Source: Oricola sp. (lineage in GTDB: Bacteria > Pseudomonadota > Alphaproteobacteria > Rhizobiales > Rhizobiaceae). Taken from it: a DNA stretch of 64,000 nt. The translations under genes were made by a program, and so were the position numbers. The stretch lies in NCBI RefSeq assembly GCF_022763245.1, contig NZ_JALEGV010000011.1, positions 186,001 through 250,000 of the forward strand, read 5' to 3'. Shown one piece after another: positions 1-64,000 of this stretch. The notes under the pieces are model-generated. The model had not been told where the DNA came from, did no database searches, and saw only the letters and a program-made list of their open reading frames with translations. Within the stretch, counting starts at the first letter, position 1; each line of letters begins with the position of its first letter.

Positions 1-225
1 CGAGGCGCAGCGGTGCGGGCAGCGATGATCCATGATGCCGACGCGGCCTTCGGTGTCGCGGAAACCGACAAGCTTCTCGCCGAGGATCATGAGACGGACG
101 GGGTCGCCGTCTGCGACGAGTTCGGACGACAGGCACACGGGAACCCAGAACTGACGGAAGAACTCTCCCATCAGTGTGCCCCGTCCGACGCTGCACAGGT
201 CTATATTCTCTTCTGCTGTGATCAT
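1..225 (-). CDS. Rieske [2Fe-2S] aromatic-ring oxygenase, N-terminal part (runs off the window)
   Basis: Only the first 75 codons lie in the window; the gene continues beyond base 1. The visible part has the start of a Rieske domain: 'GEFFRQFWVPVCLSSEL' near residues 20-36, then 'DHRCPHRCAS', whose Cys69 and His71 are the first Cys-x-His pair that ligates the 2Fe-2S cluster. This layout is typical of phthalate 4,5-dioxygenase-type oxygenase large subunits, which hydroxylate aromatic acids using electrons from a reductase. The ATG is preceded by AGGAGA. It lies 9 bp downstream of the nitrilase-family gene, so the two are very likely cotranscribed. The substrate cannot be judged from this fragment. 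Confidence 0.85.
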   Translation of the reverse strand, partial: MITAEENIDLCSVGRGTLMGEFFRQFWVPVCLSSELVADGDPVRLMILGEKLVGFRDTEGRVGIMDHRCPHRCAS

Positions 226-234
226 GTGTCTCTC

Positions 235-1323
235 CTAGAGTTCAACGGTGGATTCCGGCTCGGCCGACCCGGCGGCAAGCGGTTCGAGCACGCCCGCGTT
301 CTCGAGATTGACGCGGGACCGCGCGATCGCCGGCGCGATCTGGCTCACGTCGGTCATCGGCGCGTCGAGAAAGGCGTCGGCGGGATAGAAGCGCGCCGCT
401 TCGTAGTACGGCACGTACATTTCGAATCGGGCCCGAAGGAGCGGGTTCGACAGGCCGGTATCGGCTCGGCGGTCATGGCGCAGCGCAGCGATGTCGATCA
501 TCGCGGATACGGCGGTGCTTTCCTCCGCATCCTCCTGATAGGCGAGCGTATTCCCCTGGTGGTCGAGGATGTGGGAACGCCCGCCGAGGAGGGACCCGTC
601 TGGCGAAAATCCGATCGGCCCGGCGACGTTGGCCGACACCATGCAGGTCATGTTCTCGGCGATCCGCGCGATCTTCGCCGCCTCCTGCGACGCCGAATAG
701 CGCGAATTGGTCGGATGCAGGATCACCTCGGCGCCCTGCATCATCATGACACGCGCGACCTCGGGAACGCTGATCTCGCCGCAGGCGACGACGCACAGCT
801 TGCCGAGCGGCGTGTCGGCCACTGGGAAGACCTCTTCCATCGGCGTCTGTTCGAGATAGGCCGTGCGGAAATCGTGAACCGAGGGGAAGGCCGCCGTGTT
901 CACCCGCCGGTAGCGCAGGATGACCTCGCCATCGGGACCGATGATGAAGGAGGTGTTGAAATAGCGCCCCGGCCATTCGTCCGGCGCCTCGAAGGCGTTA
1001 CCGGCGATGTAGATGCCCTTGCGCCGGGCGAGATCCTGCAGGGGCTCCGTCAACCAGCCCGGGACGGGTGAGCAGGCCCGTTCGATCCACTGGCCGACCG
1101 GCATGCCGAGCGGCGGCCCCTGCATCCCGAACTCAGGAAAGACGACGAGATCCGGCGGCGTATCCGACGCGCAGGCCTGCTCGATGAGACCGACAAGGCG
1201 CGCCTGGTTGCGTGCGATGACCTGCCGGGCCTCGGCCGTGTCGGAGGCCTGGCTGGCGCGCTCGCTCTTCATCTGGATGCAGGTCGCCCGCCACGGTTTC
1301 GGTGCGTTCTGTCCAGTGGTCAT
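235..1323 (-). CDS. Carbon-nitrogen hydrolase (nitrilase/aliphatic amidase superfamily), Lys of the triad replaced
   Basis: The 362-residue protein has the nitrilase fold signatures: the Glu motif 'VVFPEFGMQG' and the nucleophile motif 'VVACGEISVPE'. The family hydrolyses amide or nitrile C-N bonds with a Glu-Lys-Cys triad. At the usual Lys position (YRK in aliphatic amidases) this protein reads 'LRYRRVNT', so the Lys appears to be Arg. Start at 1323 is chosen because GGAG lies 7 bases upstream; an in-frame ATG at 1389 would run through the palindromic operator. It forms an operon with the Rieske oxygenase and is divergent from the GntR gene. A role as amidase on the oxygenase's substrate or product is inference. 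Confidence 0.85.
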   Translation of the reverse strand: MTTGQNAPKPWRATCIQMKSERASQASDTAEARQVIARNQARLVGLIEQACASDTPPDLVVFPEFGMQGPPLGMPVGQWIERACSPVPGWLTEPLQDLARRKGIYIAGNAFEAPDEWPGRYFNTSFIIGPDGEVILRYRRVNTAAFPSVHDFRTAYLEQTPMEEVFPVADTPLGKLCVVACGEISVPEVARVMMMQGAEVILHPTNSRYSASQEAAKIARIAENMTCMVSANVAGPIGFSPDGSLLGGRSHILDHQGNTLAYQEDAEESTAVSAMIDIAALRHDRRADTGLSNPLLRARFEMYVPYYEAARFYPADAFLDAPMTDVSQIAPAIARSRVNLENAGVLEPLAAGSAEPESTVEL

Positions 1324-1363
1324 GCGCAGTCTCCGGGTTCGTCGGCAGACTGATTGCCCACCA

Positions 1364-1375
1364 TTGGTATACCAA
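1364..1375. promoter_or_regulatory. Putative GntR operator, perfect 12-bp palindrome
   Basis: TTGGTATACCAA is a perfect palindrome in the divergent intergenic region, about 41 bp upstream of the nitrilase start. FCD-type GntR regulators commonly bind TGGTNNACCA-like palindromes, and an FCD GntR gene is divergently transcribed from the same gap. A near copy lies at 2406-2415. Confidence 0.6.
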
Positions 1376-1603
1376 CAATGATCTATCAACTGCGCGGCGA
1401 TTGCAAGGCCGCAACATCACGAAATGCGCATTGACGGGAGAAACGGCAGACCCTGATTTGTGGGGAAACAACCTGAAAGCGATGTCGCCGGGCGCATCTT
1501 CGCGTGACATACGACTGGAATACGGTGCAAACACCATGACCACTCGCGCGCAAAGCCCGACGGCACCGTGCGTCGAAGGTCAACCGTACGAAGAGGATCC
1601 GCC

Positions 1604-2281
1604 ATGACCGAGGTTTCACCGATATCCGCCGCCGGCGAAGGCGCGAAACCGAATCTCACGGAACAGGTCTACGACAAGCTGATCCAGATCCTGATCAGCG
1701 GAGAACTGCGGCCCGGCGACGTGATCGTGGAACGCAAGATCGCCGAACGGCTGAACGCGTCGCGCACCCCCGTGCGTGAGGCGCTCGGGCGCCTCGAAGC
1801 CGAACGGCTGGTGTTCAAGCAGCCCAATCGCGGCGTGACAGTCAGCCCGTTTTCGACCGAGGCCCTGCTGGAAATTCTAAATGTACGCCAACTGCTCGAG
1901 GCGGAGGCGGCTCGGTTGGCGGCGGGGAGGCTGTCGGCGTCGAAGGTCGAACAAATACGCGACCGCATCATCGAACTCGGCAAGCAGAGCACGGTCAGCC
2001 TGGCGGAAACCTGGGAGGTGGACGACATGCTGCACAGCACGATCGCCGAGGCCTCCGGCAACGCACTGCTGGCCGAACTGATCCGCGACCTGCGCCGCCG
2101 CACGCACGTCTTCAACGCCTATCGCAATCCGCACGAGTCCCGGTTCAACGTGAAGGAAAGCCTGCACATGCTCGACGCCGTCGCCGGCGACGACCCGGAT
2201 GCGGCGCGCGCGGCGATGTCCGACCATATTTCCGTGGTCAAGACCGCGATCATCAACCGCCTGACCGGCGTCATCGCCTAG
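1604..2281 (+). CDS. GntR family transcriptional regulator, FadR/FCD subfamily
   Basis: The 225-residue protein has an N-terminal winged helix-turn-helix (about residues 18-85; 'GELRPGDVIVERKIAERLNA', then 'SRTPVREALGRLEAERLV') and a helical FCD ligand domain (about 95-220) with the Asp/His residues expected of the metal site ('DDMLHSTIAEASGN', 'MSDHIS'). Such proteins usually repress nearby catabolic genes and release DNA when a carboxylate ligand binds. The start at 1604 has GAGGAT upstream; an earlier in-frame ATG (1568) lacks a site. It likely controls both the nitrilase-oxygenase operon and the NIPSNAP-RidA pair through the palindromes at 1364 and 2406. Confidence 0.9.
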   Translation: MTEVSPISAAGEGAKPNLTEQVYDKLIQILISGELRPGDVIVERKIAERLNASRTPVREALGRLEAERLVFKQPNRGVTVSPFSTEALLEILNVRQLLEAEAARLAAGRLSASKVEQIRDRIIELGKQSTVSLAETWEVDDMLHSTIAEASGNALLAELIRDLRRRTHVFNAYRNPHESRFNVKESLHMLDAVAGDDPDAARAAMSDHISVVKTAIINRLTGVIA

Positions 2282-2405
2282 ACCCGAACCGCTCCACCCA
2301 AGCGGGTTTGCCGCTCCGTCGCAGCGGGTCAGCCCCATTTTCAGCGCCTTCCGCACAACCGTCCCGATGCCGGCTTGCAAACGGCGGCATCGTGTGGCAC
2401 GAATT

Positions 2406-2415
2406 TGGCATACCA
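2406..2415. promoter_or_regulatory. Putative second GntR operator, near-palindrome
   Basis: TGGCATACCA differs by one base from a perfect palindrome and by one base from the core of the site at 1364-1375. It sits 31 bp upstream of the NIPSNAP gene, where it could block that promoter. Confidence 0.45.
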
Positions 2416-2445
2416 TTCGCACACCAAATTCGGAAACGAGGCACA

Positions 2446-3060
2446 ATGCTCTATGAACTCACGACCCTCGCGCTCCTGCCGAACCGGCTCGGCGCGGTCA
2501 TGCCGGTCCTGTCCGACGTCTGCGCGGCGGCCTCCCCGTCCGGTGAATTGCTCGGCTGCTTCTCCATCGAGTTCGGCGTCCTCAACCGCTTCCACCTGCT
2601 CTCACGCTACGAGAGCACCGACGCGATCAGCACCGATCGCGCCAGCTACATGGAAAAGGACGATCCCTACGGCATCGCCGAACATCTCGGCGGCGTGAGC
2701 CGCACCGCCTACAAGCCGTTGTCATTTTCCAAGGAGATCGTGCCGGGCAGCTTCGGCCCGTTCTACGAGTTCCGCACCTACACCCTGGCGCCGCACGGAC
2801 TGGCGGAGACGGAAGAAGCCTGGGCCAAGGTCATCGACCGGCGCGACGCGATGTCGCCGCTCCTCGGCATCATGGCCTCGATCGAGGACGCGCCGAAGAA
2901 GATGCTCCACATCTGGCCCTACTCGGCGCTCGAAGACCGGGTGAAGGCGCGCGCGCAGGCGTCCAAGGAAGGCATCTGGCCGCCCCCCGGCGGTTCGGCC
3001 CAGCTGACCTCGCTGACATCCGAACTCGGCGTGGCGACCGCCGCGTCTCCGCTGAAATGA
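2446..3060 (+). CDS. NIPSNAP family protein
   Basis: The 204-residue protein looks like two ferredoxin-like NIPSNAP units: 'MLYELTTLALLPNRLG' opens the first and 'FYEFRTYTLAPHGLAETEE' near residue 105 opens the second, ending in 'HIWPYSALEDRVKARAQ', a typical NIPSNAP tail. NIPSNAP proteins are dimeric alpha/beta-barrel relatives found in bacterial catabolic clusters, with no settled enzymatic role. The start was set at 2446 because GAGG lies just upstream and the alignment to the family begins there. The stop overlaps the RidA start (ATGA), so the two are cotranslated. It is probably regulated by the GntR protein encoded upstream. Confidence 0.8.
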   Translation: MLYELTTLALLPNRLGAVMPVLSDVCAAASPSGELLGCFSIEFGVLNRFHLLSRYESTDAISTDRASYMEKDDPYGIAEHLGGVSRTAYKPLSFSKEIVPGSFGPFYEFRTYTLAPHGLAETEEAWAKVIDRRDAMSPLLGIMASIEDAPKKMLHIWPYSALEDRVKARAQASKEGIWPPPGGSAQLTSLTSELGVATAASPLK

Positions 3061-3518
3061 GCGCACACCGGCACCCGCTTCCGGCGGCGCTGCTCGACAG
3101 CCTGCCGCCCCCGCCCCCTCCGGTGGCCAAGTTCCTGCCGGCGCGCATTGCCGGCGGACTGGTGTTCCTGTCGGGTCTTGCGCCGGTGGAAGACGGCGTC
3201 GCGCTCACCGGGCGCATCGGCGCCGAGATCGACACCGACGAGGCCAGGCGCCGCGCCCGGCTCGTCGGACTGGCGCTGTTGTCGAACCTGCGCGCCGCGA
3301 TCGGCGACCTGAACCGCGTCCACGAGGTCGTGAAACTGAACGGCTTCGTCAACGCGGTGCCGGAGTTCACCGGCCATCCCGCCGTGATCGACGGCTGCTC
3401 CGAAGTCTTCATCGAGGCCTTCGGCGAGATGGGCCGACATGCGCGAACCGCGGTCGGCGTCGCGTCACTGCCCGGCAACATCTCCGTCGAAGTCGAGGCT
3501 GTCGTCGCCTTGAAGTAG
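3057..3518 (+). CDS. RidA (YjgF/YER057c/UK114) family protein
   Basis: The 153-residue protein fits the RidA family: 'GLVFLSGLAPVEDG' and 'DLNRVHEVVKLNGFVNAVPEF' followed by 'GRHARTAVGVASLPGNISVEVEAVVA', where the Arg near residue 131 corresponds to the conserved ligand-binding Arg. RidA enzymes deaminate reactive imines/enamines; others in this family hydrolyse aminoacrylates in aromatic degradation pathways. It overlaps the NIPSNAP stop by 4 bases. In this setting it may clear an unstable intermediate of the neighbouring oxygenase/amidase route, which is inference. Confidence 0.85.
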   Translation: MSAHRHPLPAALLDSLPPPPPPVAKFLPARIAGGLVFLSGLAPVEDGVALTGRIGAEIDTDEARRRARLVGLALLSNLRAAIGDLNRVHEVVKLNGFVNAVPEFTGHPAVIDGCSEVFIEAFGEMGRHARTAVGVASLPGNISVEVEAVVALK

Positions 3519-3552
3519 GAGCGGCCGAGCGTTCACGGCCGATCCGCGCAGC

Positions 3553-5076
3553 TCACGGCTGCGCGGCCTCCCCAACGCCGTCGGCTTCCCGGCGGCGGCC
3601 GTTCCTGAAGGACGACGCGATACCCCACACCAGCAGGATCGCCGAGATCGCCAGCACGCTTCCGCTGATCGGCCGGGTGACGAATTCCGAAAAATCGCCG
3701 CCGCTGATCGTCAGCACACGGCGGAAGTTTTCCTCGATCATCGGACCGAGAATGTATCCGATCACGAGCGGCGCGGGCTGGAAGTCCCACAGCCGCAGCA
3801 CGTAGCCGACGCCGCCGAGAAGGAACACGAGCACGACGTCGAAAACGGAGTTGTTGACGCTGTAGGTGCCGATGCAGATCAGGACGACGATCAGCGGGTA
3901 GAGAAACTGATAGGGGATCTGCAGGAAGCGGACCCACAGCCCGATCAGCGGGATGTTCAGCAGCAGAAGGATCACGTTGCCGATCCAGAAACTGGCGATC
4001 AGGCCCCAGAACACCTCGGGGTGGCGGTCGAGCATGACAGGCCCCGGCGTGATGCCGTGGATCATCATGGCGCCCAGGATCAGCGCCATCGAGGCGCTTC
4101 CGGGAATGCCGAGGGTCAGGGTGGGAATGAAGGCTGTCTGCGACGAGGCGTTGTTGGCGGCCTCCGGCGCGGAGACGCCCTCCACGGCGCCGTTTCCGAA
4201 GCGCTCCGGATGGCGCGACAGGCGCTTCTCCAGGGCATAGGTCATGAAGGACGACATCGTCTGGCCGGTGCCCGGCAGCGTTCCGAACAGCACGCCGACA
4301 CCGGTGCCGCGCAGGATCGGCAGCGCGGACACGCGCCAGTCCGCCCGGGTCGGGATCATCGACCGCAGGCTGATCTTGCGCGAGACCTCCGACTTGCCGC
4401 CCTGCCGGATCGACGCGATGACTTCGGTCACGCCGAACAATCCCATCGCCAGCGCGATCAGGTTCACGCCGCTGTTGAGCTCGGCATAGCCGAAGGTGAA
4501 GCGCGGCGTGCCGGTGTTGACGTCGATGCCGACCGTGCCGAGCGTGATGCCGATGACCACCATGGCGATGCCCTTGACCGGCGAGCCCTGCGCGATGGTC
4601 GCAGCGCCGATGAGCCCCAGCACCATGATCGCCACATATTCGGCGGGGCCGAATTTGAGCGCGACGGATGCGAGCAGCGGACCGAACGCCATCAGGACGA
4701 TGATGCCGATGACGCCGCCGACGAAAGAGGCGATGGTCGTCATGAACAGCGCCACGCCCGCCCGGCCCTGCTGCGCCAGCGGATAGCCGTCGAGACAGGC
4801 CACCGCCGAGGACGGGGTGCCCGGCAAGTTCAGCAGGATCGCTGCGGTCGACCCGCCATATTCCGCGCCGTAATAGACGCCCGCGAGCATCACCAGCGCG
4901 GTTGTCGGATCGAGATAGAACGTGACCGGCAGCAGGAGCGAGATGGCGGCGATCGACCCGATGCCGGGCAGGACGCCGATGAAGGTGCCGAGAAACACAC
5001 CGATGAAACAGTAGAGCAGGTTCTGCAGCGAGAAGGCCGTGGCAAAACCAAGCGCGAGATCGGACATCATCTGCAT
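3553..5076 (-). CDS. tctA: Tripartite tricarboxylate transporter, large permease TctA
   Basis: A 507-residue hydrophobic protein with about 12 membrane spans, of the normal TctA length. It carries both glycine-rich family motifs, 'LPGIGSIAAISLLLP' near residue 38 and 'YGGSTAAILLNLPGTP' near residue 73, plus the internal duplicate 'LFGTLPGTGQTMSSF'. TctA is the channel subunit of TTT importers, driven by ion gradients and fed by a periplasmic TctC-type protein. Its start overlaps the tctB stop. The gene is convergent with ridA; a short GC hairpin (CGGCCG arms, about 3521-3540) lies between them. Substrate class is probably a carboxylate but cannot be read from the sequence. Confidence 0.93.
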   Translation of the reverse strand: MQMMSDLALGFATAFSLQNLLYCFIGVFLGTFIGVLPGIGSIAAISLLLPVTFYLDPTTALVMLAGVYYGAEYGGSTAAILLNLPGTPSSAVACLDGYPLAQQGRAGVALFMTTIASFVGGVIGIIVLMAFGPLLASVALKFGPAEYVAIMVLGLIGAATIAQGSPVKGIAMVVIGITLGTVGIDVNTGTPRFTFGYAELNSGVNLIALAMGLFGVTEVIASIRQGGKSEVSRKISLRSMIPTRADWRVSALPILRGTGVGVLFGTLPGTGQTMSSFMTYALEKRLSRHPERFGNGAVEGVSAPEAANNASSQTAFIPTLTLGIPGSASMALILGAMMIHGITPGPVMLDRHPEVFWGLIASFWIGNVILLLLNIPLIGLWVRFLQIPYQFLYPLIVVLICIGTYSVNNSVFDVVLVFLLGGVGYVLRLWDFQPAPLVIGYILGPMIEENFRRVLTISGGDFSEFVTRPISGSVLAISAILLVWGIASSFRNGRRREADGVGEAAQP

Positions 5077-5579
5077 CAGAACCGCCAGGCGAATGCGGGC
5101 ATCGGCAGGCGCAGGCCGTAGCTGAAGATCAGCCAGGACAGTGCCGCGATGACCAGGGAAAGAAGAAAGGCGGCGAGCAGCCTGTTGCCGGCCTGCGACT
5201 GCGACGCGACCAGCACGGTGGCGACCACCGTCGGGACAAGGCCGACCCGCTCGAGCAGAAGCGCGAAGATCAGGACGCTGGCGCTGATCATCACGAAGGG
5301 ACGCATGTTCGGCAATCCGATCCGCGTTTCCTCGCGCACCGCCTGCACGACGACCAGCACCCCGAGTACGGTGAGCGTGGCGCCGAGGATGGCCGGCACG
5401 TAGCCAGGCCCCATCTGCCGCAGCGTGCCCATCCGGTAGTCGAACGACGTGACGAGCACCAGAAGGCCGAACGCCAGGATCAGGATGCCGCCGAATGCGG
5501 CGGCGAGCTTCCGGCCGCTGCGGGACCCGACGTCGCCGTCATCGCTCCCGGGATTTGCATGATCTCCAATGCCCGCCAA
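5076..5579 (-). CDS. tctB: Tripartite tricarboxylate transporter, small permease TctB
   Basis: The 167-residue protein has four predicted membrane spans and the TctB/DUF1468 pattern ('MGTLRQMGPGYVPAILGA'). The start codon is TTG: GGGAGGAG lies 7 bases upstream, and no in-frame ATG precedes the first membrane segment. TctB is the small membrane subunit that partners TctA. It is first in the tctBA unit and divergent from tctC across a 280-bp regulatory gap, so transporter membrane and binding subunits are driven from two opposing promoters. Confidence 0.88.
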   Translation of the reverse strand: MAGIGDHANPGSDDGDVGSRSGRKLAAAFGGILILAFGLLVLVTSFDYRMGTLRQMGPGYVPAILGATLTVLGVLVVVQAVREETRIGLPNMRPFVMISASVLIFALLLERVGLVPTVVATVLVASQSQAGNRLLAAFLLSLVIAALSWLIFSYGLRLPMPAFAWRF

Positions 5580-5672
5580 GTGCCGTCTCCTCCCAGCGCT
5601 TTCCCGGGCGGCAGCATGGCGCCCGGCAGTCGCGAAAATCTAGATGCGCCCTGCATCACTGTCAAAGCGCTT

Positions 5673-5755
5673 GTTTCATATTCCAATCATATTGTGAAGC
5701 TTGCCGCGCGCGTGCCAACGCGATTTTGATTGAAATATGAAACATGCAATTTCAT
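5673..5755. promoter_or_regulatory. Nested AT-rich inverted repeats in the tctB/tctC divergent promoter region
   Basis: GTTTCATATT at 5673-5682 is an exact inverted copy of AATATGAAAC at 5734-5743, centres 61 bp apart. A second pair, TGAAAT (5731-5736) and ATTTCA (5749-5754), shares part of the right arm. The 61-bp spacing is close to six helical turns, suiting a dimeric or looping regulator acting on both tct promoters. No regulator gene lies directly beside it. Confidence 0.4.
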
Positions 5756-5768
5756 TACAAAACAAAAG

Positions 5769-5796
5769 TTGACTCCGGACCCGCATCGACTAGGCT
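5769..5796 (+). promoter_or_regulatory. tctC: Candidate sigma-70 promoter of tctC
   Basis: TTGACT (5769-5774), 16-bp spacer, TAGGCT (5791-5796), placing transcription start about 55-60 bp upstream of the tctC ATG. It lies just right of the inverted repeats at 5673-5755, so a protein bound there would contact or occlude the -35. Confidence 0.45.
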
Positions 5797-5859
5797 GCCG
5801 ATCCTGAGTTGGAGTCGCGCGTCTGACGATCGCGGCTCTCCGAACAAGGGAGGAAAAGC

Positions 5860-6840
5860 ATGAAGCATACATTCCGCATGGGGCTACGCGCCCTGGCGCT
5901 GGCGGCGGCGTTCGCCGGCGCGTCCGCCGCGATGGCGCAGGACGACTACCCGTCCAAACCGATCTCGGTCGTCGTTCCCTATTCGCCCGGCGGCTCCACC
6001 GACACGGCCGCACGCGTGATCATCCCGGCGATCGCCGAGAGGCTCGGCCAGCCGATGGCGATCCAGAACCGGCCCGGCAGCGCCGGCAATATCGGCGTCG
6101 GCGAAGTGGCGGATGCCGACCCCGACGGCTACACGCTGGTCATCACGGTCAATCCGCCGGTGTCGCTGAACAAGTTCGTCTTTTCCGGCCTGACCTACGA
6201 TCCGGAAACGGACCTGGCGCCCATCTCCATCGTCGCCAAGACGCTGATGGTCCTCGTCGCGCATCCCGACTTTCCGCCCAACACCGTGTCGGAATATGTC
6301 GAATATGCCCGTGAGCATCCGGGCAAGGTCCGCTTCGGCAGCTCCGGCATCGGCTCGGCGATGCACATCGCCGGCGCGGTGATCAACAAGGAAGAAGGCA
6401 TCAACCTGATTCACGTTCCCTACAAGGGAGGCGGCCCCACCATGCAGGACCTCGTCGGCGGCCACATTGAATCCGCCTTCGCCACCCTGCCCTCGGCCAT
6501 GCCCCATCTCGAGGCGAAGGCCCTGAAGCTGATCGCCCTGGCCGAGACCGAGCGCTTCGACAAGATGCCCGACCTTCCGACCGTCGCCGAAACCGTCCCG
6601 GGCGTCGGCATGACGACCTGGCTCGGCATTCTCGCACCCGCGGGCACGCCGAAGGAGATCATCGACCGCGTCAATGAAGCGACCCTGGACGCGCTGAAGG
6701 ACGAGAAGGTTCTCGAAGGCCTCGAAAACTCCGGTCTCGTGCCCGTCGGTTCCTCTCCGGAAGAGTTCTCGGAGCTGATCAAGTCCGATCTCGCGAAGTT
6801 CGAGGTGCTCCTCCCGGAAATCGGCATCCAGCCGCAATAA
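5860..6840 (+). CDS. tctC: Tripartite tricarboxylate transporter substrate-binding protein (Bug/TctC family)
   Basis: A 326-residue periplasmic protein with a Sec signal peptide (positive start, hydrophobic 'ALALAAAFAGASAAMAQ', cleavage near residue 27) and the Bug-family signature 'VVVPYSPGGSTDTAAR' that lines the carboxylate site. 'FGSSGIGSAMHIAGAVI' and 'HVPYKGGGPTMQDLVGGHI' are further family blocks. It delivers a carboxylate to TctAB encoded divergently. GGGAGGA precedes the ATG. A clear terminator follows at 6873-6899. Confidence 0.93.
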   Translation: MKHTFRMGLRALALAAAFAGASAAMAQDDYPSKPISVVVPYSPGGSTDTAARVIIPAIAERLGQPMAIQNRPGSAGNIGVGEVADADPDGYTLVITVNPPVSLNKFVFSGLTYDPETDLAPISIVAKTLMVLVAHPDFPPNTVSEYVEYAREHPGKVRFGSSGIGSAMHIAGAVINKEEGINLIHVPYKGGGPTMQDLVGGHIESAFATLPSAMPHLEAKALKLIALAETERFDKMPDLPTVAETVPGVGMTTWLGILAPAGTPKEIIDRVNEATLDALKDEKVLEGLENSGLVPVGSSPEEFSELIKSDLAKFEVLLPEIGIQPQ

Positions 6841-6872
6841 GCGAACCCTCGGGTTCAAGCAGCACCACACAG

Positions 6873-6899
6873 CGGCCGGCCATTTCGCCGGCCGTTTTT
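6873..6899 (+). terminator. Rho-independent terminator after tctC
   Basis: Perfect 8-bp stem CGGCCGGC/GCCGGCCG with a 6-base loop, followed by TTTTT. It separates tctC from the SDR gene 22 bp further on, so the downstream genes may be reached only by read-through or have their own promoter. Confidence 0.85.
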
Positions 6900-6921
6900 C
6901 ACCGAAGCAGAGGAAAATCGC

Positions 6922-7683
6922 ATGAACAGCTTCGACCTTGAGGGCAAGGTCGCGATCGTCACAGGATCGGGACGCAATATCGGTCGCGCCGCGGCCATCG
7001 AACTCGCCCGCGCAGGCGCGGCCGTGATCGTCAACGGCAGTTCCGACAGCGCCGCTGTCGAGGCCGTGGTTCAGGAAATCCGCGACGCCGGCGGCCGTGC
7101 GAAGGGCGTGATGGCCGACGTGTCGCGCGACGAGGATTGCGAACGGCTGGTCAAATCGGCGGTCGAGGAATTCGGCAGCGCCGACATCCTGGTGTCCAAT
7201 GTCGGCATCCGCCGCTACCGCGCCTTCCTGGACATGGATCCGGAGGAATGGAACCAGATCATGGGCACCAACCTCACCCCCGGCTTTCTGCTGTCGCGCC
7301 ACATCATCCCGGTGATGCAGGAGCGCAAATGGGGGCGCATCATCTTCGTCTCGGGCTTCGACGGCTTCTGGGGCAACGTGACCCACCGCGCGGCGAACAT
7401 CACCGCCAAGTCGGGCCTGCACGGTCTGGCCAAGGCGATCGCGCGCGAATTCGGCCCGGACGGCATCACCGCCAACACGGTCGTGCCCGGCGCCATCGAC
7501 ACGCAGCGCGACTGGAGCCAGTACCCGCACCAGGAAAAGGAGCGCATCCAGAACGAGATCCCGCTGAAGCGCTTCGGCGACCCGGCAGAGGTGGCAGCCG
7601 CCATCACCTTCCTGGCATCGCCCGGCGGCGGTTTCTGTTCCGGACAGGCCACCCACGTCAACGGCGGCCATTACATGTTCTGA
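6922..7683 (+). CDS. Short-chain dehydrogenase/reductase with Asn in place of the catalytic Tyr
   Basis: The 253-residue protein has the classical SDR cofactor motif 'TGSGRNIG' (14-21) and 'SNVGIRR' (NAG-like, 92-98). Ser144 is in place, but the YxxxK catalytic pair reads N159-ITA-K163; the SDR at 47816 in this window has Y-ITA-K at the same place. There is also one extra residue between Ser144 and this motif. Classical SDRs use the Tyr as general acid/base, so this one may be catalytically altered or act through another residue (His155 is near). It precedes a quinone-oxidoreductase-like gene and a crotonase on the same strand. Confidence 0.85.
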   Translation: MNSFDLEGKVAIVTGSGRNIGRAAAIELARAGAAVIVNGSSDSAAVEAVVQEIRDAGGRAKGVMADVSRDEDCERLVKSAVEEFGSADILVSNVGIRRYRAFLDMDPEEWNQIMGTNLTPGFLLSRHIIPVMQERKWGRIIFVSGFDGFWGNVTHRAANITAKSGLHGLAKAIAREFGPDGITANTVVPGAIDTQRDWSQYPHQEKERIQNEIPLKRFGDPAEVAAAITFLASPGGGFCSGQATHVNGGHYMF

Positions 7684-7729
7684 CCGGTGCGTCGTTGCAC
7701 CGATGTAGGCTAAGCCGGGGCAAAGCGAC

Positions 7730-8740
7730 ATGAAAGTCTACGAGGTGGCCGGACCGGGAACGGGCGAGACGCTGATGCCGCGCGACCGGCCCGTTCCCAA
7801 ACCGGCGGACGGCCATGTGGTCGTCCGGGTCGCTGCCTGCGGTCTCAACCTCGTCGACCTTCTGATGATGTCCGGCCGCTACCAGAAGGCGACGGACTAT
7901 CCCTTCATTCCCGGACAGGAGGTCAGCGGCACGGTCTCGGATGTCGGTGCCGGGGTCACGTCGCTCAAGGTCGGCGACCGTGTGGCTGCCCGATGCAGCC
8001 GCGGCGCCGGACTGGCGCAATGCGTCGAGACGGCGGCCGACAATTGCGTCATTCTGCCGGATGGCATCGACCTCCTGGCCGCCGCGGTCCTTCCGGTGAG
8101 TTTCGGCACGGCCGACCACTTTCTTCATCACCACGGGCATCTCGCAAAAGGCGAAACCGTACTCGTTCTGGGCGCCGCGGGCGCTGTCGGCACGGCGGCC
8201 CTGCAAGTGTGCCGCGAGACGGGAGCCGAGGCGCTCGCCCTCGTGTCGAGCCCGGCCAAGCGCGACCTGGCGCTCGCCAACGGCGCCGCCGATTGCCTGC
8301 AGATCGGCTCACTGGACATGCACGCGGAGCCCGCGGAATTGTCGAAGAGGCTCAAATCCTTCCTCGGCGAGAAACGCCCCGACATCGTCGTGGACCCGAT
8401 CGGCGGCAACATGAGCGAGGCGGCGCTGCGCAACATCGCCGTCGGCGGACGCCATCTGGTGTTGGGATTTGCCGCCGGCATTCCCCGCATCCCCATGAAC
8501 CTGGCGCTTGTCCGGCGCTGCCGGATCATCGGCGACAGCTTTCGCGCCTATTGCGAACAGGAGCCGCAAGCCGCGCATGCAAGGTTCGAAAACCTGGTGA
8601 ACCGGATCGCGACAGGCGCGCTTCGTGCGCCCGCGCCGGCGCATGTCTTCGACTTCGAACGGTCCGGCGAGGCGTTGCAGCTCCTGGCCGACCGGGCGAC
8701 CGTCGGGCGCGTGGCTGTTAGGGTGGCGTACGATGCCTGA
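7730..8740 (+). CDS. Zinc-independent MDR oxidoreductase (NADPH:quinone oxidoreductase-like)
   Basis: A 336-residue medium-chain dehydrogenase/reductase: GroES-like domain ('ACGLNLVDLLMMSGRYQ', 'PFIPGQEVSGTVSDVGAGV') and Rossmann domain with 'VLVLGAAGAVGTAALQV' near residue 145. The zinc ligands and Cys4 lobe of alcohol dehydrogenases are absent, placing it with quinone oxidoreductases and enoyl reductases. It likely reduces an enone or quinone with NAD(P)H. It lies 46 bp after the SDR and 15 bp before the crotonase, so it is probably part of a four-gene unit ending with the acyl-CoA synthetase. Confidence 0.85.
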   Translation: MKVYEVAGPGTGETLMPRDRPVPKPADGHVVVRVAACGLNLVDLLMMSGRYQKATDYPFIPGQEVSGTVSDVGAGVTSLKVGDRVAARCSRGAGLAQCVETAADNCVILPDGIDLLAAAVLPVSFGTADHFLHHHGHLAKGETVLVLGAAGAVGTAALQVCRETGAEALALVSSPAKRDLALANGAADCLQIGSLDMHAEPAELSKRLKSFLGEKRPDIVVDPIGGNMSEAALRNIAVGGRHLVLGFAAGIPRIPMNLALVRRCRIIGDSFRAYCEQEPQAAHARFENLVNRIATGALRAPAPAHVFDFERSGEALQLLADRATVGRVAVRVAYDA

Positions 8741-8755
8741 AGAAGGAACGAGCCA

Positions 8756-9574
8756 GTGACGGAACCCCAGAGCTTCGGCGGCGCGAGCGCGCCGAACATC
8801 GAACTCGCGCAACATCCCGGCGGCATTCGCACCATCACGATCAACAATCCCGGCCGTCGCAACGCGCTCACCCGGGCGATGTGCATCGGACTGGCGCAAG
8901 CGGCGGACGCCGTGGCGAACGACCCCGCCGCACGCGTCGTCATCCTGCGCGGCGCCGGCGACAGCGCGTTCTGTTCCGGCGCAGACATCGGCGAGTTCGA
9001 GAGCCTGCGCGCGACCCGCGAACAGGCCGACGAATTCAACGCGCTCATCGACGCCGCCTTCAAGGGCGTCCTTGATCTGGAAGTGCCGGTGATCGCGGTC
9101 ATTCACGGCTATTGCGTCGGCGGCGGCATGGCGCTCGCCTTGATGTGCGACCTGCGCTTCATGGAACCGTCGGGCAAGATCGGCATTCCCGCCGGAAAGC
9201 TCGGCATCGCCTATTCGCCGGACTGGCTGAAGCGGCTGGTCGACGTGGTCGGCGAACACGCCGCCAAGCGTCTCATGTTCACCAGCGAACTCTTCACGGC
9301 CGACGTCGCCGCCCGCTGGGACTTCGCGACAGAACTCGTCGACAAGCAGGAGCTCGACGCGACCGTGGCGGAGGTCGCGCGCCGGTCGGCGGCGCTGGCG
9401 CCGCTCTCGCTGCGAGCCGCCAAGGCCGCGATCCGGGCCAGCACCGAGGTTCGCGACGACGACCGCTGGGAGAAGGCGCACGAACTGGCGCGGCTTTGCG
9501 ACGAGAGCGACGACTACAGGCGCGGCTACCAGGCCTTTCGCGATCGCACCCAACCCGTATTCGAGGGCAAATGA
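8756..9574 (+). CDS. Crotonase-fold enoyl-CoA hydratase/isomerase family protein lacking both hydratase Glu residues
   Basis: The 272-residue protein has the crotonase fold: oxyanion-hole segments 'SGADIGEFESL' and 'GYCVGGGMALALMCDLRFM'. The two Glu residues that add water in enoyl-CoA hydratase are not there: the 'GGGCEL' position reads GGGMAL and the 'QPE' position reads 'IPAGKLG'. It is therefore more likely a hydrolase, isomerase, decarboxylase or lyase of the superfamily. The start is GTG at 8756, with AAGGA 8 bases upstream. Its stop overlaps the start of the acyl-CoA synthetase (ATGA), indicating a shared acyl-CoA substrate chain. Confidence 0.85.
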   Translation: MTEPQSFGGASAPNIELAQHPGGIRTITINNPGRRNALTRAMCIGLAQAADAVANDPAARVVILRGAGDSAFCSGADIGEFESLRATREQADEFNALIDAAFKGVLDLEVPVIAVIHGYCVGGGMALALMCDLRFMEPSGKIGIPAGKLGIAYSPDWLKRLVDVVGEHAAKRLMFTSELFTADVAARWDFATELVDKQELDATVAEVARRSAALAPLSLRAAKAAIRASTEVRDDDRWEKAHELARLCDESDDYRRGYQAFRDRTQPVFEGK

Positions 9575-11103
9575 CGCCGATGGACAGACCGACCCGTGGT
9601 GACACCCGCAATGTGAACGACCTCCTCGAGGCGACGGTCAGGCGCCTGCCGGACCAGATCGCCTTCGAAACGGACGCCGGCGACCTGACCTACGCGCAAT
9701 TCGGCGCCCTGGTCGATCGCATCGCGTCCGGCCTCCTTCGCCTTGGAGCGAAGACAAGCGACCGGGTGGCCGCGAAGGTGGGCAAATCCGTCGACAGCAT
9801 CGCCCTCTTCTACGCGGCGCTGAAAGTCGGCGTCATCTACGTGCCGGTCAATCCCGGCTTCACCGACGAGGAAACCCGCTGGATCGTCTCCGACGCCGAA
9901 CCCCTGCTCGTCATCGCCGACGATCCTGACGATCTCGACCGGATGGCGAACGCCACCGGCGGCGGAGGCCCCCTCGCCGTGTCGCTGCGGCCATGCGACG
10001 GCCACGACGCGATCCTGACGGACGGACAGGAACACGCGACACCTCCGCCCACCGCTGCCGCCGAAGCGGCGGCGATGCTCTACACCTCCGGCACGACGGG
10101 TCGCCCGAAGGGCGCGATCATGAGCCATGAAGGCATCATCAACACCTTCACCTTCATCAACCGGTCGTGGGAAATCGGAAGCGCGGACCGGCTGCTGCAC
10201 GTGCTGCCCACATATCATGCCCACGGGCTGATCATGGCGACCGCCTGCCCGATCTTCGCCGGGGCGACGATCATGCTGATGCCGAAATTCGACATCGACC
10301 GGATGATCGCGAGACTGCCGGACGCGACCGTGGTGATGGCCGTCCCGACGATCTACCGCCGCCTTCTCGACCATCCGGACTTCACCCGCGAGGCCTGCCG
10401 GAACCTGCGGCTCCTGAGCTGCGGGTCCGCCCCGCTCTCGATGGAACTGTTCGACGAGGTCCTGGGCCGAACGGGCCTGCCGGTGGTCGAGCGCTACGCG
10501 TCGACCGAATCCGGCCTGATCGCGGCCAATCCTCTCAAGGCGCCACGCCGCGGCTCGGTCGGCAAGATCCCCGAGGGCGTGGAGATGCGGCTCGCCGACG
10601 AGAACGGGGAGCCGGTCGAGACCGGCACGGTCGGCCGCATCCAGGCGCGCGGCGTGAACGTCTTCCTCGGATACTGGAAACGCGAGGACCTGGCAGCAAG
10701 TTCGATGACGCCGGACGGGTATTTCGACACCGGCGATCTCGGCCGGCTCGACGACGACGGATATCTCTACATCGTCGGCCGCGACAAGGAGGTGATCATC
10801 TCCGGCGGGTACAACGTCTATCCGCGCGAGGTGGAGCTGGCGCTGGAACAGATCGAAGGCGTGGCCGAGGCAGCCGTCTACGGCGTCGAACATCCGGACT
10901 ATGGCGAGGCGGTGGTCGCCGCAGTCCGGGTCACGGACCCGTTCCTCGACGAGGAGACGATGCTCGCCGCCGTGAAAGGCCATCTCGCGAGCTACAAATG
11001 CCCCAAGAAGATCGTTGCCGTGCCCGAAATCCCGCGCAACGATCTGGGCAAGATCCTCAAGACCGAGCTGAAGACCTCGGGCCTGATCAGCTTCTCGCTG
11101 TAA
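9571..11103 (+). CDS. Acyl-CoA synthetase (AMP-forming), malonyl-CoA-synthetase-like
   Basis: A 510-residue ANL-superfamily enzyme. The ATP-binding loop 'LYTSGTTGRPKGA' lies near residue 170, 'YASTESGLIAANPL' is the adenylate motif, 'YFDTGDLGRLDDDGY' binds ribose, and 'GKILKTEL' near the C-terminus contains the catalytic Lys. The hinge 'GRDKEVIISGGYNVYPREVE' and 'NPLKAPRRGSVGKIPEGVE' resemble MatB malonyl/methylmalonyl-CoA synthetases more than long-chain FadD, but the acid cannot be fixed from motifs alone. The enzyme activates a carboxylic acid to its CoA thioester. It is last in the 6922-11103 unit and convergent with the MFS gene, with only 15 bp and no obvious terminator between. Confidence 0.88.
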   Translation: MTPMDRPTRGDTRNVNDLLEATVRRLPDQIAFETDAGDLTYAQFGALVDRIASGLLRLGAKTSDRVAAKVGKSVDSIALFYAALKVGVIYVPVNPGFTDEETRWIVSDAEPLLVIADDPDDLDRMANATGGGGPLAVSLRPCDGHDAILTDGQEHATPPPTAAAEAAAMLYTSGTTGRPKGAIMSHEGIINTFTFINRSWEIGSADRLLHVLPTYHAHGLIMATACPIFAGATIMLMPKFDIDRMIARLPDATVVMAVPTIYRRLLDHPDFTREACRNLRLLSCGSAPLSMELFDEVLGRTGLPVVERYASTESGLIAANPLKAPRRGSVGKIPEGVEMRLADENGEPVETGTVGRIQARGVNVFLGYWKREDLAASSMTPDGYFDTGDLGRLDDDGYLYIVGRDKEVIISGGYNVYPREVELALEQIEGVAEAAVYGVEHPDYGEAVVAAVRVTDPFLDEETMLAAVKGHLASYKCPKKIVAVPEIPRNDLGKILKTELKTSGLISFSL

Positions 11104-11118
11104 CCGCGCCGCGGACCG

Positions 11119-12342
11119 TCAGACCCGCTTCGTCGCCGCCACCGCGGCCGAGGTGAGCAGTCCGATCCCCGCGGCAAACGTCATCACGGCGCCAAGGGCG
11201 ACCGGAGTGTCGAAGACCTCGATCGCGATGCTCGCCAGCGTGGAGAGGATGCCCGCAAAGGAGAATTGCAGGAAACCGACGAAGCCGGAGGCCGAACCCG
11301 CAAGCGACGGATCGATGCTGAGCGACCCCGAATAGGAGGTCGGCATCACGAAGCCGCTGCTGAACGTCGCCAGCGCAACCGGCCCGAAAATGGCAAGCGG
11401 CATATGGATCCCGGCCATGAGCACCAGGAAAAGCATCAGCGTGAACGTGAAAGTGCCGATCGCTCCGAACAGGACAAGCGTCTCGCTGCGAACCAGTGCG
11501 ATAAGGCGGCCTGCGAGGAAATTGCCGCCCGCATAGCCGAGCGCCGCCGTGGCGAACCAGGCGCCATAGACCTTCGGCGTCATGCCCAGGAACACGCTGG
11601 CGAGATAAGGCCCGCCGGCGATGAAGGCGTAGAACATACCGGTGTGGAAGCAGATGTTGGCCGCGTAGAGGATGAAGCGGGTGTTGCGCAGCAGCACGGT
11701 GATGTCGGCGAACAGCCGTCTCAGGCGGTTCTGCCCGTGGCGGATCTGGCCGGAATTGCCGATGAACTTCCAGGCGAAGGCGAAACTGGCGACACCCATC
11801 GCCGCCAGTGCCGCAAACAGGCCCCGCCATCCGACGATCTCGAACAGGATGCCGCCCAGCAAGGGTGCCAGCATCGGACCGACCGCCATGCCCATCGCGA
11901 GATAGCCCATCACCCGGGTCGATTGGCTTTCGTCATAGTGGTCGCGAATGATCGCGCGGGCGAGAACCGCGCCCGTGCAGGCGCCGATCGCCTGCAGGAT
12001 GCGCAACCCCAGAAGGACCTCGAAGCCCGGCGCGAAGGCGCACAGGGCGCTCGCGACAGTATAAAGCGTCAATCCGCCGATCAGCACCCTGCGCCGGCCG
12101 AGTATGTCGGCCATCGGCCCGACGAAGAGCTGCGCGGCACCCAGCGCGATCACGTAGAGTGAAATGAGAAGCTGCACCGTCGCATAGTCCGTCGCAAACT
12201 CCTGCTGCATGTTGGGCAGGGACGGCATGATCAGGTGAATGGTGAGCGGCCCGAGAATGCCGAACAGGACCAGCAGTTTCACCGGCGGCTTTTGTCTCGC
12301 GGCCTCGACAGGCGAATCCGCCGTGAACGCGACGCCGCTCAA
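11119..12342 (-). CDS. MFS transporter, Bcr/CflA (drug/metabolite exporter) family
   Basis: A 407-residue protein with 12 predicted membrane spans. 'GPLTIHLIMPSLPNMQQEF' opening TM1 and the loop 'DILGRRRVLIGGL' fit the Bcr/CflA drug:H+ antiporter family, whose members export antibiotics, sulfonamides or amino acids. The start codon is TTG (12340-12342) overlapping the stop of the FAD dehydrogenase (TTGA), with GGAG 8 bases upstream; no in-frame ATG precedes the first membrane span. Being translationally coupled to a hydroxyacid dehydrogenase suggests a metabolite rather than a drug as cargo, which is inference. Confidence 0.85.
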   Translation of the reverse strand: MSGVAFTADSPVEAARQKPPVKLLVLFGILGPLTIHLIMPSLPNMQQEFATDYATVQLLISLYVIALGAAQLFVGPMADILGRRRVLIGGLTLYTVASALCAFAPGFEVLLGLRILQAIGACTGAVLARAIIRDHYDESQSTRVMGYLAMGMAVGPMLAPLLGGILFEIVGWRGLFAALAAMGVASFAFAWKFIGNSGQIRHGQNRLRRLFADITVLLRNTRFILYAANICFHTGMFYAFIAGGPYLASVFLGMTPKVYGAWFATAALGYAGGNFLAGRLIALVRSETLVLFGAIGTFTFTLMLFLVLMAGIHMPLAIFGPVALATFSSGFVMPTSYSGSLSIDPSLAGSASGFVGFLQFSFAGILSTLASIAIEVFDTPVALGAVMTFAAGIGLLTSAAVAATKRV

Positions 12343-13775
12343 TGTGCGTCTCCGTTCGGCGAATTGTCAGAGGCAAACAGCTTGCCCGGATTCATGAGGC
12401 CCTCCGGGTCCAGCGCGTCCTTGATACGGCGCATCAGGTCGATCTCCAGCGGCTGCTTGTAGCGCGCCATCTCGGCGATCTTCAACATCCCTATTCCGTG
12501 TTCGGCGGAGATGCTGCCGCCGAGTTCATGCACGAGGTCGTGGATCACGCGGTTGAACTCGGAGGTGCGCGCTCGAAAGGCCTCGGCATCATGGCTGACC
12601 GGCTGCACAAGGTTGAAATGCAGGTTGCCGTCACCGGCATGGCCGAAGGCGATGACCCGCGTTCCTGCGACAACCTTCTGCGCCTCTCGCGCCCCGCGCT
12701 CGATCATCTCCGGAATGGCGCCGATCGGCATGGAGATGTCGTGCTTGACGAGCGCGCCCTCATGGAACTGGTGGCCGCCGGCACCGACTTCGCGCAGCCG
12801 CCAGAGGCCTTGCCGCTGCGCGCCCGAGCGCGCGATCACGGCATCCCGGGCGAGGCCGTTCTCCAGCGCCTCTTCTAGAAACGCCTCCATTCGCGCGTCG
12901 GCCTGGTGGCAGGCGATCTCGACAAGGGCGTACCATGGATGAGGGTCCGCAAACGGGTCCGTCGCCTGCCCGAGATTCTTGAAGCCGATGTCGAGCGCGA
13001 TGCGGGGCAGCAACTCGAACGCCGTGGCTGAATCGTCGGTGCTGCGGCGCGCCATCCTGAGCAGCCGGATCGCTGCCGCCGGATCGTCGAGCGCGACGAA
13101 GGCAGTCGCAATCTCGTGCTGGGCGGGGAAGAGCTTCAGGGCAGCCGCCGTGATGATGCCGAGTGTTCCCTCCGCACCCACGAACAGGTGCTTGAGCGCG
13201 TAACCGGTGTTGTCCTTGCGAAGCGGGCGCAGGCCGTTCCAGATCCGGCCGTCCGGCATCACCACTTCGAGCCCGAGAACCAGGTCGCGCGCATTGCCGT
13301 AACGCAACACGTTGATGCCCCCGGCATTGGTGGAAAGATTGCCGCCGATCCGGCACGAGCCCTCCGAGGCAAGCGAGAGCGGAAAGAGAAGATCGGCCTT
13401 CGCCGCCGCGTCCTGGATTTCGGCGAGGATGCAGCCGGCTTCGGCGACGACAACATGTTCGTCTTCGTCGAGGCGGCGGATCCTGTTCAGCCTGTCCGTC
13501 GAGATCACGATCGTTCGCGGGCCGCCTTTGGGAACGCCGCCACCGCACTGGCCGGTATTGCCGCCCTGCGGAACCATGGGAATGCCGTTGGCGGCGCAAT
13601 GGCCGACGACCGCCGCGACCTCCTCCGTCGATCCCGGCCGCACGACCGCGGCCGTCTCGCCACGAAAGAGCCCCCGGATCTCCGTGACATAGGGCTCGAG
13701 CCGTTCGGCTTCGGTGATGCAATTGGCTTCACCGACAATGGCGGAGAGGTCCTCGATCACTGTTTCCACCGACAT
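12339..13775 (-). CDS. FAD-binding 2-hydroxyacid dehydrogenase (GlcD / D-2-hydroxyglutarate dehydrogenase-like)
   Basis: The 478-residue protein belongs to the VAO/PCMH FAD family. The FAD-binding domain shows 'MVPQGGNTGQCGGG' (near 66-79) and 'GNLSTNAGGINVLRYGN'; the C-terminal cap has the metal/substrate motifs 'FGHAGDGNLHFNL' and 'SAEHGIGMLK', and ends 'DPEGLMNPGKLF'. This set is typical of D-2-hydroxyglutarate, D-lactate and glycolate oxidase (GlcD) enzymes, which oxidise a D-2-hydroxyacid to the 2-oxoacid and pass electrons to an acceptor. It is first in a two-gene unit with the MFS exporter and is divergent from the MmgE/PrpD operon. Confidence 0.9.
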   Translation of the reverse strand: MSVETVIEDLSAIVGEANCITEAERLEPYVTEIRGLFRGETAAVVRPGSTEEVAAVVGHCAANGIPMVPQGGNTGQCGGGVPKGGPRTIVISTDRLNRIRRLDEDEHVVVAEAGCILAEIQDAAAKADLLFPLSLASEGSCRIGGNLSTNAGGINVLRYGNARDLVLGLEVVMPDGRIWNGLRPLRKDNTGYALKHLFVGAEGTLGIITAAALKLFPAQHEIATAFVALDDPAAAIRLLRMARRSTDDSATAFELLPRIALDIGFKNLGQATDPFADPHPWYALVEIACHQADARMEAFLEEALENGLARDAVIARSGAQRQGLWRLREVGAGGHQFHEGALVKHDISMPIGAIPEMIERGAREAQKVVAGTRVIAFGHAGDGNLHFNLVQPVSHDAEAFRARTSEFNRVIHDLVHELGGSISAEHGIGMLKIAEMARYKQPLEIDLMRRIKDALDPEGLMNPGKLFASDNSPNGDAH

Positions 13776-13816
13776 TTGGACAGAACGATCATTGGTCTTC
13801 CATCAGCGCGCTTCTG

Positions 13817-13832
13817 TTGATATGAGGATCAA
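13817..13832. promoter_or_regulatory. Inverted repeat TTGAT-N6-ATCAA in the divergent promoter gap
   Basis: Five-base arms separated by 6 bp in the 83-bp space between the FAD dehydrogenase and the MmgE/PrpD operon. Its place between two divergent starts suits an operator. Short arms make chance occurrence possible. Confidence 0.3.
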
Positions 13833-13858
13833 TATGTTTGATTGTGAAACAAAGCAAG

Positions 13859-15220
13859 ATGCCTGAACCGACCGAACTCACCGCCTCGCTCGCCAATTTC
13901 GTGGCCGGGCTGGACGCAAACGACCTGCCCGCCAAGGCGCGTGACATCGCGCTCAGCGGCTTCATCGACTGCATCGCCGTGCTCTATGCCGGCTGGGACG
14001 CGCCCGCCGCCACGCATATGCGCAAGGTGGCTGGAACCGACACTTGGGCCGATCCGCTGCAGGCCTCGGGACTTCCCGCGCAGGAGGAGGCCCTGCACCT
14101 CGCCATCGCCGCCCATGCCCTGGATTTCGACGACACTGCGATCGCCGGCCATCCGAGCGCGGTCCTCGTCCCGGCGATCCTCGCCGAACTGAAGGCCAAT
14201 CCGAAACCCGGCCTGCGCGCCATTGCCGCCTGGGTCGCCGGATACGAGGTGTGGGCCGAACTCGACGCGCGCGAGCCGGATCCCCTGCATGGCAAGGGCT
14301 GGCATCCAAGCGCGGTCTACGGCCCCCCGGCCGCCGCCGCGGCCATCGCCTCCCTGCGCGATCTGGATACGAACAAGACGCAGACGGCGATTTCGATCGC
14401 CGCGTCGATGACGGGCGGACTGGTGGCGCAGTTCGGCACCTGGACGAAGCCCTGGCAACTCGCACGGGCCGCGCAGGCCGGCCTTGTCGCCGCCTCTCTC
14501 GCCGAGACCGGCATGGAGGCCGCGCCCGACGCGCTGGAGCATCCGCGCGGTTTTCTCGGAGCGCTGTCGCCTCGCGGCAATGCCCGGCTCGACGGCCCGC
14601 GCGCCGCAGACCTGCATGTCCTGCAGCAAGGCCTTAACATCAAGTTCTACCCCGTCTGCTACGCCATGCATCGCGCCCTGGACGCGGCGGCGGAACTGGC
14701 CGCCGACAATGACATCGATCCCGCGCAGGTGGCCGCGGTCGATGTCGAGATCGGCGCGACGCAGGCCGGCCTCCTGCATTACAGCCAACCCGAAACCGTG
14801 GCGCAGGCACGATTCTCGCTGCAATTCTCGATCGCCGCGATCCTGCTGCGGCGAAAATGCGGCCTTGGCGAACTGGCCGACGATTTCATCCTGTCGGAAC
14901 CGGTTCGCGCGCTGACGCCCAAGATCACGATGACGCTGCTCGAGGAACGGTCGCCGGACGAGCCGGCCCATTCGCCCTGGGACCGCGTCACGATCCGCAT
15001 GAAGGACGGCAGCGTGCTCGTCTCGCGCAAGGTCGACTTCCCGCTCGGCCATTTCCGCAAGCCCGCCGGGCCAGACGCGCTGAAGCGCAAATTCGACGAC
15101 TGCCTCACCGGCTGCCTGCCGAAGGAGCGGGCCGACACCCTCTACCGAGCGCTTGCCGATCTGCCGGCGCTGGCCAGCACAACCTCTCTTTTCGAACTAC
15201 GGGAATTCGCCGATGCCTGA
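13859..15220 (+). CDS. MmgE/PrpD family protein (first copy)
   Basis: A 453-residue member of the MmgE/PrpD fold: all-helical N-terminal domain ('LSGFIDCIAVLYAGWD') and 'LDFDDTAIAGHPSAVLVPAILA' matching the conserved D-D-x5-HP block near residues 90-105. Relatives include 2-methylcitrate dehydratase and cis-aconitate decarboxylase, so it probably dehydrates or decarboxylates a polycarboxylic acid. The ATG at 13859 is preferred over an in-frame TTG at 13838; neither has a strong ribosome site. Its end overlaps the CoA-transferase start by 8 bases, making it the first gene of a five-gene catabolic operon. Confidence 0.87.
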   Translation: MPEPTELTASLANFVAGLDANDLPAKARDIALSGFIDCIAVLYAGWDAPAATHMRKVAGTDTWADPLQASGLPAQEEALHLAIAAHALDFDDTAIAGHPSAVLVPAILAELKANPKPGLRAIAAWVAGYEVWAELDAREPDPLHGKGWHPSAVYGPPAAAAAIASLRDLDTNKTQTAISIAASMTGGLVAQFGTWTKPWQLARAAQAGLVAASLAETGMEAAPDALEHPRGFLGALSPRGNARLDGPRAADLHVLQQGLNIKFYPVCYAMHRALDAAAELAADNDIDPAQVAAVDVEIGATQAGLLHYSQPETVAQARFSLQFSIAAILLRRKCGLGELADDFILSEPVRALTPKITMTLLEERSPDEPAHSPWDRVTIRMKDGSVLVSRKVDFPLGHFRKPAGPDALKRKFDDCLTGCLPKERADTLYRALADLPALASTTSLFELREFADA

Positions 15221-16382
15221 CGACAAACTTCCACTCCGCGGCCTGACGGTGGTGGAGTTCTCCACCTCCGTTGCCGCCCCCTTCGCCGGTCAGGTGCTGG
15301 CCGATCTCGGCGCGCGCGTCATGAAGGTCGAGAACCCGGAGCATGGCGACGACGCGCGCAACTGGGGGCCGCCCTTCGCCGACAACGGCATGTCGCCGGT
15401 CTTCAATTCCTTCAACCGCAACAAGCAGTCGCTGGCGGTGAACCTGAAGGACGAAGCCGAGCGCGGCAAATTGCGCGACTTCATCGTCCGCCACGCCGAC
15501 ATCGTTCTGCAAAACCTGCGGCCCGGCCTGCTCGCGAGCCTCGGTTTCGACGGCAAGTCGCTGCGCGCGGACGCGCCCAAGCTCATCTGGTGCGACATGC
15601 ACGCTTTCGGCGCCCAGGGCCCGAAGAAGATGCAGCCGGGCTACGACCCGCTGATGCAGGCATGCGGCGGCATCATGAGCATTACCGGGCTGGAGGGCCA
15701 GGAGCCGATCCGGGTCGGTCCGTCGATCGTCGATCAGGGCACCGGCATGTGGGCCGTCATCGGCATCCTCGCCGCGCTGCGCGAACGCGAACTGACCGGC
15801 GAAGGCTCCGAGGTCTCCACCTCCCTCTACGAAACGGCCATCGGCTGGGTGCCGGTGCAGATCGCGACCTATTTCCTGAACGGCAAGGTGCCGCGCAAAT
15901 TCGGCACCGAGAATTTCGGCTACGCGCCGTGCAAGGCCTATGAGGCGAAGGGCGGTTGGCTGATGCTGGCGGCCGGCAATGACCGGCTCTACAGGAAGCT
16001 GACCGACGTCATCGGCGACGCCGACTTCGCCAACGATCCGGATTTCGCCTCGAACCCACAGCGGGTGGAAAACCGCGAGAAGCTGAACGCCCGGCTTCAG
16101 GACCTGATCGGCCGCGGCGATCGGGACGACTGGGTCGCGCGGCTCAACGCCGTCGGCGTTCCGGCCGCGCCCGTCCTCAGCCTCGACGAAGTCGTCGCCG
16201 ATCCGCAATTCGACGCCGTCGAGATGGAGCAGACGCTTCCCGAAGACGACATGCGGCTGATCGGCGTGCCGCTGACATTCGACGGCGTCCGTCCGCCGCT
16301 GCGGCACGGCCCGCCGGCGCTCGGCGACGCCACCCACCTGCTCGACGAAGACGAGGACAACCGGAAAGAAGCAGCCCAATGA
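15213..16382 (+). CDS. Class III (CaiB/BaiF) CoA-transferase
   Basis: A 389-residue family III CoA-transferase. The N-terminal Rossmann part shows 'LRGLTVVEFSTSVAAPFAGQ' and 'DLGARVMKVENPEHGDDAR'; the nucleophilic Asp is expected in 'RVGPSIVDQGTG' near residue 175. The enzyme moves CoA between carboxylates through an aspartyl-CoA anhydride. It starts inside the end of the MmgE/PrpD gene and its stop overlaps the hydratase start (ATGA). It would activate the acid that the next enzymes desaturate, hydrate and cleave. Confidence 0.92.
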   Translation: MPDDKLPLRGLTVVEFSTSVAAPFAGQVLADLGARVMKVENPEHGDDARNWGPPFADNGMSPVFNSFNRNKQSLAVNLKDEAERGKLRDFIVRHADIVLQNLRPGLLASLGFDGKSLRADAPKLIWCDMHAFGAQGPKKMQPGYDPLMQACGGIMSITGLEGQEPIRVGPSIVDQGTGMWAVIGILAALRERELTGEGSEVSTSLYETAIGWVPVQIATYFLNGKVPRKFGTENFGYAPCKAYEAKGGWLMLAAGNDRLYRKLTDVIGDADFANDPDFASNPQRVENREKLNARLQDLIGRGDRDDWVARLNAVGVPAAPVLSLDEVVADPQFDAVEMEQTLPEDDMRLIGVPLTFDGVRPPLRHGPPALGDATHLLDEDEDNRKEAAQ

Positions 16383-17179
16383 CGAACCTTCCCGCAATGA
16401 GGCGCCTGAAGCTCGAGGAAGTCGAGCCCGGCATCCTGGTGGTCAGCTTCGACAGACCCGAAGTCATGAACGCCATCGACACCGCGACCTGCGAGGACCT
16501 GCGCGATCTCTTCGCGCCCTTCAGCCGCAATCCCGGTCCGTGGCGGGCCATCATCCTTACCGGCACCGGCGACCGCGCCTTCTGCGCCGGCGGCGACCTG
16601 AAGGAACGCCAGGGGATGACCGACGACCAGTGGCGCGCCCAGCACGACATCATCGAGGAAGGCGCCTGGGCGCTCCTCAACGCCACCGCCCCGACCATCG
16701 CCGCCGTCAACGGCGTCGCCTATGGCGGCGGCTGCGAACTCTCGCTGTGTTGCGACTTCATCTATGCCGCCGACACCGCCCGCTTCGCCCTGCCCGAAGT
16801 GACCCGCGGCATCATTCCGGGAGGCGGCGGCACCCAGACCCTGTCGCGGTCCGTCGGCGAACGCCGAGCCAAGGAACTGATGATGACCGGTCGCCCCTTC
16901 TCGGCCGCGGACGCGCATGAATGGGGGATGGTCAACCGGATCGTGCCGCAGGCGGAACTGATGTCCGCCGCAATGGAGACGGCACGCGCCATCGCCGCCA
17001 ACGCGCCGGTCGCCGTGCAGCAGATCAAGAAGGCGGTTCGCCACGGCCTGCAGACCGACCTCACGCGCGGGCTGGAAATCGAAATCCTCGCCTATGGCCG
17101 CACCATCGGGACGGAAGACCGGCTCGAGGGCGTGCGCGCATTCAACGAAAAGAGAAAGCCCGAATTCAAGGGCCGCTAG
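16379..17179 (+). CDS. Enoyl-CoA hydratase with both catalytic Glu residues
   Basis: The 266-residue crotonase protein keeps both hydratase Glu residues: 'YGGGCELSLCCDF' and 'FALPEVTRGIIPGGGGTQTL', with oxyanion segment 'AFCAGGDLKERQG'. Length and motifs fit genuine enoyl-CoA hydratases, including the methylglutaconyl-CoA hydratase type. It overlaps the CoA-transferase stop by 4 bases and precedes the acyl-CoA dehydrogenase by 14 bp. Of the three crotonases in the window this is the only one with the full catalytic set. Confidence 0.92.
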   Translation: MTNLPAMRRLKLEEVEPGILVVSFDRPEVMNAIDTATCEDLRDLFAPFSRNPGPWRAIILTGTGDRAFCAGGDLKERQGMTDDQWRAQHDIIEEGAWALLNATAPTIAAVNGVAYGGGCELSLCCDFIYAADTARFALPEVTRGIIPGGGGTQTLSRSVGERRAKELMMTGRPFSAADAHEWGMVNRIVPQAELMSAAMETARAIAANAPVAVQQIKKAVRHGLQTDLTRGLEIEILAYGRTIGTEDRLEGVRAFNEKRKPEFKGR

Positions 17180-17193
17180 AAAGGACAGACACG

Positions 17194-18378
17194 ATGGCAT
17201 TCGACGCCGCGACCGCTCACGTCGAGATCGGAAACGACTACCCGGAAATTCGAGAAGGCGTGCAGGCCGTCTGCAGCCGATTTCCGACCTCCTACTGGCG
17301 AGAGCTCGACAAGAAGGACGCCTTCCCGGACGAGTTCGTCGCGGCGATGACGGAAGCCGGCTACCTCGCCGCGCTGATCCCGGAAGAGTATGGCGGGTCC
17401 GGCCTGCCGCTGCGCGCCGGCGCCGTCATCCTTGAGGAGATCCACGCGTCCGGCGGCGACGCCTATGCGTGCCACGCCCAGATGTACATGATGAACATCA
17501 TCCTGCGGCACGGCACCCAGGCGCAGAAGGACCGCTACCTGCCGATCATCGCGTCCGGCGAATTGCGCTACCAGGCCTTCGGCGTCACCGAGCCGACCAC
17601 CGGCTCCGACACGCTCAAGCTCAAGACGCGGGCGGTGCGCGACGGCGACCACTATGTCGTCAACGGCCAGAAGATCTGGACTTCGCGCGCCCTGCAGAGC
17701 GACCTGATGACCCTGCTCGTGCGCACGACGCCGGTCGATCAGGTGCAGAAGCGCACCGACGGCCTGTCCGTCCTGCTGGTCGATCTGAAGCAAGCCGTCG
17801 GCAACGGCCTCACCATCAAGCCGATCGACACGATGGTGAACCACCACACCAACGAGATGTTCTACGACAACCTGCGGGTTCCCGTCGAAAACCTGATCGG
17901 CGAGGAAGGCAAGGGTTTCCGCTACATCCTCGACGGCATGAATGCCGAGCGCATTCTCGCCGCCGCAGAAGGTCTCGGCGACGCCCGCTACTTCATCGAG
18001 CGCGCCCGCAAATATGCCTGCGAACGCGAGGTCTTCGGCCGCCCCATCGGCGCGAACCAGGGCGTGCAGTTTCCGATCGCCAAAGCCTATGCGGAATGGA
18101 AGGCGGCCGACATGCTCAACCGTGCCGCAACGGCGCTGTTCGAGACGGGCGAACCGTGCGGCGAGGACGCCAACATCGCCAAGCTGATGGCGTCGGAAGC
18201 GGCCTGGAACGCCGCCGAGGCCGCCATGCAGACCTTCGGCGGTTTCGCCGCAGCGAGCGAGTACGACATCGAGCGCAAGTGGCGTTCGGCACGCCTCGCC
18301 CGCATCGCGCCGATCTCCTACAATCTCATCCTCGCCTATGTCGGGCAGCACGTGCTCGGCATGCCGAAATCCTATTGA
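17194..18378 (+). CDS. Acyl-CoA dehydrogenase
   Basis: A 394-residue FAD acyl-CoA dehydrogenase: 'LIPEEYGGSGLPL', 'AFGVTEPTTGSDTLKLKT' (FAD contact near residue 130) and 'RKYACEREVFGRPIGANQGVQFPIA'. The C-terminal stretch reads 'RIAPISYNLIL' where many relatives carry the YEGT motif with the catalytic Glu, so the base must lie elsewhere or differ; the second dehydrogenase in this window (32066) has the same pattern ('RLAPVSRELVL'), and both end in a G-(M/L)-PKSY tail. AAGGA lies 8 bases upstream of the ATG. It would form the 2-enoyl-CoA for the neighbouring hydratase. Confidence 0.92.
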   Translation: MAFDAATAHVEIGNDYPEIREGVQAVCSRFPTSYWRELDKKDAFPDEFVAAMTEAGYLAALIPEEYGGSGLPLRAGAVILEEIHASGGDAYACHAQMYMMNIILRHGTQAQKDRYLPIIASGELRYQAFGVTEPTTGSDTLKLKTRAVRDGDHYVVNGQKIWTSRALQSDLMTLLVRTTPVDQVQKRTDGLSVLLVDLKQAVGNGLTIKPIDTMVNHHTNEMFYDNLRVPVENLIGEEGKGFRYILDGMNAERILAAAEGLGDARYFIERARKYACEREVFGRPIGANQGVQFPIAKAYAEWKAADMLNRAATALFETGEPCGEDANIAKLMASEAAWNAAEAAMQTFGGFAAASEYDIERKWRSARLARIAPISYNLILAYVGQHVLGMPKSY

Positions 18379-18386
18379 GGACAGAC

Positions 18387-19325
18387 ATGTCGCTTCCCCA
18401 GAAAGTCACGGTCAGCGAGGTCGGCCCGCGCGACGGCCTGCAGATCGAGAAAACGATGCTGCCTGCCGCCGACAAGCTGCGCCTGATCGAGGCGCTGGCG
18501 GATGCCGGACTGACCCGCATCGAGGCGACAGGCTTCGTCCATCCGAAGGTGATCCCGCAATTCGCGGATGCCTCCGAGGTGGCCGAAGCGCTGCCGCGCC
18601 GGCCAAGTGTCCGTTACGCCGCGTTCATACCGAACCGGCGGGGAGCGGAACGTGCGGTGGCGGCTGGCGTCGATGACCTGAAATGCGGCGTCGCGGCCTC
18701 CGACACGTTCAACCGGCTGAATGTCCGGATGGACACCGCCACGGGCATGCGCTCGCTGGAGGAAATCGCCGAGGTGGCCGCCGGCACGCCGTCGCGCGTC
18801 GTCGGCGTGGTCGCGACGGCCTTCGGCTGCCCCTATGAGGGTGCCGTCCGCTTCGAGGAGGTCGATCGGCTGTTCACCCACCTGGTAGGGCTCGGCACGG
18901 ACCTCATCTATCTCGCCGACACGACCGGGATGGCCGACCCGTCGGCCGTGAAGGATCGCGTCACGCGGCTCGCCGAACGCCATCCCGACACGCGCGTCGG
19001 CCTGCATCTGCACAACACCCGCGGACTTGGCCTCGCCAACGCGCTGGCAGGGCTCGAATGCGGGGTGACCGACTTCGAAGGCTCCATCGGCGGGCTGGGT
19101 GGCTGTCCGTTCGCGCCGCGCGCGGTCGGCAACATCTGCACTGAGGACTTCGTCCATATGTGCCATCGCATGGGCATCGAAACCGGCCTCGACCTCGACC
19201 GCCTGCTCGACGCCGCCCGCCTGGCGCAGGACCTGCTCGGGCGCAACCTGCCGGGCATGGTGCTCAAGGCCGGACCGGCCGACGCCCTCCACGATCCCGA
19301 GGGAACGCGCGAGAAGGTCGACTAG
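18387..19325 (+). CDS. Hydroxymethylglutaryl-CoA lyase family protein
   Basis: The 312-residue TIM-barrel enzyme carries the HMG-CoA lyase signatures: 'EVGPRDGLQIEK' with the catalytic Arg (near residue 14), 'HLHNTRGLGLANALAG' with metal-binding His residues, and the glycine loop 'GGLGGCPFAPRAVGN' with the catalytic Cys. Such enzymes split 3-hydroxy-3-methyl-acyl-CoAs into acetyl-CoA and an oxoacid. It starts 9 bp after the acyl-CoA dehydrogenase and ends the operon. Converges with the IclR gene 13 bp away. HMG-CoA itself or a related hydroxyacyl-CoA could be the substrate. Confidence 0.92.
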   Translation: MSLPQKVTVSEVGPRDGLQIEKTMLPAADKLRLIEALADAGLTRIEATGFVHPKVIPQFADASEVAEALPRRPSVRYAAFIPNRRGAERAVAAGVDDLKCGVAASDTFNRLNVRMDTATGMRSLEEIAEVAAGTPSRVVGVVATAFGCPYEGAVRFEEVDRLFTHLVGLGTDLIYLADTTGMADPSAVKDRVTRLAERHPDTRVGLHLHNTRGLGLANALAGLECGVTDFEGSIGGLGGCPFAPRAVGNICTEDFVHMCHRMGIETGLDLDRLLDAARLAQDLLGRNLPGMVLKAGPADALHDPEGTREKVD

Positions 19326-19337
19326 ACTTCTTCGCCC

Positions 19338-20135
19338 TCAGTCGGCGCGCGAGCCGAGCGCGCCGGAAAGCGCCTCGGCGCAACGCCTGACCTCGGTTTC
19401 GATGCTCGCCGCCAAGGCCGGATCGAGCACCAGGCTCGCGGGACCGATCGCGGTGACGGCCGCGACCACTTCGCCGCTCGCGCCGCGCACGGCCGCCGCG
19501 CAACTCGCCATGTGAGGGTCGAAATCCGACCGCTTGTGCACCACGCCGGCTTCGCGGTCGTCAGCGGCCTGGCGGCGCAACTCCGTCGGCTTCAGCTTTT
19601 CGCGGGCGGGCAGGTGGCGCTTGATGAACCGGTCGAGCGCGGCACTGTCCATCGCCGCGAGCAGTATGCGACCGCTGGACGTGCTCCATGCGTCCTGACG
19701 TGCGCCCACCCGCAAGCTGCTCACAAGGGACGCCTGGGCCGGAACATGCGCGGTGTAGACGGCGTCGCGCCCGTCGAGAACGGCCAGATATGTCGACAGA
19801 TGGGTGCGGCGGCTGAGGTCTTCGAGAAAGGGCTGCGCCACCTCGCCGATGCTGCGCGTGGAAAGATAGTGGTATCCGAGGCCAAGCACTTCGCCCGTGA
19901 GCACGTAGCGGCGGCCGTCGGCGGTACGCGCGATCAGGCCTTCGGCCTCCAGCGTATAGATGAGCCTGAAGGCCGTGGACCGCGAAACGCCGGCACCGGC
20001 GGCCAGTTCCGCGGCGGACAGTTCGGGATGCTCGCGCGAAAACAGGCGCAGCATCGCGACGCCACGCGAGAGCCCCGGCACAATGTAGCGCATGTCGACA
20101 TCCTGCCGCTCATCGCTATCGTCGCGTTTCGCCAT
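19338..20135 (-). CDS. IclR family transcriptional regulator (first)
   Basis: The 265-residue protein has an N-terminal winged HTH ('LSAAELAAGAGVSRSTAFRLIYTLEAEGL', described here in two parts: LSAAELAAGAG and SRSTAFRLIYTLE, near residues 40-70) and a GAF-like effector domain ('AWSTSSGRILLAAM', 'KRSDFDPHMASCAAAVRG'). IclR proteins repress or activate catabolic operons in response to small acids. The ATG at 20135 begins before 'RYIVPGLSRGVAMLRLF', the usual family start block; a later ATG at 20093 is also possible. It faces the CoA-transferase/HMG-CoA lyase operon convergently and lies downstream of the second MmgE/PrpD gene, so it may govern either. Confidence 0.9.
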   Translation of the reverse strand: MAKRDDSDERQDVDMRYIVPGLSRGVAMLRLFSREHPELSAAELAAGAGVSRSTAFRLIYTLEAEGLIARTADGRRYVLTGEVLGLGYHYLSTRSIGEVAQPFLEDLSRRTHLSTYLAVLDGRDAVYTAHVPAQASLVSSLRVGARQDAWSTSSGRILLAAMDSAALDRFIKRHLPAREKLKPTELRRQAADDREAGVVHKRSDFDPHMASCAAAVRGASGEVVAAVTAIGPASLVLDPALAASIETEVRRCAEALSGALGSRAD

Positions 20136-20205
20136 CCTGTTGTTAAGCCTCTCGAATCGCCGCCTCTTGCCTTGGCAAACAAGGTGGAGGCCAGCACGAT
20201 CGGAG

Positions 20206-21555
20206 TCAATTCGACTCGGTGCCAACAGCGGTGACAGCCGCGAAGAGACGATCGAGATTCGGCGCGTCGTGCAGACGCTCGATCTCATCGACCAACCTGG
20301 CGATCTTCCGCTCCTCCGTGCCGATCTCCGGCGCCATGCGAAGCGCGAAGGCGCGAGCTTCGTCGAAATCCGGCTGACCCACGGCCTTGTCGACCGAGCC
20401 CCTGAGCGTGCGTCCGTCCGACAGCTGCATCTCGATGCGGCATTGGCGCTCTTCCAGCCCCTCGTCTCTCTCCACCGCGATGCGGGCAGCCAGGCGCAGG
20501 ATGTCCGGATCGGTCAGGCGGTGCAGATCGTCCAGCGCCAGCCTCCCGTCGAGCAGGCCGACACCGAGACAGAACTGGGCGCTCATCTTGGTCGCCGTGG
20601 CACTGGCGAAGTCCGGGCCCGGATTGTCGATGCCGGGGAAATTGGCTTCGAAGGGATTGAGCGAGAGGACGCAGCGTTCCACCGTCGCGCCACGGATGTC
20701 CTCGGCAAGGGACAGGACCAGGCCCATCGGCCCCTGCAGGACGGCGCAACAGGGGAAGGACTTCACCGTCACCTCCATGACCTGCCACGTCTCGCCCAAC
20801 GCCTCCAACGCCTCCACAGGTTGACGATCCACACCGGCGGCAGCGGCATAGAGACCGTCTTCGCCTTCCAGCATGTGGCGCCCGGCGGTCGCGCCAGCAG
20901 CCGCGAGTTCGGCGGCCACCACGCCGTTGCGGGCGCCGAAACCCAGATGATACGGGAATTCGGCACTGCCTTCCCGCCACACCTGCAACAGGCCGCCAGC
21001 CTGGTGCGTGACCAGCGCCAGCGCGTGGCCCGCGGCGACACCGTCCAGGTGGCGCAGACGCGCCGCCGCACCGGCAGCGCCGAAACCGGCCCAAACGGCC
21101 GCCGCGCGAAAGCCGCGCGCGCTGACTTCCTTGTCGAAATCGCGCCCGATGCGCCCGAGCGTCTCGTAGCCGAAGACGAGCGCGTCGAGAAAATCGCGGC
21201 CCGACGCGCCCCGGGCTTCCGCGACCGCAAGGGCGGCAGCGGTGATCGGCGCGCCCGGATGTGATGTCGAAGCGAGATGGGTGTCGTCCTGCGACCGGAT
21301 CGCCATCAGCGCGCCATTGGCAAGCGCCGCCCAGTCCGGCGTCGTCCGCTTGCCGCTCGCAATCAGCGTGGACGGACCACTGCGCCCGTCGACGGCCACG
21401 CGGTGGGCGACGGTTTCGCGCGTCCTTGCGGCGAGAGCGACGGAAAGATTGTGCACGAGATTGATGCGGGCGCGCTCGATCGTTTCCGCCGGCGGCTGCG
21501 GCGATTGCGCGATGAACGCGCCGATCGTGCCGGTCAGGCTCGGCCGATCAGTCAT
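20206..21555 (-). CDS. MmgE/PrpD family protein (second copy)
   Basis: The 449-residue protein is a second MmgE/PrpD member, clearly diverged from the one at 13859. The conserved block reads 'RSQDDTHLASTSHPGAPITA' near residues 86-105, with Asp-Asp and His-Pro as in 2-methylcitrate dehydratase relatives, and 'GFGARNGVVAAELAAAGAT' is a further family motif. It starts inside the end of the ketopantoate-reductase-like gene (8-base overlap), so the two are coupled. It may isomerise, dehydrate or decarboxylate a polycarboxylate. Confidence 0.85.
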   Translation of the reverse strand: MTDRPSLTGTIGAFIAQSPQPPAETIERARINLVHNLSVALAARTRETVAHRVAVDGRSGPSTLIASGKRTTPDWAALANGALMAIRSQDDTHLASTSHPGAPITAAALAVAEARGASGRDFLDALVFGYETLGRIGRDFDKEVSARGFRAAAVWAGFGAAGAAARLRHLDGVAAGHALALVTHQAGGLLQVWREGSAEFPYHLGFGARNGVVAAELAAAGATAGRHMLEGEDGLYAAAAGVDRQPVEALEALGETWQVMEVTVKSFPCCAVLQGPMGLVLSLAEDIRGATVERCVLSLNPFEANFPGIDNPGPDFASATATKMSAQFCLGVGLLDGRLALDDLHRLTDPDILRLAARIAVERDEGLEERQCRIEMQLSDGRTLRGSVDKAVGQPDFDEARAFALRMAPEIGTEERKIARLVDEIERLHDAPNLDRLFAAVTAVGTESN

Positions 21556-22528
21556 CGGAATAGAGCTGCTTGTCGATCGCCAGGCGCGCGACGATCGCCG
21601 CCACGGCATCGAGAGACGGGCACGGGACGCCTGCGGCGCGCGCGAATGCGGCCGGCGCGAGCACGATCTCTCCGATCTCCATCGGCCGGCCCTGCTCGTA
21701 GTCCTGAAGCAGCGACGGACGATGATGCGCGATCTTGGCCATCACCTCGGCGGGGTCGATCTCCACCTCGTAGCCCCACGCCTTGGCGATGGCGTTACCC
21801 TCGACAATGATGCGCGAATAGATCTCGCCGAGACGCGGATCCTCCCGGGAGATGGAGGAGCGGTTGCGGGTCGCCAGCGCGATCGCCGAGCCGCTCATGT
21901 TCTGAAGGAGCTTGCGCCACATGGAGGAGCGCACACCGGCCGGGCGCGAAGCGATCATGTCGGTGCCGGAAAACGCATCCAGCAGGCGGTCGGTCGCCGC
22001 CTCGCCCTCCGGAACCAGTTCGCTGAAACTGACGAAGTTCTTTCCCGGAGAGGAATTGAACACGACGCCGGGCTCGCGGATTTCGTTGCCCGAATAGATC
22101 GTGCCGCCGGCGATCTGCGACGGCGAGAGGTAATCCAGGAATCCCCTGGCCAGCCGGAAGATCGGCAGATCGGGCAAGGCATGCGGCAGGTCTTCGCCGA
22201 CCGGATACCACCACGGCATGCCGTTCTGGGGAAAGAGGACAAGGGTGTGCGGACCGACAAGCGGCTTCAGAAGCGGGACCATGGCGGCAAGGCCGGTCGC
22301 CTTAACGCCGACGATGACCACGTCCTGAGGCCCGAGCGACGCCGGATCGTCGCTGGCGGCAACCGCGACCGTTCCGCGCTCCTCTCCGCCGACGAAGCCC
22401 AGCCCGTTCTCGCGGATCGCGGCGAGATGGGCGCCGCGCGCGACCACCGAGACCTCATGTCCAGCCTGTGCCAGCCGATAGGCGAAATGGCCGCCCGTGG
22501 CGCCGGCCCCAAGCACGCAAATTCGCAT
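21548..22528 (-). CDS. Ketopantoate reductase (ApbA/PanE) family protein
   Basis: A 326-residue NADPH-dependent 2-oxoacid reductase relative. Residues 1-12 'MRICVLGAGATGG' form the dinucleotide fold; 'VIVGVKATGLAAMVPLLKPL' holds the Lys expected near residue 80, and 'WRKLLQNMSGSAIALATRN' matches the conserved K-x-x-x-N segment of the C-terminal domain. Placed with an MmgE/PrpD gene outside any pantothenate setting, it more likely reduces another 2-oxoacid than ketopantoate. The start at 22528 has GGGGAGGGG upstream. It is divergent from the TRAP genes. Confidence 0.87.
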   Translation of the reverse strand: MRICVLGAGATGGHFAYRLAQAGHEVSVVARGAHLAAIRENGLGFVGGEERGTVAVAASDDPASLGPQDVVIVGVKATGLAAMVPLLKPLVGPHTLVLFPQNGMPWWYPVGEDLPHALPDLPIFRLARGFLDYLSPSQIAGGTIYSGNEIREPGVVFNSSPGKNFVSFSELVPEGEAATDRLLDAFSGTDMIASRPAGVRSSMWRKLLQNMSGSAIALATRNRSSISREDPRLGEIYSRIIVEGNAIAKAWGYEVEIDPAEVMAKIAHHRPSLLQDYEQGRPMEIGEIVLAPAAFARAAGVPCPSLDAVAAIVARLAIDKQLYSDD

Positions 22529-22672
22529 GCGTCCCCTCCCCGAATGCCTTATCATTATTGTGAATGCATGATGCGCAGACAAAACCGCATTATTCGACAG
22601 AGCGCAACATTTATCGTGACAGCGAAGCAGCGAGTCGCCTTGACGCACTCGCGCGGGGGACGTAACGTCTTA

Positions 22673-22706
22673 TTCGCGGTCGTGAATTTGTATTCGCGCA
22701 TGCGGA
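22673..22706. promoter_or_regulatory. Paired TTCG-N6-CGAA-like operator upstream of the TRAP permease genes
   Basis: Two units, TTCG-N6-TGAA (22673-22686) and TTCG-N6-CGGA (22693-22706), have centres exactly 20 bp apart and end 55 bp before the dctM start. The same arrangement occurs before dctP, the CoA-transferase and the acyl-CoA dehydrogenase. A weaker single unit, TTCG-N6-CGCA, lies at 22593-22606. The likely binder is the IclR protein encoded at 26151-26879. Confidence 0.6.
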
Positions 22707-22761
22707 AAATAGGAAACGCGCGCGAGCCACGTCATGGCGGAGCCGCGGGGGAGGAGTACCG

Positions 22762-24048
22762 TTGGACAGTCCGCTTCTGTGGGCGAGCGCCTTGCTCGTG
22801 ATCTTGCTGCTTGCAGCGACACCGGTGGCATTCGCCCTGCTCATTTCAGGGATGGTCGGTCTCTACATGACCATCGGCTTCGGCCCGCTCTCCGGCGCCT
22901 TGCAGCTCGGGCCCTATGAGTCGGTCGCCAGCTTCACCCTGACCACGCTCCCGATGTTCGTCCTGATGGCGGAGTTCCTCACGGCCGGCCGCTTCACCCG
23001 CGACATCTTCGAAGCCGGCGACAAGTGGCTTCGCCACATTCGCGGCGGCATGGCGATGGCGGCTGTCGGCGGCGGAACATTGCTGGCGGCGATCTGCGGA
23101 TCCTCGAGCGCCGCTGCGGGCACGCTCGCGGCCGCGGCCTATCCGGAAATGAAGCGGCTCGGCTATTCCGACAGCTTCGCCACCGCCTCCACGGCGATCG
23201 TCGGCACGCTGGCGATCATGATCCCGCCCTCCATCGGCTTCGTCTTCTACGGCATCCTGACCGAGGTCTCGATCGGCAAGCTGTTCCTGGCGGGCCTGAT
23301 CCCGGGGATCATCACCGGCTTCACCTTCCTGATCGTCATCTATCTGAATGTGCGTCTGCGACCGGATTCCGCGCCCAGCGTCGCGCCTGCTCCGCCGATC
23401 AAGGAGCGTGTCCGCGCGCTGCTGCCGATCTGGCCGATTCTCGGCTTCATGGTGCTGATGTTCGCGGGCCTCTACAGCGGCGCCGTCACCGCCACCGAGA
23501 TCGGCGCCGTCGGCGCGTTCCTCGCCTTGGTCTTCGGCGTGGTGATGCGCCGGATCGGCTGGAAGGAATTCTACGGCGCCATGGCCGCCTCGGCGCGCAA
23601 CTCCATCATGATCTTCACGATCATCATCGGCGCCGGCATCTTCGGCCTGTTCCTGACCGTGTCGGGCATGACCCAGTCGCTGCTGGTCATGGTGACGGAA
23701 GCCGGCCTCAACCGTTGGACGATCCTGCTGATCGTCGTGGCGATCTGGCTCTTCCTCGGCTTCTTCCTGGAACAGTTCGCCATCCAGGTCCTCACCGTTC
23801 CCGTGGTCGTTCCGCTGCTGATGCAGTTGGGCTTCGACCCGATCTGGATCGGCGTGCTGCTGGTCAAGGCGGGAGAGATCGGCGTCGTGACGCCGCCGAT
23901 GGGGCTGAACGTCTTCGTGGTCAGTTCGGTGACAAAGGTCGACGTGAACACGGTATTCAGAGGCATATGGCCCTTTGTCCTCGCCGAACTGGTCATCCTC
24001 GGCCTGCTGATCGCCGTGCCGCAACTTTCCCTCTGGCTGCCGGGCTGA
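22762..24048 (+). CDS. dctM: TRAP transporter large permease (DctM)
   Basis: The 428-residue protein is a 12-13 span TRAP-T large subunit: 'LTTLPMFVLMAEFLTAGRF' and 'GGTLLAAICGSSSAAAGTLA' with 'IMIPPSIGFVFYGILTEVSIGK' (two blocks) and the C-terminal 'GVVTPPMGLNVFVV'. It is the Na+-coupled channel of the importer. The start is TTG, set by a strong GGGGGAGGAG 5 bases upstream and the absence of an in-frame ATG before the first membrane span. Unusually, dctM precedes dctQ, and the binding-protein gene lies on the opposite strand downstream. Confidence 0.93.
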   Translation: MDSPLLWASALLVILLLAATPVAFALLISGMVGLYMTIGFGPLSGALQLGPYESVASFTLTTLPMFVLMAEFLTAGRFTRDIFEAGDKWLRHIRGGMAMAAVGGGTLLAAICGSSSAAAGTLAAAAYPEMKRLGYSDSFATASTAIVGTLAIMIPPSIGFVFYGILTEVSIGKLFLAGLIPGIITGFTFLIVIYLNVRLRPDSAPSVAPAPPIKERVRALLPIWPILGFMVLMFAGLYSGAVTATEIGAVGAFLALVFGVVMRRIGWKEFYGAMAASARNSIMIFTIIIGAGIFGLFLTVSGMTQSLLVMVTEAGLNRWTILLIVVAIWLFLGFFLEQFAIQVLTVPVVVPLLMQLGFDPIWIGVLLVKAGEIGVVTPPMGLNVFVVSSVTKVDVNTVFRGIWPFVLAELVILGLLIAVPQLSLWLPG

Positions 24049-24076
24049 AGAAGCCGGAAAGAGATCGAGGCAAATC

Positions 24077-24586
24077 ATGAGAAAAGCAACCGACCGCATC
24101 CTGTCCGCAATCGAGATTGCCGGCATGTCGCTGGCGCTGCTGACGCTCTTCCTGATCATGATTTCGATCACGGCGGACGCGTTCGGACGCTACTTCCTGC
24201 ATACGCCGATCACAGGCCAGTACGAGTTCACGGCGCTCTACCTGATGGTGATCATGACGTTCATGGGACTGGCACGCACGCAGGCGCTCGGCGGGCATAT
24301 CGCGATCTCCATCATGGCGCCGACTCTCAACAAGCTGCCGTTCCGGATCGCCGCGCGGCTGACCAGCCTGCTGTGCCTCATCGCCTTCGGGCTGATGACA
24401 TGGCTGACAGGCGAGGAAGCGCTGAGCCGGATCGCGGCGCGCACGACGACCTTCGGCGCCGTGCAGTTTCCCACCTATCTGAGCTATTGCTGGGTGCCGA
24501 TCGGCGTCGGCATCCTGTCCCTGCGCCTTCTCCACCAGACCATCTGGCCGGTGGCGTATGAAGGCCAGTCCGCGGACTACGAATAA
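24077..24586 (+). CDS. dctQ: TRAP transporter small permease (DctQ)
   Basis: The 169-residue protein has four membrane spans and the DctQ pattern 'DAFGRYFLHTPITGQYEFTA' near residues 33-52, 'FMGLARTQALGGHI' and 'SYCWVPIGVGILSLRLLHQ'. DctQ scaffolds the large permease in the inner membrane. It follows dctM by 28 bp and is followed by a 12-bp GC hairpin at 24616. The partner binding protein is probably the convergent DctP at 25021. Confidence 0.9.
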   Translation: MRKATDRILSAIEIAGMSLALLTLFLIMISITADAFGRYFLHTPITGQYEFTALYLMVIMTFMGLARTQALGGHIAISIMAPTLNKLPFRIAARLTSLLCLIAFGLMTWLTGEEALSRIAARTTTFGAVQFPTYLSYCWVPIGVGILSLRLLHQTIWPVAYEGQSADYE

Positions 24587-24615
24587 GAGCAGCCAACGCT
24601 CCCTCAGGGGGCATC

Positions 24616-24649
24616 GCGTTCCGGGCGACATCCTCCCCGCCCGGAACGC
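24616..24649 (+). terminator. GC-rich hairpin after dctQ
   Basis: Perfect 12-bp stem GCGTTCCGGGCG/CGCCCGGAACGC with a 10-base loop, 29 bp after the dctQ stop. No U-run follows, so it may act as an RNA-stabilising 3' structure or a Rho-assisted end. Confidence 0.5.
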
Positions 24650-24946
24650 TTCGCTTGTCCGCCGCAATTCGCGCCAAGCGCCATTCGCTGCCATGCTTGA
24701 CGGCACGGCCGATCACGGTGCGCGCGGACGCCCTGAGCGCCGTCCAGCCTTCCATCTGCAATGAAGTCATTGGCGTGGTGCCGATCGGCGGCGCCGCCCC
24801 GGACTCGCGGCGCTCCAACAGACAGTCTCGCCAGTAGTCCGACGAAAGCCGGTCGAAGATCCTTCGCCCGGAGCGTTCTCTCGACTCTCGCAAATCCCAA
24901 GAGCCAGATCCGCCGCGCCTCACGGCAGGTGGCGGACCAAAGAAAG

Positions 24947-24972
24947 ACGGAGGAGGCTTGCGCCTCCTCCGT
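24947..24972. terminator. Bidirectional terminator between dctQ and dctP
   Basis: Perfect 11-bp stem ACGGAGGAGGC/GCCTCCTCCGT with a 4-base loop. On the minus strand (dctP side) it is followed by TCTTTCTTTGG, and on the plus strand by TAGCTTGTTT. It lies 48 bp past the dctP stop. Confidence 0.75.
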
Positions 24973-25020
24973 TAGCTTGTTTCTGGTCCGTCTTTTGTTT
25001 TATGGCCGTGAAGCGTTGGC

Positions 25021-26034
25021 TCAGTCGAGACCGGCGGCCTTGCGAGCTTCGGCCAGCATTTCATCGCCGGGAAGGCCGCGACCGTTCATCTGCGTCGCCC
25101 ATTCGTCGGCAACCTTGCCCTGCGCGTCCTTGATCACGCCGACCACGTCGTCCGACAGGTCGTAGACGTTCACGCCGGCTTCGGCGAGCTTCGCCATCGC
25201 CTCGTCGCTGCCCTTGTTGTACTCGACAGCGATGTCGCGACCGACTTCACGGCCGACTTCCATGATCAGGTCCTGCAGGTCCTTCGGAAGGCTCTGGAAC
25301 TTGCGCTCGTTCATGAACATCACGCCGGAGTTCGATCCGAAGGAGATGTTCTTGGCGACGCCCTTGACGACTTCCTGGAGGTTGTAGCCGAGCGTGGAGG
25401 CCGGGGCGAAGATGGCGCCGTCGATCGTGCCGCGTTCGACGCCGACATAGATGTCCGGGGCGCCCATGTTGATCGGGATCGCACCGGCGTTCTTGAGCGT
25501 CAGTTCGACGACACTGCCGCCGGCGCGCAGCTTCAGGCCCTTTAGCGCGTCGACGGTGTCGATGCTCTCGGCCTTGGTGGTCAGGAACTGCGAAGGCGTG
25601 CACTGGACCTCGACGGCACGGACGCCAAGCGGACCGTATTCCTTTTCCTGCAGCGGGCCATCGGCGAGCGCCTGGAACGCGGTGTAGCACTGTTCGATGT
25701 CGGCGCTGATGCTCGGCAGTTCGACGACCGTCGACAGCGGAATGCGGTCGGACACGTAGCCCGCGACCTGCACGGCGAGATCGGCGACGCCGGTGCGGAC
25801 CGCCTCGAGCATGCCGGCGGACTTGGCGAGCTGCTGCGCCGGGTAGTGTTCGATCTTGATGCGACCTTCGGACCGCTCCTCCAGCTTGTTGATGAAGGGC
25901 TGCACCGTGACGACGGACGCGATGTGGGTCAGCGGAAACTGGTCCGCGAGACGCAGCGTGTAGACTTCTTGCGCGTTCGCCGGAAGCGTGGCCGCGACAA
26001 CGGCACCTGCGGCCGCGATTGACTGGATTTTCAT
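25021..26034 (-). CDS. dctP: TRAP transporter substrate-binding protein (DctP/TAXI-type solute receptor)
   Basis: The 337-residue periplasmic protein has a signal peptide ('IQSIAAAGAVVAATLPANAQ', cleavage near residue 21) and DctP motifs: 'TLRLADQFPLTHIASV', 'GLKLRAGGSVVELTLKNAGA', with the Arg of this segment being the usual carboxylate anchor, and 'VGVERGTIDGAIFAPAS'. It would feed DctMQ. Start 26034 is preferred over the adjacent ATG at 26037 because GGGAGG is then 5 bases away. The upstream region carries the paired operator at 26076-26109, as does dctM, so the two halves of the importer can be switched together although convergent. Confidence 0.92.
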   Translation of the reverse strand: MKIQSIAAAGAVVAATLPANAQEVYTLRLADQFPLTHIASVVTVQPFINKLEERSEGRIKIEHYPAQQLAKSAGMLEAVRTGVADLAVQVAGYVSDRIPLSTVVELPSISADIEQCYTAFQALADGPLQEKEYGPLGVRAVEVQCTPSQFLTTKAESIDTVDALKGLKLRAGGSVVELTLKNAGAIPINMGAPDIYVGVERGTIDGAIFAPASTLGYNLQEVVKGVAKNISFGSNSGVMFMNERKFQSLPKDLQDLIMEVGREVGRDIAVEYNKGSDEAMAKLAEAGVNVYDLSDDVVGVIKDAQGKVADEWATQMNGRGLPGDEMLAEARKAAGLD

Positions 26035-26075
26035 CATTTCCTCCCTGTTTGGCCGACCTGTCCGGCTCGAATTTA

Positions 26076-26109
26076 TTCGCCGGGGCGGAGTTAAATTCAA
26101 GACAGCGAA
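26076..26109. promoter_or_regulatory. Paired TTCG-N6-CGAA-like operator upstream of dctP
   Basis: TTCG-N6-CGGA (26076-26089) and TTCA-N6-CGAA (26096-26109), centres 20 bp apart, between the IclR gene and dctP, ending 42 bp before the dctP start. This is the same paired design as at 22673, 29381 and 33304. Confidence 0.6.
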
Positions 26110-26150
26110 GTATCGGTTTGTCAAGCCAAGGAGGCGAATCTGCCGGAAAA

Positions 26151-26879
26151 TCAGGGAGTTTCGAGCTGTCGGCAGATCTCCTGCATGCGGCTGATCGCCT
26201 TGTCGATCTTGCCTTCCATGCGGTAATTGGCGCCGGCCATGGTGATGAAGTAGTCCGAACGGTTCCAGCGGAAGTGCGTGGTCACCGTCAGGCCCGTCTG
26301 GATGCTTTCCTCCTGGTTGAGGAAATAGCCCCGCTCCAGGCTCTTCGCGATGTCCTTGCGCAGCACTTCCGGGTCGGTGATCGTGTGATCGGTCATCGGC
26401 TTCAGCCCCTTCGACAGCTCCTCCTCAAGAGCGTCCGAGGACAGCGTGCTGAGCAGTGCCTTGCCGACGGAGGTGGCGTGAAGGCTGCGCGCCTGGTCGC
26501 CGACCTTCACGAGGAACCGCAGTGCGTGCGAGGGTTCGAAGACGAGCAGATAAGTGACCTGGCGGCCGATCGAATGGGCGAGCGAAACGGATTCGTCAAA
26601 CTCGTCGCGCAACTCCCGAAGCTTGATCCCGGCCCGCTCCATGATCGGGTCGTTTTCCGAGATCACGCCGGCCAGGTGCTTCAGCTTCTGCGTCGGGTAG
26701 AATCCGGCGCGTTGCCCGAGTTCATAAACGTAACCCCGTTCCTGCATCGAACGCACGACGTCGAAGCAGCTCGACATCGGGATATCGAGCAGCCGCGATA
26801 TCTCCGACAGGGACAGGGGACGCTTTTCTTCGGCGAAGAGCTCGATGAAATCGAGGGTCCGCTTGACGATCTTCGACAT
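26151..26879 (-). CDS. IclR family transcriptional regulator (second), likely regulator of the TRAP/CoA-transferase regulon
   Basis: The 242-residue protein has the IclR winged HTH ('LSLSEISRLLDIPMSSCFDV', residues about 22-41) and effector domain ('RSLHATSVGKALLSTL' near residue 125, 'LNQEESIQTGLTVTTHFRW'). AAGGAG precedes the ATG. It is the third gene of the unit CoA-transferase, FMN dehydrogenase, iclR, whose promoter holds a paired operator, so it would autoregulate. The four identical operator layouts around it make it the best candidate for their binder; this is inference from proximity. Confidence 0.92.
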   Translation of the reverse strand: MSKIVKRTLDFIELFAEEKRPLSLSEISRLLDIPMSSCFDVVRSMQERGYVYELGQRAGFYPTQKLKHLAGVISENDPIMERAGIKLRELRDEFDESVSLAHSIGRQVTYLLVFEPSHALRFLVKVGDQARSLHATSVGKALLSTLSSDALEEELSKGLKPMTDHTITDPEVLRKDIAKSLERGYFLNQEESIQTGLTVTTHFRWNRSDYFITMAGANYRMEGKIDKAISRMQEICRQLETP

Positions 26880-26938
26880 GGGCGCTCCTTGGAATTCGAT
26901 CCGCCCGGAACCGGCCGGGCACCACACACTCCCCGCCT

Positions 26939-28096
26939 TTAACCGTTAGTCGGCTGCGAACACCAGATGCAATCACGGCTTATCGCCCCGACGCTGGTCG
27001 TCCCCGCCAGTGCCATCGACCGCTCCAGCTCGTCCGCCAGGATCTCGATCACGCGCGCGACACCCGCCTCGCCTTCAGCCGCGACACCGTAGAGCGGCGC
27101 GCGACCGATCAGAACGGCGCGCGCGCCAAGCGCCAATGCTCGCATGATATCCGTGCCGCGCCGGATGCCGCCGTCAAACAGCACGTCCAGCCGATCCCCT
27201 GCCGCGGCCACGACGCCGGGAAGCGCCTCGATGCTCGACGGCGCAGCGTCGAACATCCGCCCGCCGTGATTGGAGACAACGACTGCATCCGCGCCGATGT
27301 CGGCGGCTCGCACCGCGTCGGCCGGGTCGAGAACGCCCTTCAGGACCAGCTTGCCCCTCCAGCGGTCGCGGAAGCGGCCGATATCGTCCCACGTGACGCT
27401 CGCGGAATTCGCGCGGCGCGGAGGCGCCTGCGTCACGGGCCCGCTCATCGCGCGCGGATAGTTGGCGTAATGCGGCATCCCGCCGGTCATCCAGTATTTC
27501 GCCAGGACGCCGGCGAACCAGCGCGGATGCGACAGGATGTCGGCGACGAGAAGCGGGCGCGGCTTCACCGGAAAGCTGAAGCCGTTGCGCTCATTGTATT
27601 CCCGGTTCGCCATCACCGGCGTGTCGACGGTGATCAGCAGCGCCTCGGCGCCGGCGCGGGCGGCGCGGTCGACGATTTCGAGGCTCGCCTCGCGGTCGTC
27701 CCAGACATAAAGCTGCAGCCACATTCCGCCGGTCGCCACGGCCGCGATCTCCTCGATCGTCGATGTCGAGCTCGTCGCGAGCGTATAGGGGATCCCGGCA
27801 CGGCCTGCCGCGCGGGCGACCGCCAATTCACCCCGCCATGCGAGCATTCCGGCCGATCCGGTAGGCGCGATCGCGAAGGGCAGCGGCGATTTACGGCCGA
27901 GGATATCGGTGGACGTGTCGATCCGCCTGACATCCTTGAGAACGGCAGGCTTGAGGCGAAGGGCAGACAGGGCCGCGCGATTGGCTACCATGGCCTCTTC
28001 GTCTTCCGTGCCGCGGTCGAGAAACTCGAAGAAGGCCTTCGGCAACCGGCGTCGGGCCGCCTCGCGGATGTCGGAAATGTTGAGGTGTCGCGTCAT
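26939..28096 (-). CDS. FMN-dependent alpha-hydroxyacid dehydrogenase
   Basis: A 385-residue TIM-barrel flavoenzyme of the glycolate oxidase/L-lactate/mandelate dehydrogenase family. The catalytic His sits in 'VVSNHGGRMFDAAPS' near residue 277; 'LQLYVWDDRE' carries the second active-site Tyr, 'LVLKGVLDPADA' the flavin Lys, and 'GIRRGTDIMRALALGARAV' the phosphate loop. Where glycolate oxidase has Tyr24 (YDYY), this protein reads 'AFFEFLDRG', so that substrate-carboxylate Tyr is Phe. It oxidises an L-2-hydroxyacid to the 2-oxoacid. GGGAGGGG precedes the ATG. It follows the CoA-transferase by 44 bp and precedes iclR. Confidence 0.9.
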   Translation of the reverse strand: MTRHLNISDIREAARRRLPKAFFEFLDRGTEDEEAMVANRAALSALRLKPAVLKDVRRIDTSTDILGRKSPLPFAIAPTGSAGMLAWRGELAVARAAGRAGIPYTLATSSTSTIEEIAAVATGGMWLQLYVWDDREASLEIVDRAARAGAEALLITVDTPVMANREYNERNGFSFPVKPRPLLVADILSHPRWFAGVLAKYWMTGGMPHYANYPRAMSGPVTQAPPRRANSASVTWDDIGRFRDRWRGKLVLKGVLDPADAVRAADIGADAVVVSNHGGRMFDAAPSSIEALPGVVAAAGDRLDVLFDGGIRRGTDIMRALALGARAVLIGRAPLYGVAAEGEAGVARVIEILADELERSMALAGTTSVGAISRDCIWCSQPTNG

Positions 28097-28140
28097 GGTG
28101 GCGATCCCCTCCCAGGATGCACCGCGGCCGGTCCTCCCGG

Positions 28141-29346
28141 TCAGTCGTTCGTGCCGGTCCGCTCCGAAACGGCCTCGCCGATTTCGGCGAGCACTTCCTG
28201 CGTGTGTTCGCCCAGCCCCGGCGCGGGCCGGCGAATAGTCGCCGGCGTCTCGCTGAACGTCACGGGAAACCGTGCGCTGCGGATCTTGCCCTCGGTCGGA
28301 TGCTCGACGACCGAGAACATGTCGACGGCCTTGAGATGCGGATGATCGAACAGGCCTTCCAGCGTCGTCACATTGGCGGCCGGGATGTCGATCGTCCGGC
28401 AGAATTCCAGCCATTCCTCGGTCGTGCGCGACGTCATGTGCTTGGCGAGATAGGCGCCGCACAGTTCCGCGTTCTTCGTGCGCACCGTCTGGTCGGCGAA
28501 ATCGGGATCGCGATCGATCAGGTCGGGATCGCCGACGAGTTCGGTGAAGGCGCGCCAGTGCTTGTCTGTGTAGACCACGATGCAGATGTGGCCGTCCTTG
28601 GTCGGGTAAGGGCCGCGATGGCGCGACAGGAGGCGCATGTAGCCGATGTCCCCGAGCGGTGGCACGAACGCGCTGCCCGCCATGTGGTCGCCGAGGACGA
28701 ACTGCGCCATCGTCTCCAGCATCGGCACTTCCAGCTCCTGCCCCTTGCCGGTCAGAGCCTTGTGATAGAGCGCGCTGATCACGGAGATCGCCAGGTAAAG
28801 GCCCGTGACCCGGTCGCAGATGTTGATCGGCGCCTGGCGCGGCTTGCCGTCGACCTTCGCAAACAGGTCCGAAATGCCGGCCGAAGCCTGCATGATGTCG
28901 TCATAGACCGGACGTCCGGCATCCGGACCGCCCTTTCCGTAGGCGACCGCGGCAGCATAGATGATGCCAGGATTGACGGCGGCAACGTCGGCATACTCAA
29001 GGCGCAGCCGCGAGATCGCCTGCGGCCTGATATTGTAGATGAACACGTCGGCCGACTTGACCAGTTCCAGCAACGCGTCCCGGCCTTCGTCGGTCTTCAG
29101 GTCGAGCACGACGGACCGCTTGTTGCGGTTGTTCTGCAGATAGAGCGGCCCCATGTCGGAATGCCGTCCAGGGCCGATGTGACGAACGGAATCGCCGCCC
29201 GGATGCTCGATCTTGATGACATCTGCGCCAAGATCGCCCATGATCTGGGTCGCGGAAGGTCCCATGACCACGGAGGTCAGGTCGATGACGCGGACCCCGG
29301 CCAGCGGCCCCGTCGGTTTGGCATCGCCGGTGTTCAGGTCGGTCAT
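28141..29346 (-). CDS. Class III (CaiB/BaiF) CoA-transferase (second)
   Basis: The 401-residue protein shows 'LAGVRVIDLTSVVMGPSATQ', 'GDLGADVIKIEHPGGDSVR' and 'NRNKRSVVLDLKTDEGRDAL', with the probable aspartate nucleophile in 'NICDRVTGLYLAI' near residue 180. It differs clearly from the copy at 15213. It activates a carboxylate as CoA ester at the expense of another acyl-CoA. It is the first gene of the minus-strand unit with the FMN dehydrogenase and iclR, and its promoter has the paired operator 35-68 bp upstream of the ATG. Confidence 0.92.
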   Translation of the reverse strand: MTDLNTGDAKPTGPLAGVRVIDLTSVVMGPSATQIMGDLGADVIKIEHPGGDSVRHIGPGRHSDMGPLYLQNNRNKRSVVLDLKTDEGRDALLELVKSADVFIYNIRPQAISRLRLEYADVAAVNPGIIYAAAVAYGKGGPDAGRPVYDDIMQASAGISDLFAKVDGKPRQAPINICDRVTGLYLAISVISALYHKALTGKGQELEVPMLETMAQFVLGDHMAGSAFVPPLGDIGYMRLLSRHRGPYPTKDGHICIVVYTDKHWRAFTELVGDPDLIDRDPDFADQTVRTKNAELCGAYLAKHMTSRTTEEWLEFCRTIDIPAANVTTLEGLFDHPHLKAVDMFSVVEHPTEGKIRSARFPVTFSETPATIRRPAPGLGEHTQEVLAEIGEAVSERTGTND

Positions 29347-29380
29347 CGAAACGCTCTCATGGGACAGCTTCCTGCTTTAA

Positions 29381-29414
29381 TTCGCTGTATCGAAGTTTAA
29401 TTCGACACTGCGTA
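29381..29414. promoter_or_regulatory. Paired TTCG-N6-CGAA operator upstream of the CoA-transferase
   Basis: TTCG-N6-CGAA (29381-29394, a perfect dyad) and TTCG-N6-CGTA (29401-29414), centres 20 bp apart, in the 124-bp gap between the crotonase and the CoA-transferase. Both units are preceded by TTTAA. Confidence 0.65.
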
Positions 29415-29470
29415 ATTTGCTATCCCCGCAACCTGCCTGTGTCAAGGCGAAGCGAGGCGCCGGCAACCGC

Positions 29471-30259
29471 CTATTCACCGTCGCTCTGCCAGCGCGGCTT
29501 GCGCTTTTCGGTGAACGCTGACAGCCCTTCGGCGGCATCGTCCGTCATCGCGGTCAGCATGATCTGCCCTTCCGCGAACGCGATGGCCTCGTGGAAATTC
29601 ATCTGCTGCATGGCGGCCATGACATATTTGCCGCGCCGGATCGCCGTCGGCGAATTCATGGCCAGCCGCTCCAGGATCCAATCGACCTTCTCGTCGAGTT
29701 CCGCCGCGGGAACGACGTAGTTCACAAGGCCCATTTCACGTGCGCGTTCCGCGCCGATCAGCTCGCCGGTGAAGCAGAGTTCTGCGGCATGGCGCGGCAG
29801 GATCATGTTGCGGAAATAAACCTGAACCTGCATCGGGAACACCCCGACGCGGGCTTCCGGCAGCCCGAAACGTGCGTGATCGGCGGCCACCGCAAGGTCG
29901 CACAGCGACATCAGTCCCATCCCGCCGGCAACGCAGGCGCCGTTGATCCGGGCGACCACCGGCAGAGGCATCGTCTGGACGAAACGGGCCAGCCGCCCGA
30001 AATCTGTGGTCGGCTCCTGCAACTGGTCGCCGAAGACCGACGTCCCCTGCTGCAGGTCGCCGCCGGCGCAAAAGGCTTTCTCGCCAGCGCCCGTCAAAAC
30101 GGCAGCGCGGACACCCTCCTCGGTACTTGCGCGGCGCAGACCATTTTCGATGCCGGTGATGACATCGTTGTTGATGGCGTTGCGGCGCTCTTGCCGGTTG
30201 ATGGTGATCCAGATGACGGCGCCACGCCGTTCGACGAGGACAGGATCGGTCGCGGACAT
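29471..30259 (-). CDS. Enoyl-CoA hydratase/isomerase family protein with one catalytic Glu
   Basis: A 262-residue crotonase. Oxyanion segments are 'AFCAGGDLQQG' and 'GACVAGGMGLMSLCDLAV'. The first hydratase Glu is replaced (GGMGL instead of GGGCEL) while the second is kept in 'FGLPEARVGVFP', a pattern common in isomerases and some hydratases. AAAGGA lies 8 bases upstream of the ATG. It is the last gene of the acyl-CoA dehydrogenase, AtuA-like, crotonase unit. Confidence 0.88.
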   Translation of the reverse strand: MSATDPVLVERRGAVIWITINRQERRNAINNDVITGIENGLRRASTEEGVRAAVLTGAGEKAFCAGGDLQQGTSVFGDQLQEPTTDFGRLARFVQTMPLPVVARINGACVAGGMGLMSLCDLAVAADHARFGLPEARVGVFPMQVQVYFRNMILPRHAAELCFTGELIGAERAREMGLVNYVVPAAELDEKVDWILERLAMNSPTAIRRGKYVMAAMQQMNFHEAIAFAEGQIMLTAMTDDAAEGLSAFTEKRKPRWQSDGE

Positions 30260-30289
30260 GGGCGGTTCCTTTCGTTGCGTATGAACCGG

Positions 30290-32050
30290 TCAGGCGTCTT
30301 TGACGAGATCGCGCGGAACGTCCACGGTCATCTCGAGTGCCATCTGGCCGAATGCCTTTCCCTGCGGGTCGATGCGCGGCGAGGCGATGCCGCCGCCGCC
30401 GAGCGCATCCTGCAGCAGGAAATTGATCGCATGGATCCCCGGCGCCTCGAAACGCTCTCCGGGTCCTACGACAAGCCCCTCGAAATGCGCCAGCATCCGA
30501 TCCGTTGTCACCTCGCGGCGGATGAACGGCAGATATTCCGGCTTGCGCGCGATGATCGCGATGTTGGAGCTGTTTCCCTTGTCACCCGAACGGGCGAAAG
30601 CAAGCATCCGCAGCGGAACCTTGACCGTCTCGCCGACATCGGGCTGCGCGACCTCCCCATCCGCGCGATACAACGGTGCAGGAGCCTCGCCTTCCGGCAC
30701 CGCGACCTCGAAGGAGCGTCCATCGACCGTGACGACCGGAGCCGGGAGTTTCGCCTTGTCGACGAAGGCCGTCAGCAGTCGGATGAGCGGGGTCGCCCGC
30801 GGACGACCGCCCATGATGCCCGTCGTTCCCGGGGCGAAGGAAATGCCGATCGAGCCGATCTCCTTGGAAAACAGGTCGAGCGCCCGCCGGTCCTTGTGCG
30901 CGACGACCAGCCGCAAAACGGCTTCCCGCGTCGCTTCGTTGCGCTGTCCGGGCGGATAGGCCGATTCAGCGCCGAGAGCCTCGGCATGGGTGAAGGAAAA
31001 ATCTTCGAACCCGTTGCGCGCGAGGATTGCACGGCCGCGCGCCACCAGCGCCTCGCCGGTTCGGTAGGCCTTCTTCGCCGCCTCGGGGCCGACGATGGAT
31101 ATGGTCGCGACCGCGCGATACCCGTCGAGCCAGGTGGCGGACACCTTGTAAGTGGGCGTCGGCGCCCGGCCGCGCGCGCCGGACACCTGAACCTCGTCCG
31201 GTCCCGTCTGCTCGATCATCACATTGGAGAAATCGGCCGCCACGTCGGGCAGCAGATAGGCCGACGGATCGCCGATTTCGTAGAGAACCTGCTCGGCGAC
31301 CACGCCGGGCGTGATCAGCCCGCCGGTCGCGGGCGGCTTCGACAGGGTGAAACTGCCGTCCTCGGCGCAGGCGGCGATCGGATAGCCGATATTCTCCCAG
31401 CCCGGCACCTTGTCCCAGTCGGTGTGGATGCCGCCGGTCGCCTGCGGGCCGCATTCCAGCACGTGGCCGACAAGGCTTCCCGCCGCCATCCGGTTGAAAT
31501 CGTCCTCGCTCCAGCCGAATTCATGCATGAGCACGCCGAGCGCCAGCGCACTGTCGGCGCAGCGGCCGGTGATGACGATGTCCGCCCCTGCTTCGAGGGC
31601 CGCGCGGATCGGCAGGGCGCCGAGATAGGCGTTCGCCGTCAGCAGTTCCGGCAGCTCGCCTGACCCGGCCTCGACCTGCAAGAGCTCCGCATGGGGCAGC
31701 ATGTCGTCGCCCTCGACAATGGCGATCTTCGGCGAAAGCCCCTTGTCTGCGGCCGCGGCGGCGAGCGCATCACGGCATGCGGCGGGGTTGACGCCCCCGG
31801 CATTGGTGACCACGCGAATGCCGCGGCTTGAGATGTCGGGGAGGTTCGCCGCGAGGTCCTTGACGAAGTCCGGCGGGAAGCCGGCCTTCGGATCCTTCAT
31901 TCGGGCCCGCGCCAGAAGCGACATGGTCACCTCGGCGAGGTAGTCCATGACGAAGTAGTCCACTTCCGCGGTGAGCAGTTGCGGGATCGCGGTCGGGCTG
32001 TCGCCCCAGGCGCCCGAGGCGCCGCCGATACGGACGAGGCGTTCGCTCAT
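30290..32050 (-). CDS. AtuA/DUF1446 family protein (acyclic terpene utilization-like)
   Basis: A 586-residue protein of the DUF1446 family, to which the Pseudomonas AtuA protein belongs. The N-terminal part shows 'VRIGGASGAWGDSPTA', 'DYLAEVTMSLLARARM', 'VVTNAGGVNPAACRDAL' and 'IVITGRCADSALALGVLMHE'; a small C-terminal domain with 'LRMLAFARSGDKGNSSNIA' follows from about residue 480. No reaction is established for the family, which is repeatedly found with acyl-CoA genes. AAGGAGG precedes the ATG, 15 bp after the acyl-CoA dehydrogenase. A CoA-ester substrate is inferred from context. Confidence 0.85.
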   Translation of the reverse strand: MSERLVRIGGASGAWGDSPTAIPQLLTAEVDYFVMDYLAEVTMSLLARARMKDPKAGFPPDFVKDLAANLPDISSRGIRVVTNAGGVNPAACRDALAAAAADKGLSPKIAIVEGDDMLPHAELLQVEAGSGELPELLTANAYLGALPIRAALEAGADIVITGRCADSALALGVLMHEFGWSEDDFNRMAAGSLVGHVLECGPQATGGIHTDWDKVPGWENIGYPIAACAEDGSFTLSKPPATGGLITPGVVAEQVLYEIGDPSAYLLPDVAADFSNVMIEQTGPDEVQVSGARGRAPTPTYKVSATWLDGYRAVATISIVGPEAAKKAYRTGEALVARGRAILARNGFEDFSFTHAEALGAESAYPPGQRNEATREAVLRLVVAHKDRRALDLFSKEIGSIGISFAPGTTGIMGGRPRATPLIRLLTAFVDKAKLPAPVVTVDGRSFEVAVPEGEAPAPLYRADGEVAQPDVGETVKVPLRMLAFARSGDKGNSSNIAIIARKPEYLPFIRREVTTDRMLAHFEGLVVGPGERFEAPGIHAINFLLQDALGGGGIASPRIDPQGKAFGQMALEMTVDVPRDLVKDA

Positions 32051-32065
32051 GCCTGGCCTCCTTGA

Positions 32066-33241
32066 TCAGTAGGATTTGGGCAGGCCCAGCACGCGCTCGG
32101 CGAGGTAGCACAGGACGAGTTCGCGCGAGACGGGCGCCAGCCGCGTGCCGACGGCCTCGCGGAAATAGCGCTCGACATCGAACTCCGCAGCATAGCCCAT
32201 GCCGCCATGCGTGCGCACCGCGCGGTCGCAGGCGTTGAAGCAGGCGTCGGCGGCAAGATACTTGGCCGCGTTGGCTTCCGCGCCGCACGACTGGCGGCTG
32301 TCATAGAGTTCGGCGGCACGAAGCGTCAGCAACTCGGCGGCCATCAGTTCGGACCAGCTTTCCGCCAGCGGATGCTGGATCGACTGGTTCATGCCGATCG
32401 GACGGCCGAAGACCACACGGTCCTTGGCATATTGCGACGCCTTGGACAGCGCCCGGCGACCAATGCCGATGACTTCGGCCGCGTTCAGGATGCGCTCCGG
32501 ATTGAGGCTGTCCAGAAGAAGCTTGAAGCCCTGCCCTTCCTCGCCGATCCGGTCCTCGACCGGGACTTCCAGCCCGTCGATGAAGATGGAGTTCGAATCC
32601 ACCGCGGCACGACCCATCTTGTGGATCTCGTGCACGTCGATCTTGTTGCGATCCAGGTCGGTGAAGAAGAGGGTCAGGCCCTCGGTCGGCTTCTTGCATT
32701 CCTCGATCGGCGTGGTCCGCGCGATCAGCATGATCTTGTCGGCGATCTGCGCCGTGGAGGTCCAGATCTTGCGACCGTTGACGATGTATTTGTCGCCCTG
32801 GCGGACGGCCCGCGTCTTCAGCTTCGTCGTGTCGAGACCGGCATCAGGCTCGGTGACGCCGAAACAGGCGCGGATCTTGCCGGCGATCAAGGGACGCAGC
32901 ATGCGGTCGTGCTGTTCCGGCGTGCCGTGCACGACGAGCGCGTGAGGCCCGAAAATGTTGATGTGAATGGACGAGCATGCGGCGAAGGCGCCGGCCGAAT
33001 TGCCGACCACCTGCATCATGATCGCCGCCTCGGTGACGCCGAGCCCCGCACCGCCGAATTCCTCCGGCATCGCGATACCCAGCCATCCGCCTTCGGCGAT
33101 CGCTTGGGTGAATTCATGGGGAAACGTGCCGGTCGCATCCTTTTCGCGCCAATAGGCGTCGTCGAACCGGTCGCAAATCGCTTTGACGGCGTCGCGGATG
33201 GCCGCCTGCTCGTCGGTCTTCACCATGGCTTCGAACGTCAT
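32066..33241 (-). CDS. Acyl-CoA dehydrogenase (second)
   Basis: The 391-residue protein has 'MPEEFGGAGLGVTEAAI', 'CFGVTEPDAGLDTTKLKT' (FAD contact), 'VVFGRPIGMNQSIQHPLAE' and ends 'LGLPKSY'. As in the copy at 17194, the usual YEGT/Glu region reads 'RLAPVSRELVL', so both belong to one subfamily with a non-standard catalytic region. The start at 33241 has GGAGG 5 bases upstream; an in-frame ATG at 33301 would begin at the edge of the operator and is rejected. It heads the unit with the AtuA-like and crotonase genes and introduces the double bond the crotonase would use. Confidence 0.92.
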   Translation of the reverse strand: MTFEAMVKTDEQAAIRDAVKAICDRFDDAYWREKDATGTFPHEFTQAIAEGGWLGIAMPEEFGGAGLGVTEAAIMMQVVGNSAGAFAACSSIHINIFGPHALVVHGTPEQHDRMLRPLIAGKIRACFGVTEPDAGLDTTKLKTRAVRQGDKYIVNGRKIWTSTAQIADKIMLIARTTPIEECKKPTEGLTLFFTDLDRNKIDVHEIHKMGRAAVDSNSIFIDGLEVPVEDRIGEEGQGFKLLLDSLNPERILNAAEVIGIGRRALSKASQYAKDRVVFGRPIGMNQSIQHPLAESWSELMAAELLTLRAAELYDSRQSCGAEANAAKYLAADACFNACDRAVRTHGGMGYAAEFDVERYFREAVGTRLAPVSRELVLCYLAERVLGLPKSY

Positions 33242-33303
33242 GCTGGCCTCCACTCCCCTCTCGGACCGCACCGTGCGGCCGCCGCCTGAGCGGCTTTTCA
33301 TTA

Positions 33304-33337
33304 TTCGCTACTGCGAATTATTTTTTACCACCACGAA
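33304..33337. promoter_or_regulatory. Paired TTCG-N6-CGAA operator upstream of the acyl-CoA dehydrogenase
   Basis: The first unit, TTCGCTACTGCGAA (33304-33317), is the best dyad of the set and extends to TTATTCGC-N4-GCGAATTA. The second unit, TTTA-N6-CGAA (33324-33337), follows with a 20-bp centre spacing. The pair ends 63 bp before the start codon at 33241. Confidence 0.7.
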
Positions 33338-33450
33338 TTAATTACGCCCCCGCTTGGGCGGCGTCAAGACACGCTGGCGGTGTCGGCTCGATTGTTCGGT
33401 ACGCTTCCAGGAGAGCGCGTCACGCGCTCAGCGCCGCGACGATTGTCGCG

Positions 33451-34401
33451 TCATTGTCCGTATCGTCCCGGCGCGCAGCCGAAGGCGCGGCGGAACTGGC
33501 GGTTGAAGTTGGAAATGTCGCTGAAACCGCATGCATAGGCGATGGAGGAGATCAGCAGATCGTTCCTGCCGCGCCTGCGGTCAAGCAGCAGCTGGCACGC
33601 CCGCTCCAGGCGCTTGCGGGTGAGGTATTCGGTCGGCGACGTGCCCATGAGCGAGAACGCCCGCTGCAATTGCCGCGTCGAGACGCGCAGATCGGCGGCG
33701 ATCTCCCTGATCGTCAGTTCGCAGCGGTCGAACTGTGCGTCGAGATAGGCGATGCCCTGTTTCAACAGATGCGCACCGCCCATGTCGGCCTCGATCTGCA
33801 TGAGCCGCTCGCGCCCTTCGCGCTCATGCAGCATGACGCCGAGCAGTCCGAACATGGATTCGCGAAGGTAACCGTCCTGCTGCGGAGAGCTGTCGAGCGA
33901 CAGCGCCTTGGCGAGCACCGACGTGATGGCGAGCGCCGTGTAGTCGCCACGCGGCAGAAACAGGCCGCTGCGAATGTTCTCGCCGAAGCGCGCCCGCATC
34001 TCGGCCCGCGAGAGGTGCACCGACAGCTGGCGGCCGTAATTGCCGAAGAAAGTGAATTCCGACGGTCTCGCGCTGTCGATCAGCATCATGTCGCCCGGTG
34101 TCATCATGCGGGCCGTGTCGTGCTGCGACATCAGCGCTCGGCCCTCTTCCTGGATGACGAGGAAGAAGTGTTCCCCGTCGTCCCTGCGGCAGTCCTCGCC
34201 CGAGCGCCTCACCTTCTGCAGGTCCTTGGCGATATGCGCCATCTCGATGCCGGCTCGCTCCTCAAGGACTATGCAGCCACTGACCCTGTCCCGTCCCTTC
34301 GCCGGCTCGGCGCGAAACAGGCCGCACACCTCCTGGAGGCGCGACTGGAACTGATCGACGGCGAGTTCGCCGGGGTGAACGACGGTCAGCATGGCGCCCA
34401 T
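33451..34401 (-). CDS. AraC family regulator with AraC-binding-like N-terminal domain (first)
   Basis: About 316 residues. The N-terminal AraC_binding_2-type domain ('DGEHFFLVIQEEGRALMSQH', 'PGDMMLIDSARPSEFTFFG') is followed by two helix-turn-helix units, 'LTIREIAADLRVSTRQLQRA' and 'SSIAYACGFSDISNFNRQFR', ending 'FGCAPGRYGQ'. Regulators of this build (FeaR-like) usually activate aldehyde or aromatic catabolism. The start is uncertain: the frame stays open to 34560, but no good start lies between, so ATG 34401 is used. It is divergent from the aldehyde dehydrogenase, its likely target. Confidence 0.85.
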   Translation of the reverse strand: MGAMLTVVHPGELAVDQFQSRLQEVCGLFRAEPAKGRDRVSGCIVLEERAGIEMAHIAKDLQKVRRSGEDCRRDDGEHFFLVIQEEGRALMSQHDTARMMTPGDMMLIDSARPSEFTFFGNYGRQLSVHLSRAEMRARFGENIRSGLFLPRGDYTALAITSVLAKALSLDSSPQQDGYLRESMFGLLGVMLHEREGRERLMQIEADMGGAHLLKQGIAYLDAQFDRCELTIREIAADLRVSTRQLQRAFSLMGTSPTEYLTRKRLERACQLLLDRRRGRNDLLISSIAYACGFSDISNFNRQFRRAFGCAPGRYGQ

Positions 34402-34558
34402 TGTGACGCGCTGCCGCCAGTTTTCAATATCGATCGGATGCAGGGTGCTCGCGCGCTTTGTCGCCGCCGTCCAAGCATGCTGTCGTGAAACGCCAAGAAC
34501 GGCTGCCTTGTGCCCTGATAGCTGTGACGATGGAGGAAAGTCATAAAGGGAGGAGCCC

Positions 34559-35965
34559 ATGTCCGACATGGGAATGATCATCGATGGCGGCCGCATGGCC
34601 GCCGCCGCCAGTTTCGACGTCACGAATCCGTCCACCGGAGAGATCGTCGGTTCGGCGCCGAACGCGACGCCAGACGACCTCGACAAAGCCGTCTCGGCCG
34701 CCAAGGTCGCCTTCGAGACTTGGTCAAAGAAGTCGGACGCCGAACTGGCCGCCGCCTGCGAGGCCGTGGCCGCGAGGATCGGCGAGCACGCCGAGGAACT
34801 CGCGCATCTGCTGACGAAAGAGCAGGGCAAACCCCTGAACGGGCTCGGATCGCGTTTCGAACTGGGCGGCGCGCAGGCCTGGGCCGGTCACACGGCCGGG
34901 CTCTCGCTGCCGATGAAGGTGCTTCAGGACACCAATGAGGGGCGGATCGAATTGCATCGCAACCCGGTCGGCGTTGTCGGATCGATCACGCCCTGGAACT
35001 GGCCGGTGATGATCGCCGTCTGGCACATCCTGCCGGCCGTGCGCACCGGCAACACCGTCGTCATCAAGCCCTCGCCGTACACGCCTCTGTCCACGCTCCG
35101 GCTCGTCGAGATCATGAACGAGGTCCTGCCGGCCGGGGTCGTCAACGCGGTCGCGTCGGACGACCAGCTTCACAATATCGGCGCGGCGATGGCCGCGCAT
35201 CCCGACATCCGCAAGATGGTCTTCACCGGGTCGATCGCGACCGGCAAGCGAGTGATGATGACGGCTGCCGAGACCATGAAGCGGCTGACGCTCGAACTCG
35301 GCGGCAACGACGCCGGCATCGTCTTGCCGGACGTGGATGCCAAACAGATCGCCGAAGGACTGTTCTGGGGCGGCTTCATCAACAACGGCCAGACCTGCGC
35401 CGCCATGAAGCGGCTTTATGTGCATGAAGACGTCTATGACGACGTGTGCGACGCCCTGGTCGATTACGCGCGCAACGTCACGGTCGGCGACGGCCTTGAC
35501 GAAACCTCCGTCCTCGGTCCGATCGCCAACCAGATGCAGTTCGACAAGGTGAAGCGGCTGGTCGACGACGCCAAGACGAAAGGCAGGGTTCTGCTGGGCG
35601 GCGAACCGGGCGAAGGCCTCTATTTCGCTCCGACCATCATCGCCGACCTCTCCCATGACGATCCGCTCGTCGCCGAGGAGCAATTCGGCCCGGCGCTGCC
35701 GATCGTCAAATATTCCGACATCGAGGAGGTGATCGCGCTGGCCAATGACAGCGAGAACGGCCTCGGCGGCTCGGTCTGGTCGAAGGACACCGGGAAGGCG
35801 AAAGAGATCGCGCGCCGACTGCAGTGCGGATCGGTCTGGATCAACAAGCACGGAGCGATCCAGCCAAACGCGCCCTTCGGCGGCGTGAAATCCTCCGGAC
35901 TGGGCGTCGAATTCGGCGAGGAAGGCCTTGCGGAGTATACTGACATCCAGGTCGTCTACTGCTGA
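34559..35965 (+). CDS. NAD(P)-dependent aldehyde dehydrogenase
   Basis: The 468-residue protein has the full ALDH set: 'SITPWNWPV' with the oxyanion Asn, 'TLELGGNDAGIVLPD' with the general-base Glu near residue 245, and 'NNGQTCAAMKRLYV' with the nucleophilic Cys near residue 279. It oxidises an aldehyde to the acid. GGGAGGAG lies 4 bases upstream of the ATG. The GMC oxidoreductase starts 11 bp after its stop, so alcohol and aldehyde oxidation are encoded together. Probably activated by the divergent AraC protein. Confidence 0.93.
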   Translation: MSDMGMIIDGGRMAAAASFDVTNPSTGEIVGSAPNATPDDLDKAVSAAKVAFETWSKKSDAELAAACEAVAARIGEHAEELAHLLTKEQGKPLNGLGSRFELGGAQAWAGHTAGLSLPMKVLQDTNEGRIELHRNPVGVVGSITPWNWPVMIAVWHILPAVRTGNTVVIKPSPYTPLSTLRLVEIMNEVLPAGVVNAVASDDQLHNIGAAMAAHPDIRKMVFTGSIATGKRVMMTAAETMKRLTLELGGNDAGIVLPDVDAKQIAEGLFWGGFINNGQTCAAMKRLYVHEDVYDDVCDALVDYARNVTVGDGLDETSVLGPIANQMQFDKVKRLVDDAKTKGRVLLGGEPGEGLYFAPTIIADLSHDDPLVAEEQFGPALPIVKYSDIEEVIALANDSENGLGGSVWSKDTGKAKEIARRLQCGSVWINKHGAIQPNAPFGGVKSSGLGVEFGEEGLAEYTDIQVVYC

Positions 35966-35976
35966 GGGGGAGCAAG

Positions 35977-37575
35977 ATGGAACAATTCGACTATATCGTG
36001 GTGGGCGGAGGCTCGTCGGGCTGCGTCATGGCCAACCGGCTTTCCGAGAACGGCGCCTCGCGCGTGCTGTTGATCGAAAGCGGCCGACGCGACGACAATC
36101 GCTGGATCAAGATCCCGGCGACGTTCTTCAAGGTGATCGAACAGGGCAAGGACATCGTCGCCTATGTCGGCGAGCCCTCGGAACGCGTCAACGGCCGCCC
36201 TTCCATCGTGATCCAGGGCCATGTCATCGGCGGCGGTTCGTCCGTCAATGCGATGATCTACATCCGTGGCCAATCGCAGGACTATGACGGCTGGGCGCAG
36301 GAGGGAAATCGCGGCTGGGCCTACTCCGACGTGCTGCCGGTTTTCCGCGACCTTGAAAACAACATGGAGCATGCTGGCGAGTTCCACGGCACGGACGGTG
36401 AACTGCATGTGTCGGAAACCGGCTTTCACCATCCGTTGAGCCGGGCGTTCGTTCGCGCGGCGCAAGAGGCCGGCCTTCCCTACAATCCCGATTTCAACGG
36501 GCAGGTCCAGGAAGGCGTCGGCTTCTACCAGACCACCACCCACAACGGTAGACGGTGGTCGGCGGCTGAAGCCTTCCTGCGTCCGGCGGAAGGTCGCGCG
36601 AACCTGAAGATCCTGACGGAAACGCGCGTCGCACGCATTCTCTTCGAAGGAACGCGCGCCGTCGGCGTCGAGCTTGAAAACGGCACCAGGTACCAGGCGA
36701 CAGGCGAGGTCGTCTTGTGCGCGGGCGGCATCGAGACACCGAGGCTCCTGCAGCTTTCCGGCGTCGGTGACGCCGCGCACCTCAAGAGCCACGGGATAGA
36801 GGTTGTCTCGGACCTTCCGGGCGTCGGCGAGAACTATCAGGACCATCTGGAATCCACCGTCCAGGGCGTCACCCGCGATCCGATCTCGATCTATCGCGAG
36901 GACAAGGGCGTGAAGGCCGCGCTCCACATGCTGCAGTATCTCGCGACGAAGACGGGCATCCTGTGCTCCAACGTCGTCGAATGCGGCGGCTTTGCCGATG
37001 TCTCGGACGCGGGCTTGCCCGACATCCAGTTCCACGTGCTGCCGTTCATGGTGGGCTGGGCCGACCGGCCGCCGATCGAGGAACACGGCATCGCCATCGG
37101 GCCTTGCTTCCTGCGTCCGCGATCGCGCGGCACGGTCAAGCTCCGTTCGGCCAATCCGAAGGATCCGGCGCTGTTCGACGCCGGCGCGTTCTCCGATCCC
37201 GAAGACCTCGAAGTCCTGATGCGCGGCGTCAAGAAGGGTATCGAGATCCTCGAGGCGCCGTCGCTGGCAAAGCTCGTCAAGCGCCGCGCGCTCCCGGAGC
37301 CCGGCGTTGAAAAGGACGACGACGCGCTGCGGGATTTCGTCCGGCAGACGGCGAAGACAGTGTTTCACCCCGTCGGCACGGCCAAGATGGGCCCGGACAG
37401 CGACAGGATGGCGGTCGTCGACAACGAGCTTCGCGTGAAGGGCGTCGAGGGCCTGCGCGTCTGCGACGCGTCGGTCATGCCGCGCCTCGTTTCAGGCAAC
37501 ACCAACGCGCCGACGATGATGATCGCCGAACGCGGTGCGCGGTTCATAACCGGGAAGGAAACGCTCAGCGCCTAG
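35977..37575 (+). CDS. GMC oxidoreductase (choline dehydrogenase-like)
   Basis: A 532-residue FAD protein of the glucose-methanol-choline family: 'YIVVGGGSSGCVMANRLSE' binds FAD at the N-terminus, 'GHVIGGGSSVNAMIYIRG' is the first GMC signature, 'GGIETPRLLQLSGVG' the second. The catalytic pair is His near 464 ('TVFHPVGTAKMG') and Asn near 511 ('SGNTNAPTMMIAE'), as in choline oxidase. It oxidises a primary or secondary alcohol; with the preceding ALDH this gives an alcohol-to-acid route. Confidence 0.93.
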   Translation: MEQFDYIVVGGGSSGCVMANRLSENGASRVLLIESGRRDDNRWIKIPATFFKVIEQGKDIVAYVGEPSERVNGRPSIVIQGHVIGGGSSVNAMIYIRGQSQDYDGWAQEGNRGWAYSDVLPVFRDLENNMEHAGEFHGTDGELHVSETGFHHPLSRAFVRAAQEAGLPYNPDFNGQVQEGVGFYQTTTHNGRRWSAAEAFLRPAEGRANLKILTETRVARILFEGTRAVGVELENGTRYQATGEVVLCAGGIETPRLLQLSGVGDAAHLKSHGIEVVSDLPGVGENYQDHLESTVQGVTRDPISIYREDKGVKAALHMLQYLATKTGILCSNVVECGGFADVSDAGLPDIQFHVLPFMVGWADRPPIEEHGIAIGPCFLRPRSRGTVKLRSANPKDPALFDAGAFSDPEDLEVLMRGVKKGIEILEAPSLAKLVKRRALPEPGVEKDDDALRDFVRQTAKTVFHPVGTAKMGPDSDRMAVVDNELRVKGVEGLRVCDASVMPRLVSGNTNAPTMMIAERGARFITGKETLSA

Positions 37576-37779
37576 GCAAAGCATCGAAGCCGCAGGGACC
37601 GACTTGCCGCGAATTTCACGGGCGGAGCTGCCGGAAAAGGCGCTCCGCGCAGGCGTTTGCGTCCTAATTTGACGGACGTTCCGTCCGGTCGGGACAATCC
37701 ATCGGAAGGCCGATCCGCCTATGATCAGGCCGAGGAAGGTGCTCCTGGCACCGCTTGGTCTTTCAAAGGAGGAGTTGAG

Positions 37780-38313
37780 ATGGCTGAGGAAGCACGGAAC
37801 GAGTTTTGGCGCGGCATCAAACCGATCGAGAAAGTATTCCAGCCCGACGCCCTGCCCGAGGTCTACCTGCCCAACATCGCCGATGACGACGAACGCTATT
37901 ACGTTCCGCTGTCGGAGACGGTCTTCACCAAGCCGATCTGGATTTCCCCGCAGCGCAACATGTGGTGCGACGTGCTGATGGCCAAGGGCCCCGGCCTGGT
38001 CAACCGCCACTACCATCCGCACGAGGTGTTTGCCTACACGATTTCGGGCAAGTGGGGGTACCTGGAACACGACTGGGTCGCGACCGCCGGTGACTTCATC
38101 TACGAGACGCCGGGCGAGGGCCACACGCTCGTGGCCTATGAACACCCCGACCCGATGAAGGTGCATTTCAAGGTGACCGGCCCGCTGATCTGGCTCGACG
38201 AGAACGGCGAACCCGACGGCTATTTCGACGTCCACATGTATATCGACATGTGCAAGAAGCACTATGACGAGGTCGGGATCGGCGCCGATTACATCGAGAA
38301 GCTCTTCCGGTAA
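37780..38313 (+). CDS. Cupin dioxygenase, 2,4'-dihydroxyacetophenone dioxygenase-like (first)
   Basis: A 177-residue single-domain cupin. 'NRHYHPHEVFAYTISG' supplies His77 and His79 and 'GDFIYETPGEGHTL' supplies His115, spaced as the three Fe ligands of 2,4'-dihydroxyacetophenone dioxygenase (which cleaves the aryl-ketone C-C bond). The usual cupin Glu ligand is not obvious. Its upstream region contains small inverted repeats (GCGGAGC...GCTCCGC, 37622-37647; CGGAC-N5-GTCCG near 37673-37687). AGGAGG precedes the ATG at 37780. It is paralogous to the cupin at 40404. Confidence 0.82.
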   Translation: MAEEARNEFWRGIKPIEKVFQPDALPEVYLPNIADDDERYYVPLSETVFTKPIWISPQRNMWCDVLMAKGPGLVNRHYHPHEVFAYTISGKWGYLEHDWVATAGDFIYETPGEGHTLVAYEHPDPMKVHFKVTGPLIWLDENGEPDGYFDVHMYIDMCKKHYDEVGIGADYIEKLFR

Positions 38314-38371
38314 CGGAGGTTTCGGGCCGCGGGACAGCGCCTCGCGGCCCGCTACAGGTCGGACCCACGCC

Positions 38372-39100
38372 ATGACTTTGAAAAACGACGCCTTCGAAGG
38401 CATGACCGTCGCGATCACCGGCGGAACGTCGGGCATCGGCTGCGCGACGGCCCTTGCCTTCGCGCAGTCCGGCGCCCGGGTTCTTGCACTCGGGTTGAAC
38501 GCCGGAGGCGAGGACGCCCCACGCCACGACAACGTCACCTGCAAGGAGATGGACGTACGCGACCGCGAAGCGCTCGTCGCGTCCCTCGAGGGGCTGGGCC
38601 AGCTCGATGTCCTTGTCAATTGCGCAGGCGTCAGCCGCGACCGCGTGGAATGGACCGACGCGGCGTTCGACGAGGTTATCGACATCAACCTCGCCGCGGC
38701 GTTCCGGGCGAGCCAGGCGGCCCGGCCGATGCTCGCACGCAGTGGCAGCGGCTCGATCGTCAACATCGCGTCCATGTATTCCACTTTCGGAGCGGCCGAC
38801 CGCCCGGCCTACAGCGCGAGCAAGGGCGGGATGGTCCAGCTCACGAAGTCGCTGGCGATCGAATATGCGTCGCAGGGCATTCGGGTGAACGCCGTGGCGC
38901 CAGGCTGGATCGAGACGCCGCTGAGCCGGGGCCTCTTCTCCGACATTCCGGTCTCGGCGCCGATCAAGGCGCGCATTCCGATGGGTCGCTGGGGCCAGGC
39001 GGACGAAGTCGCCGATCCGATCCTTTTCCTGGCTTCGCCGCTCGCCCGCTACATCACCGGCGTGACCCTGCCGATCGATGGCGGATATCTGACCGCCTGA
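38372..39100 (+). CDS. Short-chain dehydrogenase/reductase, classical
   Basis: The 242-residue protein is a classical SDR: 'VAITGGTSGIGCATA' cofactor loop, 'DVLVNCAGVSRD', catalytic Ser in 'IVNIASMYSTFG', and 'PAYSASKGG' with the Tyr-Lys pair. It ends 'YITGVTLPIDGGYL' as usual. The cofactor is probably NAD(H), given an oxidative setting. It lies between the cupin and the second AraC gene; the ribosome site is weak. It could oxidise the hydroxyl to the ketone that the cupins cleave, which is inference. Confidence 0.9.
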   Translation: MTLKNDAFEGMTVAITGGTSGIGCATALAFAQSGARVLALGLNAGGEDAPRHDNVTCKEMDVRDREALVASLEGLGQLDVLVNCAGVSRDRVEWTDAAFDEVIDINLAAAFRASQAARPMLARSGSGSIVNIASMYSTFGAADRPAYSASKGGMVQLTKSLAIEYASQGIRVNAVAPGWIETPLSRGLFSDIPVSAPIKARIPMGRWGQADEVADPILFLASPLARYITGVTLPIDGGYLTA

Positions 39101-39209
39101 CCCGTGAAAACGCCATGAACCGCCCCGGAATCGTTCCAGCACTTGGAGGTGGCGAGTTATTGGTGCATCCTCCCTCGACCGATTGAATGCGATAGGGAGG
39201 ATCGCGGAT

Positions 39210-40184
39210 ATGGGTTTGATCAGTTCATTCGACACGAGGAGTGTCGCGAAGTCCGATCGCATCGATTTCTGGGAAGAACGCTGTTCCAGCAGCGTGGTTG
39301 GCCTGACCTGCTCCACCACCGAAGAAAACGGCTTCGAGGCAAAATTCGATCACTATGATTTCGGCAGTTTCTCGGCCTTCGACATCGCGGGCCGGCCGCA
39401 TGTGATCTGCCGATCGTCGGAAATGGTGCGCCGGGACCAGAAAGACTCCGTCTTCTTCACGATCATCATGAAGGGCAATGTCTTCGTGAACCGGCGCGAT
39501 CGCATCGATCTGCTGAACACCGGCGACATCGTGCTTTACGATACGACCACGCCCTACATGCACGGTTTCCCGACCGAGGCGCGGCAGGTCTTGTTCGATG
39601 TTCCGGGCGGCGAGTTCCGCAAGCGTTTCCCCGAATGGGACCTGCGCGACGCGCTGAAGATCGACGGCAACAAGGGGACTGGCATCGCCATCGGCCGGGC
39701 GATGCGCAACACCTTCTCCAAGGTGCGCGCGCGCAAGTATCTCGCTCCCGAACCGATGCTGATCAACAACATCTGGTCGGCGCTGGAAATGGTCCATGAC
39801 CACGTATTCGGCAGCTCGGAAATCTCGTCCTATCATTTCGGCATCATCCAGCGGGTGCGAACCCTCATTCGCTCGCGCATCGACGACCCGAACCTCGATA
39901 CGGAAACGGTCTCCGTCGAGATCGGCATGAGTTCGCGCCAACTGAACCGGATCCTCGCGGTCCAGTCGCTGACCGTGCGCAAACTCATCCAGAACGAGCG
40001 GCTCGACCGCGCCCACCGGGTGATATCGGGCGCATCGGGCGGTGAACGCTTCACCTTGACGGAGTTGGCCTACAATTGCGGCTACTCCTGCCCGTCGCAT
40101 TTTTCCAAAAGCTTCCGGCGGCGTTTCGGCGTCGCGCCGAGCGAGATGCGCGTCGCCGCGCAGGACGCGGAGAACGCGACCTAG
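39210..40184 (+). CDS. AraC family regulator with AraC-binding-like N-terminal domain (second)
   Basis: The 324-residue protein has an AraC_binding_2-like domain ('DSVFFTIIMKGNVFVNRRDR', 'LLNTGDIVLYDTTTPYMHGF') and a C-terminal double HTH ('TVSVEIGMSSRQLNRILAVQ', 'LTELAYNCGYSCPSHFSKSF', then 'RRRFGVAPSEMR'). The ATG at 39210 is chosen because GGGAGG lies 9 bases upstream; an in-frame TTG at 39183 has no site. It is only distantly similar to the AraC protein at 33451. Position between the SDR and the second cupin suggests it controls those genes. Confidence 0.9.
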   Translation: MGLISSFDTRSVAKSDRIDFWEERCSSSVVGLTCSTTEENGFEAKFDHYDFGSFSAFDIAGRPHVICRSSEMVRRDQKDSVFFTIIMKGNVFVNRRDRIDLLNTGDIVLYDTTTPYMHGFPTEARQVLFDVPGGEFRKRFPEWDLRDALKIDGNKGTGIAIGRAMRNTFSKVRARKYLAPEPMLINNIWSALEMVHDHVFGSSEISSYHFGIIQRVRTLIRSRIDDPNLDTETVSVEIGMSSRQLNRILAVQSLTVRKLIQNERLDRAHRVISGASGGERFTLTELAYNCGYSCPSHFSKSFRRRFGVAPSEMRVAAQDAENAT

Positions 40185-40318
40185 CCTCGCCGGAAAATCG
40201 GACGACCGCCCCTCCTGTCGGCGTCGTTTGAAGCGGAATGACTGCGCGCCTGACGAGGTGCGCTCCAGGGATGAACACGCCCGCCGCAACGGCGGCTTCG
40301 CGTGCCAACAAAACCCCA

Positions 40319-40356
40319 AAAAACGGGCCATTTTCATTGAATGAAAGGCCCCGTTT
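40319..40356. terminator. Imperfect hairpin with central palindrome between araC-type gene and second cupin
   Basis: The core TTTCATT-G-AATGAAA (40332-40346) is a perfect 7-bp-arm palindrome. It is flanked by AAAACGGGCC on the left and GGCCCCGTTTT on the right, which pair with small bulges. The whole could terminate the AraC transcript, or the core could be an operator for the cupin, whose start lies 57 bp downstream. Confidence 0.45.
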
Positions 40357-40403
40357 TGCGATACTGACGGGCATTCGCACAGTCACAGTCGCGAGGGAGG
40401 AAC

Positions 40404-40919
40404 ATGAGCAAAATCAACCAGATAACCAAGCTGCCGGAGGAGGCCTACGAGGCGACGATCCAGCGTTTCGCCAAGGAGGGCGCGCACATCCCGGGAGACG
40501 ACGAAGCCAACCCCTGGGTGCCCTTCGGAGAGGCCGCTTCCATCAAGCATTTCTGCTTCGATGTCCGCACGAATTCGGTGGCGAACATCCTCTGGGTGAA
40601 GGGTGGCGGCCGCATCGGCACGCACAAGCACCGGGGCGTCGTGTCGGCCGTCACGCTGGAAGGTTCCTGGGCCTATTACGAATATGACTGGGTCGCCCGG
40701 CCCGGCGATTTCGTCTACGAACTGCCGGGCGCTGCCCATACGCTCTACTCGGACGACCCGAACGGGATGAAGGCGCTGTTCTGGATCAACGGCCCGATCG
40801 AGTTCTACGACGACAACGGCAAGTACGACTTCACGGCCGACGTCTTCTGGTTCATCGACCATTACACGAAATATTGCGAGGAGCAGGGCATCCCGATCAA
40901 CCAGGAGATGTTCATCTGA
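40404..40919 (+). CDS. Cupin dioxygenase, 2,4'-dihydroxyacetophenone dioxygenase-like (second)
   Basis: A 171-residue cupin related to the one at 37780. 'IGTHKHRGVVSAVTLEG' supplies His74 and His76 and 'GDFVYELPGAAHTL' His112, again a three-His metal site without the usual cupin Glu. Shared blocks with the paralogue include Y-x-(E)-x-DWV near residue 92 and the C-terminal aromatic segment with Tyr/Asp. GGGAGG lies 5 bases upstream. It is followed at once by a strong terminator. Two paralogous cupins flanking an SDR and a regulator suggests successive or alternative ketone cleavage. Confidence 0.82.
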   Translation: MSKINQITKLPEEAYEATIQRFAKEGAHIPGDDEANPWVPFGEAASIKHFCFDVRTNSVANILWVKGGGRIGTHKHRGVVSAVTLEGSWAYYEYDWVARPGDFVYELPGAAHTLYSDDPNGMKALFWINGPIEFYDDNGKYDFTADVFWFIDHYTKYCEEQGIPINQEMFI

Positions 40920-40941
40920 ACATCCCTCGCCGCGCAAACGA

Positions 40942-40976
40942 AACCGCCCGGACCGAGATCGGCCGGGCGGTTTTTT
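40942..40976. terminator. Rho-independent terminator after the second cupin, probably bidirectional
   Basis: Stem AACCGCCCGG/CCGGGCGGTT with an 11-base loop and a run of six T on the plus strand. The minus strand reads TTTCGTTT after the stem. It separates the convergent cupin and alcohol dehydrogenase genes. Confidence 0.9.
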
Positions 40977-41006
40977 CTTGTCCTGACGGATGGCGCGCGA
41001 AGGGTC

Positions 41007-42020
41007 TCAGGCAGCGACTTCGATGAGAACCTTGCACTGGGTGGTCCGGTCGCGCAGCGCCTCGAACGTGTCCGGCACCTTGCCGAGACCGATCCTGTCG
41101 GTGATCAGCGCCTGGGGCCGGTAGGTCTCCAACGTCGCCAGCGCGTCGATCGCCATCTCGAATTCGGCCATATTGAAGAACGCGGCCATCACGATCGTGA
41201 TCTCCTTGCTCAAAACGGCGAACGGATCCCATTCGTCGCCGCCGACGCAAAGCCCCACACCGACGACCTTCCCGTGAACCCGTACGAGTTCGCAGGCGAA
41301 GTTGATCAGGCCCTTCTTGCCGACGCATTCGAAGACGATGTCGGGCGGACCGCCCGCCATGGCTGCAAACTCGTCGGCCAGCCCGGGTCCCGAAAGGGCG
41401 AACCCGGTGGCGCCCACCGCCTTGGCCCGCTCCTTCTGATGGTCCTTGATGTCGGCCACGATCACGTCCGAGGCGCCCATCCGTCTCGCCCAAAGCGCGA
41501 CCAGCAGCCCGATCGGGCCGGCCCCGAGAACGAGGACCTTCTCGCCAGGCCTCAACCCAGAGCGCATGACGCTGTGCAGTCCGATCGAGGTCGGTTCCGC
41601 CAGTGCCCCCTCGACCAGCGACAGGCTGTCGGGCAGTTTCCGGCATTGCCGGGCCGCCACGGTGGTCAGTTCCGCATAGCCTCCGCCAATCAACTGCATT
41701 TCGGAGCACCATGCCGGATCGCCCGCGCGGCACCGGTCGCACGCGCCGCAGCCGCGCATCGGGGCGACCGCAACCCTGTCGCCTTCGCGAAAATCCGAAA
41801 CGTCCCGCCCGACAGCGACGATCTCGCCGGCAAATTCATGCCCCAGCACCACGCCCTGCCCGATGCCGAATGTCTTGGGATCCTCCGTCATGTGCAGGTC
41901 GCTGCCACAGATTCCGCAGGCGGCGACCTTCAGCAGGACCTCGTCGTCGTCCGGCTGCGGATCTCCGATCGTGTCGACGCGGAGCGGCCGGCCGACGGTG
42001 TCGAACAGGACGGCTTTCAT
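41007..42020 (-). CDS. Zinc-dependent alcohol dehydrogenase (threonine/polyol dehydrogenase-like)
   Basis: The 337-residue MDR enzyme keeps both zinc sites: 'AACGICGSDLHM' (catalytic Cys), 'GVVLGHEFAGE' (His-Glu), and the structural Cys4 lobe 'GCGACDRCRAGDPAWC'. 'VLVLGAGPIGLLVALWARR' is the NAD-binding fold. Residues resemble L-threonine, sorbitol and butanediol dehydrogenases. Its start overlaps the livM stop by 4 bases, so it is translationally coupled to the importer and likely oxidises the imported compound. GGGAG lies 8 bases upstream. Confidence 0.92.
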   Translation of the reverse strand: MKAVLFDTVGRPLRVDTIGDPQPDDDEVLLKVAACGICGSDLHMTEDPKTFGIGQGVVLGHEFAGEIVAVGRDVSDFREGDRVAVAPMRGCGACDRCRAGDPAWCSEMQLIGGGYAELTTVAARQCRKLPDSLSLVEGALAEPTSIGLHSVMRSGLRPGEKVLVLGAGPIGLLVALWARRMGASDVIVADIKDHQKERAKAVGATGFALSGPGLADEFAAMAGGPPDIVFECVGKKGLINFACELVRVHGKVVGVGLCVGGDEWDPFAVLSKEITIVMAAFFNMAEFEMAIDALATLETYRPQALITDRIGLGKVPDTFEALRDRTTQCKVLIEVAA

Positions 42021-43033
42021 CGGCTTTCTCCCGAAACAAGCACCCGTCTCGTCGGGAACCATGGTGCGTCGACGACCTTGCTCATCAGCCCCCAGATCCC
42101 CTGACGCGCAAAGAGCGCCACGATGAGGGTGAGAATGCCGAGAACGATCAGGTAGGTGGCCCCGTATTCGCCGAACCAGCGGTCGGCGAAGAAGTAGATG
42201 ATGGAACCGACGAGCACGCCCTCTATGCTGCCCAGCCCGCCGATCATGACGATGAAGATCGCGACGGTGGCCCATTGCGGCCCGTAGGCGGCCTCCGGGG
42301 TGATCCTCAACTGCGCCATGAAATAGATCGCGCCCGCGAGTCCTGTCCCCGCCGCGCCCGCGATGAACAGGAGGAAGCGGAGCCGCGAAACATTCACGCC
42401 CTGGCTCGCCGCCGATACGGGATTGTCGCGCATTGCCGTCAACGCCAGGCCGTAGCGCGACCGCAGCAGCCAATAGGTTCCGCCCACCGTGATCAGGAGC
42501 ATGAGCGCGCACAAGATGGACACGCCGATCGCGCGTTCATGGGCGCTGTACTGCGTCATCACGCGCAAGCTCATCCCGGCGCCGGCATTCACATAGCTGA
42601 AGTTCGACGTCAGGAGGCGCATGACCTCGGCCACCACCCAGGTCCCGATCGCGAAATACGGTCCGTCGAGGCGGTGGAGAAGCCCGTAGGTCGGAACCGC
42701 CAGCAAGACGGGCGCGATGAGGCAAAGCGGTACCGCGAAGAACGGATTGATGCCGAGATTCTGCGCCAGGGCGAACATGGCATAGGCCGCGACGCCGCTG
42801 AAAGCCTGCTGGCCGACGGAGACGAGGCCGCCATATCCGGCCAGTAGGTTCCACATCTGCGCAATCGCGATGTAGCAGCACAATTCCACCACCGAGCGGA
42901 TCGTGCCCTGGCTCGCCCACCACGGCATGGCGACGAGCGCGACAAGCAGGGCAATCCCGATGATCATCGCGGCGATGCCGGACTTGGTCTGGCTGCGAAC
43001 CTGCGCGCGCACGGTGCTCTCGAAGCCTGTCAT
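42017..43033 (-). CDS. livM: Branched-chain amino acid-type ABC transporter permease LivM
   Basis: The 338-residue inner-membrane protein has about 8-10 spans and LivM family blocks: 'LAGYGGLVSVGQQAFSGVAA' near residues 65-84, 'DGPYFAIGTWVVAEVMRL', and 'GGLGSIEGVLVGSIIYFF'. LivM pairs with LivH to form the channel. It starts 1 bp after the livH stop and overlaps the alcohol dehydrogenase start. Liv-type systems carry amino acids, amides or aromatic acids; the cargo here is unknown. Confidence 0.92.
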   Translation of the reverse strand: MTGFESTVRAQVRSQTKSGIAAMIIGIALLVALVAMPWWASQGTIRSVVELCCYIAIAQMWNLLAGYGGLVSVGQQAFSGVAAYAMFALAQNLGINPFFAVPLCLIAPVLLAVPTYGLLHRLDGPYFAIGTWVVAEVMRLLTSNFSYVNAGAGMSLRVMTQYSAHERAIGVSILCALMLLITVGGTYWLLRSRYGLALTAMRDNPVSAASQGVNVSRLRFLLFIAGAAGTGLAGAIYFMAQLRITPEAAYGPQWATVAIFIVMIGGLGSIEGVLVGSIIYFFADRWFGEYGATYLIVLGILTLIVALFARQGIWGLMSKVVDAPWFPTRRVLVSGESR

Positions 43034-43034
43034 C

Positions 43035-43892
43035 TCAAGACCTCCCGAAGATGCCCTGCGGGCGAACGATCAACACGCACAGGAAGACGAGATGCCCAGC
43101 GAGGATGCCGAAGCCGGGATTGATCCGGAACCCGATGGCCTGGCTCACGCCGAGCACCATGGAGCCCAGAAACGCACCCCAGATCGAGCCCATGCCTCCG
43201 ATGATCACCGCCTCGAAGGCGTAGATCAGCTGCGCGGGACCGTCGGAGGGAGCGACCGTGGAACGCAGCCCCTGGAAGAGCGCCGCGAAACCGAGGATGC
43301 CCACCGAGATCGCGGTCGCCCATGCGTAGACTGCCTTCGGGTTGATGCCGGTCAACGCGGCAGCCTCGACATCGGCAGCCGACGCCCGCAGCGCGCGTCC
43401 GAAGCGGGTGTAGCGCAGAAGCGCGTCCAGTCCGCCGGTCAGCACCGTCGCCACGACCAGAACGATGACGGGCAGGACGCCGATGAAGATCGGACCGATC
43501 TGCCATGACGCCTGCTCGATGCCGCCGCCCGGAATCGAGCGTGTATCCGCCGACCAGATCTGCTGCATCGCGTTCTGCAGCGCGATCGACAGGCCGAAAG
43601 TCGCGATGATCGAGGGAAGCGGATCCTGGCTGACGACGCGGTTGAGCACGGCGCGCTGCAGGACATAGCCGATCGCTGCGGCGATCGGGACGAGCAAGAG
43701 GACCAGGACGAAGGGTCCGACATGCAGCGACGCAACCAGCGAAACGCCAATCAGCGCCAGCAGGATCATCAGATCGCCATGGGAAATGTTCACGATCCGC
43801 ATGACACCGAACATCAGCGCCATCCCGAGCGCGTACTGGGCATAGAGGCCGCCCAGAAGAATGCCCTGAATGAAGCCGTCAAGCCACTGCAT
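43035..43892 (-). CDS. livH: Branched-chain amino acid-type ABC transporter permease LivH
   Basis: The 285-residue membrane protein has about 8 spans and LivH motifs 'FIQGILLGGLYAQYALGMAL' at the start, 'NISHGDLMILLALIGVSL', and 'YAFEAVIIGGMGSIWGAFLG'. Its start overlaps the livF end by 14 bases. With LivM it forms the membrane channel of the importer encoded here. Confidence 0.92.
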   Translation of the reverse strand: MQWLDGFIQGILLGGLYAQYALGMALMFGVMRIVNISHGDLMILLALIGVSLVASLHVGPFVLVLLLVPIAAAIGYVLQRAVLNRVVSQDPLPSIIATFGLSIALQNAMQQIWSADTRSIPGGGIEQASWQIGPIFIGVLPVIVLVVATVLTGGLDALLRYTRFGRALRASAADVEAAALTGINPKAVYAWATAISVGILGFAALFQGLRSTVAPSDGPAQLIYAFEAVIIGGMGSIWGAFLGSMVLGVSQAIGFRINPGFGILAGHLVFLCVLIVRPQGIFGRS

Positions 43893-44604
43893 GGCTTGCT
43901 CCGAAATAGGCCGCGGAAATATCCTCGCGGGGCACTTCGGCGGATTTGCCCGTCAAAGTCACTTTTCCCTCCAGCATGCAATAAAGTCGGTCCGAGGCCT
44001 TCTTCGCGAGGCCGACATCCTGCTCGACGAGCACGATCGCGGTGCCCGCCGCCGATATCGAGGGAATCGCTTCGTAGATCTCGTTGATGACCTTGGGCGC
44101 CAGACCCAGCGAGATTTCGTCGCAGAGAAGGACCTTGGGTTCGTTGAGCAGGGCCCGCCCGATGGACACCATCTGTTGCTGCCCGCCCGACAGGCTCTGT
44201 ACCGGATCGCGGCGCTTCTCCTTGAGGATCGGGAAGAGCCGGTAGACCCGGTCGAGCGTCCATGTGTCGCTCCCGCCCGCCTTGTGATCGATCGCCACGC
44301 GAAGATTGTCTTCCACCGACATGCCGGCAAACAGCCTGCGGCCTTCGGGAACGATGGCGACGCCCTGCGAAACCATCTGGTGCGGCTGCAGCCCGCCGCA
44401 GGGCTTTCCCTGCAGCCGGACGCTGTCGGGCGCCACTTTGAGCGCACCCATGACCGATTTCAGAAAGGTGGATTTCCCGGCCCCGTTGGCGCCGATAAGC
44501 GCGACCACCTCGCCCGGGCAGATCTCGAAATCGATGCCGAACAATGCCTGGAAATCGCCGTAGAAAGCCTTGAGCCCGTGCGTGGACAGAAGCGCTTCGC
44601 TCAT
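43879..44604 (-). CDS. livF: Liv-type ABC transporter ATP-binding protein LivF
   Basis: The 241-residue ATPase has Walker A 'LIGANGAGKSTFLKSV' (residues 36-51), the ABC signature 'LSGGQQQMVSIGRALL', Walker B 'PKVLLCDEISLGLAP', and the switch His is replaced in the usual LivF way ('IVLVEQDVGLA'). It energises import together with LivG. It overlaps livG by 4 bases. Confidence 0.93.
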   Translation of the reverse strand: MSEALLSTHGLKAFYGDFQALFGIDFEICPGEVVALIGANGAGKSTFLKSVMGALKVAPDSVRLQGKPCGGLQPHQMVSQGVAIVPEGRRLFAGMSVEDNLRVAIDHKAGGSDTWTLDRVYRLFPILKEKRRDPVQSLSGGQQQMVSIGRALLNEPKVLLCDEISLGLAPKVINEIYEAIPSISAAGTAIVLVEQDVGLAKKASDRLYCMLEGKVTLTGKSAEVPREDISAAYFGASHAVA

Positions 44605-45356
44605 ACCTCGATCCCCATGTAGACGCGTTTGACTTCGGGGTCCTCGATCACCTCGCGCGGCGGGCCCTCGGCGATCTTCTCGCCGAAATCGAGAACCATT
44701 ACCCGCTCGGCGACCGCCATCAGCGCGTGCAGGACATGCTCGATCCAGACGATGGTGATGCCCCGGTCGCGAATCTTGCGGACGAGTTCGACGAGGTCCC
44801 TGCCCTCGTCATCCGTCAGGCCGCCCGCGATCTCGTCGAGAAGCAGGAGCTTGGGACGGGCGGCCAGCGCCCGCGCCAGTTCCAGCCGCTTGCGGTCAAG
44901 CAGCGTCAAGGTGTCGGCCATCTTGTTGGCCTTGCCGCCCAGTTCGCACTCCTCGAGCACGGTGGCGCAGTAGTCGTAGACCGCGCTCTCGCTCTTGTTG
45001 CCGGCGAAACTGGCCGACACGAGGAGGTTCTCGAAGGTCGTCATCCCGCCATAGGGCAGCGGAATCTGGTAGGTCCGCCCAATGCCCAGGCGCGCGCGGC
45101 GGAAAGGCGGCTCGCCGCCCAGCATGTGGCCGTCGAACCGTATCGTGCCGGAATTCGGGCGAAGGTCGCCCGAAATCAGATTGAAGAGCGTCGTCTTTCC
45201 GGCGCCGTTCGGTCCGAGAATGCCAAGGACCTCGCCGCGCCGGACAGTGAAGCTCACGTCGTGGAGAACACGGTTCGCGCCGAACGACTTGCCGAGCCCG
45301 TCAGCCTGCAGCAGCGTCGGCGACGCTGCTGCAACTCCTTCGGAGGATCCCTCCAT
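44601..45356 (-). CDS. livG: Liv-type ABC transporter ATP-binding protein LivG, degenerate signature motif
   Basis: About 251 residues. Walker A 'ILGPNGAGKTTLFNLI', Walker B 'PKLLLLDEIAGGLTDDEG' and 'IVWIEHVLHALMA' are normal. The signature, which should read LSxGQ/E, is 'ADTLTLLDRKRLELARALA', so the Ser and Gly are missing. An asymmetric LivF/LivG pair would then have one standard and one altered ATP site. ATG 45356 follows a GGAG; an in-frame TTG at 45374 is an alternative. It lies just after the binding-protein gene. Confidence 0.88.
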   Translation of the reverse strand: MEGSSEGVAAASPTLLQADGLGKSFGANRVLHDVSFTVRRGEVLGILGPNGAGKTTLFNLISGDLRPNSGTIRFDGHMLGGEPPFRRARLGIGRTYQIPLPYGGMTTFENLLVSASFAGNKSESAVYDYCATVLEECELGGKANKMADTLTLLDRKRLELARALAARPKLLLLDEIAGGLTDDEGRDLVELVRKIRDRGITIVWIEHVLHALMAVAERVMVLDFGEKIAEGPPREVIEDPEVKRVYMGIEV

Positions 45357-45378
45357 AGTCTCCACCGCCGTCAAGGGA

Positions 45379-46674
45379 TCACTGCGCCCAGGGCAGGATC
45401 TTCATCTTCTGTTCGGGTTCGAACAGCTGATTGACCGAGTTGTCGACGATCTTGAGATCGTACATCCACTTCTCGCCCGGCACCCACTGACCGCCGAAGA
45501 TAGGCGTGGTCGAAACGTTCGGGTGCGGTCCGGTCGAGAAGTTCACCGGTCCGATCAGGGTGTTGAGGTTCGTCGCCTTGATGGCGTCGCGCACGGCCAC
45601 CTTGTCGAGCGGATTGCCGGACCGCTTGAGCGCGTCGATGGCGACCTCCCAGATCGCGTGGCTGTAGCCGAGCGGCTGCGTCCACTGGCGATTGGACTCG
45701 GCTTCCCACACGTCGGCGATGTCGCGGCTGACCTGGCCGGTCAGCGAGGACTTGAAGGGGAATGCGGGCGTCCACCAGACTTCCGAGGACATGCCATTGC
45801 CCAGATCGCCCATCGCCTCGACCGCGGACGGGAACAGCAGCGCCGCCGCCATCGTCATGGCCTTGGGGTTGTAGCCCTGTTGGTTGCACTGGTTCACGAA
45901 GGTCTTGAAATCGTCGACGAACGCGATGCCGCCGACGATCTCGCAGCCTTCGTTCTTGAAGGTCGCGATCTGCGCGGTGAAGTCGTTCGTGCGCGGCTGG
46001 AAGTAGCCCGGCTTTGTGACCTCGAAGCCCGCTTCACGCGTCGGAGACGGCAGGCCGTAGTCCTCGTTGCCCCAGGTCTCCCCGTCGATGTTCTGCGGGA
46101 ACAGCATGCCGACCTTGCGGTTGGTCTCGATCGTGTTCCAAAGGCCGACAAAGGTGTTGAGCGCCTCGTCGAGACCCCAGAAGAAGTGATAGGTCCAGTT
46201 GAACGGATTGTCGGCGCCGCCACGCGGGAAGATGATCGCCTGCCAGGGCGCACCACACGACACGCAGGGAATCTCGTAAAGCTCGGCCTGGTCGGCGGCC
46301 GCGGTGATCGTCGGCGTGGTCGAGGCCGGGATCAGCAGGTTCACTTCCTCGTTGAGGATGAGGTCGCCGGAAACTTCTGCCGAGCGGTTGGAGTCAGACT
46401 GGCTGTCCTGGACCAGGATCTCGACATTGTAGCGCTCGCCATTGACCTCGAGGCCGTCGGCCAGCAACGCGTTGATCTTCTCGACCATGTAGCCGTCGGT
46501 CTCGCCGAACAGCGCCATCGGGCCGGTGGCCGGCGTGACATAGCCGATCTTGATCGTGCCGGCCTGCGCGCGGGCGATGTTCGGCATGGCGAGCGCCGCC
46601 GCGCCCGCGCCCATTCCCTTGAGCACCGTCCGACGGGATGTCGACGTGATCAGCCTGTTCTTGAAGTGAGACAT
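45379..46674 (-). CDS. Liv-type ABC transporter periplasmic substrate-binding protein, Tat-exported
   Basis: The 431-residue type I periplasmic binding protein has a twin-arginine signal ('TSTSRRTVLKGMGAGAAALA', then 'MPNIARAQA', cleavage near residue 37). The mature part begins 'TIKIGYVTPATGPMALFGE' and contains 'LLIPASTTPTITAAADQAEL' and 'PCVSCGAPWQAI'. At this length it resembles aromatic/amide-type Liv receptors rather than leucine-specific ones. GGGAGG precedes the ATG. It heads the transport genes, 74 bp after the SDR. Confidence 0.92.
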   Translation of the reverse strand: MSHFKNRLITSTSRRTVLKGMGAGAAALAMPNIARAQAGTIKIGYVTPATGPMALFGETDGYMVEKINALLADGLEVNGERYNVEILVQDSQSDSNRSAEVSGDLILNEEVNLLIPASTTPTITAAADQAELYEIPCVSCGAPWQAIIFPRGGADNPFNWTYHFFWGLDEALNTFVGLWNTIETNRKVGMLFPQNIDGETWGNEDYGLPSPTREAGFEVTKPGYFQPRTNDFTAQIATFKNEGCEIVGGIAFVDDFKTFVNQCNQQGYNPKAMTMAAALLFPSAVEAMGDLGNGMSSEVWWTPAFPFKSSLTGQVSRDIADVWEAESNRQWTQPLGYSHAIWEVAIDALKRSGNPLDKVAVRDAIKATNLNTLIGPVNFSTGPHPNVSTTPIFGGQWVPGEKWMYDLKIVDNSVNQLFEPEQKMKILPWAQ

Positions 46675-46748
46675 GGTTTCCTCCCAGATGTCTGCGGTTG
46701 CAGTTGAAACCCGGGCGCGCCCTCCACGACACGACCACGGGCATGAAG

Positions 46749-47567
46749 TCACGCGATGCGCAGCATCGACCCCCCGTCGATCACGAATTGCGCCCCCGTC
46801 ACATAGGATGAAGCCGGCGAGGCGAGATAAAGGGCGAGCCCCTTCACATCCTCAGGATCGCCGATACGCCCGATCAGGGACTGGGCCTCGAAGGCCGCAC
46901 GGTCCGCCGGGTTCTTGAGCCTGCCGCCCGCGATGTTCGTCATGAACGGGCCTGGCGAAATGCAGTTGACGTGAATGCCGAACATGCCGAGTTCCATCGC
47001 GGTGTTGCGGACCAGATGGTCGACGCCCGCCTTGGCCGGCATGTAGGGCGTGCCCACGATCGCCTCGTTGATCTGCGCTGCCACCGACGACGTCACGATG
47101 ATACGCCCGCCGCCGGTCTTCTTCATGTGGCGTGCGGCGTTTTTGATGGAAGTGTAGACGCCGGACAGGTTCACCGCGATGACGCGATCCCAATGCTCGT
47201 CGTCCATCGCGTCGATCGCGCCGTCCGGGTTGCGGTCGCCCTCGGGCGTCAGGAAGCCGGGGCCGGCATCGATGCCTGCATTGGCGAAGACGACGTCGAT
47301 CCTGCCGTGCTTCTCGGCGACTGCGTCAAAGCCTGCCGCCATTGCAGCGCGGTCCGAAACATCGACCTTCTGCGACCAGACGGAACCGCCGGCTGCCTTG
47401 ATGGCATCGACCGTCTCGGCAAGCCGCTGTTCATCAATGTCGAAAATGCAGACATTCGCGCCGTTGTCGGCCATCACTTCGGCATAGGCGCGTCCGAGAC
47501 CGCTTCCGCCTCCGGTCACGATCACCGACTTGCCGCTGACGTCGAACATCTCCTGTACCGACGGCAT
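46749..47567 (-). CDS. Short-chain dehydrogenase/reductase, classical
   Basis: A 272-residue classical SDR: 'VIVTGGGSGLGRAYAEVMA', 'VVFANAGIDAGPG', Ser in 'IIVTSSVAAQINEA', and 'TPYMPAKAGVDHL' with Tyr and Lys. The Asp near residue 43 ('CIFDIDEQRL') after the second strand points to NAD(H). GGAGGAGG lies 5 bases upstream. It is the first gene of the minus-strand unit that also holds the Liv-type importer and zinc alcohol dehydrogenase, so two dehydrogenases flank the transport genes. Confidence 0.92.
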   Translation of the reverse strand: MPSVQEMFDVSGKSVIVTGGGSGLGRAYAEVMADNGANVCIFDIDEQRLAETVDAIKAAGGSVWSQKVDVSDRAAMAAGFDAVAEKHGRIDVVFANAGIDAGPGFLTPEGDRNPDGAIDAMDDEHWDRVIAVNLSGVYTSIKNAARHMKKTGGGRIIVTSSVAAQINEAIVGTPYMPAKAGVDHLVRNTAMELGMFGIHVNCISPGPFMTNIAGGRLKNPADRAAFEAQSLIGRIGDPEDVKGLALYLASPASSYVTGAQFVIDGGSMLRIA

Positions 47568-47762
47568 TCGTCCTCCTCCCCGAAAACGGTTCTTGGCGAC
47601 CGTTTCCGCCCTGCGGCCTGCGGCCTGCCGGGCACGGTGCCGATGGCAGGCAGCGACAGTTGACGCAAAACCCCGCCGCTCACTGAGCGGGGAGACTGCG
47701 ACATGTTGTCAGCTTAACCGCAGCGGGGACGGCGGTCACGGGTCATAATGGACATTTGGGGC

Positions 47763-47802
47763 GTCAGTTTCGGACATCGCTTTTGGCCTGTCCGAAACTG
47801 AC
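47763..47802. repeat. Perfect 14-bp inverted repeat between two SDR genes
   Basis: GTCAGTTTCGGACA (47763-47776) and TGTCCGAAACTGAC (47789-47802) are exact inverted copies around a 12-bp spacer, 13 bp past the stop of the SDR at 47816. No U-run follows on either strand. It may be a terminator-like structure, an operator, or the remnant end of a mobile element. A second palindrome, CCGCTCA-C-TGAGCGG, lies at 47676-47690. Confidence 0.7.
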
Positions 47803-47815
47803 CCGGAAGCACCCG

Positions 47816-48580
47816 TCAGATGCTCATTCCGCCGTCCACCATGTGCAGCGTTCCCGTCGAGAACGTACTCATGTCGCTCGCCAGAAACAACGCGGAAGCG
47901 GCGATTTCGTCGGGCGACGCGTGCCGGCCCATCGGGATGATGCTGTTGAAGAACTCCGTGCCGTCGCGGCCCGTCGCGGCCGTGAACCCGTCCTCGACAT
48001 TCTTCTGGAAACTGTTGTCGATCGGCCCCGGGTGAAGCGTGTTCACGCGGATGCGGCGCGGCGCGAGTTCCTTGGCGAGGCACCGCATGAGCCCGACCTG
48101 GGCATGCTTCGCCGTGATGTATCCGTAGACGCCCGGGTCACCTGTCACCCCCGCGACGCTCGACGTGATGATGATGCTGCCACCGTCACGCATTTTCGGC
48201 ACCGCGTTCTGGCAGGCGAGAAAGGCGCCGCGCACATGCACCGACAGGACGCTCTCGAAGACATCCAGCGGATATTCGTCGATTGGCGCGACGGTGCCGA
48301 AATTTCCGGCATTGCTCATCAACACGTCGATCTCGCCGAACCGCCGTGTCGCCGCCTCGACATAGGCCGCGGTCGATGCCGCGTCGGACACGTCGGCGGC
48401 GACCGTCAGCGCGGAGTCGCGATACGTCCCCAGTCCGAGACGGTCGAGATCCGGCTCATCCAGATCGACCAGCACGACGCAGGCTCCCTCCTCCAGGAAC
48501 CGCCGCGCAGTCGCACTTCCGAGACTGCCGCCAGCGCCCGTGATCACGCAATGCTTGTCCTTCAACAATGGTCCAGACAT
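47816..48580 (-). CDS. Short-chain dehydrogenase/reductase, classical
   Basis: A 254-residue classical SDR with 'CVITGAGGSLGSATARRFL', 'DVLMSNAGNFG', Ser in 'IIITSSVAGVTGD', and 'YGYITAKHAQVG' as the Tyr-Lys motif. 'VLVDLDEPDL' after strand two suggests NAD(H). GGGGAGGGG precedes the ATG. It is separated from the next SDR by the inverted repeats and 248 bp, so it is probably its own unit or follows the SMR gene. Confidence 0.9.
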   Translation of the reverse strand: MSGPLLKDKHCVITGAGGSLGSATARRFLEEGACVVLVDLDEPDLDRLGLGTYRDSALTVAADVSDAASTAAYVEAATRRFGEIDVLMSNAGNFGTVAPIDEYPLDVFESVLSVHVRGAFLACQNAVPKMRDGGSIIITSSVAGVTGDPGVYGYITAKHAQVGLMRCLAKELAPRRIRVNTLHPGPIDNSFQKNVEDGFTAATGRDGTEFFNSIIPMGRHASPDEIAASALFLASDMSTFSTGTLHMVDGGMSI

Positions 48581-48725
48581 TACCCCTCCCCTGAGCCAAG
48601 TTGGTCTCTTCGGCGCCGATTGAAATCGCGCCGGAGTTCTTCTTGAACCAGCAACCCATTAGCATCGCCTCACCGGCGCTTCCAGACGGTTGGGGAGGCG
48701 CCGGTCCGTCCGGGCCTTTGCGTTC

Positions 48726-49055
48726 CTACCCGCTTGCCGCCGACGACAAGGCATTCAACACCACCACGCCGGCGACGATCAGGCCAATTCCCAGAAAGGC
48801 AAAACCGTCGAGCGACTGACCGAACGCCAGGGCGCCGAGCAGCGTCACGCCTGCGATGCCACCACCCGCCCAGACCGAATAGGCGATGCCGATCGGCATC
48901 GTCCTGACGACGAGCGACATCACGTAGAACGCAAGTCCGAAGCAGATCAGGGCGAGAGCGGCAAATCCGATCTTCGTGAAGCCGTCTGACAGTTTGAGCG
49001 ATGCGGTCGCAAGGATTTCGATGGCGATTCCCGTCGAAAGCAGGATCCAATGCAT
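48726..49055 (-). CDS. Small multidrug resistance (SMR) family transporter
   Basis: The 109-residue protein has four membrane spans and the SMR signature: Glu13 in 'WILLSTGIAIEILATASLKL', 'SLVVRTMPIGIAYSVWAGGG' and 'LIVAGVVVLNALS'. Length and Glu match EmrE-type proton antiporters exporting cations. The ATG at 49055 is preferred over 49070 because AAAGGA lies 8 bases upstream. Export of a quaternary amine or guanidinium-like compound is possible; the subtype is not decided here. Confidence 0.9.
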   Translation of the reverse strand: MHWILLSTGIAIEILATASLKLSDGFTKIGFAALALICFGLAFYVMSLVVRTMPIGIAYSVWAGGGIAGVTLLGALAFGQSLDGFAFLGIGLIVAGVVVLNALSSAASG

Positions 49056-49131
49056 GGGCGTTCCTTTCATGTGCGATGCAAGATTCGATAGGCGCCAGAC
49101 TGCGGCACGTGACGCCTGACACGCCCGGGGG

Positions 49132-50370
49132 TCAGAGCAGTTCGAATCTCAGACCCGCATGCTTGGTGATCCGGTCACGCAAAAGCGGGCCGAGCGCCGA
49201 GGCCGGCGTCCAGAAGCCGCCGCCGACACCGATCCTGTCGGCATCTTCGGCGAGGCACAGGGCCGCCTCGACCAGCATTCTGCTTGTCGATTCGATCGCC
49301 GGATCGCCCTGTCCCGTGATGCGGGCCTTCAGGATCGTGCCGTCAGACATCTCACCGACCTGGATCAGTTCGTAGGAGCCCGTTTCGCGCAATTCGGCAG
49401 ACGGACCCTCGCCCGATTTCGGCAGCACGTGACGCTTCAGAAGCCGCCGGGTGGCAGGGATCGCCATCGCGATCAGGAAGGTCCGACCGAGCAAAGCCTG
49501 GCGCATCGCCACCCACCAGCCGCCGACGCCGCCTCTCGTCAACGCTGTCTCCGCATAGCTGAAATCGCGACCATAGGGATATTTGAGCAGCGCATTGGTG
49601 CGCCGCACGACCTTCGCGTTCATCGGCGCCATGAAGTAGGGATTGGTCCAGGCTTTCAGATCCTTGTCATAGGTGACGGAGACCGGCATCATTCGATCCG
49701 GCTCTTCCAGTCCCTGCCGCTCGCCCTCGGGACAAAGCGCGTAGGGATCCACGGACAGTGCATCGAAACCCGGATCCTTCTCGCGCAATTCCATGGCGTT
49801 CAGGAACGTCGCCGCGGTCCCGCCGCTGAAGCTGCCCTTCATCCGGGTGATCCGCGTGGTGACGCGCGTGCAGGGCCTGCCGTGGCGCTGCACCGCAGCC
49901 TCCTGCAGAAACTGAACGCCCAGATCGGAAGGGATCGAGTCGTGCCCGCAAGCATGCACGATCCGAGCACCGGTCTCGCGCGCCTCGGCCTGATGCGCGT
50001 CGATCATCGCCCGCATCCATTGCACCTCGCCCGTCAGGTCGCAGTAATGCGTGCCACTTCGGACACAGGCTTCCAGCAACTCCGTGCCGTGGAGAGCGAA
50101 GGGGCCGACGGTCGACACCACGACCCGGGTTCGCGCAGCCATTTCTGCCAGGAAGGCGCGATCATGGCTGTCCCCGATCAGGATCGCGGCCGTGCTACTG
50201 GCATCAGGAAGCGCCTTTCGCACCGCCTCTAGCTTGGTACGATTTCGCCCGCCGATCGCCCATCTCAGCCCGTGCGCTGCGATCCTGCGCGCCAAGTGAT
50301 GCGCCACGCGCCGTCCCGCGGCGCCGGTCGCGCCCCAAAGGATGATGTCGAAGTCGCGTGTCCCGCTCAT
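49132..50370 (-). CDS. Saccharopine-dehydrogenase-like / trans-acting enoyl reductase family protein
   Basis: A 412-residue protein whose N-terminus has a dinucleotide fold 'IILWGATGAAGRRVAHHLA', 'WAIGGRNRTKLEAV' and 'STVGPFALHGTELLEACV', then 'SGTHYCDLTGEVQW' and 'GFDSIPSD-like' HDSIPSDLG near residue 145. These match saccharopine-dehydrogenase-like oxidoreductases, including mycobacterial trans-acting enoyl reductases. True lysine metabolism is unlikely. It lies 76 bp upstream of the SMR gene and 30 bp after the 2TM gene. Confidence 0.85.
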   Translation of the reverse strand: MSGTRDFDIILWGATGAAGRRVAHHLARRIAAHGLRWAIGGRNRTKLEAVRKALPDASSTAAILIGDSHDRAFLAEMAARTRVVVSTVGPFALHGTELLEACVRSGTHYCDLTGEVQWMRAMIDAHQAEARETGARIVHACGHDSIPSDLGVQFLQEAAVQRHGRPCTRVTTRITRMKGSFSGGTAATFLNAMELREKDPGFDALSVDPYALCPEGERQGLEEPDRMMPVSVTYDKDLKAWTNPYFMAPMNAKVVRRTNALLKYPYGRDFSYAETALTRGGVGGWWVAMRQALLGRTFLIAMAIPATRRLLKRHVLPKSGEGPSAELRETGSYELIQVGEMSDGTILKARITGQGDPAIESTSRMLVEAALCLAEDADRIGVGGGFWTPASALGPLLRDRITKHAGLRFELL

Positions 50371-50400
50371 GGCCGACCTGCCGTCATCGCGCGCCGCCGG

Positions 50401-50679
50401 CTATTTGCGGCCCCAATCCCGCTTGCCCATCTCCTTGTCCGTCATGCGGTCGATGATCTCTTCCTTCCGGCGCGCACCGAAAACCGTCACGGCATGGATG
50501 ATGATGGCGACACCCCAGCCAAGCACCGGCCAGATCACCCAATATGAACCCGGCTCGGTCAGGAAATTGATCACCAGAAGCAGAACGCACACGACCGCAT
50601 AGACGGCCAGATGTTTGTAGAAGCCGAATTTGGCTTCCGCCCTGCCACGGGCGCGAATTGTCAGATCATCGGTTTGCAT
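50401..50679 (-). CDS. 2TM domain-containing small membrane protein
   Basis: The 92-residue protein has two membrane helices ('HLAVYAVVCVLLLVINFL' and 'YWVIWPVLGWGVAIIIHAV') with 'FYKH' before the first and 'RKEEIIDRMTDKEM' after the second, fitting the 2TM domain family. The domain is found fused to sensor kinases elsewhere; no function is known for the stand-alone form. GGGGGAAG precedes the ATG. Confidence 0.8.
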   Translation of the reverse strand: MQTDDLTIRARGRAEAKFGFYKHLAVYAVVCVLLLVINFLTEPGSYWVIWPVLGWGVAIIIHAVTVFGARRKEEIIDRMTDKEMGKRDWGRK

Positions 50680-50785
50680 TTCGTCTTCCCCCGCAAAGAA
50701 ATCGGGACAAGATTACTTTGCGGAAGACGGCATGCGTTGATGCCCGTCAATCACGGGATGGAAGGCCGGTTCGCATGATTACTTG

Positions 50786-52132
50786 TCAGTCGATCGCGAA
50801 GCGCCGTGCCAGATCGATCAGCGATTTCTCCGAACCGCGCGCCCCGACCAGTTGGAATCCGAACGGCCGGCCGTCGGCAGATGTTCCCGCCGGCACGCTC
50901 AATCCCGGCAGGCCGAGTGCGTTCGCAAACGCCGTGAAGACCGCATGGCCTCTCGGTCCCACCGACTGTCCGTCGATCGTCTCCGGATGGCTGGTCTCTT
51001 TCGCCCAGGAAAGGGCCGCAATCGCCGGCGTCATCAGCACGTCGAAACCGGCCATCGCCTCGCGATACGTATCCTTCAGCTTTTCGATCCCCACGATCGC
51101 GCGGGCGTAGTCCGTCGCCGTAAAGCCGCGGCCTGTCTCGGCCATCGCCTTCAATGCCGGCCCGGCCTGTTCGGCGAGGGCGGGGTTCTGCTCGAACATA
51201 AAGGCGACGCCCGATGTGCTGATGACCGGCCAGATCGCGTCCATCGGCGAGAGACAGTCGAAACTGTCGCGGGTCTCGATCGCGCAGCCGCGCGAGCGCA
51301 GGCTTTCGGCCGCGCGGTCGATGCCCGCCGCGATCTCCGGATCGACGGGCTGGCCGTTGAAGGTGCGGGCGTGGAGTATGCGCGGCGCATCCTCGGTTCG
51401 CGCTTCCGGCAGCGCGCCGTCCGCGAGCACGTCGAGCATCAGAGCGATGTCGTCGAACGAACGGGCAATCGGGCCGACGACTTCGAACTCTCCAAGGATC
51501 GCGGGAAATCCGTGTCCGCGCCGGATCGTTCCCGATGACGGCTTGAGGCCGAACACCCCGCAATGCGACGCCGGCCTGCGGATCGAACCGCCGCCGTCGG
51601 TGCAAAGCGCCAGCGGGCCGATGCCGCTTGCGACGGCCGCCGCCGCGCCGCCGCTCGATCCGCCCGGCGTCAAGGCCGGTTTCGCGGGACTGCCGGTCGC
51701 ACCGAACAGCAGATTGTCGGTGTAGCCCTGTACCGTCAGTTCCGGCACGTTGGTCTTGCCGAAGATCACGAGACCGGCCGCCCGCAGCCGGGCCACCGGC
51801 CGCTCGTCATGGTCCGGCACGAAATCGGAAAAGGCACGGCTGCCCCAGGTCGCACGCATGCCCGCAACGAAGAGATTGTCCTTTACGGTCATCGGCACGC
51901 CGTCGAGCCCGCTCGCGGGCGTACCATTTCGCCATCGTTGCGTGCTCGCCTCAGCTGTGGCTCGCGCCTGTTCGACAGCCAGCGTCACCACCGCGTTCAG
52001 GGAAGGATTGACCGCATCATGACGCTCGAGCACGGCATCCAGCGCATCGACGGGCGTGAAACGACCCGCCGCATAGCCCTCGACGAGCTCGCCCGCCGTC
52101 AGCTGCCAGAGCGGCCGGTCGCCGCCGCTCAT
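50786..52132 (-). CDS. Amidase (amidase signature family), last gene of the ring-opening cluster
   Basis: The 448-residue amidase-signature enzyme has the Ser-cisSer-Lys triad: Lys in 'DGVPMTVKDNLFV', cis-Ser in 'TPGGSSGGAAAAVASG', and the nucleophile in 'LCTDGGGSIRRPASHCG'. The family hydrolyses linear amides; AtzE, AtzF and allophanate hydrolase are members that act after cyanuric acid ring opening. Its start overlaps the stop of the AtzD-like gene (ATGA), so it very likely hydrolyses the ring-opened product. Length is that of AtzE-like enzymes without the extra allophanate-hydrolase domain. Confidence 0.88.
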   Translation of the reverse strand: MSGGDRPLWQLTAGELVEGYAAGRFTPVDALDAVLERHDAVNPSLNAVVTLAVEQARATAEASTQRWRNGTPASGLDGVPMTVKDNLFVAGMRATWGSRAFSDFVPDHDERPVARLRAAGLVIFGKTNVPELTVQGYTDNLLFGATGSPAKPALTPGGSSGGAAAAVASGIGPLALCTDGGGSIRRPASHCGVFGLKPSSGTIRRGHGFPAILGEFEVVGPIARSFDDIALMLDVLADGALPEARTEDAPRILHARTFNGQPVDPEIAAGIDRAAESLRSRGCAIETRDSFDCLSPMDAIWPVISTSGVAFMFEQNPALAEQAGPALKAMAETGRGFTATDYARAIVGIEKLKDTYREAMAGFDVLMTPAIAALSWAKETSHPETIDGQSVGPRGHAVFTAFANALGLPGLSVPAGTSADGRPFGFQLVGARGSEKSLIDLARRFAID

Positions 52133-53208
52133 GCCTTGACGATCGCCGCGATCGGCGCTTCGCCAGGCGCGCATTGATGCTCCGTCCCGCCGGACAGGAA
52201 GATCGCCGGATCGCCGGTGACGGAGGCGATGACAGCGCCCGCGGCGGCACGCGCATGCCGTTCGAAATGGATATCGGCGTCCGACATCATTGTCGTGCGC
52301 CGGCCCCTGATCTTCGGCGCGGCCTCGCCCTTGGCGAAGACGGCGAGTATGCGATCCTCTTCGCCGTCCTGAAGGCCGGCGGATGCGAGCGCGCGGCGCA
52401 CGCCAGCCGCGTCGATGGCGTCGCCCAGGACCGCGTGGCCGATGCGGCAATCGCTGGTGGCATCAGGCGCGTTGCCGAACAGCAGGATCTCGCATTTCGT
52501 CAGTTCGCCGCCCGCCGACGTGGACGCGACCATCGAGAAGACAGCCATATCCTTGGCGATCGTCGTCTCAGACACCTCCGCCGCATCCACCTCACCGAGG
52601 CCGAGCGCGACGCCCAGCGCCATCGCGCCACGGGCATAGGGTTTCGACCCGTTCGGATCGCGCGTCACCACAGCCGCGCCACGCGCATCCGCATCGGCGA
52701 TCTTCGCCGGCGAAAGCAGCGGCCCCTTCACCTGCACATAGTGGACATCGGCGGGATCGGCGATCCCGGCCTCGGCCAGCGCCCGCTTCACCGCATCCGC
52801 GACTTCCCCGACATGGACCATGGTGCCGACTTCCTCTGGCAGGATGTCGCGCGTCATGACGATGCCAAGCGCCAGCCGCCCGCCCGGGACGGTCTCGCCG
52901 CCGGTATCGGCAGAGCGTGTGAAGACGGTTGCGTGCGGCGACAACACACCTTCCGTGCCGCCCGACCATACGAAGGCGATCTCGCCCATGATCTCCTCGG
53001 CACTTCCGCCGCGATAGGGCGCCAGGGCCCGCGCGAAGGACAGGGTGGCGAAACCGCGCGTGAAATCATTGGCGCCGCCATTGCCTTCCGTTTTGCCGAT
53101 CACGGCGACGATGGCGTTGGCGTCGATCGTGCCGTCTTCGAGGAGGGCGACGAGTGCGGACACGTCGTCGGGTGCGTTCATGGCGATCTTGTGTACGCCG
53201 ACTTTCAT
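52129..53208 (-). CDS. Ring-opening amidohydrolase (cyanuric acid hydrolase/barbiturase, AtzD/TrzD family), copy 1
   Basis: The 359-residue protein is of family length and has three related segments, each giving a Ser/Lys site: Lys39 ('VIGKTEGNGGANDF') with Ser82 ('WSGGTEGVLSPH'), Lys161 ('VQVKGPLLSP') with Ser231 ('STSAGGELTK'), and Ser near 341 ('SGGTEHQCAPGEAP'). The family opens cyclic ureides such as cyanuric acid or barbiturate. The last loop departs from the usual EHQGPxGGG. AGAGG precedes the ATG. It sits 37 bp after the permease gene and overlaps the amidase. It is paralogous to the gene at 57145. Confidence 0.9.
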   Translation of the reverse strand: MKVGVHKIAMNAPDDVSALVALLEDGTIDANAIVAVIGKTEGNGGANDFTRGFATLSFARALAPYRGGSAEEIMGEIAFVWSGGTEGVLSPHATVFTRSADTGGETVPGGRLALGIVMTRDILPEEVGTMVHVGEVADAVKRALAEAGIADPADVHYVQVKGPLLSPAKIADADARGAAVVTRDPNGSKPYARGAMALGVALGLGEVDAAEVSETTIAKDMAVFSMVASTSAGGELTKCEILLFGNAPDATSDCRIGHAVLGDAIDAAGVRRALASAGLQDGEEDRILAVFAKGEAAPKIRGRRTTMMSDADIHFERHARAAAGAVIASVTGDPAIFLSGGTEHQCAPGEAPIAAIVKA

Positions 53209-53245
53209 CTGCGACCTCTTCTCGTGCGTGTGCTGTCGGTTCGGG

Positions 53246-54022
53246 CTACTTGCCGCCCCAATGGACGAAGCGCCGTTCCAGGATGATGAAAAGCAGGTTG
53301 AGCCCGTAGCCCAGCGCGCCCGCGGCGAAGATCGACGCATACATCTCCGGCATGTCGAAGATCATCTGGGCGTTGATGATGCGCTGGCCGAGCCCGTCGG
53401 TGGAGCCGATGAACATCTCCGCGACGATGACGATCACCAGCGCGATGGAAATGCCCGAGCGCATGCCGACGAAGGTCTGCGGCAGCGACTCCCAGATCGT
53501 GACGTCCGTCAGGATCCGCACCCTCGGCGCGCCCATCACCTTGGCGGCCAGCTGGCGCTGCTTGCGGGCGTTCATCACGCCATAGGCGGTGTTGAAGACG
53601 ATGATCAACGCCGCACCGAAGGCGGCCACTGCGATCTTGGCTTCCTCGCCGACGCCGAAGATGACGAGGAACAGCGGAAAGAGCGCCGATGCCGGCGTGG
53701 AGCGGAAGAAGTCGACCGAGAACTCGACGGAGCGATAGACCGTCTCGGAGGATCCCAGGAACACGCCGATCGGGACCGCGACGATGATCGCGATCGCAAA
53801 CGACACCGTCGTGCGCACGATCGTGCGCCAGAAATCGTTCCACAGCGTGCCTTCCGTCAGGCCGGACACGAAGGCATGCCAGGATTCGCCCGGTGTCGGC
53901 AGGAGCACGGGATCGACAAGCCGTCCTTCGCTCGCCAGCCACCAAAGGAAAACGAGAACGGCCGCACCGATCAGCGGCTGGAGACGTTTCACGATCCGGT
54001 TCTTTCCAAGACCCGCGCTCAT
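53246..54022 (-). CDS. NitT/TauT-type ABC transporter permease
   Basis: A 258-residue membrane protein with six spans and the binding-protein-dependent transport motif 'EAKIAVAAFGAALIIVFNTA' and 'VRILTDVTIWESLPQTFVGM' (EAA-like loop). Similar to SsuC/TauC and pyrimidine-precursor (RutG-unrelated, ThiX-type) permeases. It overlaps the ATPase gene by 4 bases. It supplies the channel of an importer embedded between the two amidohydrolase genes. Confidence 0.9.
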   Translation of the reverse strand: MSAGLGKNRIVKRLQPLIGAAVLVFLWWLASEGRLVDPVLLPTPGESWHAFVSGLTEGTLWNDFWRTIVRTTVSFAIAIIVAVPIGVFLGSSETVYRSVEFSVDFFRSTPASALFPLFLVIFGVGEEAKIAVAAFGAALIIVFNTAYGVMNARKQRQLAAKVMGAPRVRILTDVTIWESLPQTFVGMRSGISIALVIVIVAEMFIGSTDGLGQRIINAQMIFDMPEMYASIFAAGALGYGLNLLFIILERRFVHWGGK

Positions 54023-54885
54023 TTGCGCACCTCCCGCTGGAAGATTTCGAGGCTGCGGGATTTCACGGCGATGAACTCGTCCGTCAGCGTCGTTTCGGGC
54101 GTCCTCGGACGCGATGCATTGAACTGCAGCCGCTCGGCCACCTGTGTCGGCTTCTTGGTCAGGAGCAGAATCTCGTCGGCAAGCGTCACCGCCTCGTCGA
54201 GATCATGCGACACGAGAAGCGTCGTCACCTCCCGCTCGGTCAGGACCTTCTGCAGCCGGTCGCGCAGGAAAAGCGTCATTTCGTAGTCGAGCGCGGAAAA
54301 GGGTTCGTCGAGGAACAGCACTTCCGGATCGACGACGAGGGCGCGCATGATCGAGACGAGCTGCTGCTGGCCGCCGGACAATTCATAGGGATAGCGGTTG
54401 AGGTCGATCTTCACGTCGAAGCTGGTGAGCAGTTCCTCCACGCGGGCGTCACGCTCCGCCTTCGACAGCCCGAGGAACTGCAGCGGGTAGCGGATGTTGT
54501 CGATGGCCCGCGACCAGGGAAACACCGCCTCGCGGTAATTCTGGAAGACATAGCCGATCCGCGTCTCTCGCGCGGTCTTGCCGTCGAACAGGATCTGTCC
54601 GCTGTCGAACTCCAGGATGCCGGAGATCATGTTGATCAGCGTGCTCTTGCCGCAGCCGTTGGGCCCGAAGACGGAGACGACCTTGCCCTTGGGAATGTCG
54701 AGATCGAAGTCCTTGTAGAGGACGACGTCGTCGAAGGTCTTCGTCAGGCCCCGGATCGTGATGTGGGTGCCCTTGGGAAACCAGCGCAGCCGGTCGGGAT
54801 CGGACTCCGGCGACGCATCAAGCGCCGCCGGTGTTTCGGCCATGGTCGAGGGATCGATCGGCACGCGAGCAAGAACCTCGTTCAT
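54019..54885 (-). CDS. NitT/TauT-type ABC transporter ATP-binding protein
   Basis: The 288-residue ATPase has Walker A 'VFGPNGCGKSTLINMI' near residue 73, Q-loop 'YVFQNYREAVFPW', signature 'ELSGGQQQLVSIMRALV', Walker B 'PEVLFLDEPFSALD' and switch 'LLVSHDLDEAV', as in SsuB/TauB. About 38 residues precede the ATPase fold, longer than usual. Its start overlaps the binding-protein stop by 1 base and its end overlaps the permease. Confidence 0.92.
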   Translation of the reverse strand: MNEVLARVPIDPSTMAETPAALDASPESDPDRLRWFPKGTHITIRGLTKTFDDVVLYKDFDLDIPKGKVVSVFGPNGCGKSTLINMISGILEFDSGQILFDGKTARETRIGYVFQNYREAVFPWSRAIDNIRYPLQFLGLSKAERDARVEELLTSFDVKIDLNRYPYELSGGQQQLVSIMRALVVDPEVLFLDEPFSALDYEMTLFLRDRLQKVLTEREVTTLLVSHDLDEAVTLADEILLLTKKPTQVAERLQFNASRPRTPETTLTDEFIAVKSRSLEIFQREVRK

Positions 54886-55865
54886 TACTTTTCGAGCAGG
54901 TCTTCGGCGGAAACCGAGGAGGCCACGACACCCAGATCGACGCCAATCCCGATGAACTTCTGGAAGTCCTCGATTTCCTTTTCGGTCAGGTCGGCAGACA
55001 TCACGAAATGGGCGAGCGGAACGGTGTCGACCAGCTTCGGATTGACGTTCATGTCCTCGGCCATATAGGCGCGGGCGGTCGGGTCGTCATTGGCGTCGGC
55101 GGTCGCCTTGGCCCAGGCGGCCTTGAAGCGGGCGGCGACATCGGGGCGCTCCTCGAGCATCTTGCCGGAAACCGCGGCGCCGGCCGCATAGGCTTCCGCC
55201 GCTTCGTCCTTCAGCAGGTACTTGGAGATGACGCCGGTTTCCAGGCGCTTGGCGATGCCCTGATCGACCATGGTGCTGGCGAGGGCCTCAAGCGTGTAGC
55301 CGCCCTCGAACGAGCCGCCCTGCATGGCGCCGATATGGTTGCCCATGCCCTGTTCCTGGATGGTGAAGTCGTCGCCTTCCTTCAGGCCGGCGGCGACGAG
55401 AACGGCCTTGGCCGCGCCGAGATTGGCCGGTCCGGGCGCCGAGAACAGGCGCGCGCCCTTCAGGTCGGCTACGGTCTTGGCTTCGCTGTCCGGTGCGACG
55501 ACGAACTGCTCCATGATGTATTCGGAATTCTGGCCGTTCAGCGCGATGAATTTCAGGGTGCCCGGGCGGCGCGACACGATGTTGGCGCCTTCCAGCGTCA
55601 CGACGTTCGACGCGACATCGATGTCGCCGGTCACGAGCGCCTGCACGATCAGCGGATGCGTGCCGATGACGACCGTCTCGACCTCGATGTCGGCTTCTTC
55701 GAAATAGCCGCGCTTCAGACCGATGTAATAGGGCAGCGCCGAGCTTGCCTTGAAGACGCCGACCTTGACCTTGTCGGCGGCATCGGCGGAAACCGTGCCG
55801 ACCGCGGTCGCCGCGATCACGAGGCCGGTGACGGCCAGTTGTTTCAGTGAGGTGAGCTTGATCAT
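54885..55865 (-). CDS. ABC transporter substrate-binding protein (NMT1/SsuA-like)
   Basis: The 326-residue protein has a Sec signal peptide ('LKQLAVTGLVIAATAVGTVS', then 'ADAAD', cleavage near residue 29) and an SsuA/NMT1 fold: 'ALPYYIGLKRGYFEEADIEV', 'VQALVTGDIDVASNVVT', 'KTVADLKGARLFSAPGPAN'. Relatives bind sulfonates, nitrate, hydroxymethylpyrimidine or other N-heterocycles. AGGGA precedes the ATG. Its setting suggests the cyclic ureide or its precursor as ligand. Confidence 0.9.
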   Translation of the reverse strand: MIKLTSLKQLAVTGLVIAATAVGTVSADAADKVKVGVFKASSALPYYIGLKRGYFEEADIEVETVVIGTHPLIVQALVTGDIDVASNVVTLEGANIVSRRPGTLKFIALNGQNSEYIMEQFVVAPDSEAKTVADLKGARLFSAPGPANLGAAKAVLVAAGLKEGDDFTIQEQGMGNHIGAMQGGSFEGGYTLEALASTMVDQGIAKRLETGVISKYLLKDEAAEAYAAGAAVSGKMLEERPDVAARFKAAWAKATADANDDPTARAYMAEDMNVNPKLVDTVPLAHFVMSADLTEKEIEDFQKFIGIGVDLGVVASSVSAEDLLEK

Positions 55866-55916
55866 CCTGATTTCCCTGTTGCTGGAAGTCGTTGGCCGCA
55901 TCTGGCGGCAGTGCTG

Positions 55917-57143
55917 TCAGCCAACTGCGCTTTCCTCCCTGGAGTGAACCGCCCCGATCGTTCCGATATCGTTGTAGAGACGCTTGAGTTTTTCCTGGAA
56001 CGCCGGGTTTCTCTTTTTTCGTGTGCCCTCGACCGGGTCGGACCCGGCCAGAAGCGTGTCGCTCGCCTCGAGCGAGAACTCCATGACGAAGCGCGTGCGG
56101 TCCGCGCGCACCGCCTCGATGGCCGCCAGCCAGTCGCCGGCGTCAAAATTGCCGTCCCCCGCCAGCCGCTCGATTTCGCCGAGCGCCGCGCAGGCGCCCT
56201 CGATCGCCTGGGTCGCGCCCTGGCCGAGCGTCGGGACCATGCCGTTGGAACTGTCGCCGAGATAGAGGACATTGGCCCCGGTCTCGCGATATCGCGCCTC
56301 CGATTCCTGGATACGCGCCCAGTGCAATTCGCTTTCGGGGGCGCAGACCGTGTCGATCAGCCATCGGGCCTGACCGCTGGCATAGCCGGAAACCGGCGTG
56401 TAGGCCGCCCGCAACGCCTCGGCGGTCTTCATCTCGTCAGGCGTTTCCATATCGAGCGGGATGGGGAAGGTTCCCGCGATGTAGATGTGGTCTTCCGGCA
56501 CCCGATAGGCGAGCAGGCGGTTCGGTCCATTGAACCATTGCTGGTAGTCCGTGATCAGGCCGTCGCTCGTATCGGGCACGAGGGTCCTGAAGATCGCGAC
56601 GCCGATCTGGCGCGAATTCACGCCTCCTGCAAAGGTCTGGCGGGTCTGCGAGAACCGGCCGTCCACCGCGATGAGCAGGTCGACGTCGGTCAATTCGTGA
56701 TCGCCCTCGCTGTCCGACCAGCGTATCCAGGTCTTGCCGGCACCCTCCGGCGTGGCGCCCATGTCGGCGATCCGGCATCCATAGGTGATCAGCCCCTCGG
56801 CGGACTCCCGCAGCACCCGGTAGAGTTCCGACCAGCGCAGGCGCCAGCCGTTCTCGGAGGCCACGTCGTCCAGCGGCAGGTCGAAGAGCACGGTTCCGTC
56901 GGTCAGCGAAATGCGCCAGTTCGTCCACTCGAAGGCTGCGTCGTCGATGATGCCGGCGAGTTCCGGATCCTGAATGCGCAGCGCCTTGACGGCGTTCGGG
57001 CCGATGTTCAGCCCGGTGCCGGCCTCGGCATGGTCGCCCGGCTCGACGCGTTCCAGGCAATGGATGTCCATGCCGGGCAGTCGCGACAGCCCGCGCGCGA
57101 TCACGCATCCCGCAACACCTGCCCCGACGATGACGATCCGCAT
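55917..57143 (-). CDS. FAD-dependent monooxygenase (PHBH/salicylate-hydroxylase family)
   Basis: A 408-residue group A flavin hydroxylase: 'IVIVGAGVAGCVIARGL' binds FAD, the 'DG' motif is in 'DLLIAVDGRFSQTRQTF' near residue 165, and 'VLYLGDSSNGMVPTLGQGAT' is the GD motif. Such enzymes hydroxylate aromatic or N-heteroaromatic rings with NAD(P)H and O2. GGAG lies 8 bases upstream and the start is 1 bp after the amidohydrolase stop. Cyanuric acid hydrolysis needs no oxygenase, so this gene points to a different ring substrate made cleavable by hydroxylation. Confidence 0.88.
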   Translation of the reverse strand: MRIVIVGAGVAGCVIARGLSRLPGMDIHCLERVEPGDHAEAGTGLNIGPNAVKALRIQDPELAGIIDDAAFEWTNWRISLTDGTVLFDLPLDDVASENGWRLRWSELYRVLRESAEGLITYGCRIADMGATPEGAGKTWIRWSDSEGDHELTDVDLLIAVDGRFSQTRQTFAGGVNSRQIGVAIFRTLVPDTSDGLITDYQQWFNGPNRLLAYRVPEDHIYIAGTFPIPLDMETPDEMKTAEALRAAYTPVSGYASGQARWLIDTVCAPESELHWARIQESEARYRETGANVLYLGDSSNGMVPTLGQGATQAIEGACAALGEIERLAGDGNFDAGDWLAAIEAVRADRTRFVMEFSLEASDTLLAGSDPVEGTRKKRNPAFQEKLKRLYNDIGTIGAVHSREESAVG

Positions 57144-57144
57144 C

Positions 57145-58278
57145 CTAAGCTCCTGCCGTTTGCTGGTTGATGTCGGCGGTGTCAGACGCGGCGATCACCG
57201 CGATCAGGCCGCCACCGTCGGGGCCCTGGTGCTCCGCACCGCCCGACACGAAGATGCGGGTGTCCCCGATGACGCCCGCGACAAGCCCGCCGACCGCACC
57301 GCGAATATGGCGCTGGGCGTCGATATCCGTATCGTTGAGCATGGTGTGGCGCTGGCCGTGGATCCGGCCTCGGCGGTCCGGCTCCGCCTTGACCAGAACG
57401 CCCCTGACCCTGTCCCATTCGCTTGCGTCGAGTTGCGGCGTCGCGGCAAGCCCGAGATCGCCCAGAACCGCCTGGACCGCCGTAAGATCGACGGCGTCGC
57501 ACATGGCCCGGTGGGCGATCCGCAAGTTTCCGGTCCAGCCCTCGCTGTTGCCGAGCACGATCACTTCGTTCGCCTCGACCTCGACGCCGGAGGATATGCT
57601 CGCGCGATCGCAGTGGCGCTGGAAATCCTCCAGGAACAGGTCGTCCGACAGTTCGTCTTCGCCGATGTCGCCCAGCGCCAGGGCAACGCCGAACGCGCCG
57701 GCCGCGCGTGCCAGCGCCATGGAGCGCCCGGCATTCGGCGCCGGCGGCGTTTCGCCACGCTCATGCAGGATCGCGATGCGCTCCGACGTCAGGCACGGCG
57801 CCTTGACCTGCACGAAATGCACGTCGTCCAGCGACCGGATCCCCGCATCCGAGATGGCCGCTTCCACGGCTTTCGCCACGCTCAGCGCGTGCTCGCGCGT
57901 TCCGACATGACGATAGTCGAGCGCCGGCGAAAACGCCGTGCCGACGGCAAGCGCACCGGTGGCGCCGTCGCTCTCACCGGTCTTGCGCACGAAAACGAGA
58001 TAATGCGGCGACAGAACGCCCTCGGTCCCGCCCGAAAGGATGCAGGGAATGCGCCTGGCGAGGCTTTCGGCCGGCTCGTTCAGATAGGTCGACAGCATCG
58101 TCATCAGGCGGTCTGTGAAATAGCCGCGCGTGAAGTCATTGACGCCGCCATTGCCCTCGGTCTTGCCGATGAACGCGACGATCTCCTGCGCCAGGATCGT
58201 GCCGTTCTCGATCAGGCCGGCCAGGGCCGAAACGTCGCCGGGATTGTCCATCGAGAGCTTGAATACGTCGGCCTGCAC
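57145..58278 (-). CDS. Ring-opening amidohydrolase (cyanuric acid hydrolase/barbiturase, AtzD/TrzD family), copy 2
   Basis: The 377-residue protein has the same three-segment layout: Lys39 ('FIGKTEGNGGVNDF') with Ser82 ('LSGGTEGVLSPHY'), Lys159 ('VQVKAPCLTS') with Ser229 ('SISSGVEVEANE'), and a canonical last loop 'VSGGAEHQGPDGGG'. The start codon is GTG at 58278; it aligns the N-terminus with copy 1, and the ribosome site is weak. It is the first gene of the operon and directly coupled to the flavin monooxygenase. Identity to copy 1 is modest by eye, so distinct substrates are likely. Confidence 0.9.
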   Translation of the reverse strand: MQADVFKLSMDNPGDVSALAGLIENGTILAQEIVAFIGKTEGNGGVNDFTRGYFTDRLMTMLSTYLNEPAESLARRIPCILSGGTEGVLSPHYLVFVRKTGESDGATGALAVGTAFSPALDYRHVGTREHALSVAKAVEAAISDAGIRSLDDVHFVQVKAPCLTSERIAILHERGETPPAPNAGRSMALARAAGAFGVALALGDIGEDELSDDLFLEDFQRHCDRASISSGVEVEANEVIVLGNSEGWTGNLRIAHRAMCDAVDLTAVQAVLGDLGLAATPQLDASEWDRVRGVLVKAEPDRRGRIHGQRHTMLNDTDIDAQRHIRGAVGGLVAGVIGDTRIFVSGGAEHQGPDGGGLIAVIAASDTADINQQTAGA

Positions 58279-58369
58279 GGTTCACTTCGTCCGAATTTCT
58301 TGACTGTCCAAGGGAAGGTTGGGACGAAAAATGCATCTGCGATAGTTCAAAAAAACACTCGGCCTGAGA

Positions 58370-58388
58370 GCAAAATGTGTGCACTTGC
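58370..58388. promoter_or_regulatory. Candidate LysR-type binding dyad GCAA-N11-TTGC
   Basis: A 19-bp dyad 92-110 bp upstream of the first amidohydrolase gene and 27 bp past the LysR stop. LysR proteins bind T-N11-A dyads; the position suits an activator site. Four-base arms leave room for chance. Confidence 0.4.
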
Positions 58389-58415
58389 CGATAGCTCGGC
58401 GCTTCATGGAGGGGT

Positions 58416-59315
58416 TCAGATACGCGCGAGCTGCTGCTTCAGGGCTTCCGAAAAGCTGAGCGCCGGCAAGGACAGCTTGCGGCCTGCCCGGCTCACCAGC
58501 ACAAGCCGGCCATTGTTGAGTTCGGGGTCCGACAACGGCAGCGCCACCATTTCCCCGGCATTGACATATTCCAGCGTCCCGATCTGGAACTGGAAGCAAA
58601 TTGCGCCCGTACGCCGGGCGAACACAGTCAGCGAGCGCACGGTGTTGGATTCCAGCACGACATTGAGCGACAGGTTCGAACGCCGGATCACCGGTTCGAG
58701 GAGCTGCCGGCCTCCGAAGGCCCGGTGACCGATGGCGATGGGGTATGGCTGGCAATCCGCCAGGCGGATCTTGCTGCGGCCGGCCAGCGGGTGGTCGGGG
58801 CGCACCAGCGCACAAAGCGGCTGCCGGATCGAGGCGATCTCGTTGAGGTCCGGCGACGGCGCCGGGTCGTGGACGAGGGCAAGGTCCGTCTCGTCGCGCA
58901 GAAGAGCGGCGATCAGGTCGACCGTCCCGCCGACCATGAGCTGAAAATTCACCCGCCGATGATGAACCTGGTAATCCGCGATCGCGGTCGGGATGAGGTC
59001 GTTGGCGACGGAATGCGCGACCGCCAGGCTGACATTGCCGCGCACCAGCCCGCGCAGCTGTTCGATCTGGGCGTTGGCCGATTCGATGTCGGCCAGGTTT
59101 CGCCGCACCGTCTCGATCAGCACCTCCCCGGCCGTGGTCAGCCGCACCCCCTTCGCGAGGCGCTCGAACATCGGCACGCCGAGTTCCGCCTCGATCTCGA
59201 TGATCTTGCGGTTGAGCGATGTCGAGGCGACGCCGAGCTTCGCGGCGGCCTTGCGGATCGAGCCCGTTCGGGCGACGGCGTCGAGATAGAGGTAGTGGCG
59301 GGGCGGGCGGAACAT
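58416..59315 (-). CDS. LysR family transcriptional regulator
   Basis: The 299-residue protein has the LysR winged HTH ('YLDAVARTGSIRKAAAKLG', 'ASTSLNRKIIEIEAELGVPM') and an effector domain from about residue 90 ('VRGNVSLAVAHSVANDLIP', 'LCALVRPDHPLAGRSKIRLA'). It is encoded just upstream of, and in the same direction as, the ring-opening operon with a 137-bp gap, an order that differs from the usual divergent LysR arrangement. It is the likely regulator of that operon, as AtzR is for atzDEF. Confidence 0.92.
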   Translation of the reverse strand: MFRPPRHYLYLDAVARTGSIRKAAAKLGVASTSLNRKIIEIEAELGVPMFERLAKGVRLTTAGEVLIETVRRNLADIESANAQIEQLRGLVRGNVSLAVAHSVANDLIPTAIADYQVHHRRVNFQLMVGGTVDLIAALLRDETDLALVHDPAPSPDLNEIASIRQPLCALVRPDHPLAGRSKIRLADCQPYPIAIGHRAFGGRQLLEPVIRRSNLSLNVVLESNTVRSLTVFARRTGAICFQFQIGTLEYVNAGEMVALPLSDPELNNGRLVLVSRAGRKLSLPALSFSEALKQQLARI

Positions 59316-59423
59316 CGGGGCTTCTTGCTGAACAAGCCGCCCATTCTAGACCATTCCCGCCTCAAGGCCATGGGCTTTCAGCCCCCCCGGCAGCCACGCA
59401 GCCGAGGCTGAAGGAAGGCCCGC

Positions 59424-60194
59424 TCAGCCTGCGCCGAGTTGCTTCAGCCGTTTTGCGGCGAGTTCGTTGCCCGCGTCGGCCGCCTTCTTCAGGAGCGCCC
59501 TCGCCCGGTCGGGATCCTGATCGACGATCAGGTTCGCCAGCGCATATTGCGCGAAGGTGTTGTCCTGCGCGGCCGATTTCTCCAGATAGGAACGGCCTTT
59601 CGCGACATCCTTGGCCACGCCGGTGCCGCTCACATACATCTCGCCTAGCCGCACCTGTGCCCACGCGTTTCCGGCGCTGGCGGAGGGGGTGAGATAGGTC
59701 ATCGCCTTGGCCAGATCCTTCTCGACGCCGGTGCCGTTCAGGTAGATGTCGCCCAGCCGATATTGCGCCCAGGGATTGTCCTGCGCGGCGGCCTTGGCAA
59801 GCAACTCGCGACCCCGTTCCGGCTCCTTCTCCACCCCGGTGCCGTCCACCAGAATCTCACCGAGCCGGTATTGCGCCCAGTGATTGCCCTTGTCGGCGGC
59901 GAGCGTGTAGGCGGCCACGGCGGCGGGGATGTCCTTTTCCACCCCTTGCCCCTCGAACAGCATGTTGCCGTATTTGTAGGCGCCCCACGGATTGCCGAGA
60001 TCCGCCGCCTTCTTGTAGTAGCGCGCCGCGACCGAGGCGTTGCTGTCGGTCGGCTGCTTCATCAGCGCGTCGCCGGCCTTCATCGCTTGCATGGCCTCGT
60101 TGCCTGCAGCCGGGGAAATGGTGTCCAGCGTGCACGCCGCCACGAACAGCGAGGAGGCCACCACGGCTACTCTGCTCATGCTGATACGTTTCAT
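59424..60194 (-). CDS. Sel1-like repeat lipoprotein
   Basis: The 256-residue protein has a lipoprotein signal ('VAVVASSLFVAAC', Cys21 as lipidation site) and about five to six Sel1 repeats from residue 45 on; the recurring core is AQYRLG(D/E)I(L/Y)-x-(D/N)GTGVEK followed by an AA/A-x-x-N-W unit. Sel1 proteins are scaffolds; several, such as AlgK, assemble exopolysaccharide machinery. Start 60194 is set by the signal peptide and GGCAGGA. It follows the glycosyltransferase gene by 82 bp, supporting a joint role. Confidence 0.9.
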   Translation of the reverse strand: MKRISMSRVAVVASSLFVAACTLDTISPAAGNEAMQAMKAGDALMKQPTDSNASVAARYYKKAADLGNPWGAYKYGNMLFEGQGVEKDIPAAVAAYTLAADKGNHWAQYRLGEILVDGTGVEKEPERGRELLAKAAAQDNPWAQYRLGDIYLNGTGVEKDLAKAMTYLTPSASAGNAWAQVRLGEMYVSGTGVAKDVAKGRSYLEKSAAQDNTFAQYALANLIVDQDPDRARALLKKAADAGNELAAKRLKQLGAG

Positions 60195-60276
60195 TGTCCT
60201 GCCCCCATCATCCCGGTCATGACCCCATGGTTCGACCGCGGCCGCCGCCACCCTATCGAATACGGGCCATGCAGTT

Positions 60277-62697
60277 CTACTGCTGCGAACCGATTTGCCC
60301 GGCGATCCTGGCTGCCACGTCGGAGCGCGCCTCACTTGCCGCGGCGTCTCTCGGCGCCGCGAAGCGGTCTGACACCGCCTCGCTGTAGTTCACCGCCACA
60401 CCTGTCGTCTCGCTATTGGCGTCGCCGGCCGCAAGGCCCCAGGGCAGCGCCACGAGCATGACGGCTGAAAGCGCCGGAACCGGCGCGAAGCGCCTGGCGG
60501 TCTGTGCGCCCGCTCCGGCAAATCCTCGGCCCGCACGCGCCAGCGCCTTGACGGGGCGCGCCAGGAAGGAGAGCCGCTGCGCCACCGAGAGCGAGAGGTC
60601 GTTCACGCCCTCGAGCACGCCGACGAAGCGCGTCAGCCCGTAGCCGTAGAGCAGGATATTGGCGATCGGGATGATCGCGCCGGCATATTGCCCGGCCGCC
60701 AGGGCCTTCGCGGCGAAATGCACCATCAGCGCCAGGATGCCCAGGTTGAACAGATAGGCGTAAGGCGGAATGAAGCTTCGGTCGGCGATCTTCGGCGTGC
60801 GCGAGAAACTGCCCTTGCGACCCGTCACGATCTGCCGGATCGACGACGCGATGCCCGCGAAATTGACCGGCAGCAGCATCAGGTTCAGCGCACAGACGCC
60901 GAACAGGTCGTGCGGCCGATATCCGAGGCGGCGCAGGTCCAGGCCGTAGAGCAGGAAATAGGGCAGCATGATCAGTGGCGTCCACACGATGCTGTCGGCC
61001 TCTGAACTGGTCCACAGCATCAGCGCGAGCACGGCCACGTTGCCGACGACCGGCGACAGCAGATAGTGCGAACGCAGCAGCAGCTCCGGCAGACGGCGGA
61101 TGCGGCGTCCGGCCCTCAGATATTCACGCATCAGGGCCGGCAGGATGATGAGGCCGCCATTGGCCCAGCGCTTGCGCTGAATGGCCAGCGCTCCGAAATC
61201 GGCAGGCGTCGCGCTGTAGGCGAGCGGGTCGAAATGGTTCTGCACGCGCCAGCCGCGCTCCAAGAGGTCGATCGTCGAGCCCGTGTCCTCGATCACCGTG
61301 CGGTCCTGCACGAAGACCTTGACCGTCTTGTCGCCCTCGGGCTGCGTGGTCTCGATGTCCTTCAGCGCATCGTAGCGGATGACCGCGTTCGCCCCCACCC
61401 AATAGGCCGCGTCGAAGTGGGTCGATCCCTGGTGGACGAGATACTGGATGTCGGTGGTCGCACCCGCGATGCGCTCGATCGCCGAAGCCCCGTTTGGAAA
61501 GGTGCGATACGGCGTCTGCGCAACGCCGACATTCGGCCGCTTCTCCAGCACGTTGACCAGTGTCAGGATGTAGCGGTTCAGGATCACGCTGTCGGCGTCG
61601 AGCGTCAGAACGTAGTCGGGACGCGCGACCTCGAAATCGCATGCCTCCTCCGCGCCGCACTCTTCGATGAACCGCTTGCCGTCCCGCTCGGCGACAGCAT
61701 AGCGCCCGCCCATCAGCCCGATATAGGCGTTGAGGTTCATGGCCTTGTTCGGCGCATACGACAGGTTCTCGAAACGCTTGCGCTGGAAGCTGGAGACGTC
61801 CGAACAGAAGAGGTTCGCCAGCTTCCGGTATTCCGCGTCCACCTGCGCGATGCCCAGATCCGCGCGCTCCAGCCGGTCCGCGTCGCGGCGACATCGCTTC
61901 GCCAGGTCCAGGATCACGTTGTCCGTCAGGAACGTGTCGACGTGCCGGAAGTCCTCGGTTGCCTGCGCCCTGAGGTCGCCGGAGAGAGCCTCGAGCCATC
62001 CCGCGACGAGCCGGTAGGTCGAGGCGAGCCGCTTGGCTTCGCCCTCGGCGGAAAACCGGCCGAAAACCCAGCGCTCCAGCCAGTCTGAGGCCTCGCGGCG
62101 CAAGAGGTCGCTGCGCTGATCGAGCCAGGCTTTCACTTCCTCGATCGCGGCCAGCGAGCTTTGCAGGGACTCCGCATCGCCCGGAGGATCGTCAACGAGG
62201 ACGACGATGTTGCGATTGCCATATTGCGCCAGCGCCGCCGACAGGACCGTGGAGACGAGAACACGCCGTTCTTCGCGGTAGGACGGGATCAGGACGGTGA
62301 CCAGCGGCGCTTCGGATTTCAAGAGTTCGGCCGCATCCGTCTCCGGTACGGATTGATCCCGAAATCCGCGCCGCGCGGCACCCCAGCGGTTCAGCTGATA
62401 GGCGATCGTGCAATAGAAAAGACCGAGGATCAGCCCGTAGTGAACCAGAAGCCCCGTGCTGAAAAGCGCCTGCACATAGAAATGATAGACGACGAAACCG
62501 CTGAGCAGCACGGTCGAAAACACCATGCCGGCGAGGATCGCACCGGACTCGAGGACACGCGGACGCGGTGCCGTGACCGTCTCCGATGCGTCCCTCGCCT
62601 GGGCGGTCGGCTTCTTCGCGAAATGCTGGGCGGTGCCGGCGCTGATCGGCGCCGTGCTCAACTCCATACCCAGATTGTCTCGCGTGCAATCGTACAT
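60277..62697 (-). CDS. Membrane glycosyltransferase family 2 (cellulose-synthase-like) with large insertion
   Basis: An 806-residue protein: two N-terminal membrane spans (50-105), a GT2 domain with 'VLVDDPPGD' (Asp169/170), 'TLDADS' (367-369), 'VIEDTG' (470-471) and 'QRKRW' (507-511), then about six spans and a long hydrophilic tail. These are the D, DxD, TED and QxxRW motifs of processive synthases. The distance from Asp169 to DxD is about 200 residues, with a helical stretch at 178-310 not seen in standard cellulose synthases. No PilZ domain is visible. Start is uncertain (62697 or 62667). The sugar polymer is unknown. Confidence 0.87.
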   Translation of the reverse strand: MYDCTRDNLGMELSTAPISAGTAQHFAKKPTAQARDASETVTAPRPRVLESGAILAGMVFSTVLLSGFVVYHFYVQALFSTGLLVHYGLILGLFYCTIAYQLNRWGAARRGFRDQSVPETDAAELLKSEAPLVTVLIPSYREERRVLVSTVLSAALAQYGNRNIVVLVDDPPGDAESLQSSLAAIEEVKAWLDQRSDLLRREASDWLERWVFGRFSAEGEAKRLASTYRLVAGWLEALSGDLRAQATEDFRHVDTFLTDNVILDLAKRCRRDADRLERADLGIAQVDAEYRKLANLFCSDVSSFQRKRFENLSYAPNKAMNLNAYIGLMGGRYAVAERDGKRFIEECGAEEACDFEVARPDYVLTLDADSVILNRYILTLVNVLEKRPNVGVAQTPYRTFPNGASAIERIAGATTDIQYLVHQGSTHFDAAYWVGANAVIRYDALKDIETTQPEGDKTVKVFVQDRTVIEDTGSTIDLLERGWRVQNHFDPLAYSATPADFGALAIQRKRWANGGLIILPALMREYLRAGRRIRRLPELLLRSHYLLSPVVGNVAVLALMLWTSSEADSIVWTPLIMLPYFLLYGLDLRRLGYRPHDLFGVCALNLMLLPVNFAGIASSIRQIVTGRKGSFSRTPKIADRSFIPPYAYLFNLGILALMVHFAAKALAAGQYAGAIIPIANILLYGYGLTRFVGVLEGVNDLSLSVAQRLSFLARPVKALARAGRGFAGAGAQTARRFAPVPALSAVMLVALPWGLAAGDANSETTGVAVNYSEAVSDRFAAPRDAAASEARSDVAARIAGQIGSQQ

Positions 62698-62729
62698 TGC
62701 TACATTTACGCCCTGCGTTCGTCCCGCAA

Positions 62730-64000
62730 TCAGAAGTCCATGCTGAGCTTGGCGCCGCCGGAATGGATCGTGGTGTGGTCTCCGAAGCTTCCCTCATAGA
62801 ACAGCTGAACGACGCCGCCTTCGGTCCGCAGGAAATCGACGCCCGCCGCAACGGTCCACAGGATGTCGTCCGTTCCCACGCCGATCGTGAAGGGATCGAC
62901 GCCGGCCGTGTCGGCGGAGAAGATGCCGTTCAGTTCGAAGTCGTTGTTCATGTAGAGGCCGACGCCGCCGCGCAGATAGGGCCGAACGAGGAGGCCTTCC
63001 CCGATCGTCGTCTGCCCGCCGATCTCGATCGACGGCACGAGGCTGAACACCGTGTTGCTGGTCGCATCGGTCGAAATGGACGCGACGCCCCCAGTTTCCG
63101 TGAACGCAGCGGTGTGAACATAGGTCGCGTTCAGGTCAGCCTGCGGCCGCAGATAGAAGTCCCCCGATTGCATCGTGTAGGCGGAACGCAGCCGGGCGTT
63201 CACCGTCGTCACGTCGGCGGTACCCGTCAGCATGTCGCTGAAGCCGGGGAAGGAAACGCTGCGCTCGGTGTCGTATTCGCCATAGGAGAATGACACGGCG
63301 CCCGCCAACAGATACGGCCCGGGCGCGTATTTCAACACGCCGCCGCCCATCACGCTGGTGCCTTCGCTCGACGCGCCGTTCTCGCCGCTGCGGTCGGAAA
63401 GCCTGACCCCGAGCGCACCGCCCAGCCGCCAGTCGGTGTCCTTCAGGGCAACCTGGACGCCGCCCGCCAGATCGAAGGACTGGCTCGCAAACCCTGCCGA
63501 GCCATTCCCGCTACTGCGGTCAGAGTCCCGGTAGACGCCGCGGCCCCAGACGCACTGGCCTTCCGATCCGAACTTGTAGTTGCCGGACGCCATGCGGCAG
63601 CTCAGCATGCTGTCGGCGAACGCCTCCGCGTCGTTCATCGCGGCGATCTGGTCCGACAGGTACATGGTCGGCGAGAGCTGGCTCAGCGCATCGTCGGCCT
63701 CTTCCAGCGTCGGCAGGTTCAAAAGGGCGAGGACGATCGGATCGAGCCCGTCGGACCCCGCCTCGAAGGAGGCGCCGATATAGTCGCCCAACGCGGCTGC
63801 ATTGCCAACGATCCCGGTCGGTGAGAAGTCGAACCCGGTGATGGACAGTTCGACGTCATTGCCCCCGTTCACGTAGGAGATGTCGCCGAGAACCATCGGA
63901 TTGACCAGGTCGAGCGACTGGAGGGTGACGCCGCCGCCGGTTGTGATGATCGTGTAGCTGTCGGGCGTCGCGTTTGCGCTGACGAAGCTCAGCGCCAGGT
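62730..64000 (-). CDS. Autotransporter outer-membrane beta-barrel protein, C-terminal part (runs off the window)
   Basis: The frame is open from the window edge to its stop at 62730. The last ~300 residues form a barrel: alternating aromatic and polar strands, from 'GQCVWGRGVYRDSDRSSG' to a terminal 'GGAKLSMDF' with the C-terminal Phe recognised by BamA. Before it lie a linker with 'LPTLEEADDALSQLSP' (typical of the passenger-barrel junction) and passenger-like repeats 'TIITTGGGVTLQSLDLVNP'. It is a type V secretion protein whose passenger lies outside the window. Distance from the glycosyltransferase start is 32 bp. Confidence 0.9.
   Translation of the reverse strand, partial: LALSFVSANATPDSYTIITTGGGVTLQSLDLVNPMVLGDISYVNGGNDVELSITGFDFSPTGIVGNAAALGDYIGASFEAGSDGLDPIVLALLNLPTLEEADDALSQLSPTMYLSDQIAAMNDAEAFADSMLSCRMASGNYKFGSEGQCVWGRGVYRDSDRSSGNGSAGFASQSFDLAGGVQVALKDTDWRLGGALGVRLSDRSGENGASSEGTSVMGGGVLKYAPGPYLLAGAVSFSYGEYDTERSVSFPGFSDMLTGTADVTTVNARLRSAYTMQSGDFYLRPQADLNATYVHTAAFTETGGVASISTDATSNTVFSLVPSIEIGGQTTIGEGLLVRPYLRGGVGLYMNNDFELNGIFSADTAGVDPFTIGVGTDDILWTVAAGVDFLRTEGGVVQLFYEGSFGDHTTIHSGGAKLSMDF

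Follow-up and report, generated by a model that had tools for sequence, protein, structure and literature searches.

Gene organization of the locus

The window analyzed here is a 64,000-nt stretch of a contig from Oricola sp. (NZ_JALEGV010000011.1, positions 186,001 to 250,000). From position 59315 down to 50786, eight genes lie in the order LysR-type regulator, ring-opening amidohydrolase AtzD_A, flavin monooxygenase (FMO), three genes of an SsuABC-type importer, a second ring-opening amidohydrolase (AtzD_B) and an amidase (Table 1). A sequence-only reading of this DNA had described a minus-strand unit with this gene content, and all eight genes were indeed found on that strand.

Table 1. Features of the minus-strand unit, in order of transcription.
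Feature	Positions in window	Strand	Evidence
LysR-type regulator, first gene	58416..59315	-	Pfam PF03466 117.8 bits, PF00126 60.3 bits
LysR-AtzD_A intergenic stretch, 137 bp	58279..58415	-	likely promoter region
AtzD_A, ring-opening amidohydrolase, Q321 clade	57145..58278	-	PF09663 420.2 bits; NF052395 457.2 bits
FMO, group A FAD monooxygenase	55917..57143	-	AlphaFold fold matches
SsuA/NMT1-like substrate-binding protein (SBP)	54885..55901	-	PF09084 50.1 bits
ABC importer ATPase, SsuB-like	54019..54885	-	PF00005 111.9 bits
ABC importer permease, SsuC-like	53246..54022	-	PF00528 72.3 bits
AtzD_B, ring-opening amidohydrolase, E321 clade	52129..53208	-	PF09663 460.6 bits; NF052395 427.7 bits
Amidase-signature hydrolase	50786..52132	-	PF01425 275.8 bits

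Downstream of the 137-bp gap that separates LysR from AtzD_A, successive genes are spaced by 1 (AtzD_A/FMO), 15 (FMO/SBP), -1 (SBP/ATPase), -4 (ATPase/permease), 37 (permease/AtzD_B) and -4 bp (AtzD_B/amidase), and the next gene follows the amidase after 415 bp. Judging from strand and spacing, the eight genes are probably cotranscribed as one inducible catabolic operon. The mechanical ORF list gives overly long frames for two genes: position 53208 is a likelier start for AtzD_B than the listed 53340, and 52132, in an ATGA overlap with AtzD_B, a likelier start for the amidase than the listed 52450. A LysR-box scan of the 137-bp stretch returned no T-N11-A box with at least four paired ends, a scan of positions 50300-59500 returned no sigma-70-type site, and the SBP had no match among PDB sequences at E 0.01.

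Specificity sites and phylogeny of the two amidohydrolases

Both AtzD proteins exceed the cut-offs of PF09663 (25 bits) and of the NCBI equivalog model for cyanuric acid hydrolase, NF052395 (360 bits). In a motif-anchored alignment, all three Ser/Lys pairs are complete in each protein, as the sequence-only reading had stated, and R54, R195 and R325 are also present. A published study (PMC3758960) gives R195, T321, R325, G345 and G346 as the specificity signature of cyanuric acid hydrolases; it derives the role of site 321 from homology modeling of barbiturase. We placed the published AtzD numbering by motif anchors in a site table of 92 rows, for which 80 of the 81 PF09663 places in a 397-genome sample of the order were read (piece G211:C173:1-378 was left out). 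Site 321 is T in 63 rows, Q in 13, E in nine, H in three and D in two, and is unread in two. All Q321 rows belong to the AtzD_A clade (13/13) and all E321 rows to the AtzD_B clade (9/9), which also has E at site 355 throughout. The T321 rows include four solved cyanuric acid hydrolases and a Rhizobium johnstonii protein so annotated (T321 in the AtzD, TrzD, Moorella, Azorhizobium and R. johnstonii proteins).

The two window proteins thus share PF09663, the three Ser/Lys dyads, R54, R195, R325 and G345/G346 with the cyanuric acid hydrolases (AtzD, TrzD, Moorella, Azorhizobium), but lack the full signature, with T321 replaced by Q in AtzD_A and by E in AtzD_B. They further differ in having A or G in place of S194, in the altered C-terminal metal loop of AtzD_B (CAPGEAP versus GPxGGGP in most of the family) and in the pairing of AtzD_A with the FMO. 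With barbiturase (Frankia, 5hwe) they have PF09663 and the Ser/Lys dyads in common, whereas its signature N195/H321/K325/V345, which L091 and L098, two further genes from this order, do carry, is absent from both; a classical barbiturase was rejected on this ground. Neither protein therefore bears either published signature, which supports the sequence-only reading in part, and we judge the name cyanuric acid hydrolase, as given by the curated model, too broad for these two sequences.

Phylogenetic trees were rooted with barbiturase. The large tree was built without L101, L102 and two L103 rows, which are of odd length or partial and stay in the site table. In this tree, AtzD_A (Q321) and AtzD_B (E321) each form one clade, with support of 99/99 and 100/95, respectively. 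The very divergent L104 and L105 join other rows by long branches there, and a smaller tree without them gave identical AtzD_A and AtzD_B clades. All cyanuric acid hydrolase references fall in one branch, to which AtzD_B does not belong (97/93 in the small tree; 92/93, not starred, in the large tree). In both trees AtzD_A is placed among the cyanuric acid hydrolases. The sequence-only reading had named, as an argument against its own proposal, a position of both proteins inside the classical cyanuric acid hydrolase clade, combined with an unrelated monooxygenase that is not cotranscribed; AtzD_B is not found in that clade, so that the proposal is not refuted in this way, while AtzD_A, though in a supported clade of its own, is placed among the cyanuric acid hydrolases.

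Identity of the flavin monooxygenase

In Pfam and NCBIfam searches, the FMO stayed below every cut-off. The top fold matches of its AlphaFold model (mean pLDDT 87.8) are group A flavin hydroxylases, and dinucleotide-binding and GD motifs are visible in the sequence, both of which agree with the earlier assignment to this group. First among the fold matches is HpxO, the FAD-dependent urate hydroxylase of Klebsiella (3rp6-3rp8), with scores nearly tied among the top hydroxylases (39.4, 39.0 and 38.1). By alignment, the FMO is 21.6% identical to HpxO, 24.3% to NicC (6-hydroxynicotinate 3-monooxygenase) and 24.8% to TrlE (tropone monooxygenase). The latter two are its nearest solved relatives by sequence (24-25% identity); NicC comes first by sequence, and both rank above HpxO in the profile search. 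FMO residues R209/Y221, kept in 15/15 FMO sequences, stand opposite HpxO R204/Y216, residues with a role in this urate hydroxylase. NicC shares the Tyr and has His where the FMO has its conserved Arg; TrlE has His/Asn at the two sites in the multi-FMO alignment, but Arg opposite the conserved Arg in a pairwise alignment, so that its residue is alignment-dependent. The HpxO equivalog model NF033623 scores the FMO at 60 bits (cut-off 500), the operon holds no gene for 5-hydroxyisourate (HIU) hydrolase, and the FMO tree has long branches that leave the nearest characterized relative unsettled. Likeness to HpxO is moderate to weak and nearly matched by other hydroxylases.

Recurrence across genomes

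The FMO search of the order sample of 397 genomes used E 1e-30 and further searches 1e-40; no more than four candidates per genome were scored in the large samples, so that misses are possible. FMO genes were found in 8/397 genomes. AtzD_A-type genes were read in just these eight, always adjoining the FMO; none was read in the remaining 59 genomes that carry PF09663 (the site is unread in a very divergent protein of G202). The co-occurrence has a Fisher value of 7e-17, which is overstated because related genomes are treated as independent. Across 15 FMO loci drawn from four partly overlapping samples, AtzD_A lies within 60 bp of the FMO in ten and at 3.4 kb in three more, and is missing from two (G523 and G1097, where the 15-20 kb analyzed contain no AtzD). 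The earlier claim that the FMO belongs with AtzD_A was thus borne out, with AtzD_A less than 3.5 kb away in 13/15 loci, mostly with the same kind of amidase and with changing importers. This amidase is present in ten of the 15 loci, the window counted, the other nine copies being 44-54% identical to that of the window; relatives (48-53%) also occur at two AtzD_B loci without FMO. An ECF importer is found near the FMO in G278, G050 and G310 only. Genome G065 has all eight genes, including a 54% identical LysR relative in the corresponding position; its AtzD_B and amidase genes lie on the opposite strand. AtzD_B is present in 4/8 FMO genomes versus 5/389 others (Fisher 8e-6).

At 33 further AtzD loci, no FMO-like match was seen in flanks of up to ~5 kb, and a plasmid search for the FMO gave no match at E 1e-30. 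The flanks of L003-L032 span only ~1.5 kb. We found no description of the FMO/AtzD pair in the literature searched, which misses most subscription journals. In two Bradyrhizobium loci (L051 and L052), a three-subunit Mo hydroxylase lies directly upstream of AtzD_A, as a second type of ring-hydroxylating enzyme; its large subunit scored below cut-off for naming (best 936.6 versus 950 bits, an 'exception' model).

Proposed pathway and alternative explanations

From the gene content we infer an order of steps and a kind of substrate. The SsuABC-type transporter would take up a small N-containing ring compound and the FMO would hydroxylate it at an electron-rich carbon; the ring may be an oxo ring resembling barbiturate or urate. 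With its Ser/Lys pairs and three arginines that bind carbonyls, AtzD_A would cleave the hydroxylated cyclic ureide, and the amidase would then cut the linear ureide or amide. AtzD_B may open a second, related ring, whether of another substrate or of an intermediate formed later, and the end product might be, for example, glyoxylate plus urea. We slightly favor this outline over its being wrong. The barbiturate- or urate-like ring is a guess by analogy, made because the FMO moderately resembles HpxO. A triazine, also considered in the sequence-only reading, is an unlikely FMO substrate on chemical grounds, since a flavin hydroperoxide should need an electron-rich carbon. A more specific version is possible but doubtful: an undescribed oxidative ureide pathway in which the FMO would hydroxylate a barbiturate-type pyrimidinetrione at C5 to 5-hydroxybarbiturate/dialurate or alloxan, AtzD_A would be the first hydrolase specific for that hydroxylated ring, AtzD_B would have a further ring-opening specificity, and the amidase would free urea and a C2-C3 acid leading to glyoxylate.

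It is unlikely that both AtzD proteins are ordinary cyanuric acid hydrolases in a cyanuric acid operon with an unrelated FMO next to it. The NF052395 scores, the retained arginines and Ser/Lys pairs and the position of AtzD_A among characterized cyanuric acid hydrolases would all fit, as would matches of AtzE-family models to the amidase, although these are below cut-off (AtzE biuret hydrolase TIGR02715, 170 versus 425.75 bits). The replacement of T321, the tie of the FMO to the Q321 clade without exception in the order sample and the 0/33 further AtzD loci with an FMO-like match argue against it. In addition, four of the eight FMO genomes (G065, G310, G334 and G278; paralogues were counted in these eight only) have a separate T321 paralogue, and AtzD_A is therefore not the sole cyanuric acid candidate there. 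The AtzDEF/AtzR operon of Pseudomonas ADP, which we take to comprise an AtzD-family hydrolase, an amidase-signature enzyme and a LysR regulator, shares these three components with the window, but here there are two AtzD-family genes, an FMO and an importer, and the amidase falls far under the AtzE and allophanate hydrolase cut-offs. Likewise, the cyanuric acid cluster on pRL10 of R. johnstonii 3841 has an AtzD-family gene, an ABC importer and further hydrolases; it differs in its cysteine hydrolases and formamidase, Bmp-type importer and T321, and no monooxygenase is annotated there within 6 kb.

Quite unlikely, in our view, is a variant urate route in which the FMO would hydroxylate urate, methylurate or an 8-oxopurine and AtzD_A would open the six-membered ring of a 5-hydroxyisourate-type product in place of HIU hydrolase. 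The HpxO fold match and the conserved R204/Y216 pair are consistent with it, as are matches to PuuE allantoinase in the neighborhood of the FMO in S69 (above cut-off) and G307 (below cut-off), PuuE tblastn matches in G334 and G1097, a uricase in S69, and the position of the G1097 FMO between a ureidoglycolate-lyase-like gene and a PuuE homologue. However, a PF00576 HIU hydrolase family gene is present elsewhere in 14/15 FMO genomes (the miss, G1097, is 73% complete), and replacement of HIU hydrolase by AtzD_A was set aside for this reason. In the host itself, homologues of PuuE and ureidoglycolate lyase are encoded no more than ~6 kb from the HIU hydrolase gene, and the three arginines of AtzD_A would fit three carbonyls, an arrangement not expected in a fused purine ring.

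We consider it very unlikely that the operon degrades an aglycone, namely the base left when a nucleoside or plant glycoside has lost its sugar. Six loci from the second subclade of AtzD_A (G278, G050, G310, G307, G291 and G334) do carry SDR, epimerase, SIS, PfkB, BtpA and PnrA/Bmp-importer genes in varying completeness. But the window, G065, the Bradyrhizobium loci and G597/G1103/G1104 have no SIS, PfkB or BtpA match and at most weak SDR or Bmp matches (31-38%) in some. Importers of the Bmp type are found beside ordinary cyanuric acid hydrolase genes as well, and a purine reading based on this importer was set aside on that account. The sugar-related block of these six loci is left unaccounted for by our best explanation.

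It is highly improbable that the operon serves oxidative pyrimidine breakdown as in Rhodococcus, one of the two AtzD proteins acting as barbiturase, although the family is the same and the Mo hydroxylase of the two Bradyrhizobium loci could turn uracil to barbiturate, given that N195/H321/K325/V345 occurs in neither AtzD but does in L091 and L098. A pyridine route like isonicotinate breakdown was set aside on reasoned chemistry and a literature search that gave it no support.

Implications for the AtzD/barbiturase family

To our knowledge, two activities have been characterized in the AtzD/barbiturase family, and its members may have roles in nature other than on man-made triazines. As a name, the NCBI equivalog's 'cyanuric acid amidohydrolase' appears to over-annotate, because both window proteins score above its cut-off and yet lack the signature of cyanuric acid hydrolases. 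Two further clades of the family are set apart here by one diagnostic site, 321, and one of them is tied to an oxygenase, so that enzyme assays can be directed at finding a natural substrate.

Organization of the probable operon

The gene set expected from the sequence-only reading (two amidohydrolases, a flavin hydroxylase, an importer, an amidase and a LysR regulator on the minus strand) was found complete, in the transcription order LysR, AtzD_A, FMO, substrate-binding protein, ATPase, permease, AtzD_B and amidase, where AtzD_A and AtzD_B are the PF09663 ring-opening amidohydrolases and FMO is the group A flavin monooxygenase. From AtzD_A onward, the intergenic gaps are 1, 15, -1, -4, 37 and -4 bp. 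AtzD_A is separated from LysR upstream by 137 bp, and the amidase from the next downstream gene by 415 bp. Mechanical ORF-list starts of AtzD_B and the amidase are probably too long. A search of the host genome (5.63 Mb) revealed no other PF09663 genes. The two genes flanking the operon show no sign of membership, and further importer and dehydrogenase genes lie a few kb downstream.

Coordinates of the operon and of associated features in the window and in fetched loci (L)
Feature	Source	Position	Strand	Remark
Probable eight-gene operon	window	50786-59315	minus
FMO	window	55917-57143	minus	residues 299-300 Ser-Asn
Importer trio (substrate-binding protein, ATPase, permease)	window	between FMO and AtzD_B	minus	SsuABC type
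AtzD_B	window	start 53208	minus	probable start
Amidase	window	start 52132	minus	probable start
Saccharopine-dehydrogenase-domain protein	window	49132-50370		flanks operon
Sel1-repeat protein	window	59424-60335		flanks operon
Branched-chain-type ABC importer genes, two short-chain dehydrogenases	window	42017-48580	minus
AtzD-family genes with N195/H321/K325/V345	L091; L098	1399; 4588		from the order
Very divergent PF09663 proteins	L104; L105	4623, 12051; 4749
Q321 and T321 AtzD-family genes	L056 (G597)	14336-18605		one strand, at most 5 kb apart
Distant FMO homologue	L066 (G1097)	3914-6634
PF13738 flavoprotein, 512 aa	L107 (G236)	1131-2669
Nicotinate phosphoribosyltransferase-family gene	L051	11836-13221		beside Bradyrhizobium ARR65 cluster
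Second Mo hydroxylase (cytochrome c domains), 2Fe-2S subunit	L051	16117-20174		beside Bradyrhizobium ARR65 cluster

Two clades of ring-opening amidohydrolases

Both proteins keep the three Ser/Lys dyads, as had been read from the sequence, together with the three substrate arginines, and both exceed the threshold of the curated model for cyanuric acid hydrolase. According to Peat and co-workers (PMC3758960), residues separating AtzD from a barbiturase model include Arg195/Thr321/Arg325/Gly345 versus Asn/His/Lys/Val, and these sites were scored in 92 AtzD-family rows. At site 321, 63 rows carry T, among them AtzD, TrzD, the enzymes of Moorella and Azorhizobium and the R. johnstonii 3841 protein annotated as a cyanuric acid hydrolase; H occurs in the Frankia barbiturase and two further genes with N195/K325/V345, Q in 13/13 AtzD_A-type proteins, E in 9/9 AtzD_B-type proteins and D in two very divergent rows, two rows being unread. 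Site 355 is likewise E in all nine AtzD_B-type proteins, and CxPGEAP replaces GPxGGGP in the five read for that motif.

In an 88-row tree, the Q rows form one clade (99/99) and the E rows another (100/95), and the site-321 states require five changes, the minimum possible. With barbiturase as root, AtzD_B falls outside the cyanuric acid hydrolases; AtzD_A is a clade of its own placed among them. Peat and co-workers report that one Azorhizobium member (their Group V) had neither cyanuric acid hydrolase nor barbiturase activity, and further activities are therefore expected in the family. The L104/L105 proteins, two of which share one locus, have altered active sites: site 321 is D or a gap, and further catalytic or arginine positions are changed.

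Association of FMO with AtzD_A

In 397 genomes of the order, searched with PF09663 and with FMO (E 1e-30) and with up to four candidates per genome scored, PF09663 matches occurred in at least 67 genomes and FMO in at least eight. An AtzD-family protein was read at 80 of 81 PF09663 places; for the very divergent protein of G202 there is no reading at site 321. AtzD_A-type genes were read in the eight FMO genomes and in no other of the 397 (Fisher 7e-17, relatedness ignored), at 5-59 bp from FMO in all eight (alignment ends). AtzD_B was read in nine order genomes (4/8 with FMO vs 5/389 others, Fisher 8e-6).

Two further FMO genomes were found among 385 of the class and four among 18 in the order of G597 (one already known), and 398 phylum genomes yielded no FMO apart from that of the window; two Bradyrhizobium loci came from a genome-contig scan limited to close relatives. 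In total, AtzD_A lies within 60 bp of FMO at 10 of 15 FMO loci and 3.4 kb away, beyond importer genes, at three (G597, G1103, G1104), while the stretches read at G523 and G1097 contain none. FMO occurs in 1/12 genomes of G065's family and 3/28 of G278's family, and this patchiness suggests gene transfer or frequent loss. All eight genes are present in G065, with AtzD_B and the amidase on the opposite strand.

Neighboring genes

Importer type varies between FMO loci: SsuABC at the window, G065, G597, G1103 and G1104, and an ECF-type importer with a PF09819 component at G278, G050 and G310. Relatives of the window amidase (44-54% identical) occur in nine other FMO loci; one of 47% adjoins AtzD_B on another contig of G310, and FMO-free AtzD_B loci carry similar ones (G236, 53%; G085, 48%). 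Amidase matches beside the other AtzD-family genes that were fetched with flanks are 28-40% identical. A three-subunit molybdenum hydroxylase directly precedes AtzD_A in both Bradyrhizobium loci; the second Mo hydroxylase and 2Fe-2S subunit of L051 resemble nicotinate hydroxylase.

A glyoxalase-superfamily gene is present at five FMO loci (ARR65, S69, G597, G1103, G1104), and a class V aminotransferase at G278, G050, G310 and G307 as well as two AtzD_B loci (G282, G085); that of G278 is a BhcA (aspartate-glyoxylate aminotransferase) relative (440.6 bits, cut-off 650). The S69 locus has uricase and PuuE (allantoinase) genes, the latter above cut-off; PuuE at G307 is below it. In the second AtzD_A subclade, six loci (L042, L043, L044/L045, L046, L047, L048) run into a sugar-related block beside AtzD_A-FMO, with SDR, epimerase, SIS, PfkB, GntR-UTRA, BtpA and Bmp-importer genes in varying completeness. 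In L107, a different flavoprotein lies between an AtzD_B/amidase/Bmp-importer locus and importer genes resembling the window's (partial ATPase 60%, permease 56% identical); it may represent an oxygenase of unrelated type that is coupled to an enzyme of the AtzD family.

Proposed pathway

The resemblance of FMO to HpxO, the FAD-dependent urate hydroxylase, is moderate at best. In the window FMO, Ser-Asn follows the GD motif where the 14 homologues have Ala-His. A distant FMO homologue in G1097, with no AtzD nearby, is flanked by a ureidoglycolate-lyase-like gene on one side and a PuuE homologue on the other, and hence the FMO family may have purine roots. It is unlikely that the FMO/AtzD_A operon stands in for the normal urate pathway, because 14 of the 15 FMO genomes have a 5-hydroxyisourate hydrolase family gene elsewhere; in the host, homologues of PuuE and of ureidoglycolate lyase lie near its own such gene.

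Most likely, the predicted working order is that the importer would take up a ring compound, FMO would hydroxylate a ring resembling an oxo-pyrimidine or urate at an electron-rich carbon, AtzD_A would open the ring of the product and the amidase would cleave an amide or ureide, with AtzD_B acting on a second ring substrate. The three arginines kept suggest a six-membered ring bearing three oxygens of carbonyl type, from which a hydroxylated barbiturate is a specific but doubtful guess for the AtzD_A substrate. The suggested specificity role of site 321 depends on a published homology model. Against the pathway stand the branching of AtzD_A among cyanuric acid hydrolases, the no more than moderate FMO-HpxO likeness, the two FMO loci without AtzD and the sugar-related block, for which it does not account.

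No description of the FMO/AtzD pair was found in the open-access literature searched. The enzyme family is known; AtzD_A and AtzD_B are two functionally unnamed clades within it, and AtzD_A is tied to an oxygenase.
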